Shown here: positions 1-64,000 of the stretch, piece by piece
Layout of the letters: every line of letters begins with the position of its first letter
Position numbering within the stretch: position 1 is the first letter of the stretch
NCBI GenBank assembly: GCA_024579835.1
Contig: CP102060.1
Span: 2,827,558 to 2,891,557 of the forward strand
Length of the DNA: 64,000 nucleotides
Source: Clostridiaceae bacterium HFYG-1003
GTDB lineage: Bacteria; Bacillota; Clostridia; Clostridiales; Clostridiaceae
Direction of reading: 5' to 3'
The notes under the pieces: model-generated
Seen by the model: only the letters and a program-made list of their open reading frames with translations
What the model was told of the DNA's origin: nothing
Database searches by the model: none
Program-made: the position numbers and the translations under genes

Positions 1-1
1 C

Positions 2-226
2 GGCGTAATCATTACCAATATCTTCGGCGGATCCAACTGCTCCGTTTATTCCAAACCGATCAAGGATGGCAAGTCAGACTTCCTCCTGTCGCTGGAAGAA
101 AAGGAGGCGCTGGAAATCGCGATGTCGGACAAGCCCAGCAAGATTCCGGAGCCGGCTAAAAAACCAACCCTTCCGGGGATGATCGCCGCTGTGGTGGCAA
201 ACAATATCCTGGCACCCAAAAACTAA
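2..226 (+). CDS. C-terminal end of an unrecognised protein (partial)
   Basis: The reading frame is open from the window edge and codes about 74 residues before TAA at 224-226. The tail contains the motif NIFGGSNCSVYSK and ends PGMIAAVVANNILAPKN, with a Pro/Lys-rich stretch in between. I do not recognise the family and assign no function. A clean intrinsic terminator follows 15 bases after the stop, so this is the last gene of its transcription unit. The coding sense is supported only by frame openness, the stop-terminator arrangement and sensible amino-acid composition. Confidence 0.5.
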   Translation, partial: GVIITNIFGGSNCSVYSKPIKDGKSDFLLSLEEKEALEIAMSDKPSKIPEPAKKPTLPGMIAAVVANNILAPKN

Positions 227-239
227 TAATTCAAACAGA

Positions 240-265
240 AAACGGGATGAAATCCCGTTTTTTGC
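240..265 (+). terminator. Intrinsic terminator of the upstream partial gene
   Basis: An 8-bp stem AACGGGAT / ATCCCGTT with a 3-base loop is followed by a run of T. It ends the unit whose tail enters the window. Confidence 0.85.
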
Positions 266-460
266 TTGTCCGCAGATCAACAGGATTGCATCACAGTACA
301 CGGAGATCCTTTGCTGGCTGCGGTTTCTCATGATGCGGCTCCCTTTGGGGGGAGTGGCGAAGTTTTATTTCCGGATAGCCGGTTTCGGTTTTTTGATGTG
401 CGTATCAAGTGACCAGCGGATTGCTGAAATTAGGATGAATTACCCGAACAAGAGTGAAAA
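266..460. other. Intergenic stretch without a visible gene
   Basis: Between the terminator and the mscS promoter I see no supported ORF. It contains a T-run after a short GGTTTCGG segment but no clear stem. Confidence 0.5.
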
Positions 461-494
461 CTGTCCCGGGGCGGGGACAAATTAAGATATAATA
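461..494 (+). promoter_or_regulatory. Putative mscS promoter with overlapping inverted repeat
   Basis: TATAAT lies at 488-493, 60 bases before the mscS start. No good -35 box is visible. At about 462-479 there is an inverted repeat TGTCCC...GGGACA where a -35 element or operator would sit. That the repeat is an operator is inference. Confidence 0.45.
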
Positions 495-553
495 AGAGAT
501 GTATAACAAACAGGGAAGCATGAATAATAAGTTTGTTTCCGACGGAGGATCCT

Positions 554-1390
554 ATGAATCTGGAAGAAATATGGATCAGCATGAAACCTGGTTTGGCAGC
601 CATTCCCGGGAAACTGGTTGCCTCTCTGGCAGTACTGCTGACCGTAACCTTGATCATCAAGCTGCTGCATTATCTGATCGATCGAACCCTGGACGTCAAG
701 TTCATGAAACTGGATCTGGTAACCCAGAATATCCGAACAAAAACACTCCGCTCGATTCTGAAGAGCCTGACCACGTACGGTCTTTATATTTTCGCAATCC
801 TCTATATCATCACGTTGTTTGTCGGCCCGCTGGGCCTGACTCTGACATCCATCGGCGGCGTAGCCCTCGGCTTTGGGGCTCAGAGCTTCGTCAAAGACAT
901 CATTGCCGGCATTTTCATTCTGATGGAGAACAAGTTTAAAATCGGGGAGTATGTCACCATTGGCGGACGCCAGGGAATCGTAGAGGATATCGGTCTGCGC
1001 ACAACGGTGCTGCGTGATTTTAACGGCGATATGCACATCATTCCGAATGGCAACATTCAGGAAGTCACCAATGTATCCCGGGGGGACCGGCGGTTCATGG
1101 TGGAAGTGCTCATCCCCGATACCGGCGCCGTCGAGCAGGCGGCTGTCCTTTTGCAGGAAGTGAGTGAGGAGTTCAAGAAAACCCATGACCAGCTGCTGGA
1201 CGGACCCGCTTATGTGGGTGTTGTCAACATCCGGGATGTGGGAGCAACCCTGCGTGTTCAGGGCCGGGCGGAGTATGTCTATCACTGGATTTATGAAAAT
1301 GACCTGAGACGGGATATTCTTCAACGCTTCGCACAGGCAGGGATAAAAACAGGTGTCCGGATGTTTTCCGAAGGAGGCATGGCAAAATGA
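554..1390 (+). CDS. Small-conductance mechanosensitive channel (MscS family)
   Basis: This 278-residue protein is a YkuT-type short MscS channel that would release solutes on hypo-osmotic shock. The N-terminus carries three hydrophobic segments (about 20-45, 75-95, 95-125). The third is the family pore helix, Gly/Ala-rich (GGVALGFGAQSFVKDIIAG), followed by the signature FKIGEYV and the PNG turn of the beta domain. The mixed alpha/beta vestibule domain ends near residue 270. I chose ATG 554 because GGAGG at 544-548 is ideally spaced; an upstream ATG at 533 has no ribosome site. The gene overlaps the DUF951 gene by ATGA, so the two are translationally coupled. Confidence 0.93.
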   Translation: MNLEEIWISMKPGLAAIPGKLVASLAVLLTVTLIIKLLHYLIDRTLDVKFMKLDLVTQNIRTKTLRSILKSLTTYGLYIFAILYIITLFVGPLGLTLTSIGGVALGFGAQSFVKDIIAGIFILMENKFKIGEYVTIGGRQGIVEDIGLRTTVLRDFNGDMHIIPNGNIQEVTNVSRGDRRFMVEVLIPDTGAVEQAAVLLQEVSEEFKKTHDQLLDGPAYVGVVNIRDVGATLRVQGRAEYVYHWIYENDLRRDILQRFAQAGIKTGVRMFSEGGMAK

Positions 1391-1590
1391 TCAGCGAGTA
1401 TGAACTGGGAACGATTGTCCAAATGAAAAAACAGCACCCGTGCGGTTCCTGGCAATGGGAAGTCATCCGACTGGGTGCGGATATCAAGATCAAATGTACC
1501 GGATGTGGCCGTATGGTAATGCTGCCAAGAAGCAAGTTTGAAAAGGACGCGAAGAAAGTAATCAGTACAGGCGAAAAAAAAAATTTGTAA
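1387..1590 (+). CDS. DUF951 family protein (YyzM-like)
   Basis: This 67-residue protein contains HPCG near residue 18 and CTGCGR near residue 38, the conserved cysteine pattern of DUF951, and a MLPRSKFEK segment. It is likely a small metal-binding or nucleic-acid-associated protein, but the family function is unknown. Its start overlaps the stop of mscS (ATGA), and the mscS-DUF951-rpsF order is common in Firmicutes. The 3' end carries a poly-A tract just before the stop. Confidence 0.9.
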   Translation: MISEYELGTIVQMKKQHPCGSWQWEVIRLGADIKIKCTGCGRMVMLPRSKFEKDAKKVISTGEKKNL

Positions 1591-1613
1591 TGTCGGAGAA
1601 AATGTGATAGCAT
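1585..1613 (+). promoter_or_regulatory. Putative rpsF operon promoter
   Basis: TTGTAA at 1585-1590, overlapping the DUF951 stop, is followed after 17 bases by TAGCAT at 1608-1613. Both boxes are moderate matches to consensus. Confidence 0.45.
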
Positions 1614-1623
1614 TAGTAATTGC

Positions 1624-1665
1624 AATCCCTGTCATGCGAAATGTATGACCATTTGTCCGGGGGGA
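1624..1665 (+). promoter_or_regulatory. Candidate S6:S18 autoregulatory leader motif
   Basis: The rpsF 5' leader can fold into a 7-bp hairpin GTCATGC / GTATGAC, flanked by an outer TCCC / GGGG pairing with an unpaired segment that ends in CCG. A known S6:S18 leader element has a hairpin with a CCG-containing internal loop that the S6-S18 complex binds to repress translation. The fold was drawn by eye. Confidence 0.5.
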
Positions 1666-1677
1666 GGAGGTGACATT

Positions 1678-1965
1678 ATGAGAAAGTATGAAACCATATT
1701 CATTGCACATCCGTCATTCGACGAGGAAGGCGTTAACGGCCTGATCGAACGGTTCAAGGGTGTAATCGAAAATGGCGGAGGTACCGTCGCTAATGTTGAT
1801 TTATGGGGTAAGAGAAGACTTGCTTACGAAATCAGCAAAGTGAACGAAGGTACTTATGTACTGATGAACTTTGAAAGTGAATCAGCATTGCCGAAAGAAC
1901 TCGACCGTATCTACAGAATTACGGATGGAGTTTTGCGCCACATCATCGTCGTATTAGAAAAATAA
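1678..1965 (+). CDS. rpsF: Ribosomal protein bS6
   Basis: The 95-residue product begins MRKYETIFIAHPSFDEEGV and contains the bS6 signatures VDLWGKRRLAYEI and the late segment YRITDGVLRHIIV. bS6 sits on the small-subunit platform with bS18, whose gene is the third in this operon. ATG 1678 has a strong GGGAGGAGGTG site; an upstream in-frame start at 1645 is not supported. ssb follows 12 bases downstream. The leader may carry the S6:S18 feedback motif. Confidence 0.97.
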   Translation: MRKYETIFIAHPSFDEEGVNGLIERFKGVIENGGGTVANVDLWGKRRLAYEISKVNEGTYVLMNFESESALPKELDRIYRITDGVLRHIIVVLEK

Positions 1966-1977
1966 GGATGGTGTAAA

Positions 1978-2415
1978 ATGAACAAAGTAACATTAATAGG
2001 AAGACTGACAAAAGATCCTGAACTGCGCTACACACCCGGTGCCGGCACTGCCGTCACAACCCTTACCCTGGCCGTCGACCGGAGATTCTCCAAAGAAGGA
2101 CAGCGCGAGGCTGATTTCATTCCCGTGGTCATCTGGGGCAAGCAGGCGGAAACGACTGCCCAGTATGTCACCAAAGGGAAATTGATCGGGATAGCCGGAA
2201 GAATTCAGGTCAGATCCTATGATGCCAAGGATGGTTCCAAGCGTTATGTCACCGAAGTCATTGCAGAAGAAGTCCAGTTCCTCGAATGGGGAGACGGACC
2301 AAGAGGCAATAGCGGTTCTGCCCGTTCCGCCGGTAATGGATTTGACACTGGAAGCGACTTTGGCTCAGGATTCGAGGATATGACTCCTGTGGATGAGGGA
2401 GATATCCCATTCTAA
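1978..2415 (+). CDS. ssb: Single-stranded DNA-binding protein SSB
   Basis: The product has 145 residues: an OB-fold domain (residues 1-105; [20 protein letters not shown], then [20 protein letters not shown]), a Gly/Ser/Asp-rich linker, and the C-terminal acidic tip DEGDIPF that docks partner proteins. It coats single-stranded DNA during replication, recombination and repair. It is the middle gene of rpsF-ssb-rpsR, the conserved bacterial order. Confidence 0.97.
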
Positions 2416-2498
2416 ACCAAACCGCAACCCGGCAGAGACCCTGCCAACGGTTATTCATCCGATAATCCCAACAGGGAACCCATGAAAGGAGGATAACA

Positions 2499-2807
2499 AT
2501 GGCTAGAGAAAATCACGCATCAAGCGAAAACAGAGAATCAAGACCCGGCCAGAGAGAAGGCAGAGGCGATTTCAGAAGATCCAACCCCAGAGTCAGACGT
2601 TCCAGACGGAAAGTTTGCCAGTTCTGTGTCGACAAGGTTGATTCCATTGATTACAAGGATGTACCAAAGCTGAGAAAATTCATCACAGAGAGAGGCAAGA
2701 TTCTTCCCAGAAGAATTTCCGGAACCTGTGCCAAACATCAGAGAGTTCTCACTGAGGCGATCAAGAGATCAAGAAACATCGCATTGCTTCCGTTCACAAC
2801 GGATTAA
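2499..2807 (+). CDS. rpsR: Ribosomal protein bS18
   Basis: The product has 102 residues. After a charged, basic N-terminal extension of about 35 residues comes the core: [18 protein letters not shown], then [20 protein letters not shown] and [19 protein letters not shown]. Several cysteines suggest the zinc-binding type of bS18. The extension is longer than in many bacteria. AAAGGAGG precedes the ATG. It ends the S6-SSB-S18 operon, with a terminator directly downstream. Confidence 0.97.
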
Positions 2808-2860
2808 TTGAAATTCAGCAGCCTGCATCAACTGATGCAGGTTGCTTCAATTTTTTGATT
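2806..2860 (+). terminator. Terminator of the rpsF-ssb-rpsR operon
   Basis: The stem CCTGCATC / GATGCAGG (about 2822-2841) has an outer ATTGAA / TTCAAT pairing and is followed by T-runs. It lies between rpsR and the convergent MFS gene. Confidence 0.8.
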
Positions 2861-2942
2861 TTTTTGATTTAATGTTGCAAGCAAGCTTCGGTTCATGGCA
2901 GGAAAGGATTGCAATTAATTCTTAGATCAAAAGATCCGTTCG

Positions 2943-4205
2943 TTATACAAGGCTCCGCGAGACAGCGATACTCTTTCTTTGCTGCATGAACAGGCCGATG
3001 AACATCAGTGTGGCAAGAAAGCTCAGAACCAGCGATATCTGGTAGCTGTTGGTATAGCTGCCCGTCTGGTCAAAGAGAATTCCGGTAATGATCGGACTGA
3101 TCATGCTGCCCAGGGCACCGATGGCTGTCAGGACACCGAAAATCGAGTTATAGTCTTTTTTGCCAAAAAACTCAATGGTCAGGACCGTATTGGCGACAGT
3201 GGCATAGGCGCAGCCGATGCCGACAAAGACAATGGTCAGGATCAGACCGAACAGCGAGGTGGCGAACAGCATGCCGAATGTCGCAATCGTGGTGGCAAGA
3301 CAGGCAATCAGTACTGCCTTTTTCACGCCAATCCGGTCAAAGAGCTTGCCCAATGCAACTTTCCCGAAGGCCAGGGATCCCATGGTCAGCGCCACGACGT
3401 TCGCACTGAAGGAAATGGAGTAGCCGATATTGGCCAGGTGGGGCGCCACGTTCATCATTAAGCCATTGATGGCGATGACGAGAAATACCGAAGAGGTGGT
3501 AATCACCCAGAAGGTTCCTGAGCGCATCGCCTGCGAAAGCATCATACCTTCATTCGCCGGTACAACGGATGGATCCGGTGTCGGCTCAGCTGCTCCGTAG
3601 GCTTGAAGCCCAAACTCCCGGGGATGGACCTTAAGAATGAAGAACACGCAGGGCGTGACCAGGACCAGCATCAGCAGGGACAGGATCTGATAGGAGGTAC
3701 GCCAGCCGAAGGACTCGAGCCAGACACCGGTGAGCGCGCTGAGAATCATTCCGCCGACGCCGCTGCCCATGAAAGCCATTCCGATTGCGCTGGCCCGGCT
3801 GGTTTCAAACCAGTTGCTCAGAATAATCGACAGGGGCAGGATGGCCATCAGGCTGATGCAGATGCTGCTGATGACGGTGAGAACATAAACGGTCATCAGA
3901 GAATTGGCTTTGGAGTAAGAAAAGAAGGAAAGAATTAAAATGACGGTGGCGACCTTCATGATCTTCATGATGTTGGAGGACTTGAAGATTTTTCCGGTCA
4001 GCAGGGAAATCACCAGTTGGCAGATGGCCCGGATGGTCATCGTGGCGTTGATTTCAGAACGGGTAAATCCAAGGTCAGCGGAGACCGGCTGAACGAAAAT
4101 GCCGGCACAGTTGTAGACGCTGCCCCAGGCCACCGCCATAATCATGAACGATGCCCCTACCATCCTCCAGGCCGGATGCAGCTTATTTCTCTTTGGATTG
4201 TTCAT
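2943..4205 (-). CDS. MFS transporter, OFA / monocarboxylate-type
   Basis: This 420-residue protein has about 12 hydrophobic helices in two halves separated by a hydrophilic loop near residues 195-220. The N-terminal pattern WGSVYNCAGIFVQPVSADLGF with R(S)EIN, and the Gly-rich GMAFMGSGVGGMILS, match the oxalate/formate antiporter-monocarboxylate branch of the major facilitator superfamily. The substrate is not predictable from sequence. Its ATG is preceded by AGGAAAGG. It lies 184 bases downstream of the M20 amidohydrolase on the same strand and is probably co-transcribed with it, so it may import the amidohydrolase substrate or export a product. Confidence 0.85.
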   Translation of the reverse strand: MNNPKRNKLHPAWRMVGASFMIMAVAWGSVYNCAGIFVQPVSADLGFTRSEINATMTIRAICQLVISLLTGKIFKSSNIMKIMKVATVILILSFFSYSKANSLMTVYVLTVISSICISLMAILPLSIILSNWFETSRASAIGMAFMGSGVGGMILSALTGVWLESFGWRTSYQILSLLMLVLVTPCVFFILKVHPREFGLQAYGAAEPTPDPSVVPANEGMMLSQAMRSGTFWVITTSSVFLVIAINGLMMNVAPHLANIGYSISFSANVVALTMGSLAFGKVALGKLFDRIGVKKAVLIACLATTIATFGMLFATSLFGLILTIVFVGIGCAYATVANTVLTIEFFGKKDYNSIFGVLTAIGALGSMISPIITGILFDQTGSYTNSYQISLVLSFLATLMFIGLFMQQRKSIAVSRSLV

Positions 4206-4389
4206 ACATTGCCCTTTCCTGTTAAATCAGCCAGAAAGCCGTCTGCTGTATGCGGTGGCCGTCTGGCTGAATGAATTCCCTGAGTACGCCCGATGCAGTA
4301 AAGCAGAAGGGGGAGGGAGTGGCTTATTGATTTTTTCAGGTATGCTTCTTCAGGCAGCAGAGCCTGAAAACCGATCCTGAGATCCGGCC

Positions 4390-5565
4390 TTAGGCCTCCT
4401 GGCTGTGTTCCTCCAGCCATTGAATGGCGCATTTTGCAAAAATGGCGCTGCCGATGGGAAATGCCGACTCGTCCAGCACCATTTTGGGGTGATGCAGGGG
4501 ATACAGGATCTCCGAGCCTTCAACCGGAGCCGACAAGGAGAACATGCACGACGGTACTTCCTGACTGATCCAGGCGAAATCTTCTGAACCAGTGGCCGGC
4601 ACTGCCGGATAAACTTCAAACTCATTGCCGCGAATCTCTTCAATATAGCGGATGACATCCGAGGTGAACTGAGGATCGTTCAGCGAAACAGGGACTGCCG
4701 ACAGGCCTTCCACCGTTGCTTCGCAGCGGTAGGTGCGGGCAATCTGGGCTGCGATCTCACTGATCCGGGTCATGACGTAGGCATGAGTTTCAGAGTCGAA
4801 GGTCCGCATGGTGCCTTCCAGGATGGCTTCCCCGGGAATAATGTTGGGTGCGCTGCCGGCCTTGAAATGCCCCATGGTCAGAACCGCTCCTTTGGGGAAG
4901 GATACTTCCCGGGAGAGGATTTCCTGCAGACCGATCAGAATGTGTGCTCCGGTCAATACCGGATCCACTCCGGTTTCCGGCATGGCGCCGTGGCAGCCTT
5001 TGCCTTTGACCGTGATGCGGAAGTTGTAGCTGGCGGTTGTACCCGGGCCGCTGCCAATGTAAACTCCCCTGGGAGCGGTGCTGTTGACATGGCACATCAT
5101 GGCGCAGTCCACATCAGGATTCTTCAATACGCCGGCATCGATCATTTCCTTAGCCCCAGTCAGAAGCTCCTCCGCCGGCTGGAACATCAGCTTGACTGTT
5201 CCCTTCAGCGAGCTTTCCTGATCCTTCAGGAGCCTGGCCGCTCCCAGCAGCATGGCGGTATGAGCATCGTGTCCGCAGGAATGACTGTTTCCGTTGGTCG
5301 AAGCAAAGTCCAGCCCGGTCAGTTCGGTCATTGGCAGCGCGTCCATATCTGCCCGCAACAGGATGGTTTTGCCGCCCTGACCAACGGTCGCAACAACGGA
5401 ATTCCGCGAGATCTGAGTTGGCTCATAGCCCATTTCTTTCAATCGCTCCATGACATAGGCTGCCGTCTGAACGGTCTCAAAGCCTAATTCCGGCTGGCTG
5501 TGAATTTTGCGCCTGTCGCGGATGATATCCTCTGCCAGGGCGGTTGCCTGTTCATAAATGCTCAT
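4390..5565 (-). CDS. M20D-family metal-dependent amidohydrolase / peptidase
   Basis: This 391-residue protein matches the HipO/IAA-amino-acid hydrolase type of M20D, which cleaves N-acyl amino acids or small amides. Visible metal-site motifs are LRADMDALPM, SCGHDAHTAMLLG, QPAEEL and CHVN; the lid/dimerisation domain sits around residues 180-290. I chose ATG 5565 because GAGGAGG stands just upstream; an in-frame start 12 codons earlier overlaps that site. The promoter has a 17-bp palindrome over its start region, and a TetR gene lies divergently upstream, so substrate-inducible control is likely. The natural substrate is unknown. Confidence 0.88.
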   Translation of the reverse strand: MSIYEQATALAEDIIRDRRKIHSQPELGFETVQTAAYVMERLKEMGYEPTQISRNSVVATVGQGGKTILLRADMDALPMTELTGLDFASTNGNSHSCGHDAHTAMLLGAARLLKDQESSLKGTVKLMFQPAEELLTGAKEMIDAGVLKNPDVDCAMMCHVNSTAPRGVYIGSGPGTTASYNFRITVKGKGCHGAMPETGVDPVLTGAHILIGLQEILSREVSFPKGAVLTMGHFKAGSAPNIIPGEAILEGTMRTFDSETHAYVMTRISEIAAQIARTYRCEATVEGLSAVPVSLNDPQFTSDVIRYIEEIRGNEFEVYPAVPATGSEDFAWISQEVPSCMFSLSAPVEGSEILYPLHHPKMVLDESAFPIGSAIFAKCAIQWLEEHSQEA

Positions 5566-5613
5566 AGTTCCTCCTCGCCCCACTGACTCAGGTGGCGGCA
5601 CAGATTAATTGAA

Positions 5614-5672
5614 TCAATTCAGTGAATTGACTCGTTGAATCGATTTTATAGTAAGAGAGAACATTCAGTCAA
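5614..5672 (-). promoter_or_regulatory. Promoter and palindromic operator of the amidohydrolase-MFS unit
   Basis: Read on the minus strand, TTGACT (5672-5667) and TATAAA (5650-5645) are 16 bases apart. Just downstream lies the perfect odd palindrome TCAATTCAGTGAATTGA (5614-5630), with a second, AATTGAATCAATT (5607-5619), overlapping it. This is a classic repressor position, and the divergent TetR gene is the obvious candidate. Confidence 0.7.
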
Positions 5673-5954
5673 TTGTTTTAAGATCGGGGGGGATTTCATT
5701 ATGAATATTTATGTTGAAGTCATGATTTTTCATCATTTCAGCAAATTCAGGTCGGCCGTGACGACTTCGGCTGAGAGAACATCAGGAGGATTCGGAACGG
5801 ATGGACCCTGATCAAGATATGAATCTGCCGGAAAGTTTGGTAGATTATTAATAGAAACTGTAACTGCGGCCTGAATTTGTCTTAGGCCGTGTCAGAACCT
5901 GGCCGGATGTCGGAGGACCAATCGGGCAAGGCCCAGGTTGAAATGGAGTACCTG

Positions 5955-6551
5955 ATGGAAGAACAGCGGACCAGCCGCCAGAAACAGGCATGGGACACCC
6001 GGCAAAAAATTTATCGAAGCGCCGTTGAGCTATTCAAGCGGCGTCCGTATGACGAAGTCAAAATCGCCGATATCTGTGAGCAAGCCGGCGTCAGTGTGGG
6101 TGTGTTTTATCATTACTTTCCCAGCAAGGGGCATTTGTTCAATGAAAGCTACCTGCATTTCGAAAAAGAGCTGCGGCAATATCTGAAATCATTGGATACC
6201 ACGCCCCTGATCACCATTGAACGCGTGATTGAAAAATACCTGGAAGCGATTATTGCCAATGGCCCCGCCTATCGCAGCGTGTTTTTGCGCAATCAGCTGG
6301 AAATCAAGGATTCTTCACCCCTGCGAAACATCATGCGCAGCATATTGGCTGAATGTGTCGAACAGGCTGTGGAACAAGGCTTTCTGTCAGGGGATCCTCT
6401 AGAAATCACCAACCTGCTGATCCGTTCGATTCGGGGACATACCTTTGACTGGGCCATGAATGACGGAGCCTTTTCACTGCCGCAGGAAGGCCAGCGGATC
6501 ACCGGAATCATCCTGGCGCATTACCGGACTGACCGGGAGAAGGCCAGATGA
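5955..6551 (+). CDS. TetR/AcrR-family transcriptional regulator
   Basis: The product has 198 residues. The N-terminal helix-turn-helix reads IYRSAVELFKRRPYDEV then IADICEQAGVSVGVFYHYF, the TetR signature; a larger ligand-binding helical domain follows. I chose ATG 5955 because GGAG lies six bases upstream. In-frame starts at 5889 (GTG), 5907 and 5943 would add up to 22 residues and lack ribosome sites. It is divergent from the amidohydrolase-MFS pair, whose promoter carries a palindrome at the transcription start, so it probably represses that unit. The ligand is unknown. Confidence 0.87.
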   Translation: MEEQRTSRQKQAWDTRQKIYRSAVELFKRRPYDEVKIADICEQAGVSVGVFYHYFPSKGHLFNESYLHFEKELRQYLKSLDTTPLITIERVIEKYLEAIIANGPAYRSVFLRNQLEIKDSSPLRNIMRSILAECVEQAVEQGFLSGDPLEITNLLIRSIRGHTFDWAMNDGAFSLPQEGQRITGIILAHYRTDREKAR

Positions 6552-6683
6552 AGCAGAGCAAGATCGAACCGGACCCGGAAATATCAAAACCCAACTGCAA
6601 GTCGGTTTCCGGAGACCTGCTCCGGTGATATATAATAGAAGAGTGCGGGTATGCCCGCCAAGATCCAAATGGGGAGGATTATT

Positions 6684-7907
6684 ATGGATTTAAAACATAA
6701 CCTGACCAAGTACGCAGACCTGATCACCAGGATCGGTCTGAACCTGAAGGAAGGGGACAACCTGCAGATCAGCTTCAACATCTGGGGCCTGGAACTGGCC
6801 CGGCTGGTGGCTGACAAGGCCTATGAGCTGGGAGTGGGGGATGTCATCCTGAACTTCACGGATGAGGAACATCAGCTGTCCTATTACAGAAAAGCCAAAG
6901 ATGTGACCTATTTCCCGGACTTCAAGGCGCGTTACCTGGAAGAACAGGCCGAACACAACTACCATCGCCTGGTGATTCACGCCGCCAATCCGGCTCTGCT
7001 CAAGAGCATTGATTCCGACCGGATTACCGCGGCTCAGAAAGCCAAAGATCTGAAGACGAAGAAAGTCATGGAATACAGCATGAGCAATTTCATCAAGTGG
7101 TGCATCGTTGCGGTGCCCAATCCGACCTGGGCTTCTTCCGTATTCCCGGGACTTGAACCGGATGCGGCCATGGAAAAGCTGTGGAAGAATATCTTCATGG
7201 CAACCCGAGTGGACCTGGATGATCCGGTAGCCGCCTGGGAAGAACATGACCGGCAGCTGAAGCTGCATGAGGATTACCTGAATGAAGCCCATTTCGAAAA
7301 GCTGCTCTATCAGGGACCCGGAACCGATCTGGAAGTTTACCTGGCAGGAAAGCATATCTGGAAAGGCGGATCCGGCTACTCCCAAAAGGGCGATCGCTTC
7401 TTCGCCAATATTCCGACCGAGGAAGTCTTTACCATGCCTGACCGGGCAAGAGTCAACGGAACGCTGCGCGCGACGATGCCTCTGGCCGTCATGGGAAAAC
7501 TGGTGGAAGGACTGACATTTGTTTTCAAGGACGGAGTGATTACAGAATTCCGGGCGGACAAAGAGCAGGCTGTCTTTGAAAAGATCCTCGATTCGGATGA
7601 GGGATCGCGGCGCCTGGGGGAAGTTGCCCTGGTGGCTCATAACTCTCCGATATCCAATACCGGAATTCTGTTCCAGAACACCCTGTTTGACGAAAATGCT
7701 TCCTGCCACTTTGCCGTGGGAGCTGCCTATTCCGAAAATATCGAAAACGGGGAAAACCTGACCGATGAGGAAAAGCAGAAGGAAGGCATGAACGACTCTC
7801 TGATCCACTATGATTTCATGGTGGGAGGCAAGGATGTTACGGTTACCGGCGTCAAGGCCGACGGAACCCGTGTCGTGCTTCTGGCCGATGGAGAATGGCA
7901 GATCTAG
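6684..7907 (+). CDS. M29-family aminopeptidase (aminopeptidase T-like)
   Basis: This 407-residue protein matches the thermophilic aminopeptidase M29 family, which releases N-terminal residues from peptides with two metal ions. Visible motifs are NIPTEEVFT with its Glu ligand near residue 250, RRLGEVALV with a second Glu near 315, and late HFAVGAAYS and SLIHYDFMVGG supplying His/Asp ligands. GGGGAGG gives the start at ATG 6684. It appears monocistronic, with a strong hairpin after the stop. It is probably cytoplasmic and used in peptide turnover. Confidence 0.92.
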   Translation: MDLKHNLTKYADLITRIGLNLKEGDNLQISFNIWGLELARLVADKAYELGVGDVILNFTDEEHQLSYYRKAKDVTYFPDFKARYLEEQAEHNYHRLVIHAANPALLKSIDSDRITAAQKAKDLKTKKVMEYSMSNFIKWCIVAVPNPTWASSVFPGLEPDAAMEKLWKNIFMATRVDLDDPVAAWEEHDRQLKLHEDYLNEAHFEKLLYQGPGTDLEVYLAGKHIWKGGSGYSQKGDRFFANIPTEEVFTMPDRARVNGTLRATMPLAVMGKLVEGLTFVFKDGVITEFRADKEQAVFEKILDSDEGSRRLGEVALVAHNSPISNTGILFQNTLFDENASCHFAVGAAYSENIENGENLTDEEKQKEGMNDSLIHYDFMVGGKDVTVTGVKADGTRVVLLADGEWQI

Positions 7908-7913
7908 AAATCC

Positions 7914-7965
7914 AGCGGACTGTTGCCGGTGATTCGCCGGAAACAGTCCGTTTCTGTTCTCTTTG
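7914..7965 (+). terminator. Terminator after the aminopeptidase gene
   Basis: The long stem CGGACTGTTGCCGG / CCGGAAACAGTCCG (7916-7950, one mismatch) is followed by a T-rich stretch. Confidence 0.8.
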
Positions 7966-8015
7966 GGCGCCCTGTTTGCATAAGCGGGCCTGACCCGATA
8001 AAATAAAGCATAATG

Positions 8016-8100
8016 GGTCACTCTGATCAAAAATGAATCATTCTGATCGAAAATCATTCTGATCAAATAGAATCACTCTGATCCAAATGAATCACCTCTG
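8016..8100 (+). repeat. Degenerate short direct repeats upstream of yybS
   Basis: Four copies of about TCAYTCTGATCRAAA occur at irregular 16-21 base spacing, with a fifth degraded copy (ATCACCTCTGGTGAT). They fill the leader region of the yybS-gdpP-rplI operon. The function is unknown; they could be clustered protein-binding sites. Confidence 0.75.
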
Positions 8101-8123
8101 GTGATAGGTAAAGAAGGAATAGC

Positions 8124-9149
8124 ATGAATAATCAAAACAGAAGACCGGTATGGCTGAGGGATCCCCTGAGTACCTTCCTGTTCTTCCTAATCCTGAATAG
8201 TGTGACGGTAATGAGTCCGCTGGCGTTCAGCATCGCCCCGGTCATCCTGCCGGTGCTGCTGCTGCATGTGCTCCATCAGACCGGCCGCAGCGGCTTTCTG
8301 GCAGCTGCCCTGGCGTCCGCCCTGCCGTATCTGGTGCTGGGGGGAATCAGCAGTGGCTTTGCCCTGATGGTTCCGGTTCTGATCATGCTGGGGGCAGTCT
8401 ACCTGATCTGGCAGCGCCAGCTGAGCTGGCGGTGGTCCATCCTGGCAGCTTCCCTGGCGTTATTGATCGGACTGTTGCTGAATGCCTTTGTCAGCATCTA
8501 CCTGATCAGCGGATCGGATATCCTCCGGGTAACCTCATCCGTGGCAGAGAATGTCCGGAACGAACTGACCAACGCTCTGGCGGCCTCGGGCTACGAAATC
8601 CCATTGGCCCAGCAGCAGCTGATTGAACAGCTGAAAGCGTCGGTGACTCCGGAACTGGTCCAGGACCTGATTCCAACCCTGCTGATCTGCTGGTCTCTGA
8701 TCGGGGGCTATCTGACGCTGCGCTTTGCCCGCCGCTATCTCCCGTCCGCACTCCCGGTCAGGCAGTCCGTCCCGTGGTTTGCCATGCTGCGGATCCACCC
8801 CGTCCTCCTGATGGGGTTCATCTCTCTGGCGATGGGCGGATACCTGATGGCTGCCTCCAGCCCGCGCTGGGGCAGTCTCCTCTTCAATACCGGCTATGGC
8901 GTCACCCTCTTTCTTGGGATGACCGGCTCACTGACCTTCATCTGGTGGAGTCTGTCCGTGAACTTTCGGATGCGCCGGCGCTTTCCTAAAATGTTATTGA
9001 CGCTTCTGGCTCTGTTCTATTTGCCAGGGGAATGGATGATCCTGGCAGCGATTATCGATTCGGTGCTGGACTTCCGGAATGCCTCGGGCCACAGCCTGTG
9101 GCGCTGGATGACCTATCAGTTGACGGCAAGGGCTGGGAAAGGGGAATAG
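8124..9149 (+). CDS. yybS: YybS family membrane protein (DUF2232)
   Basis: This 341-residue polytopic membrane protein has about eight hydrophobic segments and a hydrophilic central part near residues 140-185. Its place immediately before gdpP and rplI is the conserved Firmicutes arrangement. Its biochemical role is not established; some relatives look like substrate-binding membrane components. An AAGGAAT site precedes ATG 8124, and gdpP starts three bases after the stop, indicating one operon. Confidence 0.88.
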   Translation: MNNQNRRPVWLRDPLSTFLFFLILNSVTVMSPLAFSIAPVILPVLLLHVLHQTGRSGFLAAALASALPYLVLGGISSGFALMVPVLIMLGAVYLIWQRQLSWRWSILAASLALLIGLLLNAFVSIYLISGSDILRVTSSVAENVRNELTNALAASGYEIPLAQQQLIEQLKASVTPELVQDLIPTLLICWSLIGGYLTLRFARRYLPSALPVRQSVPWFAMLRIHPVLLMGFISLAMGGYLMAASSPRWGSLLFNTGYGVTLFLGMTGSLTFIWWSLSVNFRMRRRFPKMLLTLLALFYLPGEWMILAAIIDSVLDFRNASGHSLWRWMTYQLTARAGKGE

Positions 9150-9152
9150 CAC

Positions 9153-11150
9153 ATGGACAAATACTCTCGTTTCAAGCGGGAACAGGTTCTCTACATCGTT
9201 GTGAACGCGGCAGCCATCCTGTGGCTGGTGTATCTGCGCCAGTTTCTGGCAGCGGGAGTCATCGCCCTGCTGCTGCTCCTGATCTTTGCCCTGTTGAACC
9301 AGCTTCATCTGTTCAAGCGCAAGGAGTGGGACAAGTTCACCAATGATTCCATCCGGAAGCTGAAACCTTCCATGGTGGAAGCCGTGGAGAAGATGGAATT
9401 TCCCCTGGTCTCCTTTACCCGGGATGGCCAGATCAGCTGGTATAACCGAAAATTCAGAGAAATCGCTGCCAAGGACACCATCCGTGATATTGATGAAGTA
9501 CTTGATCTGGATCCGGAAAAGCTCTGGAAAGGGGAAGTACCGGAATTCCTGAATTTCCAGAACAGGGTCTATAAAATCACGCCGGTGAAGTATACCGCCG
9601 CCCACGGCGAATTTGAGGAGGATCTGCTCTTTCTGTTTCTCATCGACGTCACCGAAGTGAAACGGGCGGAGGATCGCAAGATCATCACCATGCTGGTGGA
9701 GGTCGACAATCTCAGCGAGGTTCTCAACTCCGCGCCGGAATCGCGCCGGCCGCTGATCTCCGCCGCCATCGAAAAGCAGCTTCTGGATTATGCCACTCAG
9801 CTGAAGGGATTCATGAAGCGCTACTCCAACAGCAAAAGCATCCTGATGGCTCCCTATGAAATATTCCGGGATGAAGTGAAAAAGAAATTCCCCATCCTGG
9901 ATCAGATCAAGTCCATCAACCTGGGCAATACCATTGAACCGACTCTGTCCATCGGCGTCTCCTATGACAACGACTATCTGATGACGGACGGACTGGCGGC
10001 AGAACAGGCCAAGGAACTGGCACTGGGCCGGGGCGGCGATCAGGCGGTCATCAAGCGGGGAGAAAAGCTGACCTTCTTCGGCGGAAACTCCCGTGAAGTG
10101 GAAAAGAAATCCCGGGTTCGTTCCCGTGTCATCGCCCACGCGCTGCGTGATCTGATCAATGAGAGCGGCAGCATCTTCATCATGGGCCATGCCAATCCCG
10201 ATCTGGACTGCCTGGGAGCCGCGGTGGGCATCACGGCCATTGCCCGGTCGCTGGGCAAGCCGGCCTTCATTCTGATGGACGAGCCTTACCGCAATGTCGC
10301 TGACATTCTTCAGCTGATCAAGGCGGAAGAGTCCTATGCCGATGTGTTCCTGCCTTCGGACGCCGTCCTGAGCGAACTGAAACCCAACGATCTGCTGATC
10401 GTAGTGGACGTTCATTCCCTGGGGTATGTCCTGAACCGTCAGGTGGCCACGGCCGGCATCAACAAGGTGGTCATTGACCATCACCGGCGGGCACCCGATG
10501 CCATTACCGGAGCCACTCTGAGTTACATCGAGACCTATGCCTCCTCCACCTCCGAACTGGTGACGGAACTGATCCAGTACATCGTGGAGAAGCCCCATCT
10601 GCTCAAAGTGGAAGCCGATGCCCTGCTGTCGGGCATCATGGTCGATACCAAGTACTTCATTTACAAAACCGGCTCCCGGACCTTTGAAGCGGCTTCGTTC
10701 CTGCGCAAGGCCGGAGCCAACACCCTTGACATCCGCAACCTGTTGTCCTATGATAAGGAACTGTATTTGCTCAAGGCTGCCATCGTCAAGACCGGCGAGG
10801 TAGAAAAGGGTGTTGCCATCGCGGTCTGTCCGGCCGGGATCAAGGATCCCCTGATTGCCGCTCAGGCAGCCGATGAGTTCCTGAATCTGAAGGGGATCAC
10901 CACCTCCTTTGTTCTGGCTCAGGATGGCCCGGATGTGGTGATTTCAGCCCGCAGCAACGGCACAGTCAATGTTCAGGTCATCATGGAGAAATTCGGCGGC
11001 GGCGGACACATGACGATGTCAGGTGCCCGGGTCAAGGATGCCACCGCCGAGGAAGTCAAGGATAACATCAAGAAAATTTTGAATACCACCATCAGGGAGG
11101 AAGAAGACGATGAAAGTGATACTGCTACAGGACGTCAAGAACGTCGGTAA
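9153..11150 (+). CDS. gdpP: Cyclic-di-AMP phosphodiesterase GdpP (DHH/DHHA1)
   Basis: The product has 665 residues: two N-terminal membrane helices (about 10-55), a PAS-like domain (65-150), a degenerate GGDEF domain (about 165-300, without GGDEF), then a DHH phosphoesterase domain with [18 protein letters not shown] and DHHRRA, and a DHHA1 domain with [12 protein letters not shown]. It hydrolyses c-di-AMP to pApA and so tunes osmotic and cell-wall homeostasis. Its 3' end overlaps rplI by 41 bases, an unusually long overlap, giving a gdpP-specific Asp/Glu/Arg-rich tail. Confidence 0.95.
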
Positions 11151-11553
11151 GAAAGGTGAAATAGTCAACGCCAGCGACGGCTATGCCAGAAATTTCCTGT
11201 TCCCGAAGAAGCTGGCTCAGGAAGCCACCACGGGAAATCTCAATACAGCGCAGGCCAAGCAGGATGCCGAACGCAAGCAAAAGCAGAAGGACCTGGAAAA
11301 AGCTCATGCCCTGGCGGCCGAGCTCAAGGAAAAGCAGATCCGGATCAAGGTCAAGACCGGCGAAGGCGGACGTCTCTTCGGAGCCATCACCTCCAAGGAC
11401 CTGGCCGGCGAGATCAAAAATCAGCTCGGCTATGACATTGACAAGAAAAAAATCATGCTGGACACCATCAAGGGGACCGGTCTGTACGAGGCCGAGATCA
11501 AGCTTTACCCTGAAGTGACGGGCAAGCTCAAAGTTCTGGTTGAAGCGGAGTAA
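11110..11553 (+). CDS. rplI: Ribosomal protein bL9
   Basis: The product has 147 residues. The N-terminal domain begins [19 protein letters not shown] and continues [14 protein letters not shown]; a long charged helix (45-80) and the C-terminal domain with [12 protein letters not shown] follow. bL9 binds 23S rRNA near the L1 stalk. Its start lies inside the gdpP coding region, with GAGGAAGAAG upstream, so translation is probably coupled to gdpP. A terminator hairpin follows. Confidence 0.97.
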
Positions 11554-11603
11554 TCATTCCGGCGAACCAGATCGGATCCGGCCGCAGGCCAAGACCCAGA
11601 TTG

Positions 11604-11656
11604 AAACAGGACAGGCAACGCCACCGAACTGGCAGCGCCTGTCCTGTTCTGTTTGA
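11604..11656 (+). terminator. Terminator of the yybS-gdpP-rplI operon
   Basis: The perfect 11-bp stem ACAGGACAGGC / GCCTGTCCTGT has a structured 20-base loop and is followed by TCTGTTT. Confidence 0.75.
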
Positions 11657-11757
11657 GATCATTAAGATAAGAAAATCATGGCGGAGTTTGCCCCCGGATC
11701 TCGCTGGTGGAATCCCGACGCAAGGGCTGATTTGGACCGTGTAATATCAGAGGGAGA

Positions 11758-11766
11758 TGCTATAAT
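11758..11766 (+). promoter_or_regulatory. Extended -10 promoter element of lonC
   Basis: TGCTATAAT is an extended -10 about 42 bases before the lonC ATG. No clear -35 box is seen, which is tolerable for an extended -10. Confidence 0.6.
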
Positions 11767-11807
11767 AAAGATTACCGAATCTTTTTTAGCCCCCACAGGA
11801 GGAAACT

Positions 11808-13694
11808 ATGGATCGATTGAATGATTCTGATTTTATAATGGATCGACCGGATGATCTGACAACACAATTAAAAATCCAGGAAGAAATCATACATAACATC
11901 CTGGGGACGAAAGAAGTAACCCAGCGCATCAAGCGGCTGAAGCTGAGCAAGGACATCAATTCACCGGATGCCCTGAAGAAAGCCCGGGCACTCAACCGGG
12001 TGATCGCCCAAGGAAATCTCGCACAGATTCCGGCCGCGCAGGATCTGAATCAGGTGATGGAGTCGACTTTCCGTCTGATTTCAGAACAGATTGCCCGGAA
12101 TTTCGTCCAGAACCGGATCGAGGAAAAGGTGCAGGAAGCGCTGATCGACCGCCAGGACGAATACATCGAGGAAATGCGGATGAATGTCATCCGCAAGGAG
12201 AAGGGACCGGAAAACTCAAAAACCAGAAAGAAGTATCAGGATCTGGTGGATCTGGATCAGATTCATCTGTCCCGCAATATTCTCAACCAGCTCCGTCCTC
12301 AGGAGTTCAACGAAATCATCGGCCAGGAACGGGCCATCCGATCACTGATCTCCAAGATCGCCTCGCCCTATCCCCAGCACATCATCCTGTACGGACCTCC
12401 CGGCGTCGGCAAAACCACAGCGGCCCGGATTGCCCTGGAAGAGGCCAAAAAGCTGAAATTCACGCCCTACGGGGAGAAAGCACGTTTTGTCGAAGTCGAC
12501 GGAACCACCCTGCGCTGGGACCCCCGCGAAATCGCGAACCCCCTGCTGGGGTCGGTCCACGATCCGATCTACCAAGGTTCCAAGCGAGACCTGGCGGACA
12601 CCGGCATTCCGGAACCGAAGACCGGCCTGGTCACCGACGCGCATGGCGGCATTCTGTTTATTGATGAAATCGGGGAGCTCGACACCATCCTGCAGAACAA
12701 GCTGCTGAAAGTGCTGGAGGACAAGCGGGTGGAATTTTCCTCGTCCTATTATGACCCCGATGATGAGAATGTACCCCAGTACATCCGCTATCTCTTTGAT
12801 AAAGGCGCGCCGGCGGATTTCACCTTGATCGGAGCAACCACCCGGGAGCCCCAGGACATCAGCCCGGCTCTGAAATCCCGCTGCACCGCGGTGTTCTTCG
12901 AGCCGCTGACCCCGGACCATATCCATCAGATCGTGACCGATGCCGCGCGGAAGCTGAAAGCCAGCCTGGAACCGGGGGTTGCCGAGCTGATCGCCCGCCA
13001 TACCATCGAAGGGCGCAAAGCCATCAACATCCTGTCTGACGCCTACAGCCTGGCTGTGTACCGCAAGACCAGCCTGAAGGGAATCACCATTTCCCTGGAA
13101 CAGGTCAAGGAGGCCATCGGAACCTCCCGGATAACAGCCTATGAGATGCTGGACAATGTATCCGGCTGGGAGATCGGCCATGCCTACGGCCTGGCGGTAT
13201 CCGGCTTCATCGGTTCCACCGTGGAGATTGAGGCCATGGCTTATGAAGCCAGAGAAAAGGGCAAGGGCACCATCCGGTTCAATGAAACGGCCGGTTCCAT
13301 GGCAAAGGACTCCGTCTTCAATGCCGCCTCGGTCATTCGCAAAGTGACCGGCCGGGCTATGATGGACTATGATATCCATGTCAATGTGGTCGGCGGGGCG
13401 AACATCGACGGACCCTCCGCCGGAGCGGCCATCACTCTGGCGCTGCTCAGTGCCATCGAAAACCGGCCGGTCCGGCAGGATACGGCCATCACCGGCGAAA
13501 TTTCATTGGGCGGACGGCTCAAGCCCGTCGGCGGAATTCATGAAAAGATCTACGGCGCAATCCGCAAAGGAATTCAACGCGTCATCATCCCATCCGACAA
13601 TGCAAAAGAAGTCCCGTCCGGCCTGACTGGAATTACGGTGTGTCCCTGCGCCTCCATCGAGGAAGTCCGGGATCTGATGTACAACAAGGAGTAA
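11808..13694 (+). CDS. lonC: ATP-dependent protease LonC
   Basis: This 628-residue Lon-family protease lacks the long LonA substrate domain. An N-terminal helical region (1-165) is followed by an AAA+ module with Walker A GPPGVGKT near residue 197 and Walker B GGILFIDEIGEL. A central insertion separates it from the C-terminal protease domain, with catalytic Ser537 in DGPSAGAA and Lys580 in HEKIYGAIRKG; the 43-residue spacing is canonical for Lon. ACAGGAGGAAA precedes ATG. It degrades damaged or specific cytoplasmic proteins. dnaB follows after three bases, so the two are co-transcribed. Confidence 0.93.
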   Translation: MDRLNDSDFIMDRPDDLTTQLKIQEEIIHNILGTKEVTQRIKRLKLSKDINSPDALKKARALNRVIAQGNLAQIPAAQDLNQVMESTFRLISEQIARNFVQNRIEEKVQEALIDRQDEYIEEMRMNVIRKEKGPENSKTRKKYQDLVDLDQIHLSRNILNQLRPQEFNEIIGQERAIRSLISKIASPYPQHIILYGPPGVGKTTAARIALEEAKKLKFTPYGEKARFVEVDGTTLRWDPREIANPLLGSVHDPIYQGSKRDLADTGIPEPKTGLVTDAHGGILFIDEIGELDTILQNKLLKVLEDKRVEFSSSYYDPDDENVPQYIRYLFDKGAPADFTLIGATTREPQDISPALKSRCTAVFFEPLTPDHIHQIVTDAARKLKASLEPGVAELIARHTIEGRKAINILSDAYSLAVYRKTSLKGITISLEQVKEAIGTSRITAYEMLDNVSGWEIGHAYGLAVSGFIGSTVEIEAMAYEAREKGKGTIRFNETAGSMAKDSVFNAASVIRKVTGRAMMDYDIHVNVVGGANIDGPSAGAAITLALLSAIENRPVRQDTAITGEISLGGRLKPVGGIHEKIYGAIRKGIQRVIIPSDNAKEVPSGLTGITVCPCASIEEVRDLMYNKE

Positions 13695-13697
13695 ACA

Positions 13698-15029
13698 ATG
13701 GAAAACAACATCATACGGACCATGCCGGCCAATGTTCAGGCAGAACAGAGCATATTGGCCATCATGTTCTACGATGAAAAGAATATACCCAAAGTATTTG
13801 AGCGCCTGACCTCGGAGGACTTCTATCAGGATTCCCACCGTCTGATCTTTGACGCCGCCGTGGAGCTGTTCGGCAGGGATACCCCCTTTGATATCGTCCT
13901 GCTCCAGGATTATCTTCATTCCAAGGGTCAGCTGGAAAAAGTCGGAGGTCTGGCCTATCTGTCGCGCCTGGCTGCATTGGAATACAGTTCAGCGCTGCTG
14001 GACTCGTACATGGATTCGGTGGCGGAGAAGTCGCTGCTGCGCCGCCTGATCAAGGCCGCCGATGAGATTCAGCGGGATTCCTACGACAAGCAGGATGAGC
14101 CCGAAATGGTGCTGGAAGATGCGGAGCGCCGGATTTTCCAGATTTCGGAAAAGCGTCAGGCAAAGGACTTTGTGCCGATGAATCAGGCCGTGGAACGCGG
14201 CCTGATCAACATTGAGAACATGTACATCAACAAGGGTCAGTTTACCGGAATCCGCAGCCCCTTCCCCCGGCTGGATGAAATGACGGCCGGTTTCCAGAAG
14301 GGGGACATGGTTCTGATCGCTGCCCGCCCCTCCATGGGAAAAACCACGTTCGCCCTGAATCTGGCCGAACATGCCGCTCTGCGGGAAGGAAAATCCGTGG
14401 CGATTTTCAGTCTGGAAATGAGTACGGATCAGCTGTCCTATAAGCTGCTGTGCTCAGAGGCCGGCGTTGACATGAACAAGATGCGTCTGGGCGACCTGGA
14501 TGAGACCGACTGGGACAATATTGCCCGGGCCACCGGACCGCTGTCCAAGGCTAAAATCTTCATCGATGACACGGCCGGCATCTCGGTCATGGAGATGAAG
14601 AGCAAGGCCAGACGGCTCAAGCTGGAACATGGCCTGGACCTCATCGTCATTGACTACCTGCAGCTGATGACGGGCAAGGGCGAGAATCGCCAGCAGGAAG
14701 TCTCCGAGATTTCCCGTTCGATCAAGGTTCTGGCCAAGGAACTGGAGGTGCCCGTGCTCACCCTGTCTCAGCTGTCCCGGGCTCCGGAACAGCGTCAGGA
14801 TCACCGCCCCATGCTGTCTGACTTGCGTGAGTCCGGATCCATCGAGCAGGACGCCGATCTTGTCATGTTCCTGTATCGGGACGAGTATTATAATAAGGAT
14901 ACGGAAAAGCCGGGAACGGCGGAATGCATTATCGCCAAGCAGCGTAACGGTCCTGTCGGAACCGTTGATCTGGCCTGGATCGGTAAATTCAGTAAATTCG
15001 GCATCGCCGATACCATCCACGGAGCTTAG
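13698..15029 (+). CDS. dnaB: Replicative DNA helicase DnaB
   Basis: The 443-residue protein has the DnaB N-terminal domain (NVQAEQSILAIMF..., about 10-110), a linker, and the RecA-like domain with Walker A ARPSMGKTTFALN, IFSLEMS, LIVIDYLQLM and LSQLSRAPE, ending in SGSIEQDADLVMFLYR. It is the hexameric fork helicase, called DnaC in B. subtilis. The loader and DnaD-type partners are in this window at 22,372-24,346. It sits in the lonC-dnaB-Nudix operon. Confidence 0.96.
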   Translation: MENNIIRTMPANVQAEQSILAIMFYDEKNIPKVFERLTSEDFYQDSHRLIFDAAVELFGRDTPFDIVLLQDYLHSKGQLEKVGGLAYLSRLAALEYSSALLDSYMDSVAEKSLLRRLIKAADEIQRDSYDKQDEPEMVLEDAERRIFQISEKRQAKDFVPMNQAVERGLINIENMYINKGQFTGIRSPFPRLDEMTAGFQKGDMVLIAARPSMGKTTFALNLAEHAALREGKSVAIFSLEMSTDQLSYKLLCSEAGVDMNKMRLGDLDETDWDNIARATGPLSKAKIFIDDTAGISVMEMKSKARRLKLEHGLDLIVIDYLQLMTGKGENRQQEVSEISRSIKVLAKELEVPVLTLSQLSRAPEQRQDHRPMLSDLRESGSIEQDADLVMFLYRDEYYNKDTEKPGTAECIIAKQRNGPVGTVDLAWIGKFSKFGIADTIHGA

Positions 15030-15031
15030 CT

Positions 15032-15469
15032 ATGAAAAAACCGGAAAAATCATGCGGGATCATCCTGCGCAATGACAACAAGGAATATCTGATCATCCGT
15101 CATCTGGCCGGGCATTGGGATTTTCCCAAGGGCCACGTGGAGGCAGGAGAGACGGAAGAAGAAACCGCTCTGCGGGAAGTACTGGAAGAAACCGGCCTCA
15201 CGGCTGCCATCTGGCCGGGATTCCGGGAAACAGTAAACTACCTGATTCGCGGCCGGATCCCCAAGGAAGTGGTCTACTTCCTCGGAGCCCCGGGCAGCGG
15301 GCGGGTGGAACTTCAGGCCGAGGAAGTCAGTGATTATGTCTTTTTGCCCTATGAGGCGGCCAGGCAGCGTCTGACCTTTGACTCGAATCGCCGGCTGCTG
15401 GATAAAGCCCAGGCTTTTGTGGAAGCGCAGGAAAATGCATCATCGGACAGGACCGATCGGGAAGCCTGA
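15032..15469 (+). CDS. Nudix hydrolase
   Basis: The 145-residue product has a full Nudix box GHVEAGETEEETALREVLEETGL matched to GX5EX7REUXEEXGU (reported here as a pattern). The start SCGIILRN and HWDFPKGH resemble bacterial diadenosine tetraphosphate hydrolases, so Ap4A or another dinucleoside polyphosphate is the likeliest substrate; this is inference. The start lies two bases after the dnaB stop. Confidence 0.88.
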   Translation: MKKPEKSCGIILRNDNKEYLIIRHLAGHWDFPKGHVEAGETEEETALREVLEETGLTAAIWPGFRETVNYLIRGRIPKEVVYFLGAPGSGRVELQAEEVSDYVFLPYEAARQRLTFDSNRRLLDKAQAFVEAQENASSDRTDREA

Positions 15470-15478
15470 CAAAAACAA

Positions 15479-15525
15479 GAGACCGGCGAAACAAACTTCA
15501 GTTGTTTCGCCGGTCTTTGAGGATT
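15479..15525. terminator. Bidirectional terminator between Nudix gene and pgsA
   Basis: The perfect 14-bp stem GACCGGCGAAACAA / TTGTTTCGCCGGTC (15481-15515) has T-rich flanks on both strands and separates convergent genes. Confidence 0.88.
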
Positions 15526-15535
15526 CTGCCTGGAA

Positions 15536-16066
15536 TCAGGCGGGTCCATCCATTTTTTTCTTCTTTTCCAGGGTGAGCCGCACATAGGTGAACAGGGCAG
15601 AAAACGAGATGACGATGGAGACAATCAGCAGCAAGAACGCCAGGGTTTTGGAGACCAGGAACATCACAATGGAGATATGGAACAGGAAGGTCGCCATTTT
15701 TCCCCAGGCATTGGCCCGGTTGACGATGCCTCGCTGATAGGCAATAATTCCTCCGCCGATCATGAACAGTTCCTTCAGCGCGACCAGTATGACAATCCAG
15801 TAGGGAATGTAGTCATAGACCGCAAAACAGATCAGGGCCGTGATCAGCATGAGTTTATCCGCCAGGGGATCCAGGACTGCGCCCAGCTTGGTTTCCATAT
15901 GGTAGGTCCTTGCGATGTATCCGTCCAGAACATCGGAGATTCCTGATATGATAAAGATGATGATCGGGTAGATAATCCGCCCGTCTCCGGTTCCCGTCAC
16001 GAATGTATATATGAACAGGGGGATCAGAAGGATCCGGAAAATGGAAATGATATTCGGGATGCTCAT
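15536..16066 (-). CDS. pgsA: CDP-diacylglycerol-glycerol-3-phosphate 3-phosphatidyltransferase
   Basis: The 176-residue membrane enzyme carries the full CDP-alcohol phosphotransferase motif D-x2-DG-x2-AR-x8-G-x3-D-x3-D, seen as SDVLDGYIAR then GAVLDPLADK, with about five to six membrane helices. It makes phosphatidylglycerol phosphate. The short form and the charged C-terminus EKKKKMDG fit PgsA, although other CDP-alcohol transferases share the motif. An AGGAGG site precedes the ATG. The gene is transcribed away from purA. Confidence 0.88.
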   Translation of the reverse strand: MSIPNIISIFRILLIPLFIYTFVTGTGDGRIIYPIIIFIISGISDVLDGYIARTYHMETKLGAVLDPLADKLMLITALICFAVYDYIPYWIVILVALKELFMIGGGIIAYQRGIVNRANAWGKMATFLFHISIVMFLVSKTLAFLLLIVSIVISFSALFTYVRLTLEKKKKMDGPA

Positions 16067-16233
16067 CGGTACAACCTCCTCTTTCTCTGATTATATCATT
16101 TGTGAGAACGTTTGCTTATCGGATTTCTGATCTTTTCCCCGCTTCGATGATTCGGATTTGGTAATGTTTCACAAAAGTGAGCCAATCCCTGAAAATTTTT
16201 TGGAAACAGCTATACGGATCGATGTGTCGGGCG

Positions 16234-16239
16234 TATAAT
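16234..16239 (+). promoter_or_regulatory. Putative purA -10 box
   Basis: TATAAT stands 71 bases upstream of the purA ATG. No convincing -35 or purine riboswitch core is seen in the leader. Confidence 0.4.
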
Positions 16240-16309
16240 AATGCGTGTAAAAAAACAAGTGTTCGCAATAAGGCGTACGATTCGATGACAAGAACAAGGA
16301 GATGTTCGT

Positions 16310-17587
16310 ATGAATACAAAAGTAGTCGTAGGAGCCCAATGGGGCGATGAAGGCAAGGGCAAAGTGACGGATTATCTGGCCGAAGGCTCGGACCTGATTG
16401 TTCGTTTCCAGGGCGGGAACAACGCCGGCCACACCATCGAGGTGGACGGAAAACAGTACAAGCTTCAGCTGATTCCTTCCGGAATCATTTACGGAGGCCG
16501 CATGAACGTCATCGGCAACGGAGTTGCGTTTGATCCGGCAGCCTTCTTCCGGGAAGCTGATACCCTGGCTCAGGCCGGAATCCTGGTTACTCCCGAGGTA
16601 CTGGCAATCTCTGACCGGGTCAATCTGATCCTGCCTTACCACATCGAACTGGACCGGCTGAAGGAACTGGCCCGCGGCAGCCAGGACATCGGCACCACCA
16701 AAAAAGGAATCGGCCCCTGCTACACCGATAAGTACGAACGCTCCGGCATTCGGATGTGCGATCTGATGGACCGGGATACGTTCTCCGAAAAGCTGAACCG
16801 AAATCTCGAGGAAAAAAACCGCTACATCACCCTGGTCCTCAACGGCGAGGCCATGGACGCGGCAGCTATGGAGCAGCAGTATCTGGAATATGCCGAACGG
16901 CTCAGACCCTTTGTCAAGGATACTTCTGTCCTCATCGATCAGGCGATCCACGCGGGAAAGAACGTCCTGTTTGAAGGCGCCCAGGGAATGCTGCTGGACA
17001 TCGATTACGGCACCTATCCCTATGTTACGTCCAGCAATACGACAGCCGGCGGCGTCGCTGCCGGCGCGGGCATCGGACCTAATCGCATCCGGGAAGTGGT
17101 CGGTGTAGCCAAAGCCTATACCACCCGGGTCGGAAAAGGACCGTTCCCCACCGAACTGGATAATGAGATCGGTGAGCACATCCGCCAGGTGGGCCATGAG
17201 TTCGGAACAGTGACCGGACGCTCCCGCCGCTGCGGCTGGCTGGACCTGGTCATCCTCAAAACCTCGGCCAGAGTCTCGGGACTTACCTCCTTTGTCGTCA
17301 CCAAGCTGGATACCATGGCCGGCATTGACCCCATCCGGGTCTGCACCGGATATGAGTTCAACGGCACGATCATCGACTATGTTCCGGCTTCCCTGAAGGA
17401 TCTGGCTCAATGCCAACCGGTTTACCGCGACTTCAAGGGCTGGGATGAATCCGTCGCGCAGATCCGGGATGCCAGGGATCTGCCCGCTGAAATAATCGAC
17501 TACCTCACCTGCATCGAAGAAGTGACCGGTGTTCCGGTGAAAACCATCTCGGTCGGTCCCGGCCGGGATGAGACTATCGAACGCTAG
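16310..17587 (+). CDS. purA: Adenylosuccinate synthetase
   Basis: The 425-residue enzyme condenses IMP and aspartate using GTP, the first committed step to AMP. Visible motifs are the P-loop [12 protein letters not shown] at residue 8, [10 protein letters not shown], the IMP-contact segment [38 protein letters not shown] and [13 protein letters not shown]. The length is normal. AAGGAGAT lies before the ATG. It is monocistronic between its own promoter and a terminator. Confidence 0.98.
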
Positions 17588-17597
17588 ACCCGGAATA

Positions 17598-17650
17598 AAA
17601 GCTGAGCTGCTTACCCGTCCGTTGACGGGGAGCGGCTCAGCTTTTTATTT
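17598..17650 (+). terminator. purA terminator
   Basis: The stem AAAGCTGAGC / GCTCAGCTTT encloses a smaller CCCGTC / GACGGG hairpin and is followed by TTATTT. Confidence 0.88.
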
Positions 17651-17766
17651 ACCATTTTTCAGGAAAGGCCAGTCCCCAATCATCGGACCGGGACGGTTGG
17701 TGTAAAGTTACCGGAGGTCAGGGAAAACCGGAGGGTGTATAATGAGAGGAACAAGAGGTGATCAAT

Positions 17767-18585
17767 TTGCAATACTATACCATGGATTATATTGTCGACT
17801 TTCGCGATGTGGACCGCTTCCACGACCTGAAGGCGGAAGCGCTGATGCAGATGTTCGGTACTGTCTCCACCCATCATGAGGTCCTGGGGATGAAGCTTCG
17901 TCCCGGGTACATGATGGAATGGGATATGGCCTGGATTCTTTATCAGTGGAAGATTGAAGTTCTTCGACCCAAGCAGTATGCCCGGAAATTAACGGTTCAC
18001 ACGGTGGCCGTATTGAAAAAAGATATGTACTGCTACCGCTATTTCCTGGTGAAGGATCTTCAGGGCAATGAAGTGGCCCGGGCGGTATCCCAGTGGGTGG
18101 CGGTTGACATGAACAAGCGCCGGATCGGCCGGATTCCTGAACCGGTCAGTGAGATCATCCAGCAGGGGGAGGTATCCGAATCCATCCGCGACCGGATCCT
18201 GGGGGTTGATGTGGCGCCCCTTCGCAAAAGAAGCGTGGAGTTTCCATTTGAACTGGAGATTCCCGTTTTATACTCCGACGTTGATTCCAACCAGCATGTC
18301 AATAATGCCATCTATGCCCGCTGGGCCACAGAAACCATCCATGCGATGGATCCAGCCTGGCTGGAAGGGAAATACCCCAGTACCATCAATGTGGTCTACA
18401 AGAAAGAAAAGGCCCCCGGCGGCATCGTTCGTTCGAAAGTCCGCCTGGAGGGAACCATTTCCTATCATGAAATCTGGGACAGTGAGGACAACCTGCTCAC
18501 CCTGATTGAGCTGGGCTGGAGTGACAAGGATGTATCTCTGGGTGATTATACCGACTATGACTTTGCCGCTGTTCTGAGAACCTAA
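17767..18585 (+). CDS. Acyl-ACP thioesterase
   Basis: This protein of about 272 residues has two hot-dog domains (1-140 and 160-270) of the FatA/FatB bacterial type and would release fatty acids from acyl carrier protein. The second domain has YSDVDSNQHVNNAIYARW, containing the conserved Asn/His motif; the first contains the acyl-pocket segment MEWDMAWILYQWKI. I prefer TTG 17767 because AGAGGTGAT (17754-17762) is ideally spaced for it. GTG 17758 would lie inside that ribosome site, and ATG 17782 is a third option. It is probably monocistronic. Confidence 0.87.
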   Translation: MQYYTMDYIVDFRDVDRFHDLKAEALMQMFGTVSTHHEVLGMKLRPGYMMEWDMAWILYQWKIEVLRPKQYARKLTVHTVAVLKKDMYCYRYFLVKDLQGNEVARAVSQWVAVDMNKRRIGRIPEPVSEIIQQGEVSESIRDRILGVDVAPLRKRSVEFPFELEIPVLYSDVDSNQHVNNAIYARWATETIHAMDPAWLEGKYPSTINVVYKKEKAPGGIVRSKVRLEGTISYHEIWDSEDNLLTLIELGWSDKDVSLGDYTDYDFAAVLRT

Positions 18586-18692
18586 GATGCCAAAGCGGCA
18601 GATCATCATTCCAGCAGGCCCATCCAGCGGTTCAATCCAGGGTTTCATCGGAACAATCTGCTGGAGGGACGATTGGGCGGTTCATCCCTCGC

Positions 18693-18726
18693 TAAGGAGT
18701 CTCCTGTCAGGGGGCTCCTTATTTGC
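18693..18726 (+). terminator. Weak terminator-like hairpin after the thioesterase
   Basis: TAAGGAG / CTCCTTA with a 15-base loop, followed by TTTG, overlaps the stop codon of the convergent flavoprotein gene. The T-tract is short. Confidence 0.45.
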
Positions 18727-19984
18727 CCAGGTCCCGGCGGATGGCGCTGGCGGCGGCCAGGGCGGAGGACCAGGCCCACTGCAGGTTATAGCCGCCGCAG
18801 GCTCCGCAGACATCCAGGATTTCACCGGCGAAATAGAGGCCGGAAACCTTTTTGGAGGAGAGAGAAGCGGGATGGACCTCACGCAGATCCACTCCGCCCA
18901 GGGTGCTCTGGCTGTTGGCAAATCCGTTGGTATCGGATACTCTCATCCGCCAGTCCGTCAGGAGGCCGGTCAGGGCGTCGTATACCGCCTGGTCAACCTC
19001 CCGGGCCGACCGGTTCATTTTGTCGAGCCCGGCCAGACGCAGCAGCACCGGAATGAGCTTCTTGTGCAAAATGCCGTTGAACAGCGTTTGGGCTTCCCGG
19101 TGCGGGAACAGCTGGCGCTGATGCTCAATCAGTTCTCGGACTTTTTCGGCCGACAGTTCCGGAAAGAGGTTGATGGCCAGAATGACTTCCTGTCCCTTTG
19201 CCAGGGCATCCGAGGCAAACCGGGAGAGCTGAAGGATGGGGGGACCGGATACTCCGTATTCCGTGAACAGGAGCTCACCGGATTCGGCCGCCGCCAGCCG
19301 ACCCTCGGTCCACAGGTCCAGACGGCATTCTGTTTTGACCCCGGCCAGAGCCCGGGCCTGTGGGAAGTCGGTCTTAAGCTGAACCAGAGCCGGCAGGGGG
19401 GGAATCACCGTATGACCCAGACTGCGGGCCAGCTTATAGCCCGAGCCGTCCGACCCGGTGGCTGGCATGGCCTGGCCGCCGGTGGCAATCAGCACAGACC
19501 TGGCGGTGAATGACTCGGTCGGTGTCACCACCGAGAATCCATGGTTCGACCGGGAGATGCTTTTCACCCGAAAGTTCAGCCAGACCGGGACGCCCAGTTC
19601 TTCCAGACGAAGCCGGATCAAGTCCGATACCGAAGAGGCCTGGAGGGATTTGGGGTACATCTTGCCTTCCTCCAGCGTCGTCAGGGGCAGCCCCAGCTCC
19701 CTGAACAACCCGATGATCCGCCCGGCGTCGTAGACCAGCAGCGGATCAAAGCCGAACGAGGGATCATGGCAGGTGAAATAGGGCGAGACTGCGGACGCAT
19801 TCTCGGGCTCAATCAGTTTCTGATTGGTAATGTTGCAGCGGCCGTTGCCTGTGACCAGCAGTTTCTTCAACAGGCGGTCGGACCCTTCCGCAATGGCAGC
19901 ATCCACCCCGGCCTCTTTCAGGCTCAGGGCAGCGATACAGCCGGCGGCTCCGCCGCCGACGATGAGAACCTCGTAGTGTTTCAT
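18719..19984 (-). CDS. HI0933-family NAD(P)/FAD-dependent oxidoreductase (BaiN-like)
   Basis: The 421-residue flavoprotein has the FAD-binding Rossmann motif [17 protein letters not shown] at the N-terminus. The family signature GNGRCNITN lies near residue 50, a second dinucleotide region reads [18 protein letters not shown], and the C-terminal [27 protein letters not shown]-type motif recontacts FAD. Relatives act on tRNA or small-molecule substrates, and the function is unsettled. ATG 19984 has AAGGAA upstream; an upstream TTG would be within the leader. The 3' end abuts a hairpin shared with the convergent thioesterase gene. Confidence 0.9.
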   Translation of the reverse strand: [421 protein letters not shown]

Positions 19985-20149
19985 GGCGCAATTCCTTAAC
20001 AATTTATTGTTTATTTGGTGATGATTGGTTGGTTTCTGTGTGATACCATGCTTTTATAGTTCAATGGGCAATCGGTGCCCATCGGGTCCACTGACCGGAA
20101 AGAACCGGCCTGCCCGATAAAGTTATTATAGCAAGAAAAGGAGAATTCA

Positions 20150-20539
20150 ATGGCAGCTCATGAGTTTATGAACCACAAAAACTGGGTGGTCTGTGGCAAT
20201 GTCACCAATGAAGAAAAGTACGCCTACAAAATTTTGCAGGCGCTGCAGCAGAATGATTACCTGGCAGTGGGTTATCACCCCAAGGCCGAGGAAGGCTCGG
20301 GGGTGTATCGTCATCTGACGGAAATCCCCTTCACCATTGATGTCCTGGATCTGGTCGTCAATCCAGCGGCAGGCCTCGAAATTGTTCAGGAAGCCCAAAA
20401 GATCGGCATCCCCCGCGTCCTGGCGCAGCCAGGTGCCCGAAGCGAAGAAATCCGCGCTTACTGCGCCGCCCATGACATGGAGTATCTGGAAAGCTGTGTC
20501 CTGGTGGAGCTGCAGAAAGCCGCCAGGGCAGACGGGTAA
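20150..20539 (+). CDS. CoA-binding domain protein (CoA_binding_2)
   Basis: The 129-residue single-domain Rossmann protein contains NHKNWVVCGNVTNEEKYAYKI at the nucleotide-binding loop, a DVLDLVVNP strand and IGIPRVLAQPGARSEEI, as in YccU-like CoA-binding proteins. It may bind CoA or a related nucleotide; no enzyme activity can be assigned. AAGGAG precedes the ATG. A GC-rich inverted repeat follows its stop. Confidence 0.85.
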   Translation: MAAHEFMNHKNWVVCGNVTNEEKYAYKILQALQQNDYLAVGYHPKAEEGSGVYRHLTEIPFTIDVLDLVVNPAAGLEIVQEAQKIGIPRVLAQPGARSEEIRAYCAAHDMEYLESCVLVELQKAARADG

Positions 20540-20551
20540 GTCTGACTTCAG

Positions 20552-20584
20552 GTCTGGCGCCTGGATTGTTTCCGGGCGCCAGAC
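20552..20584. repeat. Perfect GC-rich inverted repeat without T-tract
   Basis: The 10-bp arms GTCTGGCGCC / GGCGCCAGAC have a 13-base loop. The absence of a T-run argues against a simple terminator; it may stabilise the transcript end. Confidence 0.6.
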
Positions 20585-20794
20585 GCTGATTGCCGCACGC
20601 ACCAGCCGGGAAATCCATCCCGGATCTCCTGATTGGATTGCGGGGATAATCGAAGCTGGGATAAGTTGAAAAATTTCACAGGAGCTTTCCCCGATTCCGG
20701 TTTGCACCCGGCGTCCCTGACTGATATAATGAGTCCACGGATGGAAGCGGAACCAGCAGCCGGATAAAAAATCCGCTTTTCCGAAAAAAAACTG

Positions 20795-20824
20795 TTGACA
20801 CCTTCCGGCGGGTTAGGTTATTAT
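20795..20824 (+). promoter_or_regulatory. tRNA cluster promoter
   Basis: TTGACA (20795-20800) and TATTAT (20819-20824) are separated by 18 bases and lie about 64 bases before the first tRNA. Confidence 0.75.
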
Positions 20825-20887
20825 AGTCTATGTCAGCGTTTTGGGGGTGTTCATAATTCCCGGAATTGCTCGATGAAGATCAAATAT

Positions 20888-20962
20888 GGCCCCTTGGTCA
20901 AGCGGTTAAGACACCACCCTTTCACGGTGGTAACAGGAGTTCGATTCTCCTAGGGGTCACCA
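20888..20962 (+). tRNA. tRNA-Glu (TTC), copy 1
   Basis: The cloverleaf is complete: acceptor GGCCCCT / AGGGGTC, anticodon stem CCACC / GGTGG with loop CTTTCAC (anticodon TTC), T-loop GTTCGATTC, and encoded CCA. Confidence 0.96.
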
Positions 20963-20993
20963 CTATCTTAATTGAATACGTTATTCGTATTTT

Positions 20994-21069
20994 GGGAGCA
21001 TAGCTCAGCTGGGAGAGCATCTGCCTTACAAGCAGAGGGTCATAGGTTCGATCCCTATTGTTCCCACCA
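20994..21069 (+). tRNA. tRNA-Val (TAC), copy 1
   Basis: Acceptor GGGAGCA, D-arm GCTCAGCTGGGAGAGC, anticodon loop CTTACAA (TAC), T-arm GGTTCGATCC and encoded CCA. Confidence 0.96.
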
Positions 21070-21075
21070 TAATAC

Positions 21076-21152
21076 GGCCCAGTGGCTCAGTTGGTTAGAG
21101 TGCCGGCCTGTCACGCCGGAGGTCGAGGGTTCGAGTCCCTTCTGGGTCGCCA
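21076..21152 (+). tRNA. tRNA-Asp (GTC), copy 1
   Basis: Acceptor GGCCCAG, anticodon stem CCGGC / GCCGG with loop CTGTCAC (GTC), T-arm GGTTCGAGTCC and encoded CCA. Confidence 0.96.
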
Positions 21153-21157
21153 CATAT

Positions 21158-21232
21158 GGCCCCTTGGTCAAGCGGTTAAGACACCACCCTTTCACGGTGG
21201 TAACAGGAGTTCGATTCTCCTAGGGGTCACCA
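21158..21232 (+). tRNA. tRNA-Glu (TTC), copy 2
   Basis: The sequence is identical to the tRNA-Glu copy at 20888, including encoded CCA. It begins the second unit of the tandem duplication. Confidence 0.96.
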
Positions 21233-21264
21233 TTTTTCTTAATTCAATATCTTATTCGTATTTT

Positions 21265-21340
21265 GGGAGCATAGCTCAGCTGGGAGAGCATCTGCCTTAC
21301 AAGCAGAGGGTCATAGGTTCGATCCCTATTGTTCCCACCA
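21265..21340 (+). tRNA. tRNA-Val (TAC), copy 2
   Basis: The sequence is identical to the tRNA-Val copy at 20994; the spacer before it differs at a few bases from the first copy. Confidence 0.96.
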
Positions 21341-21346
21341 TAATAC

Positions 21347-21423
21347 GGCCCAGTGGCTCAGTTGGTTAGAGTGCCGGCCTGTCACGCCGGAGGTCGAGGG
21401 TTCGAGTCCCTTCTGGGTCGCCA
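21347..21423 (+). tRNA. tRNA-Asp (GTC), copy 2
   Basis: The sequence is identical to the tRNA-Asp copy at 21076. It is the last tRNA of the cluster, followed at once by a terminator. Confidence 0.96.
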
Positions 21424-21429
21424 TTAACG

Positions 21430-21459
21430 AAAGCTGTTCTGTAAAGGACAGCTTTTTAC
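21430..21459 (+). terminator. tRNA cluster terminator
   Basis: The stem AAAGCTGT / ACAGCTTT with a 10-base loop runs directly into TTTT. Confidence 0.88.
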
Positions 21460-21695
21460 TTTGTCTTTCAACAGGTGCAGTATTTTTTTGGCTCTACAAT
21501 TTGGCTCTGCAGTTTTTGGCGTGGGTGAGTAAAGATCACCGGTGTCGTTTATGCCTGCCAGGAGCGCCGGGTTTCATCGGTCAATATACTGACGCGACTA
21601 TAGTCCTTCGGTCATCCGGAGCAAGCAGGCAGACTCCAGAGTCTGCCTGGCAGACCTTGGAAAAACTTCAGACTCTGGAGAAGTTGCCGCCACAG
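21460..21695. other. Intergenic region with a 22-bp palindrome
   Basis: No convincing gene is seen; an 87-codon ORF at 21501-21764 lacks a ribosome site. The notable element is an inverted repeat of 10-bp arms AGGCAGACTC / GAGTCTGCCT with a 2-base centre at 21627-21648. Confidence 0.5.
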
Positions 21696-21728
21696 AAAAA
21701 AAGACTGCTGAATCATACAGCAGTCTTC
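21694..21728 (-). terminator. Terminator of the dnaD-dnaC-DUF3841 operon
   Basis: On the minus strand the stem GACTGCTG / CAGCAGTC with a 7-base loop is followed by seven T. Confidence 0.88.
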
Positions 21729-21787
21729 TCTGATGACGAGGATCGACGAGCGGGCACCTTTTAACCCCAGTCAGGGATCAGACCGGA

Positions 21788-22354
21788 TTACGTTCGGACC
21801 TCCACGATGTGTGAGGTATTGAATTCCCAGATATTGGCCTGGACCAGGAACTTGTTCCATTCCTTGATTTCAAAGACGCGCTCCCAGGAATCGTGAATGC
21901 GGCGTACCAGGTCCGGGTGGAAGCGCGACACCGGATCATCCAGCAGGGTGAAGGGATTTCTGATTCCCCGCAGTTTCAGCTCCCGGTAGAAGGCGGCTTC
22001 ATCTTCCGGATCGGCCGGGACATACATATGGTTCAAGATGAGATCCCAGCGGGCGGAGTCAAAATAGATGATCTGTGAAGTGGGAATGCTCAGCTTCAGA
22101 ACGATTTCTCCGGGTGTCTCGCGCAGCATATACCCTTCATCCACGGAACACCAGATGGGGTAGGTAACCCCAGGCGGACGGGGGATGCGCCGGGCGGAAG
22201 CCTGGGACAGCCAGTCATAGTTTTTCATGAAATAAGCCGAGATATCGCCGTATTTCTGGCGAATCCACTCCGGCTTCATCCGGAATACGCCTTCCTGATC
22301 CAGGATGCGCAGGGCATTTTCATGCTGTCTGGTAAAAAGGGTTGTCTGATCCAT
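21788..22354 (-). CDS. DUF3841 family protein
   Basis: The 188-residue soluble protein begins MDQTTLFTRQHENAL and contains YPIWCSVDEGYML, a pattern I associate with DUF3841. The function is unknown. GGGAGGT upstream selects ATG 22354. It is the last gene of a minus-strand operon after dnaD and dnaC, but its aromatic-rich sequence gives no evidence of a replication role. Confidence 0.7.
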   Translation of the reverse strand: MDQTTLFTRQHENALRILDQEGVFRMKPEWIRQKYGDISAYFMKNYDWLSQASARRIPRPPGVTYPIWCSVDEGYMLRETPGEIVLKLSIPTSQIIYFDSARWDLILNHMYVPADPEDEAAFYRELKLRGIRNPFTLLDDPVSRFHPDLVRRIHDSWERVFEIKEWNKFLVQANIWEFNTSHIVEVRT

Positions 22355-22371
22355 TCGCCATACCTCCCGCA

Positions 22372-23379
22372 TTATTTCATCCGGCGCCGAAAGCGCAGAA
22401 TCTTGCGCTGGCCTTTGGCGTTGCGCAAATCGTCCCCAAAGAAGGCGACCAGAATAAATTCGCCGGCGATCCGTGAGGACAGCCGTTCCGAGTACTTGTC
22501 CCGAATGCTTCCCAGGGAAAGATTCGAAGAAATGAGCATTTTCTTTTTATGGAGCAGCCTCAGGTTGATCAGGTTGAACACTTCGGTTTTGGCCAGGTCC
22601 GTCACCATTTCGGTGCCCAGATCATCCAGGATGAGCAGGTCCGAATCGGTCAGGAGCTGTTCGAGTTCCTTGTTGTCCCGGAACTTAATGTCCTTGATGT
22701 CTTCCATCAGCTGAGATGCCGTCCGATAAACGACGACCTGTCCTTCCTGCAGCAGGGCCTTGGCGATGCTGGTGGCCAGAAACGTTTTGCCCGTGCCGGA
22801 TGGACCGTAAAAATACAGGTTGTCCAGATGGATCGGGAAATCCCGGACATAGGTTCTGGCGATCTCGAGGTTTTCCCGCATCTGCTGCCGCGCCGTCTTG
22901 TTTGAGCCGGCATGTACCGTTGTGGCATCAAAAAGCGATTCGTCGAAGGTTTCGAAGGAATTGTCATTGAGCATCTCATGAAAGTCCGATTCCTCATAGA
23001 CAATTTCCGCCAGCAGATTGTTGTAGCAGGTGCATTTCCTGCCCTGGAAGAACCCCGAGTCATTGCATTTGCGGCAATGATGCTTCAGATCCATATAGTC
23101 CATGGGGTAGCCGTTGCTGACCAGCAGTTCCATCTTGTTCTGCCGCAGGTTCAGGTTTTCCTCTTTCAGCCGGGCAATCTCGCGGTCGGCATTGTCCTGA
23201 TCCCGCAGGTGAACCCTGGCAACATTCAGGGAATTGAGCGACATCTGCGTTTCCAGCTCGGCAATGAGGGGAATCCGCTGATAGATTTCCGCCTTGCGTT
23301 CCTTCTGTCTGGTCTCTTCTTCTTTTCGAATGGCCTCGTAACGGGCCATCACTTTCGAATGGAGATTATTCATCATCAC
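22372..23379 (-). CDS. dnaC: Helicase loader DnaC/DnaI family ATPase
   Basis: The 335-residue protein has an N-terminal domain with a putative zinc knuckle, CRKCNDSGFFQGRKCTC (about residues 100-117), and a C-terminal AAA+ domain with Walker A FYGPSGTGKT and Walker B LLILDDLGTEM. It resembles DnaI of B. subtilis, which loads the replicative helicase; the dnaB gene is at 13,698. The start is one of consecutive GTG-ATG-ATG codons behind GGGAGGG. It overlaps the end of the upstream dnaD gene by 14 bases, so translation is coupled. Confidence 0.9.
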   Translation of the reverse strand: MMMNNLHSKVMARYEAIRKEEETRQKERKAEIYQRIPLIAELETQMSLNSLNVARVHLRDQDNADREIARLKEENLNLRQNKMELLVSNGYPMDYMDLKHHCRKCNDSGFFQGRKCTCYNNLLAEIVYEESDFHEMLNDNSFETFDESLFDATTVHAGSNKTARQQMRENLEIARTYVRDFPIHLDNLYFYGPSGTGKTFLATSIAKALLQEGQVVVYRTASQLMEDIKDIKFRDNKELEQLLTDSDLLILDDLGTEMVTDLAKTEVFNLINLRLLHKKKMLISSNLSLGSIRDKYSERLSSRIAGEFILVAFFGDDLRNAKGQRKILRFRRRMK

Positions 23380-24346
23380 CCTCCCAGCCTAACAGCTTCT
23401 TTTCCAGAGAATCATAATCCACGTTGCGCTGTTCGTAGTTGTTGAACGAAGTGACATCCTTGGGGTGAGGTCCTTTGCGTCCGCCCTTGGGCGGTTTGTC
23501 CTTCTTGATGGCATCGGCCACGGTCTGGATCCCGTCGGCTTTCCAGCGCTTGAGGATCCCTTCTATATAATTGAGGTCGGCTCGCCCGAGCTGATTGATG
23601 CAGCGCTGGGCGGCATGCTTGATCAGTACCAGGTCGAATCCGTAATCTTCAAACCAGCGGTCCATCTGTTCCTGCTGCGGCTCGGAAATGACCGAGGGGT
23701 CCATGCCCATGTACTTGAACAGTTCGCGGTAATTCTGCCAGCGGTCTTCGTAGCGGCGAATGACCTGGTGTGCTTCCTCTCCGGTCTGAACGAACTGCCT
23801 GCGCCAGGACAGCGCTACCTTTTCCAGGTAATTGAGGTTTTCTTTTCCGCGGCAGGAGCTGAACAGCAGCATGATGACTTCATCATCGAAATGATAGGAG
23901 TCCTTGAGTTCCATGACAAAGCGCAGCAGGGACGGCGACATGGGCTTGCCCATGACCATTTCCAGCGCGCTGACCAGTTCGCGGAAGGCCGGGTCGCCCA
24001 GGTGTTCCTGGGTATCGACTGCCGCCGCCTCGATCTGTCCCGTCTCATCCGTCCGATGGCTCTGGCTGTTGATGACCAGGTCCAGGCTGCCGGAGGAGTC
24101 CATCTGCCGAATCGTCAGTACGCCGCGCTGATTCCAGTACTCACAGGCTGAAATGACATCGATCACCGTCAGTCCGCACAGTCCGGCCAGCTGCTCCGTG
24201 TCCAGCGAACCGCCCTCCTGCGCAATGTGGAACAGCGCAGTCAGGACTTTGAAGTCATCCCCCGGAGTTTCCCGCAGTAATTCCTTTATGATGTAAGATG
24301 GGATCCAGGTCATTTGCTGGATACCCCCGATGGTGATATTGCCCAT
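23366..24346 (-). CDS. dnaD: DnaD-domain replication protein
   Basis: The 326-residue protein has an N-terminal winged-helix region (about 1-90, EQLAGLCGLTVIDVISACEYW). Two DnaD-type helical domains follow: about 120-190, and 210-285 with WFEDYGFDLVLIKHAAQRCI and LNYIEGILKRW. In low-GC Gram-positives such proteins assemble the primosome with the DnaI-type loader, which is the next gene. An extended -10 box lies upstream. The C-terminus is Lys/Pro/Gly-rich. Confidence 0.9.
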   Translation of the reverse strand: MGNITIGGIQQMTWIPSYIIKELLRETPGDDFKVLTALFHIAQEGGSLDTEQLAGLCGLTVIDVISACEYWNQRGVLTIRQMDSSGSLDLVINSQSHRTDETGQIEAAAVDTQEHLGDPAFRELVSALEMVMGKPMSPSLLRFVMELKDSYHFDDEVIMLLFSSCRGKENLNYLEKVALSWRRQFVQTGEEAHQVIRRYEDRWQNYRELFKYMGMDPSVISEPQQEQMDRWFEDYGFDLVLIKHAAQRCINQLGRADLNYIEGILKRWKADGIQTVADAIKKDKPPKGGRKGPHPKDVTSFNNYEQRNVDYDSLEKKLLGWEGDDE

Positions 24347-24381
24347 TGATTAATTACTCCTTGAGTGTGCTTCTTACTTTT

Positions 24382-24390
24382 ATTATAGCA
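24382..24390 (-). promoter_or_regulatory. Extended -10 promoter of the dnaD operon
   Basis: On the minus strand TGCTATAAT stands 36 bases upstream of the dnaD ATG. Confidence 0.65.
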
Positions 24391-24400
24391 TTGAAGGGGA

Positions 24401-24426
24401 AACAAAAAAACGGCCGGAGCCGTTTC
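24401..24426 (-). terminator. dUTPase gene terminator
   Basis: On the minus strand the 7-bp stem AAACGGC / GCCGTTT with a 4-base loop, followed by T-runs, begins right after the stop codon. Confidence 0.85.
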
Positions 24427-24918
24427 TTAGTAGTGATTGTCCTGCCGCTGATGATTGATTTGATTCTTGGCCAGGTAGGCTTCGCGGATGTCCTCGAGGG
24501 TAAAGCCCAGGGTGCGTCCCAGGGCAAAGAAGTCCTCCAGCAGGACCTCGAAGGAATTCATGGAAGAAAAGGAGACCAGTTCGTTGACTGCCAGGAACAG
24601 GTCAATGAAGTGGGAGGTCAGATCGGTGGTTTCCACCGAATCGTCCGGTTCTACTTCCTCAAAGCCATGATCCAGCCCGATGGTCAGAATGAAGTGGAGG
24701 CAGTCCACATATTCTTCCAGAATCTTGTCGCGATGGGATGGGGGTTTTGTGCTCCAGTATTTGAAACAACGGGTCTCGTTGGCGAGTTCACCCAGTTCCG
24801 TCAGCAGAGCCAGATATTTTTTGTTTTTCAGTGAGGCCGGGTCCAGCCCGTGTTCCTGCACGATCCGTTCATTTAGTTGCTTCTGAACAGCAAAGAGTTC
24901 CCTGAGTTGCAATTTCAA
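24427..24918 (-). CDS. dUTP diphosphatase, dimeric all-alpha (MazG-like) type
   Basis: The 163-residue protein has the two acidic metal-binding helices of dUTPase_2: LTELGELANETRCFKYW near residue 40 and EEYVDCLHFILTIGL near residue 70. It would hydrolyse dUTP to dUMP, limiting uracil in DNA. The start is TTG 24918, supported by AAAGGCGG upstream; no in-frame ATG is near. It has its own terminator. Confidence 0.88.
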   Translation of the reverse strand: MKLQLRELFAVQKQLNERIVQEHGLDPASLKNKKYLALLTELGELANETRCFKYWSTKPPSHRDKILEEYVDCLHFILTIGLDHGFEEVEPDDSVETTDLTSHFIDLFLAVNELVSFSSMNSFEVLLEDFFALGRTLGFTLEDIREAYLAKNQINHQRQDNHY

Positions 24919-25048
24919 TGCCGCCTTTCAAGTTGTTTTTATCCACTATATTTAATCATAGTATCAAAAAGTTTTTTTGAAAAGTTCAGTAAATGATTTC
25001 AAAAAAGAAAAATTTTCCGGGAGTGAAAAATTAATCTTAATGGGAAAT

Positions 25049-25594
25049 TCAGCTGATAATATTGGGGTTTTTCAGGGGGATCGAGAAAACGATGGATTCT
25101 TTCTTGGCATTCAGGGACTTCCACAGTTCCAGGCGATCGACCAGGAACTTGCGGGTATTGTCCGGATCGCTGAATAAGTTGGCGGAGTTTTCGAGTTCCT
25201 TGGGAATCCGTTCCTGAGACATGGACAGAATGAAATCCTGTTCGTCTTCCCGCTCTTTGGCGACCTTAAAGCCATGCAGCCGCATGTACTCATTGAGGTG
25301 GCGTTGTATCTTTTTCAGGTAACCGAAATTGCTGACTGGCAGGCCGGTGATCTTTTCATCCGCCAGGTTGATGTACTTTCCGGTAATATTGACGTGGAAA
25401 TACCGGTAGGGCTTCAACAGGTCCTTGAGCGTATTCTCCAGCAGACGGAGATCCGGATCCTCAATGGAGTCGATGGGAATGGAAATGTAGGGTGATTTTT
25501 TGAAGTTTTTGCCTTTTTTATGTAAGGGCCGCTGGATCGATTCCAGTTCTTTATTGGAATTTTTGTCCAGGACAGCCACCAGATAATAGCGCAT
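25049..25594 (-). CDS. Hypothetical protein, possibly a degenerate 2H-phosphoesterase fold
   Basis: The 181-residue soluble protein begins MRYYLVAVLDKN. Its strand-helix layout (SPYISIPIDS, then a helix of about 18 residues, then YFHVNITG) resembles LigT/2'-5' RNA ligase-like proteins. The two catalytic HxT/S motifs expected there are not present: the first position reads YIS and the second FILS. I therefore name no activity. AAAGGAAA precedes the ATG. It stands alone between the dUTPase gene and murA. Confidence 0.6.
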   Translation of the reverse strand: MRYYLVAVLDKNSNKELESIQRPLHKKGKNFKKSPYISIPIDSIEDPDLRLLENTLKDLLKPYRYFHVNITGKYINLADEKITGLPVSNFGYLKKIQRHLNEYMRLHGFKVAKEREDEQDFILSMSQERIPKELENSANLFSDPDNTRKFLVDRLELWKSLNAKKESIVFSIPLKNPNIIS

Positions 25595-25820
25595 TGCCGT
25601 TTCCTTTCCCGAGGGAAGTTGCCCGCGGTATCAAAGTTTCTATATATCATAGTATATCACAGGGAGCACAGCCTGCTTCAAGTTCTATCCAGGATGGACA
25701 AGAGCAATCAAAGGCAACGTAATTATTAAGAATATTTTCGGGAAGCCGCTTATTTCGGGCGAATTATGAACGGATATTCCAGATGTGAAACCCCTTCGTT
25801 ACACATAGTTTCTTTAAATT

Positions 25821-25829
25821 TGATATAAT
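25821..25829 (+). promoter_or_regulatory. Extended -10 promoter of murA
   Basis: TGATATAAT stands 55 bases before the murA start, with no convincing -35 box. Confidence 0.55.
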
Positions 25830-25883
25830 AAATAATCGATTCAAAGCGAAGAGCATGGATCAGGATTGGATACAGGTGATGAA

Positions 25884-27137
25884 ATGAAAAAATTTGTGAT
25901 AAACGGCGGAAAAAGACTGCAGGGCAGAGTGGAGATCAACGGCGCAAAGAATGCCGCGGTAGCCATCCTGCCGGGTGTCCTGATGTCCTCCGGTGTCTGT
26001 GTTCTGGAGAATGTGCCGGATATTGCAGACGTCAATTCCTATATTAAAATACTGGAACACCTCGGATGTCAGGTGCAGAGGGATGGCAAGACCCTCACCA
26101 TCGATCCGACGCAGGTTCACCGAACCGATGCCCGAACGGAAGAAGTCCGTTCCATGCGCGGTTCCTATTACCTCATCGGCGCTCTCCTCGGCCGATTCGG
26201 CCAGGCTACCGTTGATCTTCAGGGCGGCTGTCCCATCGGCGAGCGGCCCATTGATCAGCATATCAAGGGATTTGAATCCCTGGGCGCCACCGTCGCCATC
26301 GAAGACGGCGCCACCATTTCCTCCGCGGAACATCTCAAAGGGGCTCACGTTTTCTTTGACGTGGTCACCGTCGGCGCCACCATCAATGTGATGCTGGCAG
26401 CGGCCATGGCGGATGGACAGACCATTCTGGAAAATGCCGCCCGGGAACCCCATGTGGTCGATCTGGCCAACTTCCTCAATACCATGGGAGCCGACATCAA
26501 AGGGGCCGGAACGGACGTCATCCGCATCAACGGGGTCCGCGAGCTCAAGGGCTGCACCTATTCGGTCATTCCCGATCAGATTGAAGCGTCCACCTATATG
26601 CTGGCAGCGGCCGGCTGCGGCGGAGAAGTGGAAATCGCCAACGTGATCCCCAAACATCTGGAATCCATCAGCGCCAAGCTCATCGAAATGGGGGCGCAGA
26701 TCGAGGAGTTTGATGACAGCATCGTCGTGCGTTCGGATAAGCGCCTGAAAGCCTGCAACGTAAAAACGCTGCCGTATCCCGGCTTTCCGACGGATGTGCA
26801 GCAGCCCATGACAGCAGTCATGACCATCGCCCAGGGGAAATCCACTGTCAATGAGAGCATTTACGAGAATCGCTTCATGCATTTGGATGAACTGAACAAA
26901 ATGGGGGCGCTGGCAGTGTTCTCAGACCGGATCGCCACCATCATCGGCGTGCCCTCCCTGCAAGGCGCCAAAGTCCGGGCTACCGATCTCAGAGCCGGAG
27001 CGGCTCTGGTCATTGCCGGCCTGATGGCTCAGGGGACGACGGAAGTCTACGACATTGAGCACATAGATCGGGGCTACCCTCACATTGAGGAGAAGTTCAA
27101 AGCCCTGGGAGCCGACATTATAAGGGTTGAAGAATAA
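25884..27137 (+). CDS. murA: UDP-N-acetylglucosamine 1-carboxyvinyltransferase
   Basis: The 417-residue enzyme transfers enolpyruvate from PEP to UDP-GlcNAc, the first committed step of peptidoglycan synthesis. Visible features are [13 protein letters not shown] near residue 18, the catalytic Cys116 in GGCPIGERP (fosfomycin-sensitive form), and the repeated inside-out alpha/beta domains. ATG 25884 is set by AGGTGAT; a TTG six codons upstream overlaps that site. It overlaps walJ by one base. Confidence 0.96.
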
Positions 27138-27931
27138 TGAAATTTTGTTCCCTGTTTTCCGGTTCTTCCGGAAACTCTCTGTTCGTCTCCAGCCAGGATA
27201 CCAGCATTCTGGTGGATGCGGGCCTGACGGGGAAAGCCCTCCTGAGCGCCATGGATTCCATTGGGGAAGACCCGGCTCAGGTGAAGGCGATCCTGATCAG
27301 TCACGAGCATTCAGACCACATCTGCGGCGCCGGAGTTATGTCCAGAAAGTTCAACATTCCGATTTACGCCAACGAAAAGACCTGGGCCGCCATGGAGCGT
27401 TCCCTGGGCAAGATCGCCGTGCATAATAAACGGATCATCAATGGAGAAGCCTCCATTGATGATCTTAATGTAAGGACATTTCGCGTACCGCATGACGCGG
27501 CTTCCTGCATCGGCTTTACCATTGAGGACCGGGCCGGACGAATCCTGTCCACCGTCACCGACATGGGGGTATTTACCAATGAAATCCGGGAAGGTATCAA
27601 GGATTCGGATCTGATCCTCCTGGAATCCAACCACGATGTGGAGATGCTCAAGTACGGACCGTATCCCTACGATCTGAAACGGCGGGTGCTGTCGGAGCTG
27701 GGACATCTGTCCAATGAAGACGCGGCTGCCGCCATCCTGAGTTTTCTGGACGGACGCCGCCGGAGCATCATTCTGGGACACCTCTCGGGGACAAACAATG
27801 TGCCGGAACTGGCCTTTAAAACCGTTGAAAATATCCTGAAGGATGCCGGGATCGAAATTGGTGAGACCGGCGAGATGGAGCTGAAGCTGGCTTCGCGCAT
27901 CCGGCCTTCCGCATATACGGAAATCAAGTAG
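27137..27931 (+). CDS. walJ: MBL-fold hydrolase WalJ/YycJ
   Basis: The 264-residue protein starts [14 protein letters not shown], the WalJ N-terminus, and has the metal motif SHEHSDH near residue 55, later acidic and histidine ligands (TDMG, ESNHD) and LGHLS. In B. subtilis it belongs to the walRK operon upstream of rlmH and has been tied to cell-wall/DNA-replication coordination. Here it is coupled to murA (TAATG overlap), and a SEC-C protein gene and rlmH follow. Confidence 0.93.
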   Translation: MKFCSLFSGSSGNSLFVSSQDTSILVDAGLTGKALLSAMDSIGEDPAQVKAILISHEHSDHICGAGVMSRKFNIPIYANEKTWAAMERSLGKIAVHNKRIINGEASIDDLNVRTFRVPHDAASCIGFTIEDRAGRILSTVTDMGVFTNEIREGIKDSDLILLESNHDVEMLKYGPYPYDLKRRVLSELGHLSNEDAAAAILSFLDGRRRSIILGHLSGTNNVPELAFKTVENILKDAGIEIGETGEMELKLASRIRPSAYTEIK

Positions 27932-28045
27932 CGGCTTGACGCTGACTTCAAAAAACAGTAATCTGATAAAGTAAAAATTGAGTTGGCTCTGCCGGAATCT
28001 GATTGCCCGCAGACCCAATGACTTCAAATGAAAGGAATCAAGGAT

Positions 28046-28564
28046 ATGAGCTTATATAAAGAGTGGACCGATCTGGTCGTTGAATATGTGAAAACGAAGG
28101 GGGAACAGGCCTTCTGGGAGGATTATTCCTCCGTGGAAGAGCGGATCTACCGCAACATCCTGGGCCGTCACGACCAGGCCATTGCCTTCAATATCAGTGA
28201 ATTCGCCAAGGAAATGAATACCACGCCCCACTTTGTCATGGGCTTCCTTGATGGAATCAATGAATCCCTGAAACAGGCCCTTCCGGTGGAGGAACTGGAT
28301 GAAAACAGCCAGGTTCAGCTCGACATCGATCTGGAAAAGCTGTATTTCAACATGCTCGATGCCAAAGCGGAGTACCTCTTCAAGCTGCCCCAGTGGGACG
28401 GCATTTTCTCCGATGAAAAGAGAAAAGAAATCCGCAGAGCCTACAACGAGACGAAAATCGTGCGTAATGACAGCAAAATCGGACGCAACGATCCCTGTCC
28501 GTGCGGCTCAGGCAAAAAATACAAAAAATGTCACGGGGCCAAAGCCAACGGCGAAGAGGCCTAG
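28046..28564 (+). CDS. SEC-C metal-binding motif protein
   Basis: The 172-residue protein has an N-terminal helical domain (1-130, reminiscent of small Firmicutes proteins called DUF3232-like in appearance only; no family claimed) and a C-terminal SEC-C zinc motif [19 protein letters not shown], as at the end of SecA. The motif suggests zinc-dependent binding to ribosome or translocation components. ATG 28046 or in-frame ATG 28028 could start it; spacing to AAAGGA favours 28046. The rlmH-type gene starts eight bases after its stop. Confidence 0.85.
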
Positions 28565-28571
28565 TTGACCG

Positions 28572-29030
28572 ATGGAACTCCATCTGATCTGCCTTGGTAC
28601 GCTGAAGGAAGATTATCTGAAGAAAGCCCAGGAGCAATTCCTGGGCTTTCTTTCGAAGAAACCGGGCATTGCCTCCTGCCGCCTCATCGAACTGAAGGAA
28701 GAAGCCCTGCCCGAAACGGCCTCCCCGCTGCAGATTGCTCAGGCCCTGCAGGCGGAAGCACAGCGGATCCGCGAGAAAATACCGCCCCGGGCCCGGCTGA
28801 TTTGCCTGGATATCGATGGAAAACCGGCCAGTTCCCAGTTTTTTTCCGGACTGAAGCAGGATCTGGAAGCCTCCGGCCAGACCCATCTGGTTCTCTTAAT
28901 CGGCGGTTCCCACGGCATCGATCCCTCACTCAAAGCCGAATCCCGTCACCGGATCTCCTTTTCCCGCCTGACCTATCCCCATCAGCTGTTCCGAATCGCC
29001 CTGCTGGATGCTCTCCATCGCTTCCTTTGA
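28572..29030 (+). CDS. rlmH: RlmH-family rRNA methyltransferase lacking the C-terminal tail
   Basis: The 152-residue SPOUT-type protein begins MELHLICLGTLKEDYLKKA. It keeps the SAM-site loop IGGSHG (residues 110-115) and the knot segment SFSRLTYPHQLFR, as in the enzyme that methylates N3 of pseudouridine 1915 in 23S rRNA. It stops at ALLDALHRFL. The usual final segment (R-x-x-RGEPYHK), present in RlmH from E. coli to B. subtilis, is missing, and I do not find it in another frame nearby. A convergent RlmH-like gene at 29366 carries exactly that tail. The walJ-to-rlmH neighbourhood matches B. subtilis. Confidence 0.88.
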   Translation: MELHLICLGTLKEDYLKKAQEQFLGFLSKKPGIASCRLIELKEEALPETASPLQIAQALQAEAQRIREKIPPRARLICLDIDGKPASSQFFSGLKQDLEASGQTHLVLLIGGSHGIDPSLKAESRHRISFSRLTYPHQLFRIALLDALHRFL

Positions 29031-29179
29031 TGGAATGAGCGGAACCTATGGCAATCAAGCGATTGAGCAATTAGTCCAAATACCAGGAACCCAGGCTCGC
29101 AACACGCCGGTTATGCAGTGAAACCCTGAAACCCGTAGCCCCAAAACCCATTCAGCCAGGATCACATCATAAAACAAAA

Positions 29180-29216
29180 GGGGAACGGATCGTCGGATGA
29201 CGGTCCGTTCCTTTGC
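29180..29216. terminator. Bidirectional terminator between the two RlmH-family genes
   Basis: The 13-bp stem GGAACGGATCGTC / GACGGTCCGTTCC (one G-U) has T-rich flanks: CTTTG on plus, and CCTTTTGTTTT on minus. Confidence 0.8.
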
Positions 29217-29365
29217 CTGCTGTTCGTCCTGCCTTCTTACCGACCGGGGAGATTACAGGTCACAGGTAGTTCGGGAGAGGCGGATAATCTGCATCCCCAG
29301 AGGCATGGCCCTGCATCATCCCGGATCTAGCCTGCGGTCAAAGCCATTTATGACGCAGGGAGGAT

Positions 29366-29740
29366 CTATTTATGGTAGGGTTCCCCGCTGCTGATCTTGA
29401 ATGCCCGGTAGATCTGTTCCAGGATCAGGATCGACTCGATGTCCGGGGACAGGGGCAGGGATACCAGCTGTACGTCGGGCGGGCTTCCTGCCGGCGGAGC
29501 GCCCAGAACCAGATGGAGTTCACTGGCGCTCTGAAGCTGACGGGCAAACAGCTCTGCCAGACCGGGGCTGTCAATGGACTTGCCTGCGGGGTGGAAATAG
29601 ATGGCTTCCGGTGGGGCTGCTTCCGGTTTCCGGAACCGAACCGCGGCAATTCGGGACAGTCGTTTCATATATTCAGCCTGAGCGGAGCGGGTCAGCTCAC
29701 TTTTTTTTGAATTGGTCTCATAGAGGTAGATTTTAATCAC
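29366..29740 (-). CDS. Second RlmH-like protein with tail but without SAM loop
   Basis: The 124-residue protein starts at GTG 29740 behind GGGAGA. Its N-terminus (MIKIYLYETN... EYMKRLSRIA) and its last 17 residues (EQIYRAFKISSGEPYHK) match RlmH, including the terminal Tyr122-His123-Lys124. The glycine loop is replaced by LVLGAPPAGSPPD, and the segment equivalent to SFSKMTFPHQLMR is replaced by SLPLSPDIESIL, so it should not bind SAM normally. It is about 35 residues shorter than standard RlmH. Either it partners the tailless RlmH at 28572, or it is a decaying paralogue. Confidence 0.85.
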   Translation of the reverse strand: MIKIYLYETNSKKSELTRSAQAEYMKRLSRIAAVRFRKPEAAPPEAIYFHPAGKSIDSPGLAELFARQLQSASELHLVLGAPPAGSPPDVQLVSLPLSPDIESILILEQIYRAFKISSGEPYHK

Positions 29741-29779
29741 GGGCAGGTTCTCCCTATTTTGGTTTTTCTTCTCTTATAT

Positions 29780-29785
29780 TATAAT
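29780..29785 (+). promoter_or_regulatory. -10 box of the small gene at 29881
   Basis: TATAAT stands about 95 bases before the gene; the -35 box is unclear. Confidence 0.4.
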
Positions 29786-29880
29786 CGGAAGAAATGAAAT
29801 GTGCAGAGGACCCTTCCGGTAAGATGCCACAGGGTCATTGCTGCACACGATGATTTTTTAGATGACTGGAGGAACCCCCA

Positions 29881-30087
29881 ATGGATTCGAATCATTTTGC
29901 CATGTCCCAGGTGCAGGCGGTCCTGTCGGATTTCCACGAGGAACTGTATCAGCTGGAAGAAGAGTATCTCAAACGGTTTGGCGTTTACCCCACCATGCCG
30001 GATTTATCCGGAGAAACACTGGATTATTATGTGGAACGCATTCGGCAATGTCTGCTGCAGAATCAGATGATGGAAGATCTGGAATAA
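29881..30087 (+). CDS. Small hypothetical helical protein
   Basis: The 68-residue acidic protein is rich in helix formers (SQVQAVLSDFHEELYQLEEEYLKRFG) and ends MMEDLE. CTGGAGG sits well upstream of the ATG and a -10 box precedes it, so I regard it as real. I recognise no family. It lies just before the lysine-riboswitch operon but is separated from it by a terminator. Confidence 0.6.
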   Translation: MDSNHFAMSQVQAVLSDFHEELYQLEEEYLKRFGVYPTMPDLSGETLDYYVERIRQCLLQNQMMEDLE

Positions 30088-30192
30088 AATACAAAGATAG
30101 CAGGAGTTGAAAATGCGCGGCGCCACCGCGGTGCGAAGCGGGACTGCCGGTCGGAAAATGTATTGTGCCCGCAGGGAAAATGCAAAAAATAG

Positions 30193-30224
30193 AAAAAGAC
30201 CGATTTTTCGGTTTTTTAAGGAAA
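30193..30224 (+). terminator. Terminator upstream of the lysine operon
   Basis: The stem AAAGACCGA / TCGGTTTTTT with a T-rich loop and T-run ends transcription from the small gene at 29881. Confidence 0.75.
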
Positions 30225-30355
30225 ATGCCAGATAATATTTTACAATTGCTTTTTGAAAACGAAACAGATTTAGAAATGAAGAAAAAAAGTCCCTGTCTGA
30301 GGCACTCAGGCAAAGAAAATGGATGAATAAATATGCAGTATTGATGAATTAACAG

Positions 30356-30383
30356 TTGACATTCCGACTGGCTGTGTTAAACT
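30356..30383 (+). promoter_or_regulatory. Promoter of the lysine-riboswitch operon
   Basis: TTGACA (30356-30361) and TAAACT (30378-30383) are spaced by 16 bases, just before the aptamer. Confidence 0.6.
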
Positions 30384-30400
30384 TGAAAAAAAAATAAGAT

Positions 30401-30565
30401 GAAGTTTAGAGGTAGCGGTGCAAATTAGTATCTGGGGGAGCCGGCAGGCAATGAATCCAGGGAAAGGTAACCATCGCCGAACATAAGAGACAGGGCACTG
30501 GTCTTATGTGGGGTTGCAGGAAAGACCTGCAACACTCCTTTCGAATGAAAGGGCGCTAGATTTGA
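30401..30565 (+). ncRNA. Lysine riboswitch aptamer (L-box)
   Basis: The leader contains the L-box core elements in order: AGAGGTAGCGGTGCAAATTAGTA (given as a region, 30407-30430), GGGAGCC, AGGGAAAGG, the invariant ATCGCCGAA (30473-30481), a stem CATAAGA / TCTTATG and a stem GTTGCAGG / CCTGCAAC. It ends near GGGCGCTAGA. A terminator follows, which fits transcription attenuation when lysine binds. The downstream genes encode a polar amino acid importer and an amidohydrolase. Confidence 0.9.
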
Positions 30566-30575
30566 TTTACGTAAC

Positions 30576-30612
30576 AACGAGATCGTCTGGCACGGTCTCT
30601 TATTTTTTTTTA
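30576..30612 (+). terminator. Riboswitch-controlled terminator
   Basis: The 8-bp stem GAGATCGT / ACGGTCTC (one G-U) is followed by a T9-type run, 29 bases before the first ORF. It is expected to form when lysine is bound. Confidence 0.88.
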
Positions 30613-30640
30613 ATAAATACAGTCCAAGGAGACGATGAAC

Positions 30641-31549
30641 ATGACAAAGAAAATCTCAGCACTTTTGATGACCGGCCTGATGCTGATCACCGGCTGTGCC
30701 ACACCGGCACCTTCCACCACCGCCGCACCTTCCACGACTCAGGCACAGACCACCACCGCTTCCGGTACTCAGGGCCAGACAACTTCCGCCCCGGCAACGA
30801 CCACGGCCCAGAAAGCCCCCCTGGTTGTCGGCATGGAAGCCAATTATGCCCCGTATAACTGGAATCAGCCGACGGATGCCAATGGCGCCGTCAAGATTGA
30901 CGGAACGGCCGGCTATGCCGGAGGCTTTGATGTGGAAGTGGCCAAGGAACTGGCCGCAGTACTGGGACGGGATCTCGTCATCAAGCAGATTGCCTGGGAA
31001 GGATTAATCCCGGCGCTTCAGAACGGAGCGATTGATCTCATCATCGCCGGCATGAGCGAAACCCCGGAGCGTCTGGAATCCGTTGATTTCACCGATCCCT
31101 ACTATGATTCCCGGTTCGTCATGCTGGTCAAGAAAGGCAGCCCCTATGAAAGCGCCACGGCTCTGGCTGATTTCTCCGGCGCCAAGATTGTCGGACAGAA
31201 GGGCACCAATTATGACCGGGTGATCCCGCAGATTCCAGAAGTTAAGCATGAGACTCCCCTGGGAACCGTTCCGCTTATCATCCACGCCATTGCCAGCGGC
31301 GTTGCCGACGGCACAGTTCTGGACAAGCCGGTCGGTATCTCTGTCACATTAGCCAATCCGGATCTGGCCATGGTGGAGTTTACACCCGAAAACGGCTTCC
31401 AGCCGCTCCCGGGAATCCCGACTGCCTGTTCCATCGCTCTGGCCAAGGGCAATGAAGAACTCAAGACTCAGATCAATGAGTACCTGGCTTCCTTTACCAA
31501 TGACAAGCGCGACGCCCTGATGGAAACTGCCGTCAAGAATCAGCCATAA
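30641..31549 (+). CDS. Amino acid ABC transporter substrate-binding lipoprotein (probably lysine)
   Basis: The product has 302 residues: a lipoprotein signal peptide with lipobox ITGC (Cys19), a Thr/Ser/Ala-rich linker of about 40 residues, then a type-3 periplasmic-binding fold with LVVGMEANYAPYNW, GFDVEVAKELA, IAWEGLIPALQNGAIDLIIAGMSETPER and YYDSRFVM. This is the polar/basic amino acid class. The lysine riboswitch in its leader makes lysine or a lysine derivative the likely ligand. ATG 30641 has better spacing to AAGGAG than ATG 30635. Confidence 0.92.
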   Translation: MTKKISALLMTGLMLITGCATPAPSTTAAPSTTQAQTTTASGTQGQTTSAPATTTAQKAPLVVGMEANYAPYNWNQPTDANGAVKIDGTAGYAGGFDVEVAKELAAVLGRDLVIKQIAWEGLIPALQNGAIDLIIAGMSETPERLESVDFTDPYYDSRFVMLVKKGSPYESATALADFSGAKIVGQKGTNYDRVIPQIPEVKHETPLGTVPLIIHAIASGVADGTVLDKPVGISVTLANPDLAMVEFTPENGFQPLPGIPTACSIALAKGNEELKTQINEYLASFTNDKRDALMETAVKNQP

Positions 31550-31560
31550 GGAGAATATAA

Positions 31561-32295
31561 ATGGGACAAACAATCCAAAAGTTGTTTACCCAATACCAGA
31601 GCCTGTATCTGCAGGGCATCCAGACGACCCTCCTGGTTGCCCTCACCGGCACCATTTTTGGACTGGTATTGGGATTTGTCCTGTCTGGGATGCGGCTGAT
31701 CCGCATCACAGACAAGGACCCGCTGGTGATCAGACTGATCAAGCGGCTGCTGCGCTTTTTCAGCGCTGCCTACATTGAATTCGTCCGGGGAACGCCCATG
31801 ATGGTTCAGGGTGTGTTCCTCTACAACTATTTTTACAGGATCCTGCAGTGGACTCCAACCGTTGCGGCCGTTATCATCGTTTCATTCAACACCGCTGCCT
31901 ACATGGCGGAGATCATCCGGTCCGGCATCCAGTCGGTGGATTCGGGGCAGCGGGAAGCCGCTCTGACCATCGGTATGTCGGAGAGCCAGGCCTTCCGCCT
32001 GATCATACTGCCCCAGGCCATCAAGAATGCGTTCCCCTCCATCGGCAATGAGTTTGTCGTCAATATCAAGGATACCTCTGTTCTGAACGTCATCGGACTG
32101 ACGGAGCTGTTCTTCCAGGGGATGTCCGTCGCCGGCACAACCTATAAGTTTACGGAATCCATGATGATCATCGCCATCATCTACTTTGCCCTGACCTTCC
32201 TGGTCACCCGGGTTCTGATGCTGATTGAGAAGAGGCTCGATATGCCGGTTCAGGCATTGCAAAGCCAGACGGTGCCCATAGGAGAAGTGAAATAA
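31561..32295 (+). CDS. Amino acid ABC transporter permease (HisM/ArtQ type)
   Basis: The 244-residue membrane protein has about five helices and the typical EFVRGTPMMVQ motif near residue 80. The EAA loop reads SGIQSVDSGQREAALTIGMSESQAF then IILPQAIKNAFPSIGNE. It forms the channel with the ATPase encoded next. Its stop overlaps the next start (TAATG). The substrate is inferred from the lysine riboswitch. Confidence 0.92.
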   Translation: MGQTIQKLFTQYQSLYLQGIQTTLLVALTGTIFGLVLGFVLSGMRLIRITDKDPLVIRLIKRLLRFFSAAYIEFVRGTPMMVQGVFLYNYFYRILQWTPTVAAVIIVSFNTAAYMAEIIRSGIQSVDSGQREAALTIGMSESQAFRLIILPQAIKNAFPSIGNEFVVNIKDTSVLNVIGLTELFFQGMSVAGTTYKFTESMMIIAIIYFALTFLVTRVLMLIEKRLDMPVQALQSQTVPIGEVK

Positions 32296-33035
32296 TGAAC
32301 CAGATTGAACTGAAAAACATCCATAAATATTTTGACGGCCGGGAGATTATCAAAGGCGTCGATCTGACGGTGCAAAAGGGTGAGATCCTCACCTTCATCG
32401 GTCCATCCGGCGGCGGCAAGAGCACCCTGCTGCGCTGCATCAATCTGCTGGAGGACTACGAGGAAGGAGAAATCCTGTTCAACGGAACCAACATCAAGGA
32501 CCGGTCCTTTTCCCTGGAGCATTACCGGCAGAAGGTCGGCATGATCTTTCAGCGGTTTAATCTCTTCGGCAACCTGAATGTCCTGGAAAATCTCAACATC
32601 GGACAGATCAAGGTCCTCGGGCGTACCCGCGAGGAAGCGACGGCCAAATCCCGGGAAATGCTCAAAAAAGTCGGCATGGCCGAATTTGAGCACCAGTCGG
32701 TGAAACGGCTCTCCGGCGGACAGATGCAGCGGGTAGCCATTGCCCGGGCTCTGGCCATGGATCCGGAAGTCATCCTGCTGGATGAGCCCACCAGTGCTCT
32801 GGATCCGCAGATGGTGGACGAAGTGCTGGCGGTCATCCGCGATCTGGCCCAGACCGGCATTACCTTAATCATCGTGACCCACGAAATGCGGTTTGCCAAA
32901 GACATCTCAGACCGCATCATATTCCTCAAGGATGGCATGCTGCGCGAGGAAGGTCCCCCGGAGAAGATCTTTACTTCCCCGGATTCCGAGGAAATGCAGC
33001 TGTTCCTGAAAAAATATCTGGAGGAGCGGATCTGA
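32295..33035 (+). CDS. Amino acid ABC transporter ATP-binding protein (GlnQ type)
   Basis: The 246-residue ATPase has Walker A GPSGGGKST near residue 35, Q-loop MIFQRFNLF, signature LSGGQMQRVAIARAL, Walker B VILLDEPTSALDP and H-loop VTHEM. It powers the importer encoded just upstream. Its stop and the amidohydrolase start overlap (TGATG), a tight four-gene operon. Confidence 0.95.
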   Translation: MNQIELKNIHKYFDGREIIKGVDLTVQKGEILTFIGPSGGGKSTLLRCINLLEDYEEGEILFNGTNIKDRSFSLEHYRQKVGMIFQRFNLFGNLNVLENLNIGQIKVLGRTREEATAKSREMLKKVGMAEFEHQSVKRLSGGQMQRVAIARALAMDPEVILLDEPTSALDPQMVDEVLAVIRDLAQTGITLIIVTHEMRFAKDISDRIIFLKDGMLREEGPPEKIFTSPDSEEMQLFLKKYLEERI

Positions 33036-34216
33036 TGAGCCGGACTCTGGATGACCATCTGACCCGGCAAGTGCTGCCGGATCTGATGCCGGATCTGATC
33101 CGGCTCTCCCGCTTTGTGTATGACCATCCGGAGCTGGGGCTGGAAGAAGTGGAATCCTCCCGGGCTCACATCGAGCTTCTTGAAAAATATGCCTTTACGG
33201 TGGAACAGCCGTTTAAGGGCCTGGCTACGGCATTTTGTGCCACCTTCGACACAGGCCGGCCGGGGCGAACCGTAGCCTTCCTTTCCGAGTACGATGCCCT
33301 GCCGGGACTTGGCCATGGCTGCGGCCACAATATCCTGGGAGCAGCAACCACCGGTTCAGGCATTGCCGCCTCCCGGCTCATCGAGCAGGGACGGATCCAG
33401 GTATTCGGCACGCCGGCCGAGGAGACCGTCGGTTCAAAAGTCACTCTGACCCGGGCCGGAGCATTTCAGCAGGTCGACGCAGCGCTGTGTACTCATCCCG
33501 ACCGGGCCTGGTACCAGAGCGGAACGACCATGGCCATGGAATCCATCCGGTTTGTTTACCGGGGAAAGCCGGCCCATGCGGCCTCTCATCCCGAAGAAGG
33601 GATCAATGCCCTGGACAGCATCATCCTTCTGTTCAATTCCATTGCCCTGCTGCGCCAGCAGCTCCATGAAACCGTTCGAATTCACGGGATCATCACCAAG
33701 GGCGGGGAAGCGGCCAACATCATTCCGGATCATTGTGAGGCGGAGTTCTACGTCAGAGCCAGAACTCAGAATGAGCTGGAGGGAGTCTCGGCCAGAGTCC
33801 GCCAGGCGGCCCAGGGGGCAGCCCTGGCCACCGGAGCCGTCCTGTCCATGGAACAGTTTGAGGAACCCTATCAGGATCTGGTGACCAACCAGACGATGTC
33901 CGCCCGCTTCAACCAAATCATGGCTGATCAGGGCATTGTCATGGTATCGGATCCGTCCAATCCGGGATCCATGGACATGGGCGATGTGTCCCACGCGGTG
34001 CCCACGATCAATCCCTTCTTCGCCATTGATGAATCAGGCACCTGCAATACCCATACTCCGGAATTTCGCGATGCGACTTTAACCCCCTATGCCAATCAGT
34101 CCATGGAACGGATCATTCGGGGGCTGAGTCAGACCGCCCAGGCACTCATCGCTGAGGATGCCTTTTTTGAAGAAGTACACCGGGAGTTCCTCGCTGCCGG
34201 TTTCCAGAGGACCTGA
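33035..34216 (+). CDS. M20-family amidohydrolase, PM20D2/AbgB-like
   Basis: The 393-residue enzyme has HPELGLEEVESS, the metal motif GHGCGHNILGAA, TPAEET and CTHPDR, and the dimerisation domain FVYRGKPAHAASHPEEG. These match the M20D branch that includes PM20D2 and p-aminobenzoyl-glutamate hydrolase B. Mammalian PM20D2 cleaves beta-alanyl-lysine-type dipeptides. Its position as fourth gene in a lysine-riboswitch operon suggests that it frees lysine from an imported lysine amide or peptide; that is inference. Confidence 0.9.
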   Translation: MSRTLDDHLTRQVLPDLMPDLIRLSRFVYDHPELGLEEVESSRAHIELLEKYAFTVEQPFKGLATAFCATFDTGRPGRTVAFLSEYDALPGLGHGCGHNILGAATTGSGIAASRLIEQGRIQVFGTPAEETVGSKVTLTRAGAFQQVDAALCTHPDRAWYQSGTTMAMESIRFVYRGKPAHAASHPEEGINALDSIILLFNSIALLRQQLHETVRIHGIITKGGEAANIIPDHCEAEFYVRARTQNELEGVSARVRQAAQGAALATGAVLSMEQFEEPYQDLVTNQTMSARFNQIMADQGIVMVSDPSNPGSMDMGDVSHAVPTINPFFAIDESGTCNTHTPEFRDATLTPYANQSMERIIRGLSQTAQALIAEDAFFEEVHREFLAAGFQRT

Positions 34217-34326
34217 TTCCTGATTTCCTGCCCCTCAGCCAATCAGGGTCAGCCCCGCAGGATTTCCACCCCCACGTCTGCCGGTTGGTCCCTGGGGCGA
34301 GTGGAAGAAACCAAATACAAAAGACA

Positions 34327-34371
34327 AAAGCCGGGAAGCCCTCGCAGATAGAGCCTCCCGGCTGATTTTTC
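34327..34371 (+). terminator. Terminator of the lysine-uptake operon
   Basis: The stem AGCCGGGA / TCCCGGCT with an inner helix is followed by GATTTTT. Confidence 0.85.
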
Positions 34372-34491
34372 GTTGATATCAGATATTTCGGAAGGATCGT
34401 CCAGAGATGAGCCGATCCTTCGAACGTCCAGCATGCCGCTAAGACCACCAAACCATCGAAGCCACTGAAATGAGAAAACTATTGGGAAAAC

Positions 34492-34500
34492 TGATATAAT
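34492..34500 (+). promoter_or_regulatory. Extended -10 of the MBL-fold gene
   Basis: TGATATAAT stands 43 bases before the ATG. Confidence 0.5.
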
Positions 34501-34542
34501 AAGCTGAATCTAAAAAACCAAAGACAAGCAGAAGGTGTAACG

Positions 34543-35301
34543 ATGGATGTAAAAAATGTCGGTTCGCGAGGTACAATGGTAACTTATCAGGATCTGGTGG
34601 ATACCGAATTTGGCTGTACAACCAATATATATGTAATCAAAGGCCGGGAAGGCAGCATCGTCATCGATACCTTCCTGGGAGAGCAGATCATGGCAGAGAC
34701 CATGGTCACGCTGGAGCGGGACCCCAATTCGGTCTGGGCAGTCATTAACACCCACAGTGACTGGGATCATATCTGGGGCAATTCCCTGTTCCGAAACGCT
34801 CATGTCATCGCCCACGACAATTTCTCGGATCAGGTGGAATTCCCGGACAGTCCGGGCTTTCAGGAGCTGGAAAAATACGCCATGGGTGAAGTGGACATCA
34901 AACTCCCCGACATCACATTTGACTCCCGACTTCACCTGTCGGGCGAGGGGCTGGAACTGTTCCACTCGCCCGGTCATTCCGTTGATTCGATCACCATCTA
35001 TGATGAGAAGGATCGGATTCTGATCGCCGGCGATAACTGCGAAAAACCAATTCCAAGCTACGTCAACCCGTTCCTTCTGGAGGAGCACCTGGCTTCTTTA
35101 AAGCAATACCTCACCTATGACTTTGAGGCGATCATTCCGGGTCATGGCGAGATGATGACTCGAACGGATCTCCTCACCAACATCCAGTACATTCAGGATC
35201 TGATCGAAGGGGACGAAAGCAAACTCAAAGCCTATGAGACAGGTCCCTGCAAGATGAATCATCTGACTAACCAGCTCTACATGGAAAGCCTGAAAGACTA
35301 A
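34543..35301 (+). CDS. MBL-fold metallo-hydrolase
   Basis: The 252-residue metallo-beta-lactamase-fold protein has the zinc motif NTHSDWDHIWGN near residue 70, later ligands in SPGHSVDSI, the Asp of IAGDNCE, and PGHGEM. The HxSDWDH form is typical of Bacillus-like general MBL hydrolases; the substrate is unknown. AGAAGGTG precedes the ATG. It is a single-gene unit between its promoter and a strong terminator. Confidence 0.88.
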   Translation: MDVKNVGSRGTMVTYQDLVDTEFGCTTNIYVIKGREGSIVIDTFLGEQIMAETMVTLERDPNSVWAVINTHSDWDHIWGNSLFRNAHVIAHDNFSDQVEFPDSPGFQELEKYAMGEVDIKLPDITFDSRLHLSGEGLELFHSPGHSVDSITIYDEKDRILIAGDNCEKPIPSYVNPFLLEEHLASLKQYLTYDFEAIIPGHGEMMTRTDLLTNIQYIQDLIEGDESKLKAYETGPCKMNHLTNQLYMESLKD

Positions 35302-35414
35302 AAGCGGCGAAGGCCGCCAGCAGTCGGTCAGAACCGGCCATAACCGTTCAACCGTCGCTGCGCATTCGAACGGCAAGTCTCCCTTGAACTGAACATGACA
35401 ATAATTCTTCTCCT

Positions 35415-35462
35415 AGGAAAACCGGAGGATCGAGCAATGGCTCGGATCCTCCGGTTTTCGGC
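35415..35462. terminator. Strong bidirectional terminator
   Basis: The perfect 15-bp stem GAAAACCGGAGGATC / GATCCTCCGGTTTTC (35417-35459) extends through an inner GAGC / GCTC hairpin. The T-runs lie at the stem ends on both strands, between convergent genes. Confidence 0.88.
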
Positions 35463-35936
35463 TTATTGAATCTCGGGGTCACTGGTGTTCCAATAGGTGG
35501 AAAAGTCGGGATAGGGCTGACCTTCCACCGCTGCTTTCAGACAGTCGGCATAGTATTCCCAGCCGGCTTGAATCAGCGTGTACTTTTCCTCTGATTCCAT
35601 GGGCTGAATCATGGTCAGCTGGGAGGAACCAGCGCTCGGTTCGGATATGCTGACCAGAATGAGCCAGGGCTCGGGCATTCCATTCAGCTGCAGGGTGTAG
35701 CCGCAGCCTTCGTTGACCTCCAGGATTCGGGCCGGTTCCGCCGGGGAACCCTTTTCCCGGTTCCAGATGATTTCAATTTCGTTTTCATCAACATATTGCC
35801 AGGGACCGATCCATTGGGAAGTCAGGTCAGACTGTGTCAGCCAATCCCACAGGGCGGCGGGGGGAATGGAAAAGGTACGGTCTACCCGAATGACGGGGAC
35901 TTCTTCCTCATGGATCTCTCGAACTTTCATGGACAT
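35463..35936 (-). CDS. SRPBCC / AHSA1-type START-like domain protein
   Basis: The protein of about 157 residues contains VDRTFSIPPAALWDWLTQSDLTSQWIGPW and a later WEYYADCLKAAVEG, typical of the activator-of-Hsp90-like SRPBCC family, which binds hydrophobic ligands. The function is unknown. AGGAGGAGCC places the start at ATG 35936 or ATG 35930. It ends at the bidirectional terminator shared with the MBL gene. Confidence 0.82.
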   Translation of the reverse strand: MSMKVREIHEEEVPVIRVDRTFSIPPAALWDWLTQSDLTSQWIGPWQYVDENEIEIIWNREKGSPAEPARILEVNEGCGYTLQLNGMPEPWLILVSISEPSAGSSQLTMIQPMESEEKYTLIQAGWEYYADCLKAAVEGQPYPDFSTYWNTSDPEIQ

Positions 35937-36134
35937 GGCTCCTCCTGTAGACGCAGCGGTCTGGTTCATATGATTCTACTATACCGTATCAGCGGGTTCA
36001 GGAAAAGGTGGAAGCCGGCGGGGCCAACCGGTGGAAATGGGAAAAGCTGCTTTCGGCTCTGGTCCGAAGGCAGCTTTTCCCTTGATTCATGGGCGATTAA
36101 AAAAGGGTCGTGATCTAATTTGCCGATGTCTGAT

Positions 36135-36482
36135 TTACTTGATGTGCTGTTTGGCGTGAAGGCGAAGAAGCTGCTTTTTCGCCCGGATGAATTCCAGAAG
36201 GTCTTCCTGGTCTGCCGGTGGCCACAAGGCAACATCCAGAAGCAGATCGTGCAGTTCGGCTTCCACGCCGGTGAGGTAGTCCGGAGACTCCGGTTCCATT
36301 ACCAGTGCCGGGGAAACCCCAAACGATTCCGTCAGCTTCATCAGAGTATCCACGGAGGGATTGGTCTTCTCGTTCAGAATATCGGAGATATAGGAGACGG
36401 ACAGTCCAGTGGACTGGGCGATGTCCTTCAGCTTCATCTTCTTCAGTTGTTTCAGTTCTTTCAGTTTTCGTCCGACTTTCAT
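36135..36482 (-). CDS. XRE-family transcriptional regulator with acidic C-terminus
   Basis: The 115-residue protein starts MKVGRKLKELKQLKKMKL. It has a Cro/C1 helix-turn-helix (IAQSTGLSVSYISDILNEKTNPSVDTLMKL) and a C-terminal helical tail of about 50 residues (PADQEDLLEFIRAKKQLL). The longer reading frame upstream is shadow sequence. No good ribosome site is seen, so ATG 36482 rests on domain alignment. It is divergent from a second XRE gene; repeated palindromes lie between them, and a TGCTATAAT extended -10 stands at 36587-36579. Confidence 0.82.
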   Translation of the reverse strand: MKVGRKLKELKQLKKMKLKDIAQSTGLSVSYISDILNEKTNPSVDTLMKLTESFGVSPALVMEPESPDYLTGVEAELHDLLLDVALWPPADQEDLLEFIRAKKQLLRLHAKQHIK

Positions 36483-36554
36483 CCATTTCGGGCAGGAATC
36501 ATTCCACCGACGGTTTTTTGCTTCCCGGGGTACTGCCGTTCTCCTTTCCTGATA

Positions 36555-36677
36555 TTCCGTAAAAAACGTATTGGATATATTATAGCAGAATTCCGTAATG
36601 AGCGTAATTTTGACTTTTTTCTCACGATGAATTTCGATATAATTGAAATTAATACAGAAAATTACGCTATAAGCGAA
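36555..36677. promoter_or_regulatory. Shared operator region of divergent XRE genes
   Basis: Three related dyads with TTMCG...GCGTAA-type halves occur: TTCCGTAAAAAACGTA (36555-36570), TTCCGTAATGAGCGTAA (36591-36607) and TTACGCTATAAGCGAA (36662-36677). AGCGTAATTTT at 36601 also pairs exactly with AAAATTACGCT at 36658. A minus-strand extended -10 lies between the first two and a plus-strand TATAAT (36638-36643) between the last two. Confidence 0.75.
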
Positions 36678-36692
36678 ATAGAAGGTGATTGC

Positions 36693-36884
36693 TTGTTTGA
36701 AATCGGAGCCAATATCAAATCGATCCGTCAACACAAAAACATCTCGCAGCGCAAGCTGGCCGAACGGGCCGGAATTTCCAATACGTACTTGTCGGATATC
36801 GAGGTGGGACGGACGAATCCTTCGTTGAAAACTCTCGAAAAAATTGCTGCTGCCTTGGAAATGGAAATAAAAGAGCTGTTTTAA
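36693..36884 (+). CDS. Small XRE-family regulator (HTH only)
   Basis: The 63-residue protein is essentially one helix-turn-helix domain: IGANIKSIRQHKNISQRKLAERAG, then ISNTYLSDIEVGRTNPSLKTLEKIA. TTG 36693 is chosen because AAGGTG stands five bases upstream and the domain begins there; no ATG fits. It probably autoregulates and competes with or controls the divergent XRE gene. A terminator begins at its stop codon. Confidence 0.85.
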   Translation: MFEIGANIKSIRQHKNISQRKLAERAGISNTYLSDIEVGRTNPSLKTLEKIAAALEMEIKELF

Positions 36885-36908
36885 CCGCCGATTCCGGCGG
36901 TTTTGTTT
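36884..36908 (+). terminator. Terminator of the small XRE gene
   Basis: The 7-bp stem ACCGCCG / CGGCGGT with a 4-base loop is followed by TTTTGTTTT. Confidence 0.88.
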
Positions 36909-36987
36909 TGGCCAAATGATACCCGTAAAATGGTTTACAGAGTACAATAGGAGTAAGAATCCAAGTTGGATACAGAGGAGGCTCCCG

Positions 36988-38982
36988 ATGTCAGAGCAAA
37001 TGAACCTTTATGAAATTACGAAAACCAGGGATTTAGATTATCTGAAGCTGCTGTCCCGCCAGTTCCCCAATATCGCCACGGCGTCCACGGAAGTCATCAA
37101 CCTGTCGGCGATTCTGAACCTGCCCAAGGGCACCGAGCATTTTATTTCGGATATCCATGGCGAGTGGGAATCCTTCAATCACGTCATGCGCAATGCCTCC
37201 GGCGTTATCCGCACCAAGATTGACGATATCTTCGGGAATACGCTGATGGCGCATGAGAAGAAAACACTGGCCACGCTGATCTACTATCCGGATGAAAAGC
37301 TCGAGGAAATTGAGAAAGACGGCCCCATGTCCAAGGACTGGTACCGGATCACTCTGTTCCGCCTGCTTCAGGTCTGCAAGCTGGTATCGACCAAATATAC
37401 CCGGTCCAAGGTACGTAAAGCTCTCCCCAAGGATTTTGCCTATATCCTGGAAGAGCTGATCCATGAAAATGAAAACCGGCTGAACAAGGCGGAGTACTAT
37501 AACGGCATCATCGATTCCATCATCGATCTGGATCGTGCCAAGGCCTTTATTGTGGCCATCTCTGAACTGATTCAGCGGCTGTCGGTAGACCGCCTCCATA
37601 TCATGGGCGATATCTATGACCGCGGATCCGGTGCCGATCTGGTCATGGATTCCATGATGGATTACCATACCCTGGATATCACCTGGGGCAATCACGACAT
37701 CCTCTGGATGGGCGCGGCGGCAGGCTCCGAGAGCTGCGTCGCCAATGTGGTGCGCATTCAGGCCAGATACGACAATCTCGATGTCCTGGAAGATTCCTAC
37801 GGCATCAATCTGATGCCGCTGGCTCAGCTGGCCATGGATGTGTATGACGGTCAGAATCTGGCAAAGTTCATGCCCCGGGGAGATTCCATTGCGGAAAAGA
37901 GTCCCAAGGAGATTGAGCTCATTGCGAAGATGCATAAAGCCATTTCCATCATCCAATTCAAGGTGGAGGGGCAGCTGATTCTGGCCAATCCGGACTTCCA
38001 TATGGAGGAACGGCTGCTGCTGGACAAGATTGACTTTGAACAGGGCACCGTCCGTCTGGCCGGTGGAGAGTATCCCTTGAATGATACGGATTTCCCCACG
38101 GTGGATCCATCGGATCCCTACCGGCTGACGGAAGAGGAAGAGTGGGCGATGAAGAAGATCACCCAGTCTTTCGTCAACTCCAACCGGCTGGATGAGCATG
38201 TTCGGTTCCTGTTTTCCAAGGGATCCATGTTCCTGACCTTCAACGGCAATCTGCTGTTCCATGGCTGCATGCCGCTCAATGAAGACGGCACGTTCATGGC
38301 GCTGAACATTGAGGGAACATCCTACCGCGGTCAGGCTGCCTTTGAGAAATTTGAGCAGATGGCCCGCATGGCGTATTTCTCGCGCAAGGAAGAGGACCGC
38401 GAACTGGGCCGCAACATCATGTGGTACCTGTGGTGCGGCGAAAAATCCCCGCTCTTCGGCAAGAAACGGATGACGACCTTCGAGCGGTACTTTGTCGATG
38501 ACAAAACGACTCATGTGGAAGAAAAGAATCCCTACTTCGACCTGAGAGAACAGGAAGATGTTCTGCGTCACATTTTTGAAGACTTTGGCCTAAAGTATGA
38601 AACAGCCCATATCATCAACGGCCATGTGCCGGTCAAGGTGAAGAAGGGTGAGAGTCCGGTCAAGGCCAACGGTAAAGTGTTTGTCATTGACGGCGGGTTT
38701 GCCAAAGCCTATCAGAAGGAAACCGGCATCGCCGGCTACACCCTGATCTACAATTCCCAGGGGATGCATCTGGCCATGCACGAACCCTTTGAGAGCACCC
38801 AGGTGGCCATTTCCGAAGAAAAGGACATTCTGTCCACCATAACGATTGTCGAAAAAACAAGACTGCGCCAGCTCATTGCCGATACCGATATCGGAGCTGA
38901 GCTCAAAGGTCAGATCAATGATCTGTGTCAGCTGCTCGATGCTTACCGCAGCGGCCGGATCAAGGAAGCCATCACCAAGTAG
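36988..38982 (+). CDS. fbp: Class III fructose-1,6-bisphosphatase
   Basis: The 664-residue enzyme converts fructose-1,6-bisphosphate to fructose-6-phosphate in gluconeogenesis and is the Firmicutes-type manganese phosphatase. Calcineurin-like metal motifs are visible: SDIHGEWESF near residue 55, MGDIYDRGSG near 208, WGNHDILWMG near 235 and INGHVPVK near 550. GAGGAGG places the start at ATG 36988; the frame is open further upstream but without a ribosome site. It is a single gene with a long hairpin downstream. Confidence 0.96.
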   Translation: MSEQMNLYEITKTRDLDYLKLLSRQFPNIATASTEVINLSAILNLPKGTEHFISDIHGEWESFNHVMRNASGVIRTKIDDIFGNTLMAHEKKTLATLIYYPDEKLEEIEKDGPMSKDWYRITLFRLLQVCKLVSTKYTRSKVRKALPKDFAYILEELIHENENRLNKAEYYNGIIDSIIDLDRAKAFIVAISELIQRLSVDRLHIMGDIYDRGSGADLVMDSMMDYHTLDITWGNHDILWMGAAAGSESCVANVVRIQARYDNLDVLEDSYGINLMPLAQLAMDVYDGQNLAKFMPRGDSIAEKSPKEIELIAKMHKAISIIQFKVEGQLILANPDFHMEERLLLDKIDFEQGTVRLAGGEYPLNDTDFPTVDPSDPYRLTEEEEWAMKKITQSFVNSNRLDEHVRFLFSKGSMFLTFNGNLLFHGCMPLNEDGTFMALNIEGTSYRGQAAFEKFEQMARMAYFSRKEEDRELGRNIMWYLWCGEKSPLFGKKRMTTFERYFVDDKTTHVEEKNPYFDLREQEDVLRHIFEDFGLKYETAHIINGHVPVKVKKGESPVKANGKVFVIDGGFAKAYQKETGIAGYTLIYNSQGMHLAMHEPFESTQVAISEEKDILSTITIVEKTRLRQLIADTDIGAELKGQINDLCQLLDAYRSGRIKEAITK

Positions 38983-39040
38983 GCAGATCGAAATTCCAGA
39001 TTTCAATTTGAACAGAATTTGGATCAGCCCATTCACTCAA

Positions 39041-39086
39041 CAGCTCGGCAGGCCCTGCAAATCGCAGGGCCTGCCGAGCTGTTTGG
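39041..39086. terminator. Very long bidirectional hairpin after fbp
   Basis: The perfect 18-bp stem CAGCTCGGCAGGCCCTGC / GCAGGGCCTGCCGAGCTG has a 5-base loop. T-tracts are short (TTT on plus, TT on minus), and it lies between convergent genes. Confidence 0.75.
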
Positions 39087-39117
39087 ATTATCGCTTTGGA
39101 GCATGGCGAGAATCTTC

Positions 39118-40098
39118 TCAGGGAGCGGTGATGTCCGGAGCGGCCGGTTTGCGGCGGAACCGGTTCACCGTGACATTGGCGGCGGCATTTTTTGTGGCGG
39201 CCGCAAAGGACCGGACGATGAACAGCGTGTTCTCTTTCATGATCTCACCCAGCTTGGCTGTGGCCTCCAGGCTGGCACTGCGCCGCAGGCTTCCCCGGTC
39301 GGGCTCAGTGAGGGCTGACAGATAGCGCTGAGCGATGCAGCCGCAGCGCAAGGTCAGGAGGGCGTTGATGGATCCCTCCGTGACGGAGGAGACCACCAGA
39401 GTGGTGAGGGGCACTGCTCCGGGAATCAGGGTCATTACACTGCCTCCGATCAGGGAGGAGACGATGGGTTCAATCTGATCCTCAATCAGATCGGCGTCCT
39501 CCAGGCTGCGGGAAATCAGAACAGTGGCCGCAACATTGCCGTACAGAGTCAGGATCCGTTTCAGCGAAGGCCTGGCTTCATACATGTGCACGATTTTCCA
39601 GAGCAGCTTCACCAGGGATACGAGCACAAACAATCCGTCCAGCGAACCATTCTGAGAAATGGCAGTCGTGAGAAAAACATCGGTGGCTTCCTTCTTAATG
39701 AGGCGGTCTGATTCCTGATCCAGCAGTTCATAGGCATTCAGGAGCTCCCTTTCCTTATTGTCCCCGGGCAGCGCCAGACCAGAGGCGATGATCCGCTTAT
39801 TGTTCTGCATCAGCTTATGAAGATCTTCCACGTACCGGAGGTACTCCGGGGAGGTTCGATCCTTTGGCAGCTCAGGCTGGACCCTGAAGCGCAGTATCGA
39901 GAGCAGGGGGTATACCAGAAGACCCAGGAACAGGGCAATGATCAGGATCGTCAGTCCACCCCCCAGCCAGGGGTGGATCGCCCAGCCCCAGTTGATCAGC
40001 TGCAGGCTCTGATTGATTGCGATCAGCATAAAAAAGACCAGAAAGCCGACCAGGGGCAGTACGACCCAGCGCTTAAGTTGATCCCTCCATTCATTCAA
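39118..40098 (-). CDS. DUF697 (YcjF-like) membrane protein
   Basis: The protein of about 326 residues has two N-terminal membrane helices (about 15-35 and 45-68) and a middle segment rich in Asp/Glu/Lys. A C-terminal DUF697-type domain has a hydrophobic LIGGSVMTLIPGAVPLTTLVVSS stretch. The function is unknown; relatives are linked to envelope or GTPase-associated processes. TTG 40098 fits AGAAGGTG best; GTG 40107 lies within that site. Confidence 0.75.
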   Translation of the reverse strand: MNEWRDQLKRWVVLPLVGFLVFFMLIAINQSLQLINWGWAIHPWLGGGLTILIIALFLGLLVYPLLSILRFRVQPELPKDRTSPEYLRYVEDLHKLMQNNKRIIASGLALPGDNKERELLNAYELLDQESDRLIKKEATDVFLTTAISQNGSLDGLFVLVSLVKLLWKIVHMYEARPSLKRILTLYGNVAATVLISRSLEDADLIEDQIEPIVSSLIGGSVMTLIPGAVPLTTLVVSSVTEGSINALLTLRCGCIAQRYLSALTEPDRGSLRRSASLEATAKLGEIMKENTLFIVRSFAAATKNAAANVTVNRFRRKPAAPDITAP

Positions 40099-40232
40099 TG
40101 ACTTCACCTTCTTTCTGTCGATTCAAGTGCCGCAGCCTGCTGCTTTCAGCAGGCCAGCGTTTTTGAGGAATCGGTTTATCTGATGATATCACACAGAAAT
40201 GAAGAGGAAGATAAGGTTTTTTTAACATCGTC

Positions 40233-40292
40233 GCCGAAAAGGATACCGCCGAAAAGGGTATCACCGAAAAAAGTATCACCGAAAAAGGTCAA
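40233..40292 (+). repeat. Four tandem 15-base repeats
   Basis: Units are GCCGAAAAGGATACC, GCCGAAAAGGGTATC, ACCGAAAAAAGTATC and ACCGAAAAAGGTCAA. No ORF with a ribosome site uses them. They lie in the 480-base gap between the DUF697 and slipin genes. Confidence 0.85.
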
Positions 40293-40474
40293 TGCTAAAA
40301 GAATCGGTGTCATTCATCCACTTCAAATCCTGGCGTGAATCCGTCCGATGATTCTGATACAATAATGGCAGACAGAGTGCAGCCGTCGCCTGCTGTCAGC
40401 TGGCGATGTCGCGTGTTTGCGCTGTCTGCATAGGGCAAGGGTCCTTTTATAGGCCATGGGTTCGAAACCCAGCG

Positions 40475-40554
40475 TAAACCCGCCTTCAGCATTCAGACCC
40501 CGGCAATCCTGCAGGGAGAACCTCCATTGCCCGGCTCTGCTGAGGGTGGGTTTA
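40475..40554 (+). promoter_or_regulatory. Long imperfect hairpin and -10 box upstream of the slipin gene
   Basis: The arms 40475-40491 and 40538-40554 pair over 17 positions with two G-U pairs, and enclose an inner CCGGCAAT / ATTGCCCGG helix and a GGAG / CTCC tip. TATAAT at 40553-40558 overlaps the right arm, 27 bases before the slipin ATG. It could be a DNA operator/cruciform or part of an upstream RNA. Confidence 0.55.
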
Positions 40555-40584
40555 TAATTACAGTTAAAAAAGGAGTACCAGGTT

Positions 40585-41355
40585 ATGAGCGAAATTTTCT
40601 GGCAGATCGTTGCAATTGTGTTTCTTCTGCTCGCCGCCCTTGTGATCGGACTGCTCTGGCTCAGATATCGCCGGACCACAATCATTTTCGATTACCAGCG
40701 CGGACTTAAATACGTGAACGGCCAACCGCCGGAACTGCTTGAACCGGGCAGATACTCGTATTTTTCCTATAACACCCGTATCGAGTCTTTCGATATGAGA
40801 TCGATTCTGATCCAGATCAGCGGACAGGATGTGCTGTGCCGGGACAAGGTCGGGATCAAGGTGAGTTTATCGGCCACGTATCAGATCGTGGATCCCAGGA
40901 TCCTGATGGCGGGCTATGAAGATTACTATGACCATCTCTACCACCATCTTCAAATTGCTCTTCGGGATACTATGGCCACGATGGAGCTGGACGAAGCGCT
41001 GGACAACCGCAATTCAATTGCCCAGGCCATCAGCCTGGCCTTGAAGCCCGACTTCATGCCGGGGCTTAAGGTACTGACTGTTGAAATCAAGGATCTGATG
41101 CTCCCGGCCGATTTGAAGAAAGTCTATGCCGATGTCGTGAAGGCCCGCAAGGAAGGGCAGGCAGCCCTGGAACGGGCCCGCGGGGAAGCGGCAACCCTGA
41201 GAAACCTGGCGAACACGGCCCGCATGATGGAAAAGAATCCCGAACTCCTGAAACTGCGCCTGATCCAGACCATGGAATCGACCCAGGGAAATACCTACCA
41301 CGTTGCCCTCGACTCGAAACCCTCCGAAGCGGTCGGTACATCAGAAGCAGAGTAA
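40585..41355 (+). CDS. Slipin / SPFH (band 7) domain membrane protein
   Basis: The 256-residue protein has an N-terminal membrane helix (5-27) followed by the SPFH domain (30-190: FDYQRGLKYVNG, ILIQISGQDVLCRDKVGIKVS) and a Lys/Ala/Glu-rich coiled coil (KARKEGQAALERARGEAATLR). Such proteins scaffold membrane microdomains and often work with NfeD proteins, but none is adjacent here. AAAGGAG precedes the ATG. It has its own -10 box and a terminator hairpin. Confidence 0.9.
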   Translation: MSEIFWQIVAIVFLLLAALVIGLLWLRYRRTTIIFDYQRGLKYVNGQPPELLEPGRYSYFSYNTRIESFDMRSILIQISGQDVLCRDKVGIKVSLSATYQIVDPRILMAGYEDYYDHLYHHLQIALRDTMATMELDEALDNRNSIAQAISLALKPDFMPGLKVLTVEIKDLMLPADLKKVYADVVKARKEGQAALERARGEAATLRNLANTARMMEKNPELLKLRLIQTMESTQGNTYHVALDSKPSEAVGTSEAE

Positions 41356-41402
41356 TCGAAAGCCCTCCTTCAGCGATGCGAAGGAGGGCTTTCGAATCTC
41401 TT
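41356..41402 (+). terminator. Hairpin after the slipin gene
   Basis: The perfect 15-bp stem CGAAAGCCCTCCTTC / GAAGGAGGGCTTTCG has an 8-base loop, with a weak T-tract (ATCTCTTC). Confidence 0.7.
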
Positions 41403-41503
41403 CGGGCAAATTGTCCAGAGAGTCCGTGAATGATTTCGCTGGAACCGGAGAAAATCAAAAAAAATGAATTACCTCTTTGCAATCTGCCTTAAAAATGATA
41501 GAC

Positions 41504-41509
41504 TATAAT
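41504..41509 (+). promoter_or_regulatory. -10 box of tRNA-Thr
   Basis: TATAAT stands 26 bases before the tRNA; TTGCAA at 41478 is too far (20 bases) for an ideal -35. Confidence 0.5.
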
Positions 41510-41534
41510 TTGTAACGCGATAAAAAGCGAACAG

Positions 41535-41609
41535 GCTGGTGTGGCTCAATGGTAGAGCAGCGGTATCGTAAACCGCAGGTTGGGGGTTCGATTCCCTTCA
41601 CCAGCTCCA
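41535..41609 (+). tRNA. tRNA-Thr (CGT)
   Basis: Acceptor GCTGGTG / CACCAGC, D-arm GCTCAATGGTAGAGC, anticodon stem GCGGT / ACCGC with loop ATCGTAA (anticodon CGT), T-arm GGGTTCGATTCCC, discriminator T and encoded CCA. Confidence 0.95.
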
Positions 41610-41615
41610 GTGAAT

Positions 41616-41648
41616 CGAATTGGCGGCTGGATGGCCGCCAATTTTTGT
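41616..41648 (+). terminator. tRNA-Thr terminator
   Basis: The 10-bp stem AATTGGCGGC / GCCGCCAATT is followed by TTTG. Confidence 0.85.
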
Positions 41649-41686
41649 TTGTTGCAGAACCGGATTCATTTTACAGAATCTGACAT

Positions 41687-41732
41687 ATAAAACGAAAAGT
41701 GCACCCTGAGCGGGTGCACTTTTCGTTTTCAT
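41687..41732. terminator. Bidirectional terminator before the NCS2 permease
   Basis: The 18-bp stem AAAACGAAAAGTGCACCC / GGGTGCACTTTTCGTTTT has a 5-base loop and ends the minus-strand permease gene. Confidence 0.88.
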
Positions 41733-41745
41733 CAGATTTCCGGCG

Positions 41746-43143
41746 TTAAACCGTTTCTTCTCTGGTCTCCATAGCCTCATCATCAATGGCAAAGGCCTCC
41801 GGAATGGGAACCAGATCTTCTTCCGGTTCGCGGTCTTCTGCTCCTGCCGGGAACAGGATATTCAGAGTAAAGGCCACCAGGAAGCAGACCACGATGGGTG
41901 AGCCGCCCATGATGTCACGGACCAGCTGGGGGAAGAACTGAAGGGATTTTGGCTGCATGTACAGTCCCATGCCGACGGCCAGCGCGATGCCGACAATCAT
42001 TTTGTTGCGGTAGGTCATGGGCTGTTCGGTGATCAGCTGAATACCGGACATGGTAATGGCAGCAAAGACGGTAATGGTTGCTCCGCCAAGAACCGGGTAA
42101 GGAATGGTCGTCATGACGGCTCCGAATTTGGGAATAAAGCCGGCGATCAGGATGACGGCAGCCACGACGGTGAAGACTTTCTTGGCAACGACTTTCGTTG
42201 TCACAATCAGACCGACATTCTGGCTGTAGGGGTCGGTCGGCAGGCCGCCCATGATGGCACCGATGATGCCCATGAGACCCTGGCCCTTGATTCCTCCGCC
42301 CAGCTCAGAATCCTTCGCCTGGCGGCCGAAGCCGCCGATGGTGGTTGAGGAGACGTCTCCGATGGTCTGAACGGCCTGGACGATGTACATCAGGATCATC
42401 AGGACGATGGCCCCGGGATTGAACTCAAGACCCCATTTCATGATGGAGGGAACAGCAAACCAGGAAGCAGAACCGATCTTGCCAAAGTTAATGCCAAGAA
42501 GGAATACAGATACGACATAGCCGCTGAGAATACCGATCAGCATACCGGAGATCCGGATATAGCCTTTGCCCCGTAGGTTGCAGGTCAAAGTCACAATCAA
42601 GGTGATGACTGCAACCAGCCAGTATTTGGGGAGTCCGAAGTCTTCCGCCTGGACTGACCCGCCGGCAATATAGTTGATGGCGGTTCCGTAAAGTGACAGC
42701 CCAATGGCGAGAACGACGGTACCGCTGACGATGGGCGGGAAGAACTTACGGATTTTTCCAATAAACAAACCGATCAGGATCGATGCCAGTCCTCCAAAGA
42801 TCTGGGCTCCGAAGATCGCTTCGATTCCCCAGGTCTTGCCAATGGTCAGAAGCACCGGAACATAAGCGAAGGCAACACCCATGACATTGGGCAGACCCAT
42901 TCCGAATCCAAAGACTGGATACAGTTGAAGAAATGTGGTGAGGCCACCGATGATCATGGCTGCCTGAGTCAGGAGGATTTTATCTGCTTCCGGCAATCCG
43001 ATGGCATTGGCAATAATAATAGGAGGAGTAATATTTCCGATCAGCATGGCCAGCACATGCTGAAGAGCCTGCGGGAACGCCTGACCCAGGGTTGGGTTCC
43101 CATTGAGACGGAAGAGTTCATTGTTGAGAGATCGTTGACTCAT
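41746..43143 (-). CDS. NCS2-family xanthine/uracil permease
   Basis: The 465-residue membrane protein has about 12-14 helices. Features include the N-terminal LQHVLAMLIGNITPP, the half-helix region FGMGLPNVMGVAFAYVP, the NCS2 signature GDVSSTTIGGFGRQAKDSELGGGIKGQGLMG and GGLPTDPYSQNVGLI. It imports purines (xanthine or uric acid more likely) or uracil with protons. The C-terminus is Glu/Asp-rich. The 5' leader shows no recognisable purine riboswitch core. Confidence 0.92.
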   Translation of the reverse strand: MSQRSLNNELFRLNGNPTLGQAFPQALQHVLAMLIGNITPPIIIANAIGLPEADKILLTQAAMIIGGLTTFLQLYPVFGFGMGLPNVMGVAFAYVPVLLTIGKTWGIEAIFGAQIFGGLASILIGLFIGKIRKFFPPIVSGTVVLAIGLSLYGTAINYIAGGSVQAEDFGLPKYWLVAVITLIVTLTCNLRGKGYIRISGMLIGILSGYVVSVFLLGINFGKIGSASWFAVPSIMKWGLEFNPGAIVLMILMYIVQAVQTIGDVSSTTIGGFGRQAKDSELGGGIKGQGLMGIIGAIMGGLPTDPYSQNVGLIVTTKVVAKKVFTVVAAVILIAGFIPKFGAVMTTIPYPVLGGATITVFAAITMSGIQLITEQPMTYRNKMIVGIALAVGMGLYMQPKSLQFFPQLVRDIMGGSPIVVCFLVAFTLNILFPAGAEDREPEEDLVPIPEAFAIDDEAMETREETV

Positions 43144-43194
43144 GAAGACTACCTCACTTTTTCTGTCGGTTCTACATACCGTTATTTATCATAA

Positions 43195-43740
43195 TAAGAA
43201 CTTTAGAGCATACATTGTATAAAATCAATAAACTCAAACGATTTAATTTTCAAGTTTATAACTTTGAGGATTAAGGCGGGGATTTTTTGTAAACCTTTTG
43301 ATCAACCATTTCAGAAACTGAATTAATTTGTGAAATTAATAATAAGTTTAAAATTATCATTTTGATAAAAACGTTCCATTTTACGATGGGTAATTAGAAA
43401 GAAGTATAACTGTTTTTCTGGATGAATGATAATGAAAGTAAGGTTTCGATACGAAAGCGGCACATAAAGTTCTTTAAATCTGTTTTATTATAAAAATGGT
43501 GCCGCCCTGTTATTTCCGTTATTATCGGTTCGACGCGGGATTCATCATCATAATTCATCCGGTTGACTCACTCTTCGAAAATTATAATAAATAAAGAATT
43601 AAAATGGATGGATAATATTTTAAGCAGTTCTTTTGGATCAAAGAAAACCATCAAATTCTAGGGGTATCTGAAGGTGATCAGACAGGAACAGGAACTGCGA
43701 AATACACAGGTCAGACCATACATGGTTTCTTTATAGAATA
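43195..43740. other. AT-rich gene-free region
   Basis: About 550 bases of AT-rich sequence lie upstream of the permease. No ORF with a ribosome site is seen. It should include the permease promoter, which I cannot place with confidence. Confidence 0.5.
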
Positions 43741-43787
43741 AAACACCACCTGATTACTCAACGAATGGAGAAGTCAGGTGGTGTTGG
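43736..43787 (-). terminator. Terminator of the secreted-protein / ABC operon
   Basis: The 12-bp stem AACACCACCTGA / TCAGGTGGTGTT has a 20-base loop; the minus strand continues TTATTC. It lies about 85 bases beyond the last gene. Confidence 0.75.
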
Positions 43788-43869
43788 ATGGCATGCGAGA
43801 CGTCGACTTCGCTCGAAGGCTGATTTTCAAGCAGGGTGCAGCGGTATTTCGATCCAGGAAGTTCGTCAC

Positions 43870-44502
43870 TTACCAGCGTTTGGGAAGAAATCGATTTACG
43901 AGCGTCAGGGCGAGCAGATACATACTGAGGATGAGCAGCAGCAGCGGGTTCCATTCCAGGTATCCGCTGGGATACAGCATGACGGGACGGGTATAGAGAA
44001 GGAAAGGAACGTTGCCAATGATGTGAATCGAAAGGATCCCCATCACCAGGAAAATACCAGCGACAAGATCTTTGGTGTATTTGAGTCCGGTAATTCCGAT
44101 GACGATAAATACGATTTGCTGCAACAGCGCTTGAAGAAACACCGGATACGAAACCAGAGACTGCCGCCGGGTAATCACAAGCAGTGCCGTCAGGGAACAG
44201 ATCAGATAAAAGCCTGAAAAGAAAATCAGGACCTCCACCTTTGTTCGATGATGCTGGGGATGAAAGGTCTGGATCAGCTCTCCGGTCTGAGCATCATAAA
44301 ACTTGTTTGCGACATAAAGAACGGACAGTGAAACGATCAGGGGGGCAATCAGCTGGTAGACCATAATAACATATCGTTTGGATTCGCGGGACGCCTGATT
44401 GGGCGACAGAGCAGCCATGATGGCGAACAGCAGGATGGGAAGAAGCCAAAGTCCCCGCAGTTCTTTGAACTCAAACCGTACCTGCTTAATAAACCGATTC
44501 AT
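43870..44502 (-). CDS. ABC transporter permease component (6 helices)
   Basis: The 210-residue protein has about six hydrophobic segments and a basic N-terminus (MNRFIKQVRFEFKELRG), as in ABC-2-type permeases. It overlaps the end of the ATPase gene by 17 bases and is the last gene of the unit. The substrate is unknown. With the larger membrane protein encoded two genes upstream it probably forms the membrane part of one transporter. Confidence 0.78.
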   Translation of the reverse strand: MNRFIKQVRFEFKELRGLWLLPILLFAIMAALSPNQASRESKRYVIMVYQLIAPLIVSLSVLYVANKFYDAQTGELIQTFHPQHHRTKVEVLIFFSGFYLICSLTALLVITRRQSLVSYPVFLQALLQQIVFIVIGITGLKYTKDLVAGIFLVMGILSIHIIGNVPFLLYTRPVMLYPSGYLEWNPLLLLILSMYLLALTLVNRFLPKRW

Positions 44503-45340
44503 TCACGGCCTCATTCCGGACTGCGTCAAAATAGACATCCTGAATGGTGGGATGAATTCGACGCCACTCGTTCTTCAGTTCCTTCGGTCGGTTTTGGAAC
44601 AGGACGCGTTGACTGGTTGATCCGCTGATGGGATCGGTATCCTGAGTGATGACCCAGTGGGGGGCTTCGATGGACATGCCCCGGGGGATGTGGAATAATC
44701 GAGGGACAATGGACTCTTTCAAGGCAAGAGCAGATCCACTATGGGCGATTTGTCCGCGGTTCATCACTGCAATGACATCAGCGGTGTCCTCAATATCTTC
44801 CACGATATGAGTTGAGACAATAACAGGGGTGTTTTCTGAAATGGACTTGATCAATCCGGTAAAGGATACTCGCTCCAGGGGGTCAAGCCCCGCTGTGGGT
44901 TCATCGACAATAATTAGTTCCGGTTTCCCAATAAGTGCAAAGGCAATGCCCAGGCGACGCAGCATCCCTCCGGAAAGGGTTTTGATCAGTCGATCCTTTT
45001 CTTCTTCTAAATTCACCTGCTCCAGCAGATGGGACCAATTCAGATTTCGATGCTCATCCTTCATGATCGCCGCATACTGGACCCCTTCCTTCACGGTCAG
45101 ATTCCCGAAAAAATTGAATTTCTGGGGTAGGTACCCGATTCTCAACGTTGAGATCGGCTGATCCTGAAAAGTAATGGTACCTTCATATTCCACCAGGGAG
45201 GTGATGCACTTCATTAAGGTAGTCTTTCCTGCACCATTTGGTCCCAGCAGACCCAGCAAACCTTTCTCGAATTGAAAGGACAGATTCCGGACGGCTGCTT
45301 TATCTTTATATTTCTTAGTCAGTGAATCAATTTTTAGCAT
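44486..45340 (-). CDS. ABC transporter ATP-binding protein
   Basis: The 284-residue ATPase of the ABC-2/CcmA type has Walker A GLLGPNGAGKTTLMK, Q-loop IGYLPQKFNFFGNLTV, signature TLSGGMLRRLGIAFAL, Walker B LIIVDEPTAGLDP and H-loop STHIVED. A C-terminal extension of about 90 residues follows the core. It probably energises export or signalling together with the flanking membrane proteins. It starts one base after the stop of the large membrane gene. Confidence 0.92.
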   Translation of the reverse strand: MLKIDSLTKKYKDKAAVRNLSFQFEKGLLGLLGPNGAGKTTLMKCITSLVEYEGTITFQDQPISTLRIGYLPQKFNFFGNLTVKEGVQYAAIMKDEHRNLNWSHLLEQVNLEEEKDRLIKTLSGGMLRRLGIAFALIGKPELIIVDEPTAGLDPLERVSFTGLIKSISENTPVIVSTHIVEDIEDTADVIAVMNRGQIAHSGSALALKESIVPRLFHIPRGMSIEAPHWVITQDTDPISGSTSQRVLFQNRPKELKNEWRRIHPTIQDVYFDAVRNEAVNESVY

Positions 45341-45341
45341 G

Positions 45342-47246
45342 TTAGCTTTCTCCTATGATCCGGTGAACGGTCTCAAGACTGATCATACCTTGGTGGATGC
45401 TGCTGATCAGTTCGCGAACGATGCGCTCTCGCTCAGACACCGATTTTTTGAAATAGGGCATTAATTCTTTTTCTGTTTCCATCACATATTCCTGATCCTC
45501 AATTGTTACATTCAATCCTCTAATCATATAAAACACCACATCCTGAACATCAATGGGCTGGCGCCTGAGCGCGAAACTTCCATTAATCAAGCTGTATAGG
45601 ATCATTTCTTCGCTCTGATCTTTGACAAGTGCGGAAACCTTGACGGTTCCAAAGTCTTCGAATCCGATTAGATGATTGTAAGAAGTGCTGAGCCATAAAC
45701 CGTGTAGAAATTTATAGTCTGTTCCAGACTGAGACAATCCATATTTAGCTGCCACCGCCTGAAATTTTTCATTTGCTTGTTGAACCTGAGAGGTCAGTAA
45801 GTCGATCTCAGTGGGAGTAATCGAGGCGACATAGGCAGTAGTGGCATCGAGCTGATGAAGATTGCCATAATAGAGACTGACCCCCATATTTGATTTCCCT
45901 CGGAATACGCCATCGGAAGAACGATCCAGGCTGGAAAAAATCTCTTTCCCGGATTTGGTCTGCAGTGTCAGCTCATAATCGATGGGATTCGTATTATAGG
46001 CCGCGCTGAAATTGATCGAATAGCCATCATAAATAAAAGCAGCTGGCTGAATTCTGGCCAGGGGAAGCCAGTTGAAGAATGCCGGAAACGCAGCGGCCTT
46101 GTAATTTCCCGGGAAATAAGGAGAATTAAGCCCATCATATTTCAGGGTAATTTTTTTAACCTCCCTCTCTTTCAGAGAAAGCGGAATGCTGAACACCTCT
46201 CCATCCTGGTGAAATGGAATCGACATAGAATCGGCCAGGACTTCGCGAATGCGGAAGCCGTGATACAGCGAACCATTGATCGCAGTGGTGTCGGATACAG
46301 CAGTCAATGTCATATCCACTACAAAGGCGGCCTGACGGGATAACTCGACGTTTATATTCATATGATTGATTTCGTAGGTAATGGGGTAGAGCTCAGGGTT
46401 TGGCAGCGGAGCCATACTGTAATACTTGAAATCATAAATGTTCTCTGCCAACGGATCCCCGTTTGAACCCATGGGGCGTCTCAGCCAGGCCGGCTGGGAC
46501 CATTGCCATGCGGAAAAGATCACGGAAGCCAGAAGGAGCAGAGTGACTGGCAGAAATTTCTTGCTTTTGATTCTTGCAGTAATGATAAGCGTGAGCAACA
46601 GGAGCAGTGATAACAGAATCGTTAAGAATTTAAAGAGCCGAGTAACTTCGGTATCGAACCCATACAGGGGATTTTGAGCAATGTTTACACTGTAGGGTCC
46701 CAGATTGAGCCATGAGAACAAGCTGACATAGGGTAATACAATCTTGCTCACCGGAGAAACCGTAAAGGACAGGAACAGGAGAGCAAGATATTTGATCCGG
46801 TGTTGAATTAAATAACCAATCAGGTATCCGATCACAGCACAGGTAATATTGTTGATGAAGATATAGATCAGATGCAGGCTGAATATTTCGTTGAAGAGCC
46901 AGGGCGGGATATGCCCGGAAAGCCTCATCACAAGACTGATTCCGGTTAAAAGAAAAAAATGAATGAGATTGACCAGGACAATCGTGAGAAAGGAAGCGAA
47001 AATATAGCGATACATCCGGGTGCCCAGACTTGCCATTGCATCACGATAATCCTCACTGGTCATGCGGAAGGCAAAATTTGCGCCATACACCATGTTTAAC
47101 AGGAAACTGACCTGAAGAAACAATGTGATTCCATGAGCCGAAAGCGGCTCTGTGTACATAATATAAGTATAAAACAGCAATTCAAGCCCTAGAAATACGT
47201 AGATCCACCTTGTCCGGTTTAACTCTTTTAAATGAATAAATGTCAT
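45342..47246 (-). CDS. Large ABC-associated membrane protein with extracytoplasmic domain
   Basis: The protein has about 634 residues: roughly eight N-terminal membrane helices (20-270), then an outside domain (about 280-630) with beta-rich sequence such as YPITYEINHMNINVELSRQAAFVVDMTLTA. That layout resembles permeases fused to an M1 aminopeptidase-like domain, but the zinc motif HExxH is absent (the region reads HLIGFEDFG), so it would be a non-catalytic version. ATG 47246 has GGAG upstream, four codons after the first ATG. It is in one operon with the secreted protein and the ATPase. Confidence 0.7.
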   Translation of the reverse strand: MTFIHLKELNRTRWIYVFLGLELLFYTYIMYTEPLSAHGITLFLQVSFLLNMVYGANFAFRMTSEDYRDAMASLGTRMYRYIFASFLTIVLVNLIHFFLLTGISLVMRLSGHIPPWLFNEIFSLHLIYIFINNITCAVIGYLIGYLIQHRIKYLALLFLSFTVSPVSKIVLPYVSLFSWLNLGPYSVNIAQNPLYGFDTEVTRLFKFLTILLSLLLLLTLIITARIKSKKFLPVTLLLLASVIFSAWQWSQPAWLRRPMGSNGDPLAENIYDFKYYSMAPLPNPELYPITYEINHMNINVELSRQAAFVVDMTLTAVSDTTAINGSLYHGFRIREVLADSMSIPFHQDGEVFSIPLSLKEREVKKITLKYDGLNSPYFPGNYKAAAFPAFFNWLPLARIQPAAFIYDGYSINFSAAYNTNPIDYELTLQTKSGKEIFSSLDRSSDGVFRGKSNMGVSLYYGNLHQLDATTAYVASITPTEIDLLTSQVQQANEKFQAVAAKYGLSQSGTDYKFLHGLWLSTSYNHLIGFEDFGTVKVSALVKDQSEEMILYSLINGSFALRRQPIDVQDVVFYMIRGLNVTIEDQEYVMETEKELMPYFKKSVSERERIVRELISSIHQGMISLETVHRIIGES

Positions 47247-47325
47247 AAGAATCTCCATAGTAAATGAAATATATCGACGAATCAGAATTTTGCCTGATTC
47301 GTCGATTTAAGTTTATTTTAATATG

Positions 47326-47709
47326 CTAATCAGGGTCACTCATGGATCCCCATCCATATGCTCCTCCCAATGGACCGGCAGGATTTAGAACAAAATAATG
47401 ACCTGCTGAAGTACTAATAGGACCAATATTGAAATCGAAGGATTTGCCGATGTACATTCTTCGCTCGAAAATAACCGGTTTTAACAGAGAATCTTCCCGC
47501 AACTCGTAATAAAGATCGTTATCGCTCGTTCCGTAATTTTGACCGCTGATTCGTAAATCACCCTTATCGGCATGCTGAATTGAGCCGGAAGTTTTTCCCC
47601 AGCTGTCAGGGTAAATTGTCAGTGTCAATCGATCTCCGACTGAAGCTAGTACTGGAACAGACAGGCTGAATGCGACAATAGTTGCCGCGAGCTTACATTT
47701 TAATTTCAA
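47326..47709 (-). CDS. Small secreted protein of unknown function
   Basis: The 127-residue protein has a clear signal peptide (KCKLAATIVAFSLSVPVLAS), with cleavage likely near residue 23. The mature part has about 104 residues, is polar and Gly/Ser/Asp-rich, and ends PLGGAYGWGSMSDPD. The start is TTG 47709 behind GAGGTG. It is the first gene of the operon whose other three encode an ABC transporter. It could be a secreted peptide handled by, or sensed with, that transporter; no family was recognised. Confidence 0.65.
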   Translation of the reverse strand: MKLKCKLAATIVAFSLSVPVLASVGDRLTLTIYPDSWGKTSGSIQHADKGDLRISGQNYGTSDNDLYYELREDSLLKPVIFERRMYIGKSFDFNIGPISTSAGHYFVLNPAGPLGGAYGWGSMSDPD

Positions 47710-47944
47710 ATTTTACACCTCATAATTATATTTGCAGCTGCTAGTTACAGATTACACCTTGATAATATTAAGTCAATATACATCTAGTTACTAATAAGTA
47801 AACCAACAATTGGTTAAGATATAATTGTTTAAAATCTAAAATTTAATCTTGATACGCACCAGCATGTTTTCGGATTGAGCAATCAGACCGCCGCTGTTAG
47901 TATCAAAAAATATTTTTCCGGCCTCTCTGCGCATACCGCATCAC

Positions 47945-48001
47945 CCCAAAAAGAATAGCTGAACTCGTGGCATGTGAACCACATGAATTCAGCTATCCTG
48001 T
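47945..48001 (-). terminator. Terminator of the gene at 48029
   Basis: The stem ATAGCTGAA / TTCAGCTAT with an inner CATGTG hairpin has TTTTT on the minus-strand side. Confidence 0.78.
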
Positions 48002-48028
48002 CTGAGTAATATTGCTTAGGTGTTTTGG

Positions 48029-48364
48029 CTATTTGCCAGCTTCGACTTTCACCGTCTCCACGAAGTCTTTGCTCTTAAAGTCAGCAAAAACAAAGGAAAA
48101 GTCCTTGTACTTAAATTTGAGGCATGAGTTAAAGAGGAACGAGCTTGTTTTCAGATCACTGACCTCTCTCAGCGGGATCGTCAGAATCAAGTCACCGACA
48201 CGTGATTTAAAATCCGCATCGTGTACAGTCAGATTGTTGCCCTTTACACTCAGAACACAAAGTCCATGGGATCCATCGGGAAGGTATTTTGCGTCTGCGA
48301 ACACTGTTGCCCTTCGCTCATCAAATAGTTCACTGTGCTTTTCCAGCCACTTTTCTCGTTTCAT
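48029..48364 (-). CDS. Hypothetical protein, possible PH-like domain
   Basis: The 111-residue soluble protein has a basic N-terminal helix, then a beta-rich stretch (GLCVLSVKGNNLTVHDADF, TIPLREVSDLKTSSF, LKFKYKDFSFVFADF) and a final helix, which looks like a small bacterial PH-type barrel. This is inference from pattern only. GAGGTGACC precedes the ATG, and its own terminator follows. Confidence 0.6.
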   Translation of the reverse strand: MKREKWLEKHSELFDERRATVFADAKYLPDGSHGLCVLSVKGNNLTVHDADFKSRVGDLILTIPLREVSDLKTSSFLFNSCLKFKYKDFSFVFADFKSKDFVETVKVEAGK

Positions 48365-48526
48365 TCGGTCACCTCTTCATCCGTATGATGTTGGATCAGT
48401 GCCCCCAGGGGAAAGCAGTTTCCTCAAATCCGGAGACAAGGATCATTTGATTCAATGTCAGTTAAGAACCTGTTCAATAATATATTCTTCACGGAGTTAA
48501 TTCTTGTTTTGACACACAAAGCAGCT

Positions 48527-49456
48527 TCACAGCCGGTAATAGTCCATTGTGGAAGTTGATTCAAAGCCGCAGGACTGATACAGAGAAAGCGCACGATCGT
48601 TATCGGCATCCACCTGCAGCATGATTGCCGGCGCACCCAGGGATCGCATCCGGGACACCGCCAGACTCAGGATCGCCCGGCCATATCCGAGGCTGCGATA
48701 CTCAGGCAGCACCCCAAGACCGTAGATCCCCCAAAAGTCACTCCCCCTCTGAATGTGGACTTTTCCCACCGGAATTTGATCCAGTTCAGCAATGTAGATG
48801 GTCATTCCGCGCAGTTCTTCTTCCTCAGGAATCAGGACGATGTCTCCATGATCCGTCACATCGCTGTCCGAGTCGATCGGGTCAGACCCAAAGTCAAAAT
48901 AGATTTTGTTCTGCCGTTGAATTTCCGGGATATCGAAGCGGTCTGCCTGTCTCAAACGGATGGGTGTTTGAAAAGCAGAATCCGGAAAGTCCGGCCGCAG
49001 AAACATCTCATGCTCACAGTGATCACGAACTGCTCCCGTGGTTGCCAGGAACGCTCTTCCGCCCGGCGAATGCCGGTCACACAGCAGCAGGACTCCTCCG
49101 GGTTTCTGGCAGGCTGACTCGGAACACATCAAGCGGTAGAGCGTCTTGAATATACCCTTGCGGCGCCACGCCGGATGAACCATGCCCGTGACCTCCCAGT
49201 CCTGTCCTCCAAAAGTTGAAATCCCTAGGTATCCGATGATTTCATCGCCAATCTCATACATCAGCTCACGGATCGGACCCATGTCAATCGGATCTGACTT
49301 CATCTGTGCATCCGCCAGCTTATACTCCAGTTCGAGCTTCAGCGCGATGGGTTCAAAGTCTGTACAGATTCGCTCCAGTTCCTGGATTCGCCGGAAATCC
49401 GTCTCATCAATGAGGCTCTTGAGGATTATCCTGGGTGTTGCTTTTGTTTGATTCAC
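48527..49456 (-). CDS. Tandem GNAT-family N-acetyltransferase
   Basis: The 309-residue protein has two GNAT domains. The first (1-150) has TGMVHPAWRRKGIFKTLYRLM; the second (165-309) has IYGLGVLPEYRSLGYGRAILSLAV and the final NDRALSLYQSCGFEST. Both contain the R/Q-x-x-G-x-G/A acetyl-CoA loop, the first in a variant form. The substrate is unknown. GTG 49456 follows AGGTGGTGATC. Confidence 0.85.
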   Translation of the reverse strand: MNQTKATPRIILKSLIDETDFRRIQELERICTDFEPIALKLELEYKLADAQMKSDPIDMGPIRELMYEIGDEIIGYLGISTFGGQDWEVTGMVHPAWRRKGIFKTLYRLMCSESACQKPGGVLLLCDRHSPGGRAFLATTGAVRDHCEHEMFLRPDFPDSAFQTPIRLRQADRFDIPEIQRQNKIYFDFGSDPIDSDSDVTDHGDIVLIPEEEELRGMTIYIAELDQIPVGKVHIQRGSDFWGIYGLGVLPEYRSLGYGRAILSLAVSRMRSLGAPAIMLQVDADNDRALSLYQSCGFESTSTMDYYRL

Positions 49457-49646
49457 TGTCGATCACCACCTGGTTTGATTTGAATTCGTGAAGAAACCTT
49501 TTAAACTGGCATCACTCCACAAAAGGATTACGCTGGTTTGATCATAACACGGAAAAAAACCTTGCAACAATAGATCTTTGACGGATGAACCATACCCATT
49601 TCAGCCTCATGGTGGTTAGTTATACAGATTCACAGCATGAGGAATA

Positions 49647-49677
49647 AGATCCATAATTTTGTAAACATTATGGATCT
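49647..49677. repeat. Perfect 11-bp inverted repeat
   Basis: AGATCCATAAT / ATTATGGATCT with a 9-base centre lies between the divergent GNAT and small membrane protein genes. It may be an operator for one of them or a terminator-like hairpin. Confidence 0.6.
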
Positions 49678-49779
49678 ATTCTCAGGATAACTTCTATCTA
49701 TGATAAGCTGTCCTTAATGGAAAGCATTAACACAAAGCTCCGCATTCTTCTCAGGACATAGAAAGAGGGGATCTGAATA

Positions 49780-49989
49780 ATGACAGAAGAAGAGGCATAT
49801 AAGAAGAAACAAAAAACAAGAAGAATTGCCAATGAAACTTTCAATTTTTTACTTGGCGGATTCTTCCTATTCCGAGGGCTGTATTTCATTTTGTCTGAAT
49901 CCCGCTTTGTGGGCCGAGGTGTTTTGCTTTTGATATTCGCGGCGATTCTCATGGTTCTTCATCGTCCCAGTGGCTGGTTGAAAGAGTAA
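49780..49989 (+). CDS. Small two-helix membrane protein
   Basis: The 69-residue protein has a Lys/Arg-rich N-terminus (KKKQKTRRIANE) followed by two hydrophobic segments (about 22-38 and 46-60) and ends PSGWLKE. AGAGGGGAT precedes the ATG, so it is probably expressed. No family was recognised. Confidence 0.6.
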   Translation: MTEEEAYKKKQKTRRIANETFNFLLGGFFLFRGLYFILSESRFVGRGVLLLIFAAILMVLHRPSGWLKE

Positions 49990-50126
49990 TAGCAAGCAAT
50001 CTAATTTGAAACTATTTTTGGCACGGTGCAATATAACAATGAAACCTACATAAATTGTCAAATTTCGTACTGCCATCATAACTCGTTCATTGAACCAGAG
50101 CGGCCAACAGAAAGTAATTCCCAAAG

Positions 50127-50179
50127 TGAAAAAAGCTGAAGTCTTGTCGTACATACGATCAAGGCTTCAGCTTTTTTGA
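50127..50179 (+). terminator. Terminator downstream of the small membrane protein
   Basis: The 16-bp stem AAAAGCTGAAGTCTTG / CAAGGCTTCAGCTTTT (one G-U) is followed by more T. Confidence 0.85.
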
Positions 50180-50296
50180 TGTTTGCTTGACGCAGAAGAG
50201 GGGTCAAGAAATCGCAATGGATCCAGCCCCTTGGATCAGGGCTTAAGGCTCAGCTTTCTTTTAGACTACAGTTAGGGTCTGATCAGTGAATGTCGG

Positions 50297-50314
50297 TATG
50301 CATAATTATGCAAG
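50297..50314. promoter_or_regulatory. Distal ARG-box-like operator
   Basis: TATGCATAATTATGCAAG matches the ArgR consensus TNTGNATWWWWATNCANA at all but the last position and contains the perfect palindrome TGCATAATTATGCA. It lies about 310 bases before argC. Confidence 0.55.
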
Positions 50315-50538
50315 TAATAAATATAATCATCCAGGACGATAAATTTTTAGAAGTATCATTATAAAGCATTGAATTCCAATGGTTAGATGGAATAAATCGG
50401 TACATGGAGTAATTTGATCCGGTTTGTTGAAAAATATGAGCTTCGATCAAGTAAACGATTGATTTTACTGAATTATCAAGGATTCCGTAAGTGCCCCAAA
50501 TAAAAAAACGGCGATTGAAATTTTTTATAAAAATACAA

Positions 50539-50566
50539 TTGACTTTATAAATATACAACCTATAAT
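50539..50566 (+). promoter_or_regulatory. argC operon promoter with overlapping ARG-box-like site
   Basis: TTGACT (50539-50544) and TATAAT (50561-50566) are spaced by 16 bases. The spacer holds ACTTTATAAATATACAAC (50542-50559), matching 11 of 14 defined ARG-box positions, as expected for ArgR repression. Confidence 0.65.
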
Positions 50567-50605
50567 TGCAACTAAGTAATTTTTTATTTGACAGGAGTGA
50601 AGACA

Positions 50606-51643
50606 ATGAATGTATCCCTGGTCGGGGCAACGGGCTACGGCGGCGTGGAACTGATCCGCCTGTTGCACCAGCATCCCGTATTTAAACTCAATGCCATTTA
50701 TTCGCATTCAAAGGGCGGGGAAAGCATTCAAAGTTATTTTCCTCATCTGCTTGGGCTGTGTGAACTGATCATGGATGATATTGATCCGGCCGCGGTAAAA
50801 GCGAAATCCGATCTGGTCTTTCTGGCTGTTCCGGCTGGCATTTCCCGAGATTGGTCAAAAAAACTGAGAGAAGCGGGTTTGAAAGTTGTGGATCTGTCGG
50901 GGGATTTTCGACTGGAAGATCCGGATGAATATGAAACGTGGTACAAGAAGGACGCAATAGCCCCGGAAGAACTGGAGGGCGTGGTCTTCGGCCTGGCCGA
51001 TGTGGCGGCTGAAGCCATCAAAACGGCGGAATTCATTTCCAATCCCGGCTGTTATCCGACCGCATCGCTGCTGGGCCTATATCCCCTGGCCATCAACGGT
51101 CTCATCCTTCCCGGCAGCATCATCATCGATGCCAAGTCCGGTGTTTCCGGTGCAGGGCGGGGTGCTTCCGTTGGCTCGCTGTTCTGTGAGGTGGCGGACA
51201 ATCTGAAAATATATAAAGTCAGTCAGCACCAGCATACCCCGGAGATCGAACAGCAGCTCAACAAGTGGGATCCCGCCATCGGCCTGATCACATTTGAGAC
51301 CCATCTGATCCCCATGAACCGGGGGATCATGGTCACAGAATATGTCGAACTGGTGTCTCCCATGACAGCCCGGGAGCTCCATGATCTTTACAGCGAAACC
51401 TATCAGAATGCTCCCTTTGTCCGGGTCCGCCCGCTGGGCGAGTTCCCATCCACCAAGGAGGTTCAGGGTTCGAATTACTGCGACATCGGCGTAACAGTCA
51501 ATCCGCGGACCGGAAAAGCGCTCATCGTGGCGGTATTGGACAATCTGGTCAAGGGCGCAGCCGGACAGGCGGTCCAAAATGCCAATATCTGGACAGGACA
51601 GGATCCGGCCACCGGGCTGGAACTTGTGCCCATGTACCCATAA
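50606..51643 (+). CDS. argC: N-acetyl-gamma-glutamyl-phosphate reductase
   Basis: The 345-residue enzyme reduces N-acetylglutamyl phosphate with NADPH in arginine synthesis. Features are the Rossmann motif VSLVGATGYGGVELIRLL, the catalytic cysteine in SNPGCYPTA, KSGVSGAGR and QHQHTPEI. AGGAGTG places the start at ATG 50606, not the upstream in-frame codon at 50588. It is first in argC-J-B-D. Confidence 0.96.
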   Translation: MNVSLVGATGYGGVELIRLLHQHPVFKLNAIYSHSKGGESIQSYFPHLLGLCELIMDDIDPAAVKAKSDLVFLAVPAGISRDWSKKLREAGLKVVDLSGDFRLEDPDEYETWYKKDAIAPEELEGVVFGLADVAAEAIKTAEFISNPGCYPTASLLGLYPLAINGLILPGSIIIDAKSGVSGAGRGASVGSLFCEVADNLKIYKVSQHQHTPEIEQQLNKWDPAIGLITFETHLIPMNRGIMVTEYVELVSPMTARELHDLYSETYQNAPFVRVRPLGEFPSTKEVQGSNYCDIGVTVNPRTGKALIVAVLDNLVKGAAGQAVQNANIWTGQDPATGLELVPMYP

Positions 51644-51660
51644 GATAGGAGGAATGCATC

Positions 51661-52878
51661 ATGTATTTTAGTATCAGCAAATTAGATAATGGATCCATCA
51701 CCAGCCCCAAGGGTTTTCTGGCCGGAGGAGTCCACGCGGGACTGCGCTATGCAAAAAAAGATCTCGGGATGATCTACTCCCAGGTGCCGGCCACAGCCGT
51801 GGCCGTCCACACGTTAAATCAGTTCATCGCCGCACCCAATCAGGTCACCAAGCAGAGCATCGCCGTCGAGCAGAAGATCCAGGCTGTGGTCACCAACAGT
51901 GCCTGCGCCAATGCCTGCACCGGAAGCCGCGGCATGGAAGATGCCCTGACCATGCGCAGGCTGGCCGCTGAGAAGTTCGGCATCCCGGAACACTACGTTG
52001 CCGTGGCCTCCACGGGTGTCATCGGGGAGTTTCTTGACATGGAAAAGATCAGACAAGGCATTGCCGCCGTCGTGGTGGAAGCGACTCAGGAAGGGGCCAA
52101 AGGGTATGAGAAGGCCATCATGACCACTGATCTCATTGAGAAGTACACCGGTTATGAAGCCGAGATCGACGGTGTCAAAGTGACGATGGGAGGGTGCTGC
52201 AAAGGTTCGGGCATGATCCATCCCAATATGGCAACGATGCTGGGATACATCACGACCGATGCGCTGGTTGACTCGGACGCCCTGAAAAAAGTTTTTTCAC
52301 TTATCACGGATCTTTCCTTCAATCAGATCACAGTGGACGGCGAGACCTCCACCAATGATATGGTGCTGCTGCTGGCCAATGGCATGGCGGGCAATGAGAT
52401 CCTCAGCGAAGACCATCCGCAGTGGCCTGTATTTGCCAGTATGCTGACTCAGACGGCACAGGATCTGGCAAAAGCCATAGCAAGAGATGGGGAAGGCGCC
52501 ACGAAGCTCATCGAAGTCCATGTCAAAGGAGCCGCAACGGATCAGGCAGCCAGGATCCTCAGCAAACAGATCGTGGGATCCAGTCTGGTCAAGACCGCAG
52601 TGTACGGCAATGATGCCAACTGGGGACGGATCGTTTCCGCCGCCGGCCATGCCAATGTGCCTCTGGACACCACCAAAGTGGATGTCATGATCGGCGATAC
52701 CGTGATGCTTAAGAACAGTGAAGTCGTCCCTTTTGATGAAGAAATCGCCAAGGCATATCTCCAGGGTGAAGTGGTCCGCATCGAGGTTGATTTCCATATG
52801 GGGGACGGAAGCGCCACAGCCTGGGGCTGCGATCTGACTTACAAATATGTTGAGATCAATGCCAGCTACCGTTCATAG
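51661..52878 (+). CDS. argJ: Glutamate N-acetyltransferase / ArgJ
   Basis: The 405-residue ArgJ precursor self-cleaves before the conserved Thr in AVASTGVIGEFL (about residue 120) to give two chains. It recycles the acetyl group between ornithine and glutamate, and bifunctional forms also use acetyl-CoA. Other motifs are TNSACANACTG and VTMGGCCKGSGMIHPNMATML. With ArgJ the pathway is cyclic, and no separate argA is seen here. TAGGAGG precedes the ATG. Confidence 0.95.
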   Translation: MYFSISKLDNGSITSPKGFLAGGVHAGLRYAKKDLGMIYSQVPATAVAVHTLNQFIAAPNQVTKQSIAVEQKIQAVVTNSACANACTGSRGMEDALTMRRLAAEKFGIPEHYVAVASTGVIGEFLDMEKIRQGIAAVVVEATQEGAKGYEKAIMTTDLIEKYTGYEAEIDGVKVTMGGCCKGSGMIHPNMATMLGYITTDALVDSDALKKVFSLITDLSFNQITVDGETSTNDMVLLLANGMAGNEILSEDHPQWPVFASMLTQTAQDLAKAIARDGEGATKLIEVHVKGAATDQAARILSKQIVGSSLVKTAVYGNDANWGRIVSAAGHANVPLDTTKVDVMIGDTVMLKNSEVVPFDEEIAKAYLQGEVVRIEVDFHMGDGSATAWGCDLTYKYVEINASYRS

Positions 52879-52890
52879 GAGGAACAGCAA

Positions 52891-53655
52891 ATGAATAAAA
52901 CAATCGTGCTGAAATGCGGCGGGAGTATCACCGATGAACTGGGGGCAGGTTTTTTTGACAGCATAAAAGACCTGATGAGATCGGGCTACCACATCCTCAT
53001 CATTCACGGCGGCGGACCCGACATCACCCGCTATCTCAAGGACAAAGGAATCGAGACGAAATTCGTTGATGGTCTGCGCCACACCGATGAAGCGGTCCTC
53101 TCTGCTGTTGAGGTCATGCTGTCGGGTAAAACCAACCGGCACATCGTCCAGAAGCTCAAGTCTCAGGGAATTCCGGCCATCGGAATGCAGGGACCGGACC
53201 ATTTTTTCCAGGCCGACCTGCTGGACTATGATAAGTACGGACTGGTGGGCATCATGACCGGAGTGGAAACCAAGGTTGTGGAAGCACTGCTGCAGTTGGG
53301 GCTGATCCCGGTGGTAACACCACTGGCTCAGGGACCCAACGGAGAGCACCTCAACATCAACGCGGACATTGCCGCCGCTCATGCAGCCATCGGCTTACAG
53401 GCAGAGGAACTGATCTTTGTCACCAATGTGCCAGGGGTCATGAAAAACGGCGATCTCCTGGATTCTGTCACGAAAGAAGAGATTGACCAGATGCTGGCAG
53501 ACGGGACAATTTACGGGGGGATGATCCCCAAAGTCAAGGGAGCACTCAATGCACTGAAGTCAGGCATCGAATCAGTCCGGATTGGTTCCGGCCTGGCACC
53601 CATCTGGAAAAACGGCAGCTTCTCCGGAACTGCCATCACAGCGGAGGATTTGTAA
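52891..53655 (+). CDS. argB: Acetylglutamate kinase
   Basis: The 254-residue kinase phosphorylates N-acetylglutamate. Features are the amino-acid-kinase motif KCGGSITDEL, the substrate loop IIHGGGPDITRYL, RHTDEAV, and NINADIAAAHAAIGL near residue 152. It lacks the N-terminal helix linked to arginine-sensitive hexameric enzymes, so feedback inhibition may be weak. argD starts directly at the next base. Confidence 0.95.
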   Translation: MNKTIVLKCGGSITDELGAGFFDSIKDLMRSGYHILIIHGGGPDITRYLKDKGIETKFVDGLRHTDEAVLSAVEVMLSGKTNRHIVQKLKSQGIPAIGMQGPDHFFQADLLDYDKYGLVGIMTGVETKVVEALLQLGLIPVVTPLAQGPNGEHLNINADIAAAHAAIGLQAEELIFVTNVPGVMKNGDLLDSVTKEEIDQMLADGTIYGGMIPKVKGALNALKSGIESVRIGSGLAPIWKNGSFSGTAITAEDL

Positions 53656-54819
53656 ATGAGCAATTTATTCCCGACTTACAGCAGATACGATATCAAGCCG
53701 GTAGAGGGCAAAGGATCCTACATCACGGATGACAAGGGGGATAAGTACCTGGATTATATTGCCGGGATCGCGGTTTTGAACCTGGGACATTGTCCCGCCA
53801 ATGTCGAAGCAGCCGTCATCGATCAGGTGAAAACGCTCTGGCATATGTCCAATCTGCTCCCCAGCGACGTTCAGGATTCCGTCGCCAGTCAGCTCACTGG
53901 TGCAGCTCATTTTACCCGGGTATTTTTCTGCAACAGCGGCGCTGAGGCCAATGAAGCAGCCATCAAGCTGGCACGAAAATTCACCGGCCGGAGCAAATTC
54001 ATTACGTTCCAGGACAGCTTCCATGGCCGGACCTTTGCCACCATGTCCGCCACCGGGCAGGATAAAATCAAGAAAGGCTTCGGTGAGATGCTGGGGACAT
54101 TTCTCCACATCCCCTACAATCAGCCGGAGATTCTCAAGGACTACATTGACGAGGATACCGCCGGTGTCATCGTGGAGACCGTTCAGGGCGAAGGCGGAAT
54201 CATCCCTGCCAGTGAGGAATTCCTCAAGGAGATCGAGAACCTTTGTCGCCAAAGCGGCGCGGTCTTCATTGTGGATGATGTGCAGGCCGGAATCGGCCGC
54301 ACCGGAAAAGCCTTCAGTTTTCAGCATTATGATATCAAGCCGGATCTCCTGACCCTGGCCAAAGGCCTGGGCAACGGTCTGCCCGTGGGAGCCCTGCTGG
54401 GCGATGAGCGTTTCATCGATGCGTTCGGCTCGGGAAGCCACGGAAGCACCTTCGGCGGCAACTACATCGCCATGGCTGCGGCCAATGAAGTTCTCCATAC
54501 GATCTTCCAGGAGGATTTCCTGCGGGAGGTCACCGAAAAAGGCGAATACTTCAGAGCCAGACTCAAAGAAGCACTGAAAGACAGCGAGCAAGTCGTTGAC
54601 ATCCGCGGCAAGGGACTTCTCATCGGAATTGAGATCAACACCCCCATCGCTGATATGGTCAAAAAAGTCCATGCTCAAAAACTCCTGGTCCTCTCCGCCG
54701 GAACCAATGTTCTGCGGATCCTTCCGCCCCTCAATACCACCTATGACGAACTGGATGAGGCAGTTGAGAAGATCCGAACGGCGTTCGCCAGTGATACCGC
54801 TTCAATATCTGCCGAATAA
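53656..54819 (+). CDS. argD: Acetylornithine aminotransferase
   Basis: The 387-residue class III PLP aminotransferase makes N-acetylornithine. Features are NSGAEANEAAIKLAR, FHGRTFATMSATGQ, the Asp-binding IVDDVQAGIGRTGK, and the PLP lysine in LLTLAKGLGNGLPVGA. The TAA of argB is followed immediately by this ATG; GGAGG inside the argB tail serves as the ribosome site. Confidence 0.95.
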   Translation: MSNLFPTYSRYDIKPVEGKGSYITDDKGDKYLDYIAGIAVLNLGHCPANVEAAVIDQVKTLWHMSNLLPSDVQDSVASQLTGAAHFTRVFFCNSGAEANEAAIKLARKFTGRSKFITFQDSFHGRTFATMSATGQDKIKKGFGEMLGTFLHIPYNQPEILKDYIDEDTAGVIVETVQGEGGIIPASEEFLKEIENLCRQSGAVFIVDDVQAGIGRTGKAFSFQHYDIKPDLLTLAKGLGNGLPVGALLGDERFIDAFGSGSHGSTFGGNYIAMAAANEVLHTIFQEDFLREVTEKGEYFRARLKEALKDSEQVVDIRGKGLLIGIEINTPIADMVKKVHAQKLLVLSAGTNVLRILPPLNTTYDELDEAVEKIRTAFASDTASISAE

Positions 54820-54822
54820 GAA

Positions 54823-54870
54823 AATACCGTTCAGAAAGTTCCACCGGAATATTCTGAGCGGTTATTTCAT
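54823..54870 (+). terminator. Possible terminator of the argCJBD operon
   Basis: The stem ACCGTTCAGAA / TTCTGAGCGGT (one G-U) is followed by TATTTCATTT; moderate quality. Confidence 0.55.
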
Positions 54871-55046
54871 TTGCAGTTGATGGCGCTGCAGCAAGACGTC
54901 TGCTCCAGGAATAAGCATGCTGACATTTTGCTATAATTGAGGCGTAAGCAAAGTACATTGACTGCTCTCAGAAATCTGCCCGTCTCTCAATGCAGCCAAG
55001 AGATCAAAAGTTTCAATCGATAAAATAAAAAGAAGGGAGCGATCCG

Positions 55047-55262
55047 ATGAACTATAAGATTCTATTTAAGGAAAAGCCTGACAAAGACATCCTCCTGGAG
55101 ATCCGCAGGAGACACAGCAATGATATTGAAGGGATCGATGAGCTCTATGAACAGCTGATCACTAATCGTACCTGTGACAGTGAAATAGCAAGCAGGATCT
55201 ACTATGTCGCGTACACCATGGCTTTGGAAAACATTGAACTGATCCTCGTCAGGATTAATTGA
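55047..55262 (+). CDS. Small hypothetical protein
   Basis: The 71-residue helical protein starts MNYKILFKEKPDKDILLEIRR. AAGAAGGGAG gives a good ribosome site and a TGCTATAAT extended -10 lies upstream at 54929-54937. No family was recognised. Confidence 0.6.
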   Translation: MNYKILFKEKPDKDILLEIRRRHSNDIEGIDELYEQLITNRTCDSEIASRIYYVAYTMALENIELILVRIN

Positions 55263-55358
55263 GCTCTGCCCTGGTAAATGTTGCAACACTCTACTTGCCG
55301 TAATACGTTGCCCATCACTCACACCACTGATTTGCAATCAGGAAAGGAAGGATCTGTC

Positions 55359-56231
55359 ATGAGAAGAAAAATGTCGTCACATACGGTCAGAAGATTGGCC
55401 GCACTTACTCTTTTCACCGGGCTGTTTTTCACTTCCGTCCTTGTAAGTGCTTTGCCTGCCGAGGCTGCCATGGCTCTCACCAATGCCAGAGTTAATTTCC
55501 GCACGGGACCTTCCACCAGTTATTCCGTCATCCGCAAACTTCCTGGGACGACTCCCGTGGATGTCATCAGCCATGGCACCAAATGGTCCAAGATCAATGA
55601 TTCCGGAGAAATCGGCTATATCTCCACTGCTTACATCAAGTTTACCTCCACCGGCCGGATCACCGGTCGGGTCAACCTGCGCTCCTCGGGCAGCCTCTCA
55701 GGTGCCATCATCAGCAAGATCCCCAGAGGGGAAACTGTCCGGGTATTGGCCGGTCCGGTGAAGGGGTGGTACAAAGTCACCTGGAGAACAAAAACCGGAT
55801 ACATCTACAAAAATTACGTTGCAGTGGATGAGACCGCCGCTTTGAAAGCGGAACTGGACAAACCTTCCATCGGTCTGGTTTTTGCCTTTAATCTGGGTAA
55901 GTTTTCGGCCTTCAACCCAACTGTTTCCTGGAATATCGCGACGGATCCCTATCCCTCCAAACTGCTGGTGGTAACGAAAGTCAAAGGCTCCACAGTGGAA
56001 GTTGCCAAAGCCAAACTGACCGGCGATGACCGCATCGTGATCCCCGGAGAAGTCATTCGCGACTGGAAAACCACTTCGAATTACGAGGTCATCAAGATCA
56101 CTTACAACGATCCGGAAACCATCCCCTTCCATTTTATCACTGTCACGGAACCAGGCGGCAAAAAGACCACCCAGAGTCTGCGTACGAGCATGAAAGCGGT
56201 ACTGGACTGGGCATCCTTCACTTATGATTAA
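55359..56231 (+). CDS. Secreted protein with two bacterial SH3 domains
   Basis: The 290-residue protein has a signal peptide (LTLFTGLFFTSVLVSALPAEA, ending near residue 38), then two SH3b repeats: VNFRTGPSTSYSVIRKLPGTTPVDVI and VNLRSSGSLSGAIISKIPRGETVRVL, each ending with a GYI segment. A C-terminal beta-rich domain of about 120 residues follows. SH3b modules usually bind peptidoglycan. ATG 55359 has AAGGAAGGA upstream; earlier in-frame codons are not supported. Confidence 0.85.
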   Translation: MRRKMSSHTVRRLAALTLFTGLFFTSVLVSALPAEAAMALTNARVNFRTGPSTSYSVIRKLPGTTPVDVISHGTKWSKINDSGEIGYISTAYIKFTSTGRITGRVNLRSSGSLSGAIISKIPRGETVRVLAGPVKGWYKVTWRTKTGYIYKNYVAVDETAALKAELDKPSIGLVFAFNLGKFSAFNPTVSWNIATDPYPSKLLVVTKVKGSTVEVAKAKLTGDDRIVIPGEVIRDWKTTSNYEVIKITYNDPETIPFHFITVTEPGGKKTTQSLRTSMKAVLDWASFTYD

Positions 56232-57015
56232 CACAATCTACGGAGATCCGAATCAAGGTACTCCTGAAACAGGTGTGCCTTGCTCCAGCAACCCCCACGA
56301 GCCGGTAAAACAACGATCCCCGAAAAAAAACACTCAACTGCAGTTCAGTGCTAGGAATGAATCCGGACCCGGCAGTCAGTCCGGCACTCCGGGGAGTCAG
56401 GTACAGCAGTTCCTTGCAGCCGGGATCGACGGCTGCAAGGGCAAATGGCTCGGAATCGAGTTATCCGAACAGACCTATCACATTCACCTCTTTGATCACA
56501 TCAGTGAAATCTGCGCCTTTTTCAGGGAGACAGACCGCATTCTGCTTGATATGCCGATCGGACTGGCGGAAAGTCCAGCGGACAGACGGCCTGAGCCCTA
56601 GCTTCGGCGATACCTCAAAGGCAAGGCATCCTCCGTCTTCAACGCACCTTGCCGCCAGGCACTGAATGAGTCGGATCATTCGACAGCCAGCGCAGTGAAT
56701 CGAAAATACCTGGGGAAAGGGCTATCACGCCAAACCTTCAACATCATGCCGAAGATCCAGGAGGTGGACCGGTTTTTGGAGATGAACCCTGAATGGAAAG
56801 ATCGTCTTTGGGAGAGCCATCCCGAGTACTGTTTTTCCCTTCTGAATAAAGGGATGCCGATAGCTGAAAACAAGCAGACCTCTGCGGGGGCCCTCGTCCG
56901 GTTGGAACTGCTGACAGTTGTTGAGCCCCGGTCGCCCAGGATCCTGACAACCTTTCAGGAGCTCTATCCTAAATTAGCCAGGAAGACCGATGATCTGCTG
57001 GATGCCAGAAGCTGA
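56224..57015 (+). pseudogene. DUF429-family gene interrupted by an in-frame TAG
   Basis: Continuous reading in one frame gives AGIDGCKGKWLGIEL, LDMPIGLAESPADRRPEP, then TAG at 56599-56601. After it, in the same frame, come LRRYLKGKASSVFNAPCRQAL, NRKYLGKGLSRQTFNIMPKIQEVD, SHPEYCFSLLN and DDLLDA. Together these cover a DUF429 protein (predicted RNase-H-like nuclease family). The family N-terminus starts near 56415; the 60 preceding codons look non-native. The C-terminus stops right after DDLLDARS, short of the usual end. A nonsense mutation is simplest; readthrough cannot be excluded. Confidence 0.8.
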
Positions 57016-57250
57016 GTGTGTGTGATCTTAAGGCTTTCAGCGGCTTCGCCGATTTTGGATGAATCTTTCCAAAGGATACTGGCACAGCCCTCGGGGCTGA
57101 TGACTGAGTAATAGGTATTTCCCATAATCCAGAGGGCGTCGGAAACATCTAAGGCAAGGGCACCGCTGGATCCCCCCACGAGAATGGAAATAATGGGGGT
57201 CTTAAATTGCTCACCTGGTAGAGATTGTCGGCGATGGCCTGGCCCTGTCC
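57008..57250 (-). pseudogene. accA remnant (acetyl-CoA carboxyltransferase alpha fragment)
   Basis: On the minus strand the translation GGSSGALALDVSDALWIM, then NTYYSVISPEGCASILWKDSSK and EAAESLKIT, is clearly the core of AccA. The preceding part (QAIADNLYQVSNL) is in another frame, so a frameshift lies near 57205, and the Glu-Gly before GGSSG is missing. Both ends are lost; the 3' end merges into the DUF429 gene end. It is a dead fragment. Confidence 0.8.
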
Positions 57251-57343
57251 CCGCTCCCCGGCACCAAATCATGGTCAACTTGGAAAGTCAATTGTAGGAT
57301 GAAGTTGATTGGCTGAACAATCGATAACTGAATACATAGAACC

Positions 57344-57790
57344 TTAGTTTTCAAATGAGTTCCGGAAGATATCCCGCAAGTGATCCATCTCTTCATGGGC
57401 AACAGAGTATATCGTCACCAGTTTATTATCCTTCTTTCCAACTGCAAGGTATTCACCATTGATGGAATAGCTTGTTATCTCGTTGTTGTCTTCATCAAGC
57501 ATAGTGAAAGTAATAATCAACCCGGTGGTCTTTTGTTCTGCTCTGAATTTTCTTTTAGGCTTCGATAGATCCACTTCTTTTATTGCATTCTTGATTTCAT
57601 TCACTTCATCAATATCAACGATGCTGTCAGAGGAAATCTTGCCCATATAGTCTGAGTAAGTATATCTAATTAATTTGACATTTTCAATATTTGAATTGTA
57701 AAGGTCATATTTATAGGCAAACCAATAAAAAATAAACCCCAATGCTGCCACAACTAAAACAGATAATACTATCAAACCTCTTCGCTTCAT
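57344..57790 (-). CDS. Membrane-anchored hypothetical protein
   Basis: The 148-residue protein has one N-terminal membrane helix (about 6-26) and an outside domain of beta-rich character with many Asp/Glu/Lys (SIVDIDEVNEIKNAIKEVDL, TGLIITFTMLDEDNNEIT, SINGEYLAVG). AAGGAG precedes the ATG. It lies 17 bases after the secreted protease gene and is probably co-transcribed. It might be a substrate, anchor or inhibitor of the protease; no homology was recognised. Confidence 0.65.
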   Translation of the reverse strand: MKRRGLIVLSVLVVAALGFIFYWFAYKYDLYNSNIENVKLIRYTYSDYMGKISSDSIVDIDEVNEIKNAIKEVDLSKPKRKFRAEQKTTGLIITFTMLDEDNNEITSYSINGEYLAVGKKDNKLVTIYSVAHEEMDHLRDIFRNSFEN

Positions 57791-57807
57791 GATAAACTCC
57801 TTATCAT

Positions 57808-59028
57808 TTAATATAAAAGTCTAACAGTATTACTCCATGCAAATGAGGTATCTCCAAATGCGAAGGCCCATTGTCCTGAGCTATTTTTGCTAGCCAATTT
57901 GAAGACTTCATATGCCGGATCCATTACTCTAATGGTTGTTGCTGTAGAAAAATTATATCCTGTTAAAGCAACTGCATGACCCAATTTTTCCCAAGGCCAA
58001 AATCCAGTTTTTCGTACACATGACATATAGGCTGGATCAATGTTATAAATAACAGTTTTAATTTGATCTTCTGTCAGAACGCCAGTCACTGTTGGAACGT
58101 AAGGGTTGCCTAATATTGTGCTTAGTGCTGCTCTGGCCTGGTAAACTGTAGCACCTTCATCATATCCTATCCCCATCCTGTCGGCCACCATTTTGGCTGT
58201 TAACCCTGAATGTTTGCTACTTTCGAACCGAGCCATAGAAGCTATAGTAGCTGCCCAACAAACCCCTCTCTGCTGACCATTGATAATCTGACCTACAATA
58301 GGATAGGAGTTTAAATAAGCTCTAGGAGGCAGATAGCTTAAAGAATTAATAGATTGTGTGGAAACAGAGGCGGATTGTAATTCTGTTTTTCGGCCCTGCC
58401 AAGTAAGACTATCATTAACTTCGGTTAAAGAAATACTAACAAAAGGAGCATTAATTAACTGTTCTTTCATATTTGAGGTGTTAATCACTTGTAATGAACC
58501 ATTATATCCTTCAGTTTCGCTAAAATTCCTTGCAATTTTCTCAACATTTACTGGGTAAATATCATAGCCAGACTGATACATGGCCATTTCACTATTTCCA
58601 CTGATCTTGGCTTGTTCCAAAGATGGAGCAAAGTCTTTTCCAAGGTTACAACTTATTTTTCCATCTATTTTAATAACACTGAAAATAGCTATAATAGTAC
58701 CATCCTGATTAACCAATGGGATATGTAATATATTAATATCCTCCCCATTCAACAAGTCTTCATAAGTGTATCCATCGGTAACTACTCTTAAGGGAGATAA
58801 TAAAGAAATTTCTCCTAATTCTTCAGAAGAAAAGCCAAAAGCTTCAGGATCATCACGAATTCCCGCTAGTAACGCAGGATAATCATTCTGAAGCGCGTAA
58901 TTAATGTCGTAAGGTATAATGCCAGTATTTATACTTGCGTTGGTAGGTTTTGCAGAAAGAAACGGCAATAGAAAAGTGATTAGCAACACAACGATTGTGC
59001 ATAGTTGCGTAGGACTCTTTCTTCTCAT
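57808..59028 (-). CDS. Secreted papain-like cysteine protease
   Basis: The 406-residue protein has a signal peptide (residues 1-31) and a pro-region of about 220 residues. A papain-like domain follows with GQQRGVCWAATIASMA (catalytic Cys257, oxyanion Gln near 253), GHAVALTGYNF (His351) and RVMDPAY (Asp370), as in staphopain/C39-like peptidases. The long pro-part suggests a zymogen. The codon usage is AT-rich compared with the core genes, hinting at acquisition. The only nearby partner is the anchored protein gene downstream. Confidence 0.83.
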   Translation of the reverse strand: MRRKSPTQLCTIVVLLITFLLPFLSAKPTNASINTGIIPYDINYALQNDYPALLAGIRDDPEAFGFSSEELGEISLLSPLRVVTDGYTYEDLLNGEDINILHIPLVNQDGTIIAIFSVIKIDGKISCNLGKDFAPSLEQAKISGNSEMAMYQSGYDIYPVNVEKIARNFSETEGYNGSLQVINTSNMKEQLINAPFVSISLTEVNDSLTWQGRKTELQSASVSTQSINSLSYLPPRAYLNSYPIVGQIINGQQRGVCWAATIASMARFESSKHSGLTAKMVADRMGIGYDEGATVYQARAALSTILGNPYVPTVTGVLTEDQIKTVIYNIDPAYMSCVRKTGFWPWEKLGHAVALTGYNFSTATTIRVMDPAYEVFKLASKNSSGQWAFAFGDTSFAWSNTVRLLY

Positions 59029-59100
59029 AACTACATTTCCCCCTAACCATGATTATTAATTAACTAACAATAATGTTATTTAATTAATAATCATTATACA

Positions 59101-59118
59101 TTGAGTAGTCAAAACGTG
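59101..59118 (+). mobile_element. Solitary IS end remnant
   Basis: TTGAGTAGTCAAAACGTG at 59101 closely matches the right end of the IS at 59397-61539 (TTGAGTAGGTAAAACGTG), in the same orientation. It suggests that an earlier copy stood to the left. Confidence 0.6.
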
Positions 59119-59142
59119 CAAATTGGGCTTTCACCTCTCAAC

Positions 59143-59398
59143 TCAACTTTTAAACGGACACCCCTGCGCGATGGCGACATCGAACGACCGGATGATCCAG
59201 TCTATGCCAATGCTTATTTCATCAATGCAAACTCCGGCACCGTGCCCCTTTACAATTTCAACCTGGAACCATATCAGATCACCAGCTTCAAGAACATAAA
59301 AATCTTCTTTGAACATGAAGTCATTGACATCCATAAAGTATTTTTTTCCATTGGAGTATACAACCTGGATTCCCGGCGAATTATTGTGAACTTCCCAT
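59143..59398 (-). pseudogene. Gene fragment trapped between IS ends
   Basis: The minus-strand frame is open with protein-like sequence (GIQVVYSNGKKYFMDVNDF, FYVLEAGDLIWFQVEIV) but has no start and runs into the IS end at 59397. I do not recognise the family. The opposite strand is also open (from a TTG) but looks less protein-like. I treat it as the truncated 3' part of a gene. Confidence 0.45.
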
Positions 59399-59464
59399 GA
59401 TTTCTCCTACTCAACACTAATTAATTCCATAATGAACCTATTTAAAGCAAGGAATAGAGCCTGT

Positions 59465-59505
59465 TCCCCACGTTTTCGGTTGCGGAAATGCGGGGTTTTT
59501 GCTAT
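59465..59505 (+). terminator. Terminator inside the IS left end
   Basis: The stem CCCCACGTTTTC / GGAAATGCGGGG (one mismatch, G-U pairs) is followed by TTTTTGC; typical anti-readthrough position. Confidence 0.7.
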
Positions 59506-59545
59506 GCTTAATTGAGTAGGATATCATTCTTAAAAAGGAGTAAAA

Positions 59546-61300
59546 ATGTACTACGATTTTCTCGTAAAGATTCCGGAAAATACAGGCAAAATTACGGTGA
59601 ACCGGCGCGGTGAAACCACTTATATTGAATACACCTATGCCCGTCATTACAACGCCGAAAAGAAGTATAACGTTCCCCAGCGAACTACGATTGGAAAACA
59701 GTCCAGGGTGGATCCAGCGATGATGCAGCCAAACCAAAATTTTATCAAGTTTTTCCCAGAGGTCGCCCTGCCCGATGAACGGAATCATTCCGATCGCAGC
59801 AGTTGCCTTCGTGTCGGGGCATTTCTTGTCATTCGCAAGATCATGGAAGAATACAAACTACCTGAAATTCTTTCCGATTACTGGGACAACCGAGGTGTCG
59901 GACTGTTTCTTGATCTGGCTGCTTATTCTATTATCTGTGAAAATAATGCCGGGCAATACTATCCGGATTACGCCTACAATCATCCGCTCCTAACAGAGGA
60001 CATGACGATCTACAGTGACTCCACGGTATCTCGGTTTCTCTCATCGATAACAAGCGATGACAAAGTCGGATTCCTCAATCAATGGAATGCATCCCGGAAT
60101 CACCGGGAGCAGATTTATATTTCCTACGATTCAACCAACAAAAACTGTCAGGCCGGCGACATCGAGATGGCTGAATTCGGGCATCCCAAGGATGATCAGG
60201 GCGTCCCCATATTCAATTATTCGATTGCCTATGATGTGGATAATAAAGAGCCGCTATTTTATGAAACCTACCCCGGCAGTATCGTCGACGTGTCCCAGTT
60301 GCAATTTATGTTGGAGAAGGCAAAAGGATATGGCTATCGCAAGATTGGTTTTATTCTTGATCGAGGATATTTCAGCAAGAAAAATATTCAGTACATGGAC
60401 GCGTGCCAGTATGATTTCGTGATCATGGTCAAGGGGATGGCTTCTTTTGTCGAAAAGATCATCTTGAAACATAAAGGCAGCTTTGAGAAAAAGAGGTCTT
60501 GCGTGATTCCTGAATATCAGGCCTACGGGAAAACGATTCAGAAGAAGCTCTATGCGGATGATGAAATGGATCGATATTTCCATCTCTATCATAAAGTGAA
60601 AAAAGAAAGTGCAGAGCGTGGATGCCTGGAAGATAAAATTCAAAAAATGGCGGAATTTCTAAAAAAACAGGAGGGAAAGTCGCTGACATTCGGAGATGCC
60701 TATCACGAGTATTTTGAAATCTTTACCCATGAAAAGAATGATGGCACAAAAAAGTTTCTTTATGCAAAAGAAAAGAGCGAAGTGATTGAGAAGGAAATTG
60801 ATCTTTGCGGATACTTTGTGATCGTCACGTCCAAAAAAATGACAGCAGCAGAAGCGCTCTCGTTGTATAAGAGCCGAGATGCATCAGAGAAGCTATTCCG
60901 TGGAGACAAATCCTACCTGGGCAATAAAAGCCTGCGAGTCGCGGGGAATGAGTCTGCCGCCGCGAAGATATTCATTGAATTTGTGGCGTTGATTGTGCGG
61001 TGCAAGATTTATACGCAACTAAAAGCAATGATGAAAGAAATGGCAAAGAAGCCGAATTACATGACCGTTCCAGCTGCGCTGAAAGAGCTGGAAAAAATCG
61101 AAATGGTGCGGCAGATGGATAACGTATACCGGCTTGATCACGCCATAACCGCAACACAAAAGACGATACTGAAAGCCTTCGGTATCGATGAAAACTATAT
61201 CAAAACCAGCGCAACGAGATTAAGTGAGCTGTTAAAAGTGGCCGCGATGCCAGAAAGGGATGAGGAAGATGGCGCGTACGAGGAAGACAATCTCTATTGA
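59546..61300 (+). CDS. IS4-superfamily DDE transposase
   Basis: The 584-residue transposase has an N-terminal DNA-binding part, then the catalytic core: YISYDSTNKNC with the first Asp, FILDRGYFSKKN with the second Asp (DRGYFS typical of IS1634/IS4), and the late DASEKLFRGDKSYL region with the Glu (YxxRDxxEK pattern). AAAAGGAGT precedes the ATG. It is full length and looks intact. Confidence 0.9.
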   Translation: MYYDFLVKIPENTGKITVNRRGETTYIEYTYARHYNAEKKYNVPQRTTIGKQSRVDPAMMQPNQNFIKFFPEVALPDERNHSDRSSCLRVGAFLVIRKIMEEYKLPEILSDYWDNRGVGLFLDLAAYSIICENNAGQYYPDYAYNHPLLTEDMTIYSDSTVSRFLSSITSDDKVGFLNQWNASRNHREQIYISYDSTNKNCQAGDIEMAEFGHPKDDQGVPIFNYSIAYDVDNKEPLFYETYPGSIVDVSQLQFMLEKAKGYGYRKIGFILDRGYFSKKNIQYMDACQYDFVIMVKGMASFVEKIILKHKGSFEKKRSCVIPEYQAYGKTIQKKLYADDEMDRYFHLYHKVKKESAERGCLEDKIQKMAEFLKKQEGKSLTFGDAYHEYFEIFTHEKNDGTKKFLYAKEKSEVIEKEIDLCGYFVIVTSKKMTAAEALSLYKSRDASEKLFRGDKSYLGNKSLRVAGNESAAAKIFIEFVALIVRCKIYTQLKAMMKEMAKKPNYMTVPAALKELEKIEMVRQMDNVYRLDHAITATQKTILKAFGIDENYIKTSATRLSELLKVAAMPERDEEDGAYEEDNLY

Positions 61301-61487
61301 CGAGAAGATAGCCCAGGCAAAGGAGAATTTTGAAAAGGCTAAGGCCAAGTATGATAATGCCGCGAAGGAACTCGAAGACCTCCAGGAAAAGCAGAGGTCA
61401 ATTCAAAGAAACGAACTGATCAAAGCTGTTGAGAAAAGCGGCAAAACTTATGCTGAAATCATGGCATTTCTTGGGAGTATCGATTGA
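61269..61487 (+). CDS. Small coiled-coil ORF of the IS
   Basis: The 72-residue Lys/Glu-rich coiled-coil protein (AQAKENFEKAKAKYDNAAKELEDLQEKQ) ends TYAEIMAFLGSID. It starts inside the transposase 3' end (overlap 32 bases) behind GATGAGGAAG, so translation is probably coupled. Such passenger ORFs occur in some IS4-superfamily elements; the role is unknown. Confidence 0.7.
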   Translation: MARTRKTISIDEKIAQAKENFEKAKAKYDNAAKELEDLQEKQRSIQRNELIKAVEKSGKTYAEIMAFLGSID

Positions 61488-61625
61488 TAAGAAATGCAAA
61501 ACCAGGTGCTGATTAGGACTTTGAGTAGGTAAAACGTGAGAAGTTAACAATTATAACGGGGAATGCTGGAAATCGTTGATATCACTGGATTAGCAGCATA
61601 ATTTCTCTTGATTTTGCCTCATGAA

Positions 61626-61645
61626 CACGTTATAATTATAACGTG
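61626..61645. promoter_or_regulatory. 20-bp palindrome over the transposase promoter
   Basis: CACGTTATAATTATAACGTG is a perfect palindrome holding TATAAT and the same ATTATAACG word as the IS ends. It sits 10 bases before the transposase ATG. Confidence 0.75.
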
Positions 61646-61654
61646 AGGTGGCGC

Positions 61655-63253
61655 ATGAATATCATCGATGTCAAAAACAAGAAAAACGGAGTTATCTACG
61701 TCTACGAATCCATCGACTACTGGGACAAAGAGAAGAAACAGTCTCGAAGTAAGCGTGTTTGTATTGGCAAACGTGATGAACAGGGCAATCTGATCCCTTC
61801 CAAACGACTCACTCAACCTCCGGTCTCCACTGTGATTAAACCAGGGCCGACTCCATCTACTTCCACTCGGCATGGTTATTTTGGCGCTACGTATCTGTTT
61901 GATGCGATCGGGGAGCAGCTGGGCATCACACAAGACTTGAAGGTATGCTTTCCGCAGATTTATAAGAAGATCCTTTCCGTGGCCTACTATTTGATTTTGG
62001 AGGACCGCAACTCCCTTCTTCGTTTCCCGAAATGGGATAGGACCCATTTTCATCCACATGGGGCCTGCATCTCTTCCCAACGAAGCAGTGATCTGTTCTC
62101 GATGATTACGGAAGAAGCAAAAGAACGTTTCTTTCGCTTGCAGGGCAAGCGCCGGATGGAAAATGAATATTGGGCCTATGATACCACCAGCATTTCGTCC
62201 TATTCAGAGTCTCTCAAACAAGTCAAATATGGGATGAACAAGGATCATGATCCGCTTCCCCAGATTAACCTGGCGCTGCTCTTTGGAGAAGACTCAGGCT
62301 TGCCGTTCTACTACAGAAAGCTGGCCGGCAACATCAGCGATATCTCGACCCTGAAGAAATTGCTGGCCGACTTAAAGCAACTTGATTTTGGCAAAGTTAA
62401 ACTGGTCATGGATCGTGGCTTTTACAGTGAAGCCAACATCAATGCCCTTTATCAGAACAACCTGAAATTCCTGATTGCCACCAAAGTATCCCTGAAGTTT
62501 GTGCGAAAAGAATTAGACAAAGTCAGAGACAGCATAAAAACAAGGACCAACTACAACTCAATCTATCAGTTATACAGCCATTCCACCGCCATTGAATGGA
62601 ACTACTCTCAAACAAGACCCCGCAAAGGCGATGTCATCAAGGATACTCGCCGCATGTATCTGCACATCTATTACAGTAGCGAGAAGGCGTTGGAACATGA
62701 GAGCCGCTTCAATCTGATGCTGGATCAGTTGGAGGCTGAGCTTACGAGCGGAAATCGAAAACCAGAGAACGAGAAGCAGTACGCCAAATACTTTGAACTG
62801 TCAGATACCCCGGTACGTGGAATCAAGATCATTCCCAAACAGGATGCCATCACTCGAGCTGAAAAGGACTATGGCTTTTTCGCGCTGTTAAGTAACGACA
62901 TCAAGGATCCCATCATAGCCTTGGAGATTTACCGTAACAAAGATCTGGTCGAGAAGGCGTTTGGGAATCTTAAAGAAAGGCTCAATCTGAGGCGAACTGC
63001 AGTCTCATCTGAAAGCTCGCTGGACGGAAAGCTGTTTGTCCAATTCATTGCCCTGATTTTTATGTCCCATTTGAAAAAGACGATGGCCGATAAGGGTCTA
63101 TTCCAAAACTACACCATGCAGGAGCTACTAGACGAACTTGATGTCATAGAAGCATTTGAAAATCCAGGGAAGGCTCTCCAAGTAGGCGAAGTGACCAAGA
63201 AGCAGGAAGGCTTGTATACGAACTTGGGAGTAGACCCGCCATCCACGTTATAA
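61655..63253 (+). CDS. IS1634-like DDE transposase
   Basis: The 532-residue transposase has an N-terminal segment with KRVCIGKRDEQGNLIPSKR, then the catalytic core: YWAYDTTSISSYSE (first Asp), LVMDRGFYSEANI (second Asp) and EIYRNKDLVEKAFGNLKERL (Glu in the YxxKxxVE pattern). GAGGTG places the start at ATG 61655. It is complete. It differs clearly from the transposase at 59546, so the two IS elements are different species. Confidence 0.9.
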   Translation: MNIIDVKNKKNGVIYVYESIDYWDKEKKQSRSKRVCIGKRDEQGNLIPSKRLTQPPVSTVIKPGPTPSTSTRHGYFGATYLFDAIGEQLGITQDLKVCFPQIYKKILSVAYYLILEDRNSLLRFPKWDRTHFHPHGACISSQRSSDLFSMITEEAKERFFRLQGKRRMENEYWAYDTTSISSYSESLKQVKYGMNKDHDPLPQINLALLFGEDSGLPFYYRKLAGNISDISTLKKLLADLKQLDFGKVKLVMDRGFYSEANINALYQNNLKFLIATKVSLKFVRKELDKVRDSIKTRTNYNSIYQLYSHSTAIEWNYSQTRPRKGDVIKDTRRMYLHIYYSSEKALEHESRFNLMLDQLEAELTSGNRKPENEKQYAKYFELSDTPVRGIKIIPKQDAITRAEKDYGFFALLSNDIKDPIIALEIYRNKDLVEKAFGNLKERLNLRRTAVSSESSLDGKLFVQFIALIFMSHLKKTMADKGLFQNYTMQELLDELDVIEAFENPGKALQVGEVTKKQEGLYTNLGVDPPSTL

Positions 63254-63258
63254 TTTTT

Positions 63259-63940
63259 CGGGAATTTAGGATACAAATCCAAATCCTCGATTTTTGTTTG
63301 TATTTCCTACCTTTCCGATCATCAATTTTCCCCTGGTTTTTTATTTTCTCTCTGTTCGTCAGTTGTTCGATTGAAAAAATGCTTATTTGAGATTTGCATT
63401 TGTAATGATTTGATAGCGGAATTTTCCGCTGCCATATGTCCCCAATTTTGGGTAGATTTGCCCAGTTTCGGACAAATGATTTCGCTGCTGAGTTTTCGGC
63501 TGCGAGTGGGGTCAGTAGTACTGACATCACCCAGTGTGTCCAATTTTGGACAGTTTGCTGAAAATAAAGCAGGGCCTCCTCAATATTGTGGAGGCCTATT
63601 TAGCTGTCAGAGGTGCGCAAAATTGCGCAGGCTCCTCCAGATCTCACAGAAGCCCCCAGGAGCGCTTAAGAGTACGTTTCATCCTCCAGGGTGCATTTGG
63701 TAGGGGAGGGAGCCATATCCTCCCCTGGTTCCATCCGGGGGCTATGTACAGGCTCAATTTAGGTGATTACTTTGATTTACTCTCCAGATAAACAGTTTCA
63801 TCAGCTTTATCCAGCTTTATAGAAAAAAACAAAGTTGGAGAATTCACAGCAAACATAGTTGTTACTGAAAGAAAAGAAAAAATCAATTTTCTCAGAAGGT
63901 GGGGCAGAAGCTTTCTGTATTCTGTAAGAGAGCAAGGGTC
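63259..63940. other. Gene-poor region with short palindromes
   Basis: No ORF has both a ribosome site and protein-like sequence. It contains near-palindromes TGTCCAATTTTGGACA (63537-63552) and CCCAATTTTGGG (about 63440-63451), the perfect palindrome GTCAGTAGTACTGAC (63511-63525), and a terminator-like stem GGCCTCC / GGAGGCC (63573-63596). Confidence 0.5.
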
Positions 63941-63956
63941 AAGGAGATCACACCTC

Positions 63957-64000
63957 ATGGCTTCCGGCATACCCATTGCAGCCTGCTCTTTGAGGCAGGG
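63957..64000 (+). CDS. Possible gene start running off the window
   Basis: AAGGAGATC at 63941-63949 stands eight bases before ATG 63957, which opens MASGIPIAACSLRQ and stays open to the edge. It is too short to identify. Confidence 0.35.
   Translation, partial: MASGIPIAACSLRQ

Follow-up and report, generated by a model that had tools for sequence, protein, structure and literature searches.

A recurrent gene unit in Bacillota combining a small secreted protein and an ABC transporter with a pseudo-peptidase domain

Among the described systems closest to the locus reported here, lactococcin 972 clusters (lclA, lclB and an ATPase; also Sil of Streptococcus iniae) have a similar layout, and their family has in common with it a small exported protein bearing an N-terminal Sec-type signal peptide, as well as members carried on plasmids. 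The passages of PMC11161930 concerned with S. shinii place a membrane-protein gene next to the bacteriocin gene, and passages of PMC4289311 class DSY2024, a 126 aa protein of Desulfitobacterium hafniense, as lactococcin 972-like. LanFEG-type lantibiotic protection (TIGR03740) offers a principle that we propose for this locus as well, an ATPase and two dissimilar permeases guarding the producer. M1 metallopeptidases (leukotriene A4 hydrolase, ERAP1, the two-domain M1 of Deinococcus) share their fold with part of one of its permeases (residues 283-638, Z about 18). The NosDFY complex, finally, works with an outside partner, and the membrane part of its NosY subunit has six helices.

The window analysed (the whole stretch of 64,000 nucleotides from Clostridiaceae bacterium HFYG-1003) carries four genes on its minus strand, in the order secreted protein, large permease, ABC ATPase and second permease, all of which had been recognised in the preliminary description. 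With the secreted gene included, the unit occupies 43870-47709 (minus strand); the interval 43870-47326 given earlier omits nearly all of that gene, 47326 being its stop end and 47709 its TTG start. The features are as follows.

47326..47709, minus strand: secreted protein, 127 aa, with a TTG start and a GAGG ribosome-binding site
47273..47306, minus strand: terminator-like 14-bp hairpin between the secreted gene and the permease gene (z -5.0 to -6.9)
45342..47258, minus strand: large ABC permease, 638 aa, with a NosY-type membrane half and an inactive M1-like outside domain
46569..47258, minus strand: NosY-like membrane half (residues 1-230) of the large permease (7o0y_E, Z 19.7, rmsd 2.8, 217 residues aligned)
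45345..46412, minus strand: residues 283-638 of the large permease, its outside domain, with an M1 metallopeptidase fold and without HExxH or GxMEN
44486..45340, minus strand: ABC ATPase, 284 aa (PF00005, E 1.9e-28)
43870..44502, minus strand: second permease, 210 aa, all membrane, no Pfam match

The tight spacing noted earlier holds for the ATPase and both permeases, with a single base between the large-permease stop and the ATPase start and a 17-base overlap of the ATPase and second-permease genes; between the secreted gene and the large permease lies a gap of 67-79 nt containing the strong hairpin. The same junction bears a hairpin in 14 of 17 loci, with differing sequences. It is probably a partial terminator or processing site that holds the transporter below the secreted protein, and from its position and recurrence it would set the secreted protein well above the transporter. 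The large-permease reading frame encodes 638 aa from the ATG at 47258 and 634 aa from the ATG at 47246; as the latter has a better-placed GGAG, the 634-residue protein first described is probably the correct product, the full-length frame being 638 aa.

The large permease has no Pfam or NCBIfam family at its cut-off, and as single queries the window permease found no match in the genome contigs and the permease of locus L062 none in the phage collection. Eight helices had been counted in it; seven are more probable, as residues 1-230 align to NosY with one extra helix at 233-253 and an odd number is needed to place the following domain outside. Structure prediction confirmed an M1 fold for that domain, which matches 4gaa (Foldseek E 4.3e-12, Z 18.9), in a model whose confidence drops to pLDDT about 50-60 after residue 470, in the last third. 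The reported lack of HExxH holds for the window permease, and in a motif scan of 29 permeases the M1-like part never contained HExxH or GxMEN; one HELLH occurs at residue 2 of the L070 permease, in its cytoplasmic N-terminus. The ATPase has, by inspection, intact motifs (Walker A GPNGAGKT, signature LSGGM, Walker B LIIVDEP and the H-loop His) and no NCBIfam equivalog above its cut-off among the best 25 matches, while the second permease reaches only SPE_1075 in NCBIfam (E 1.3e-4, far under the cut-off).

Sequence and hydropathy, inspected for the window protein and its relatives, bear out that the 127 aa protein is secreted: in the window protein a Sec-type signal peptide with n-, h- and AxA-like c-regions covers approximately residues 1-22. 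The mature part is all-beta and was modelled by AF2 as a small jelly-roll (overall pLDDT 80.5, with most blocks from residue 31 onwards at 76-96). Jelly-rolls are widespread and the fold matches generic; those listed include CBM-like entries and Bacillus Ena subunits (7a02, Z 8.1; 9i0y, Z 7.9), and lactococcin 972 itself is absent from them. The protein has no Pfam or NCBIfam match, the viral structure library gave generic weak matches only, and a PDB sequence search with secreted-protein profiles returned antibody leader sequences or nothing. Cysteines in the mature part number 0 in the window protein and 0-3 in the others.

As a single query the window protein recovered only itself among 118 relatives and nothing among plasmids, and two plasmid-encoded secreted proteins each matched only themselves in the plasmid collection. 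Divergence is too great for single-sequence queries, and profiles were needed. A profile of six relatives from which the window protein had been left out recovers it with E 2.4e-8 (1,110 sequences), and by this profile distant genera have homologous secreted proteins in the same position. The same search gave weaker scores for L025 (E 0.012), L060 (0.018) and L033 (about 6). Judged by sequence, the secreted proteins of these three loci and of most plasmid loci have no significant link to the window protein; the case for kinship comes from location, size, signal peptide and an approximate alignment. The secreted protein does not evolve faster than the permease in every pair (82% against 58% in L070/L090).

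Membership of the lactococcin 972 family was rejected, as in none of seven genomes do the secreted proteins reach the TIGR01653 cut-off of 32.1 bits. The window protein does not match this model, and only one of 18 secreted proteins does (E 0.019); the top score is 15.3 bits in L062, with a sub-threshold 15.2 bits in genome G754 on the secreted gene itself. The window ATPase falls far below the lactococcin 972 ATPase model TIGR03608 (94 of 254.85 bits), and none of 16 permeases matched a lactococcin-972-type membrane-protein model in NCBIfam or Pfam at E 1, libraries that may contain no such model. Unlike those clusters, the window unit has a pseudo-M1 domain on its large permease and a second ABC-2 permease. 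It also differs from lantibiotic protection systems: the ATPase scores 141.9 bits against the TIGR03740 cut-off of 309.75, no modification enzymes lie beside the unit, and no library tested relates the permeases to theirs. The M1 metallopeptidases differ in possessing the motifs that the outside domain lacks, and the latter is fused to an ABC permease. The likeness to NosDFY lies in the NosY fold of the membrane half (Z 19.7), the adjacent ATPase gene and the combination of an ABC machine with an outside partner; here, however, the outside module is fused and of M1 type, and none of the neighbours seen is a Nos gene. The anti-phage defence models of PADLOC gave only generic ATPase matches, with none for the secreted protein and both permeases of the window, nor for three other secreted proteins and another large permease. 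We found no account of a unit of secreted protein and pseudo-peptidase transporter in the open-licence PMC literature, the passages of PMC10301443 having no bearing on it.

The unit is genuine and recurs in other genomes, being a repeated, unannotated gene set across many Bacillota. The proposed link between a small secreted protein and a non-catalytic, peptidase-like permease was to be refuted by a lack of co-occurrence in other genomes. It withstands this test, a small signal-peptide gene adjoining the permease in 20 of 37 loci examined and remnants being present in 2 more. As to whether the secreted gene always precedes the transporter, it does so recurrently but not always: in 17 of the 37 loci an intact secreted gene is missing (15 none, 2 remnants), and the pairing is therefore not obligatory. 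A further complete copy (L025) is present in the genome from which the window comes. A strict mechanical test for an adjacent secreted gene was positive for 13/28 permeases and 4/268 control genes (Fisher p 4e-12), two of the four positive controls belonging to the system itself. This test and the close-pair comparison drew on 29 of the 37 loci (all but L026, L056, L057, L069, L091, L103, L104 and L105), 28 entering the test as L061 was dropped for missing upstream sequence. Of 15 genomes matched in one search, 11 with distant or fragmentary matches (G140, G067, G043, G057, G183, G206, G200, G229, G053, G024 and G134) were dropped before the 37-locus count; a further G183 match, G635 and a second G650 match (L101, L102) were also excluded. 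Upstream of eight of the 11 dropped matches (L027-L034), an adjacent signal-peptide ORF is present only in L033, the upstream sequence of L027 and L030 being too short to judge. Similarity among secreted proteins tracks that among membrane subunits (r 0.43, p 0.0096, 13 representatives), and covariation with the outside domain was no stronger than with the membrane half.

The transporter is also found alone, in near-identical copies that lost the secreted gene. This gene is cleanly absent in the pair L055/L057, with flanks matching at 84-100%; in L089/L088 its 5' part is gone beside a transporter 94-98% identical; and in L066/L067 the match ends at the permease start. In a draw of 398 genomes from the phylum, the 388 without the transporter held no strong secreted homologue and one weak match of 51 residues. 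Secreted-protein matches occurred in 5/10 transporter-positive against 1/388 transporter-negative genomes; since the profile had been built with four of the five positives, we do not treat this Fisher comparison as proof. Dependence is one-way: transporters survive the loss of the secreted gene, and the reverse was not found among the 388 transporter-negative genomes.

Three loci, L026, L062 and the less closely related L033, have an AgrB gene of agr quorum sensing with LytTR regulators adjoining the unit. Plasmid-borne relatives occur in 12 Bacillaceae or Planococcaceae records, in which the large-permease match is labelled with nothing but 'hypothetical protein' in nine, 'ABC transporter permease' in one, with a double label in one and not at all in one. 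Phospholipase A2 (PLA2)-type proteins lie within about 4.5 kb in 5/6 plasmid loci with the secreted gene and 0/6 without it (p 0.015), an association that was tested after the pattern was seen, on 12 plasmids of which seven are from Priestia. Such agr, plasmid and PLA2-type surroundings are bacteriocin-like settings.

We see an even chance that the unit is a bacteriocin-like module, consisting of a Sec-exported toxin and an ATP-driven self-protection pump with a pseudo-peptidase capture domain. The 127 aa protein would be exported by Sec and released as a beta-sandwich of roughly 100 residues that may act on neighbouring cells, its antibacterial activity being inferred. The three downstream genes would form one ABC machine of two dissimilar ABC-2 permease halves, an ATPase and the catalytically dead M1-type domain, which may recognise the secreted protein, so that ATP hydrolysis would pull it off the producer's membrane, or off a target there, in self-protection. 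Of the functions first listed (sensing, export or immunity, itself an open-ended list), the evidence favours immunity, since the secreted protein brings a Sec signal of its own and it is the transporter, not the secreted gene, that is retained alone.

It is unlikely, though the best of the alternatives, that the transporter acts on the secreted protein at the outer face of the membrane, releasing, folding or maturing it in an extraction of the Lol or NosDFY type, the protein being a client such as an adhesin, matrix or signalling protein. The NosY-like fold, from a complex with an outside partner, the Sec signal beside an ABC machine and the covariation with membrane subunits would all suit a client, but several lineages keep the transporter intact without a client gene, and a soluble protein exported by Sec can do without a machine for its release. 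That the unit instead senses or detoxifies an outside compound, with the small protein as a soluble binding subunit delivering ligand to the pseudo-peptidase domain, is distinctly improbable: lone transporters are what a detoxifier would predict, and jelly-roll modules are often sugar-binding, as in the CBM-like matches, but the small protein is highly diverse in sequence, its agr and PLA2-type neighbours point to antagonism, and no substrate-binding-protein fold is among the listed fold matches. The Ena matches would make it a jelly-roll subunit of a fibre or surface appendage whose assembly the transporter drives, a very improbable reading given that their Z values are within the range of common arrangements, that the protein bears a signal peptide and that the window protein is cysteine-free when mature. 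That an ordinary ABC transporter has the secreted gene beside it by accident, as the loci without that gene might suggest, is refuted at the level of the counts for permeases and controls and, with the conserved hairpin junction, the homologues at the same place in distant genera and the second copy in one genome, is barely credible.

Extending the bacteriocin-like module to a new class is a tentative and rather doubtful step. Such a class would comprise Sec-exported jelly-roll bacteriocins widespread in Bacillota, protected by an ABC machine with a dead-M1 receptor arm and, on Bacillaceae plasmids, acting jointly with a co-encoded PLA2-type toxin, with transporter-only copies as orphan immunity in competitors. 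If the bacteriocin-like reading is right, it would add a family of antagonistic secreted proteins missed by current annotation, an enzyme fold would have been co-opted as receptor in a protective machine driven by ATP, and the transporter-only copies would mark naturally resistant competitors.

The unit in the window consists of four genes on the minus strand, as the preliminary description had it; the end placed there at 47326 is the end of the secreted-protein gene, so that the true span is 43870-47709 rather than 43870-47326.

Features of the unit and its junction, in window coordinates
47326-47709, minus strand, secreted protein, 127 aa, TTG start
47273-47306, hairpin at the junction between the secreted gene and the large permease
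45342-47258, minus strand, large permease, 638 aa (634 aa from the better-placed start, ATG 47246)
44486-45340, minus strand, ABC ATPase, 284 aa (PF00005, E 1.9e-28)
43870-44502, minus strand, membrane protein (second permease), 210 aa

The G+C content of this block (0.44-0.49) is below that of the window (0.51). No Pfam or NCBIfam model matches the window's secreted protein or its large permease, and relatives of both give scattered, sub-threshold matches at best. Elsewhere in the window, at 57344-59028 on the minus strand, an exported protein of 406 aa that shows weak papain-like or C39-like matches (E 0.01) precedes a membrane-anchored one of 148 aa. Some 12-14 kb from the unit are two long ORFs that look transposase-like by inspection (59546-61300 and 61643-63253, plus strand), and 20888-21423 on the plus strand holds a tandemly duplicated tRNA-Glu, tRNA-Val, tRNA-Asp triplet.

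By profile search, the large permease turned up in 15/225 genomes of the order (many of these matches being distant), 8/391 of the class and 10/398 of the phylum; tblastn matched it in 12 plasmid records, and a pattern scan of genome contigs gave 7 permease loci, 2 of them known from other searches. A small signal-peptide gene adjoins the permease in 20 of the 37 distinct loci (L numbers, local coordinates) with a permease of this kind.

Permease loci by state of the adjoining secreted gene
Present: window, L008, L025, L055, L058, L059, L060, L061 (tail of the gene, at a contig edge), L062, L064, L065, L066, L070, L071, L072, L073 (gene after the permease), L074 (two divergent copies), L076, L089, L090
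Remnant: L026, L088
Absent: L007, L056, L057, L063, L067, L068, L069, L075, L077, L078, L086, L091, L103, L104, L105

When a fixed rule (a neighbour on the same strand, 95-170 aa long, with a signal-like start and at most 250 nt away) was applied to 28 of the 37 permeases and to other genes from these and related loci, 13/28 permeases had such a neighbour against 4/268 control genes (p 4e-12), and two of those four control matches (L033, L073) themselves belong to this system. The pairing of a small secreted protein with this transporter, proposed from the window alone, is established. A profile of six secreted proteins, the window's left out, recovers the window protein at E 2.4e-8 among 1,110 sequences; those of L025 (a second complete unit in the same genome, with a different protein of 136 aa), L060 and L033 are not significant against it. 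In the 398-genome phylum draw the secreted profile gave five strong matches, all adjoining the transporter, four of which were profile members besides the window's own. What carries information here is the transporter-negative result: 388 genomes yielded no strong match and one weak match of 51 residues.

Closely related loci differ in the state of the secreted gene. The transporters of L055 and L057 match at 99.6-100% and the upstream flank still at 84%, and L057, where the permease frame is broken as well, is without the stretch bearing the secreted gene; between L088 and L089 a match of 96% begins within the secreted gene and runs onward, so the 5' part of the gene has been lost in L088; the match of L067 to L066 reaches only to the permease start; and on plasmids the transporter stands without the gene at L075, L103 and L104. 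A transporter kept alone is predicted by a protection function and not by an obligate partner, and the dependence is one-way. At L008 (~9570-9600) and L026 (~8990-9010, minus strand) the secreted-gene frame is broken just past the ATG, within an A-run, which may reflect sequencing error, decay or slippage control.

Of 17 loci with the two genes on one strand, 14 have a strong hairpin in the gap between them (z at most -2.5, reaching -6.9 in the window), and the hairpins of different loci are unrelated in sequence. L025, L058 and L072 fall short of this level, although a short G+C-rich hairpin with T after it is present at L072. The simple reading is a partial terminator, the transporter being made less than the secreted protein.

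The large permease was modelled from 16 relatives (pLDDT 72, the last third at low confidence). Residues 1-230 are predicted to fold like NosY (7o0y_E, Z 19.7, rmsd 2.8 over 217 residues) and residues 283-638 that of an M1 metallopeptidase (4gaa, Z 18.9; Foldseek E 4.3e-12), with an extra helix, 233-253, between them. With NosY counted at six helices, the permease would have seven and an outside domain. A motif scan of 29 permeases found neither HExxH nor GxMEN in their M1-like part, and the inactive M1-like domain first suggested for the window is well supported as a predicted fold. The model of the secreted protein (seven relatives; pLDDT 80.5, best blocks 93-96) is an all-beta sandwich whose PDB matches are generic jelly-rolls and similar sandwiches, among them PirA (E 7e-4), p24 GOLD (Z 9.4) and collagen-binding and CBM domains; with so generic a fold, the matches show no function. 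Among 13 divergent representatives, secreted-protein similarity tracks the similarity of the large permease (r 0.43, p 0.0096); for the ATPase there is no such correlation (r 0.09, p 0.30). Split by part, r is 0.40 with the membrane half, 0.35 with the outside domain and 0.38 with the second permease, so that the outside domain does not stand out.

Pfam identifies AgrB together with LytTR response regulators next to three loci, L026, L062 and L033, the last being more distant. Sigma factors of the ECF type occur close to L064 and L065, and several plasmid units have genes annotated as sigma or anti-sigma factors in their vicinity. Five plasmid loci encode a phospholipase A2 (PLA2)-type protein of 237-259 aa.

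PLA2-type proteins of plasmid loci
L070 10332-11045, minus strand
L071 8004-8783
L072 3143-3889
L073 8678-9436
L076 8026-8766

The motif YxxCGxxC, then DxCCxxHDxCY, is invariant across the five, and Pfam PLA2 models match four at E 0.001-0.0035 and the fifth at E 0.0017, all below cut-offs. Among the plasmid loci, the PLA2-type gene occurs in 5/6 of those bearing the secreted gene and in 0/6 of the others (p 0.015, tested after the pattern was noticed). These proteins are unannotated, their motif, of the PLA2 calcium-loop and His-Asp type, follows an N-terminal region without a signal peptide, and an S8 peptidase, a sigma factor and YvrJ lie nearby in three of the loci. Megacin A-216 is a PLA2 bacteriocin of Bacillus megaterium, and by analogy the plasmid proteins are possibly megacin-like toxins; a search of open-licence PMC papers found none on the megacin A-216 gene cluster.

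Other neighbours were noted at single loci. At L031 (378-4147 and 4861-7981) a distant transporter copy, whose large permease is shorter, adjoins a radical SAM protein (PF04055), an S8 peptidase (PF00082) and two short peptides that carry a cysteine cluster of the CHCGC type; this is likely a RiPP cluster using a related ABC machine. Beside the L025 unit (1446-5999, minus strand) is another small exported protein, of 159 aa and without a Pfam match; it precedes a lipoprotein-like protein, a protein with one TM segment, an ATPase and a permease with four TM segments (MacB-like by inspection). The L064 unit also has a further signal-peptide protein next to it (7448-7918, minus strand), which scores 25.1 bits against DUF6147, just over the cut-off of 24; DUF6147 may be a related or partner family.

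Among known systems the gene layout nearest to that of the unit belongs to lactococcin 972 and its relative Sil, where the gene of a bacteriocin with a signal peptide precedes those of an integral membrane protein and an ATPase (PMC4004548; PMC11161930; PMC4289311). The unit differs in that it does not match the family models for bacteriocin and ATPase, and membership of the lactococcin 972 family is rejected by the family-model tests run. One searched genome (G754) gave a single sub-threshold lactococcin 972 match, on the secreted gene itself, so a very distant relation may exist. A bacteriocin with its self-protection is the best of several readings, with about an even chance of being right; killing, binding and immunity are what we infer. 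If the bacteriocin reading is right, the unit would, by analogy, function like a lactococcin 972-type system.
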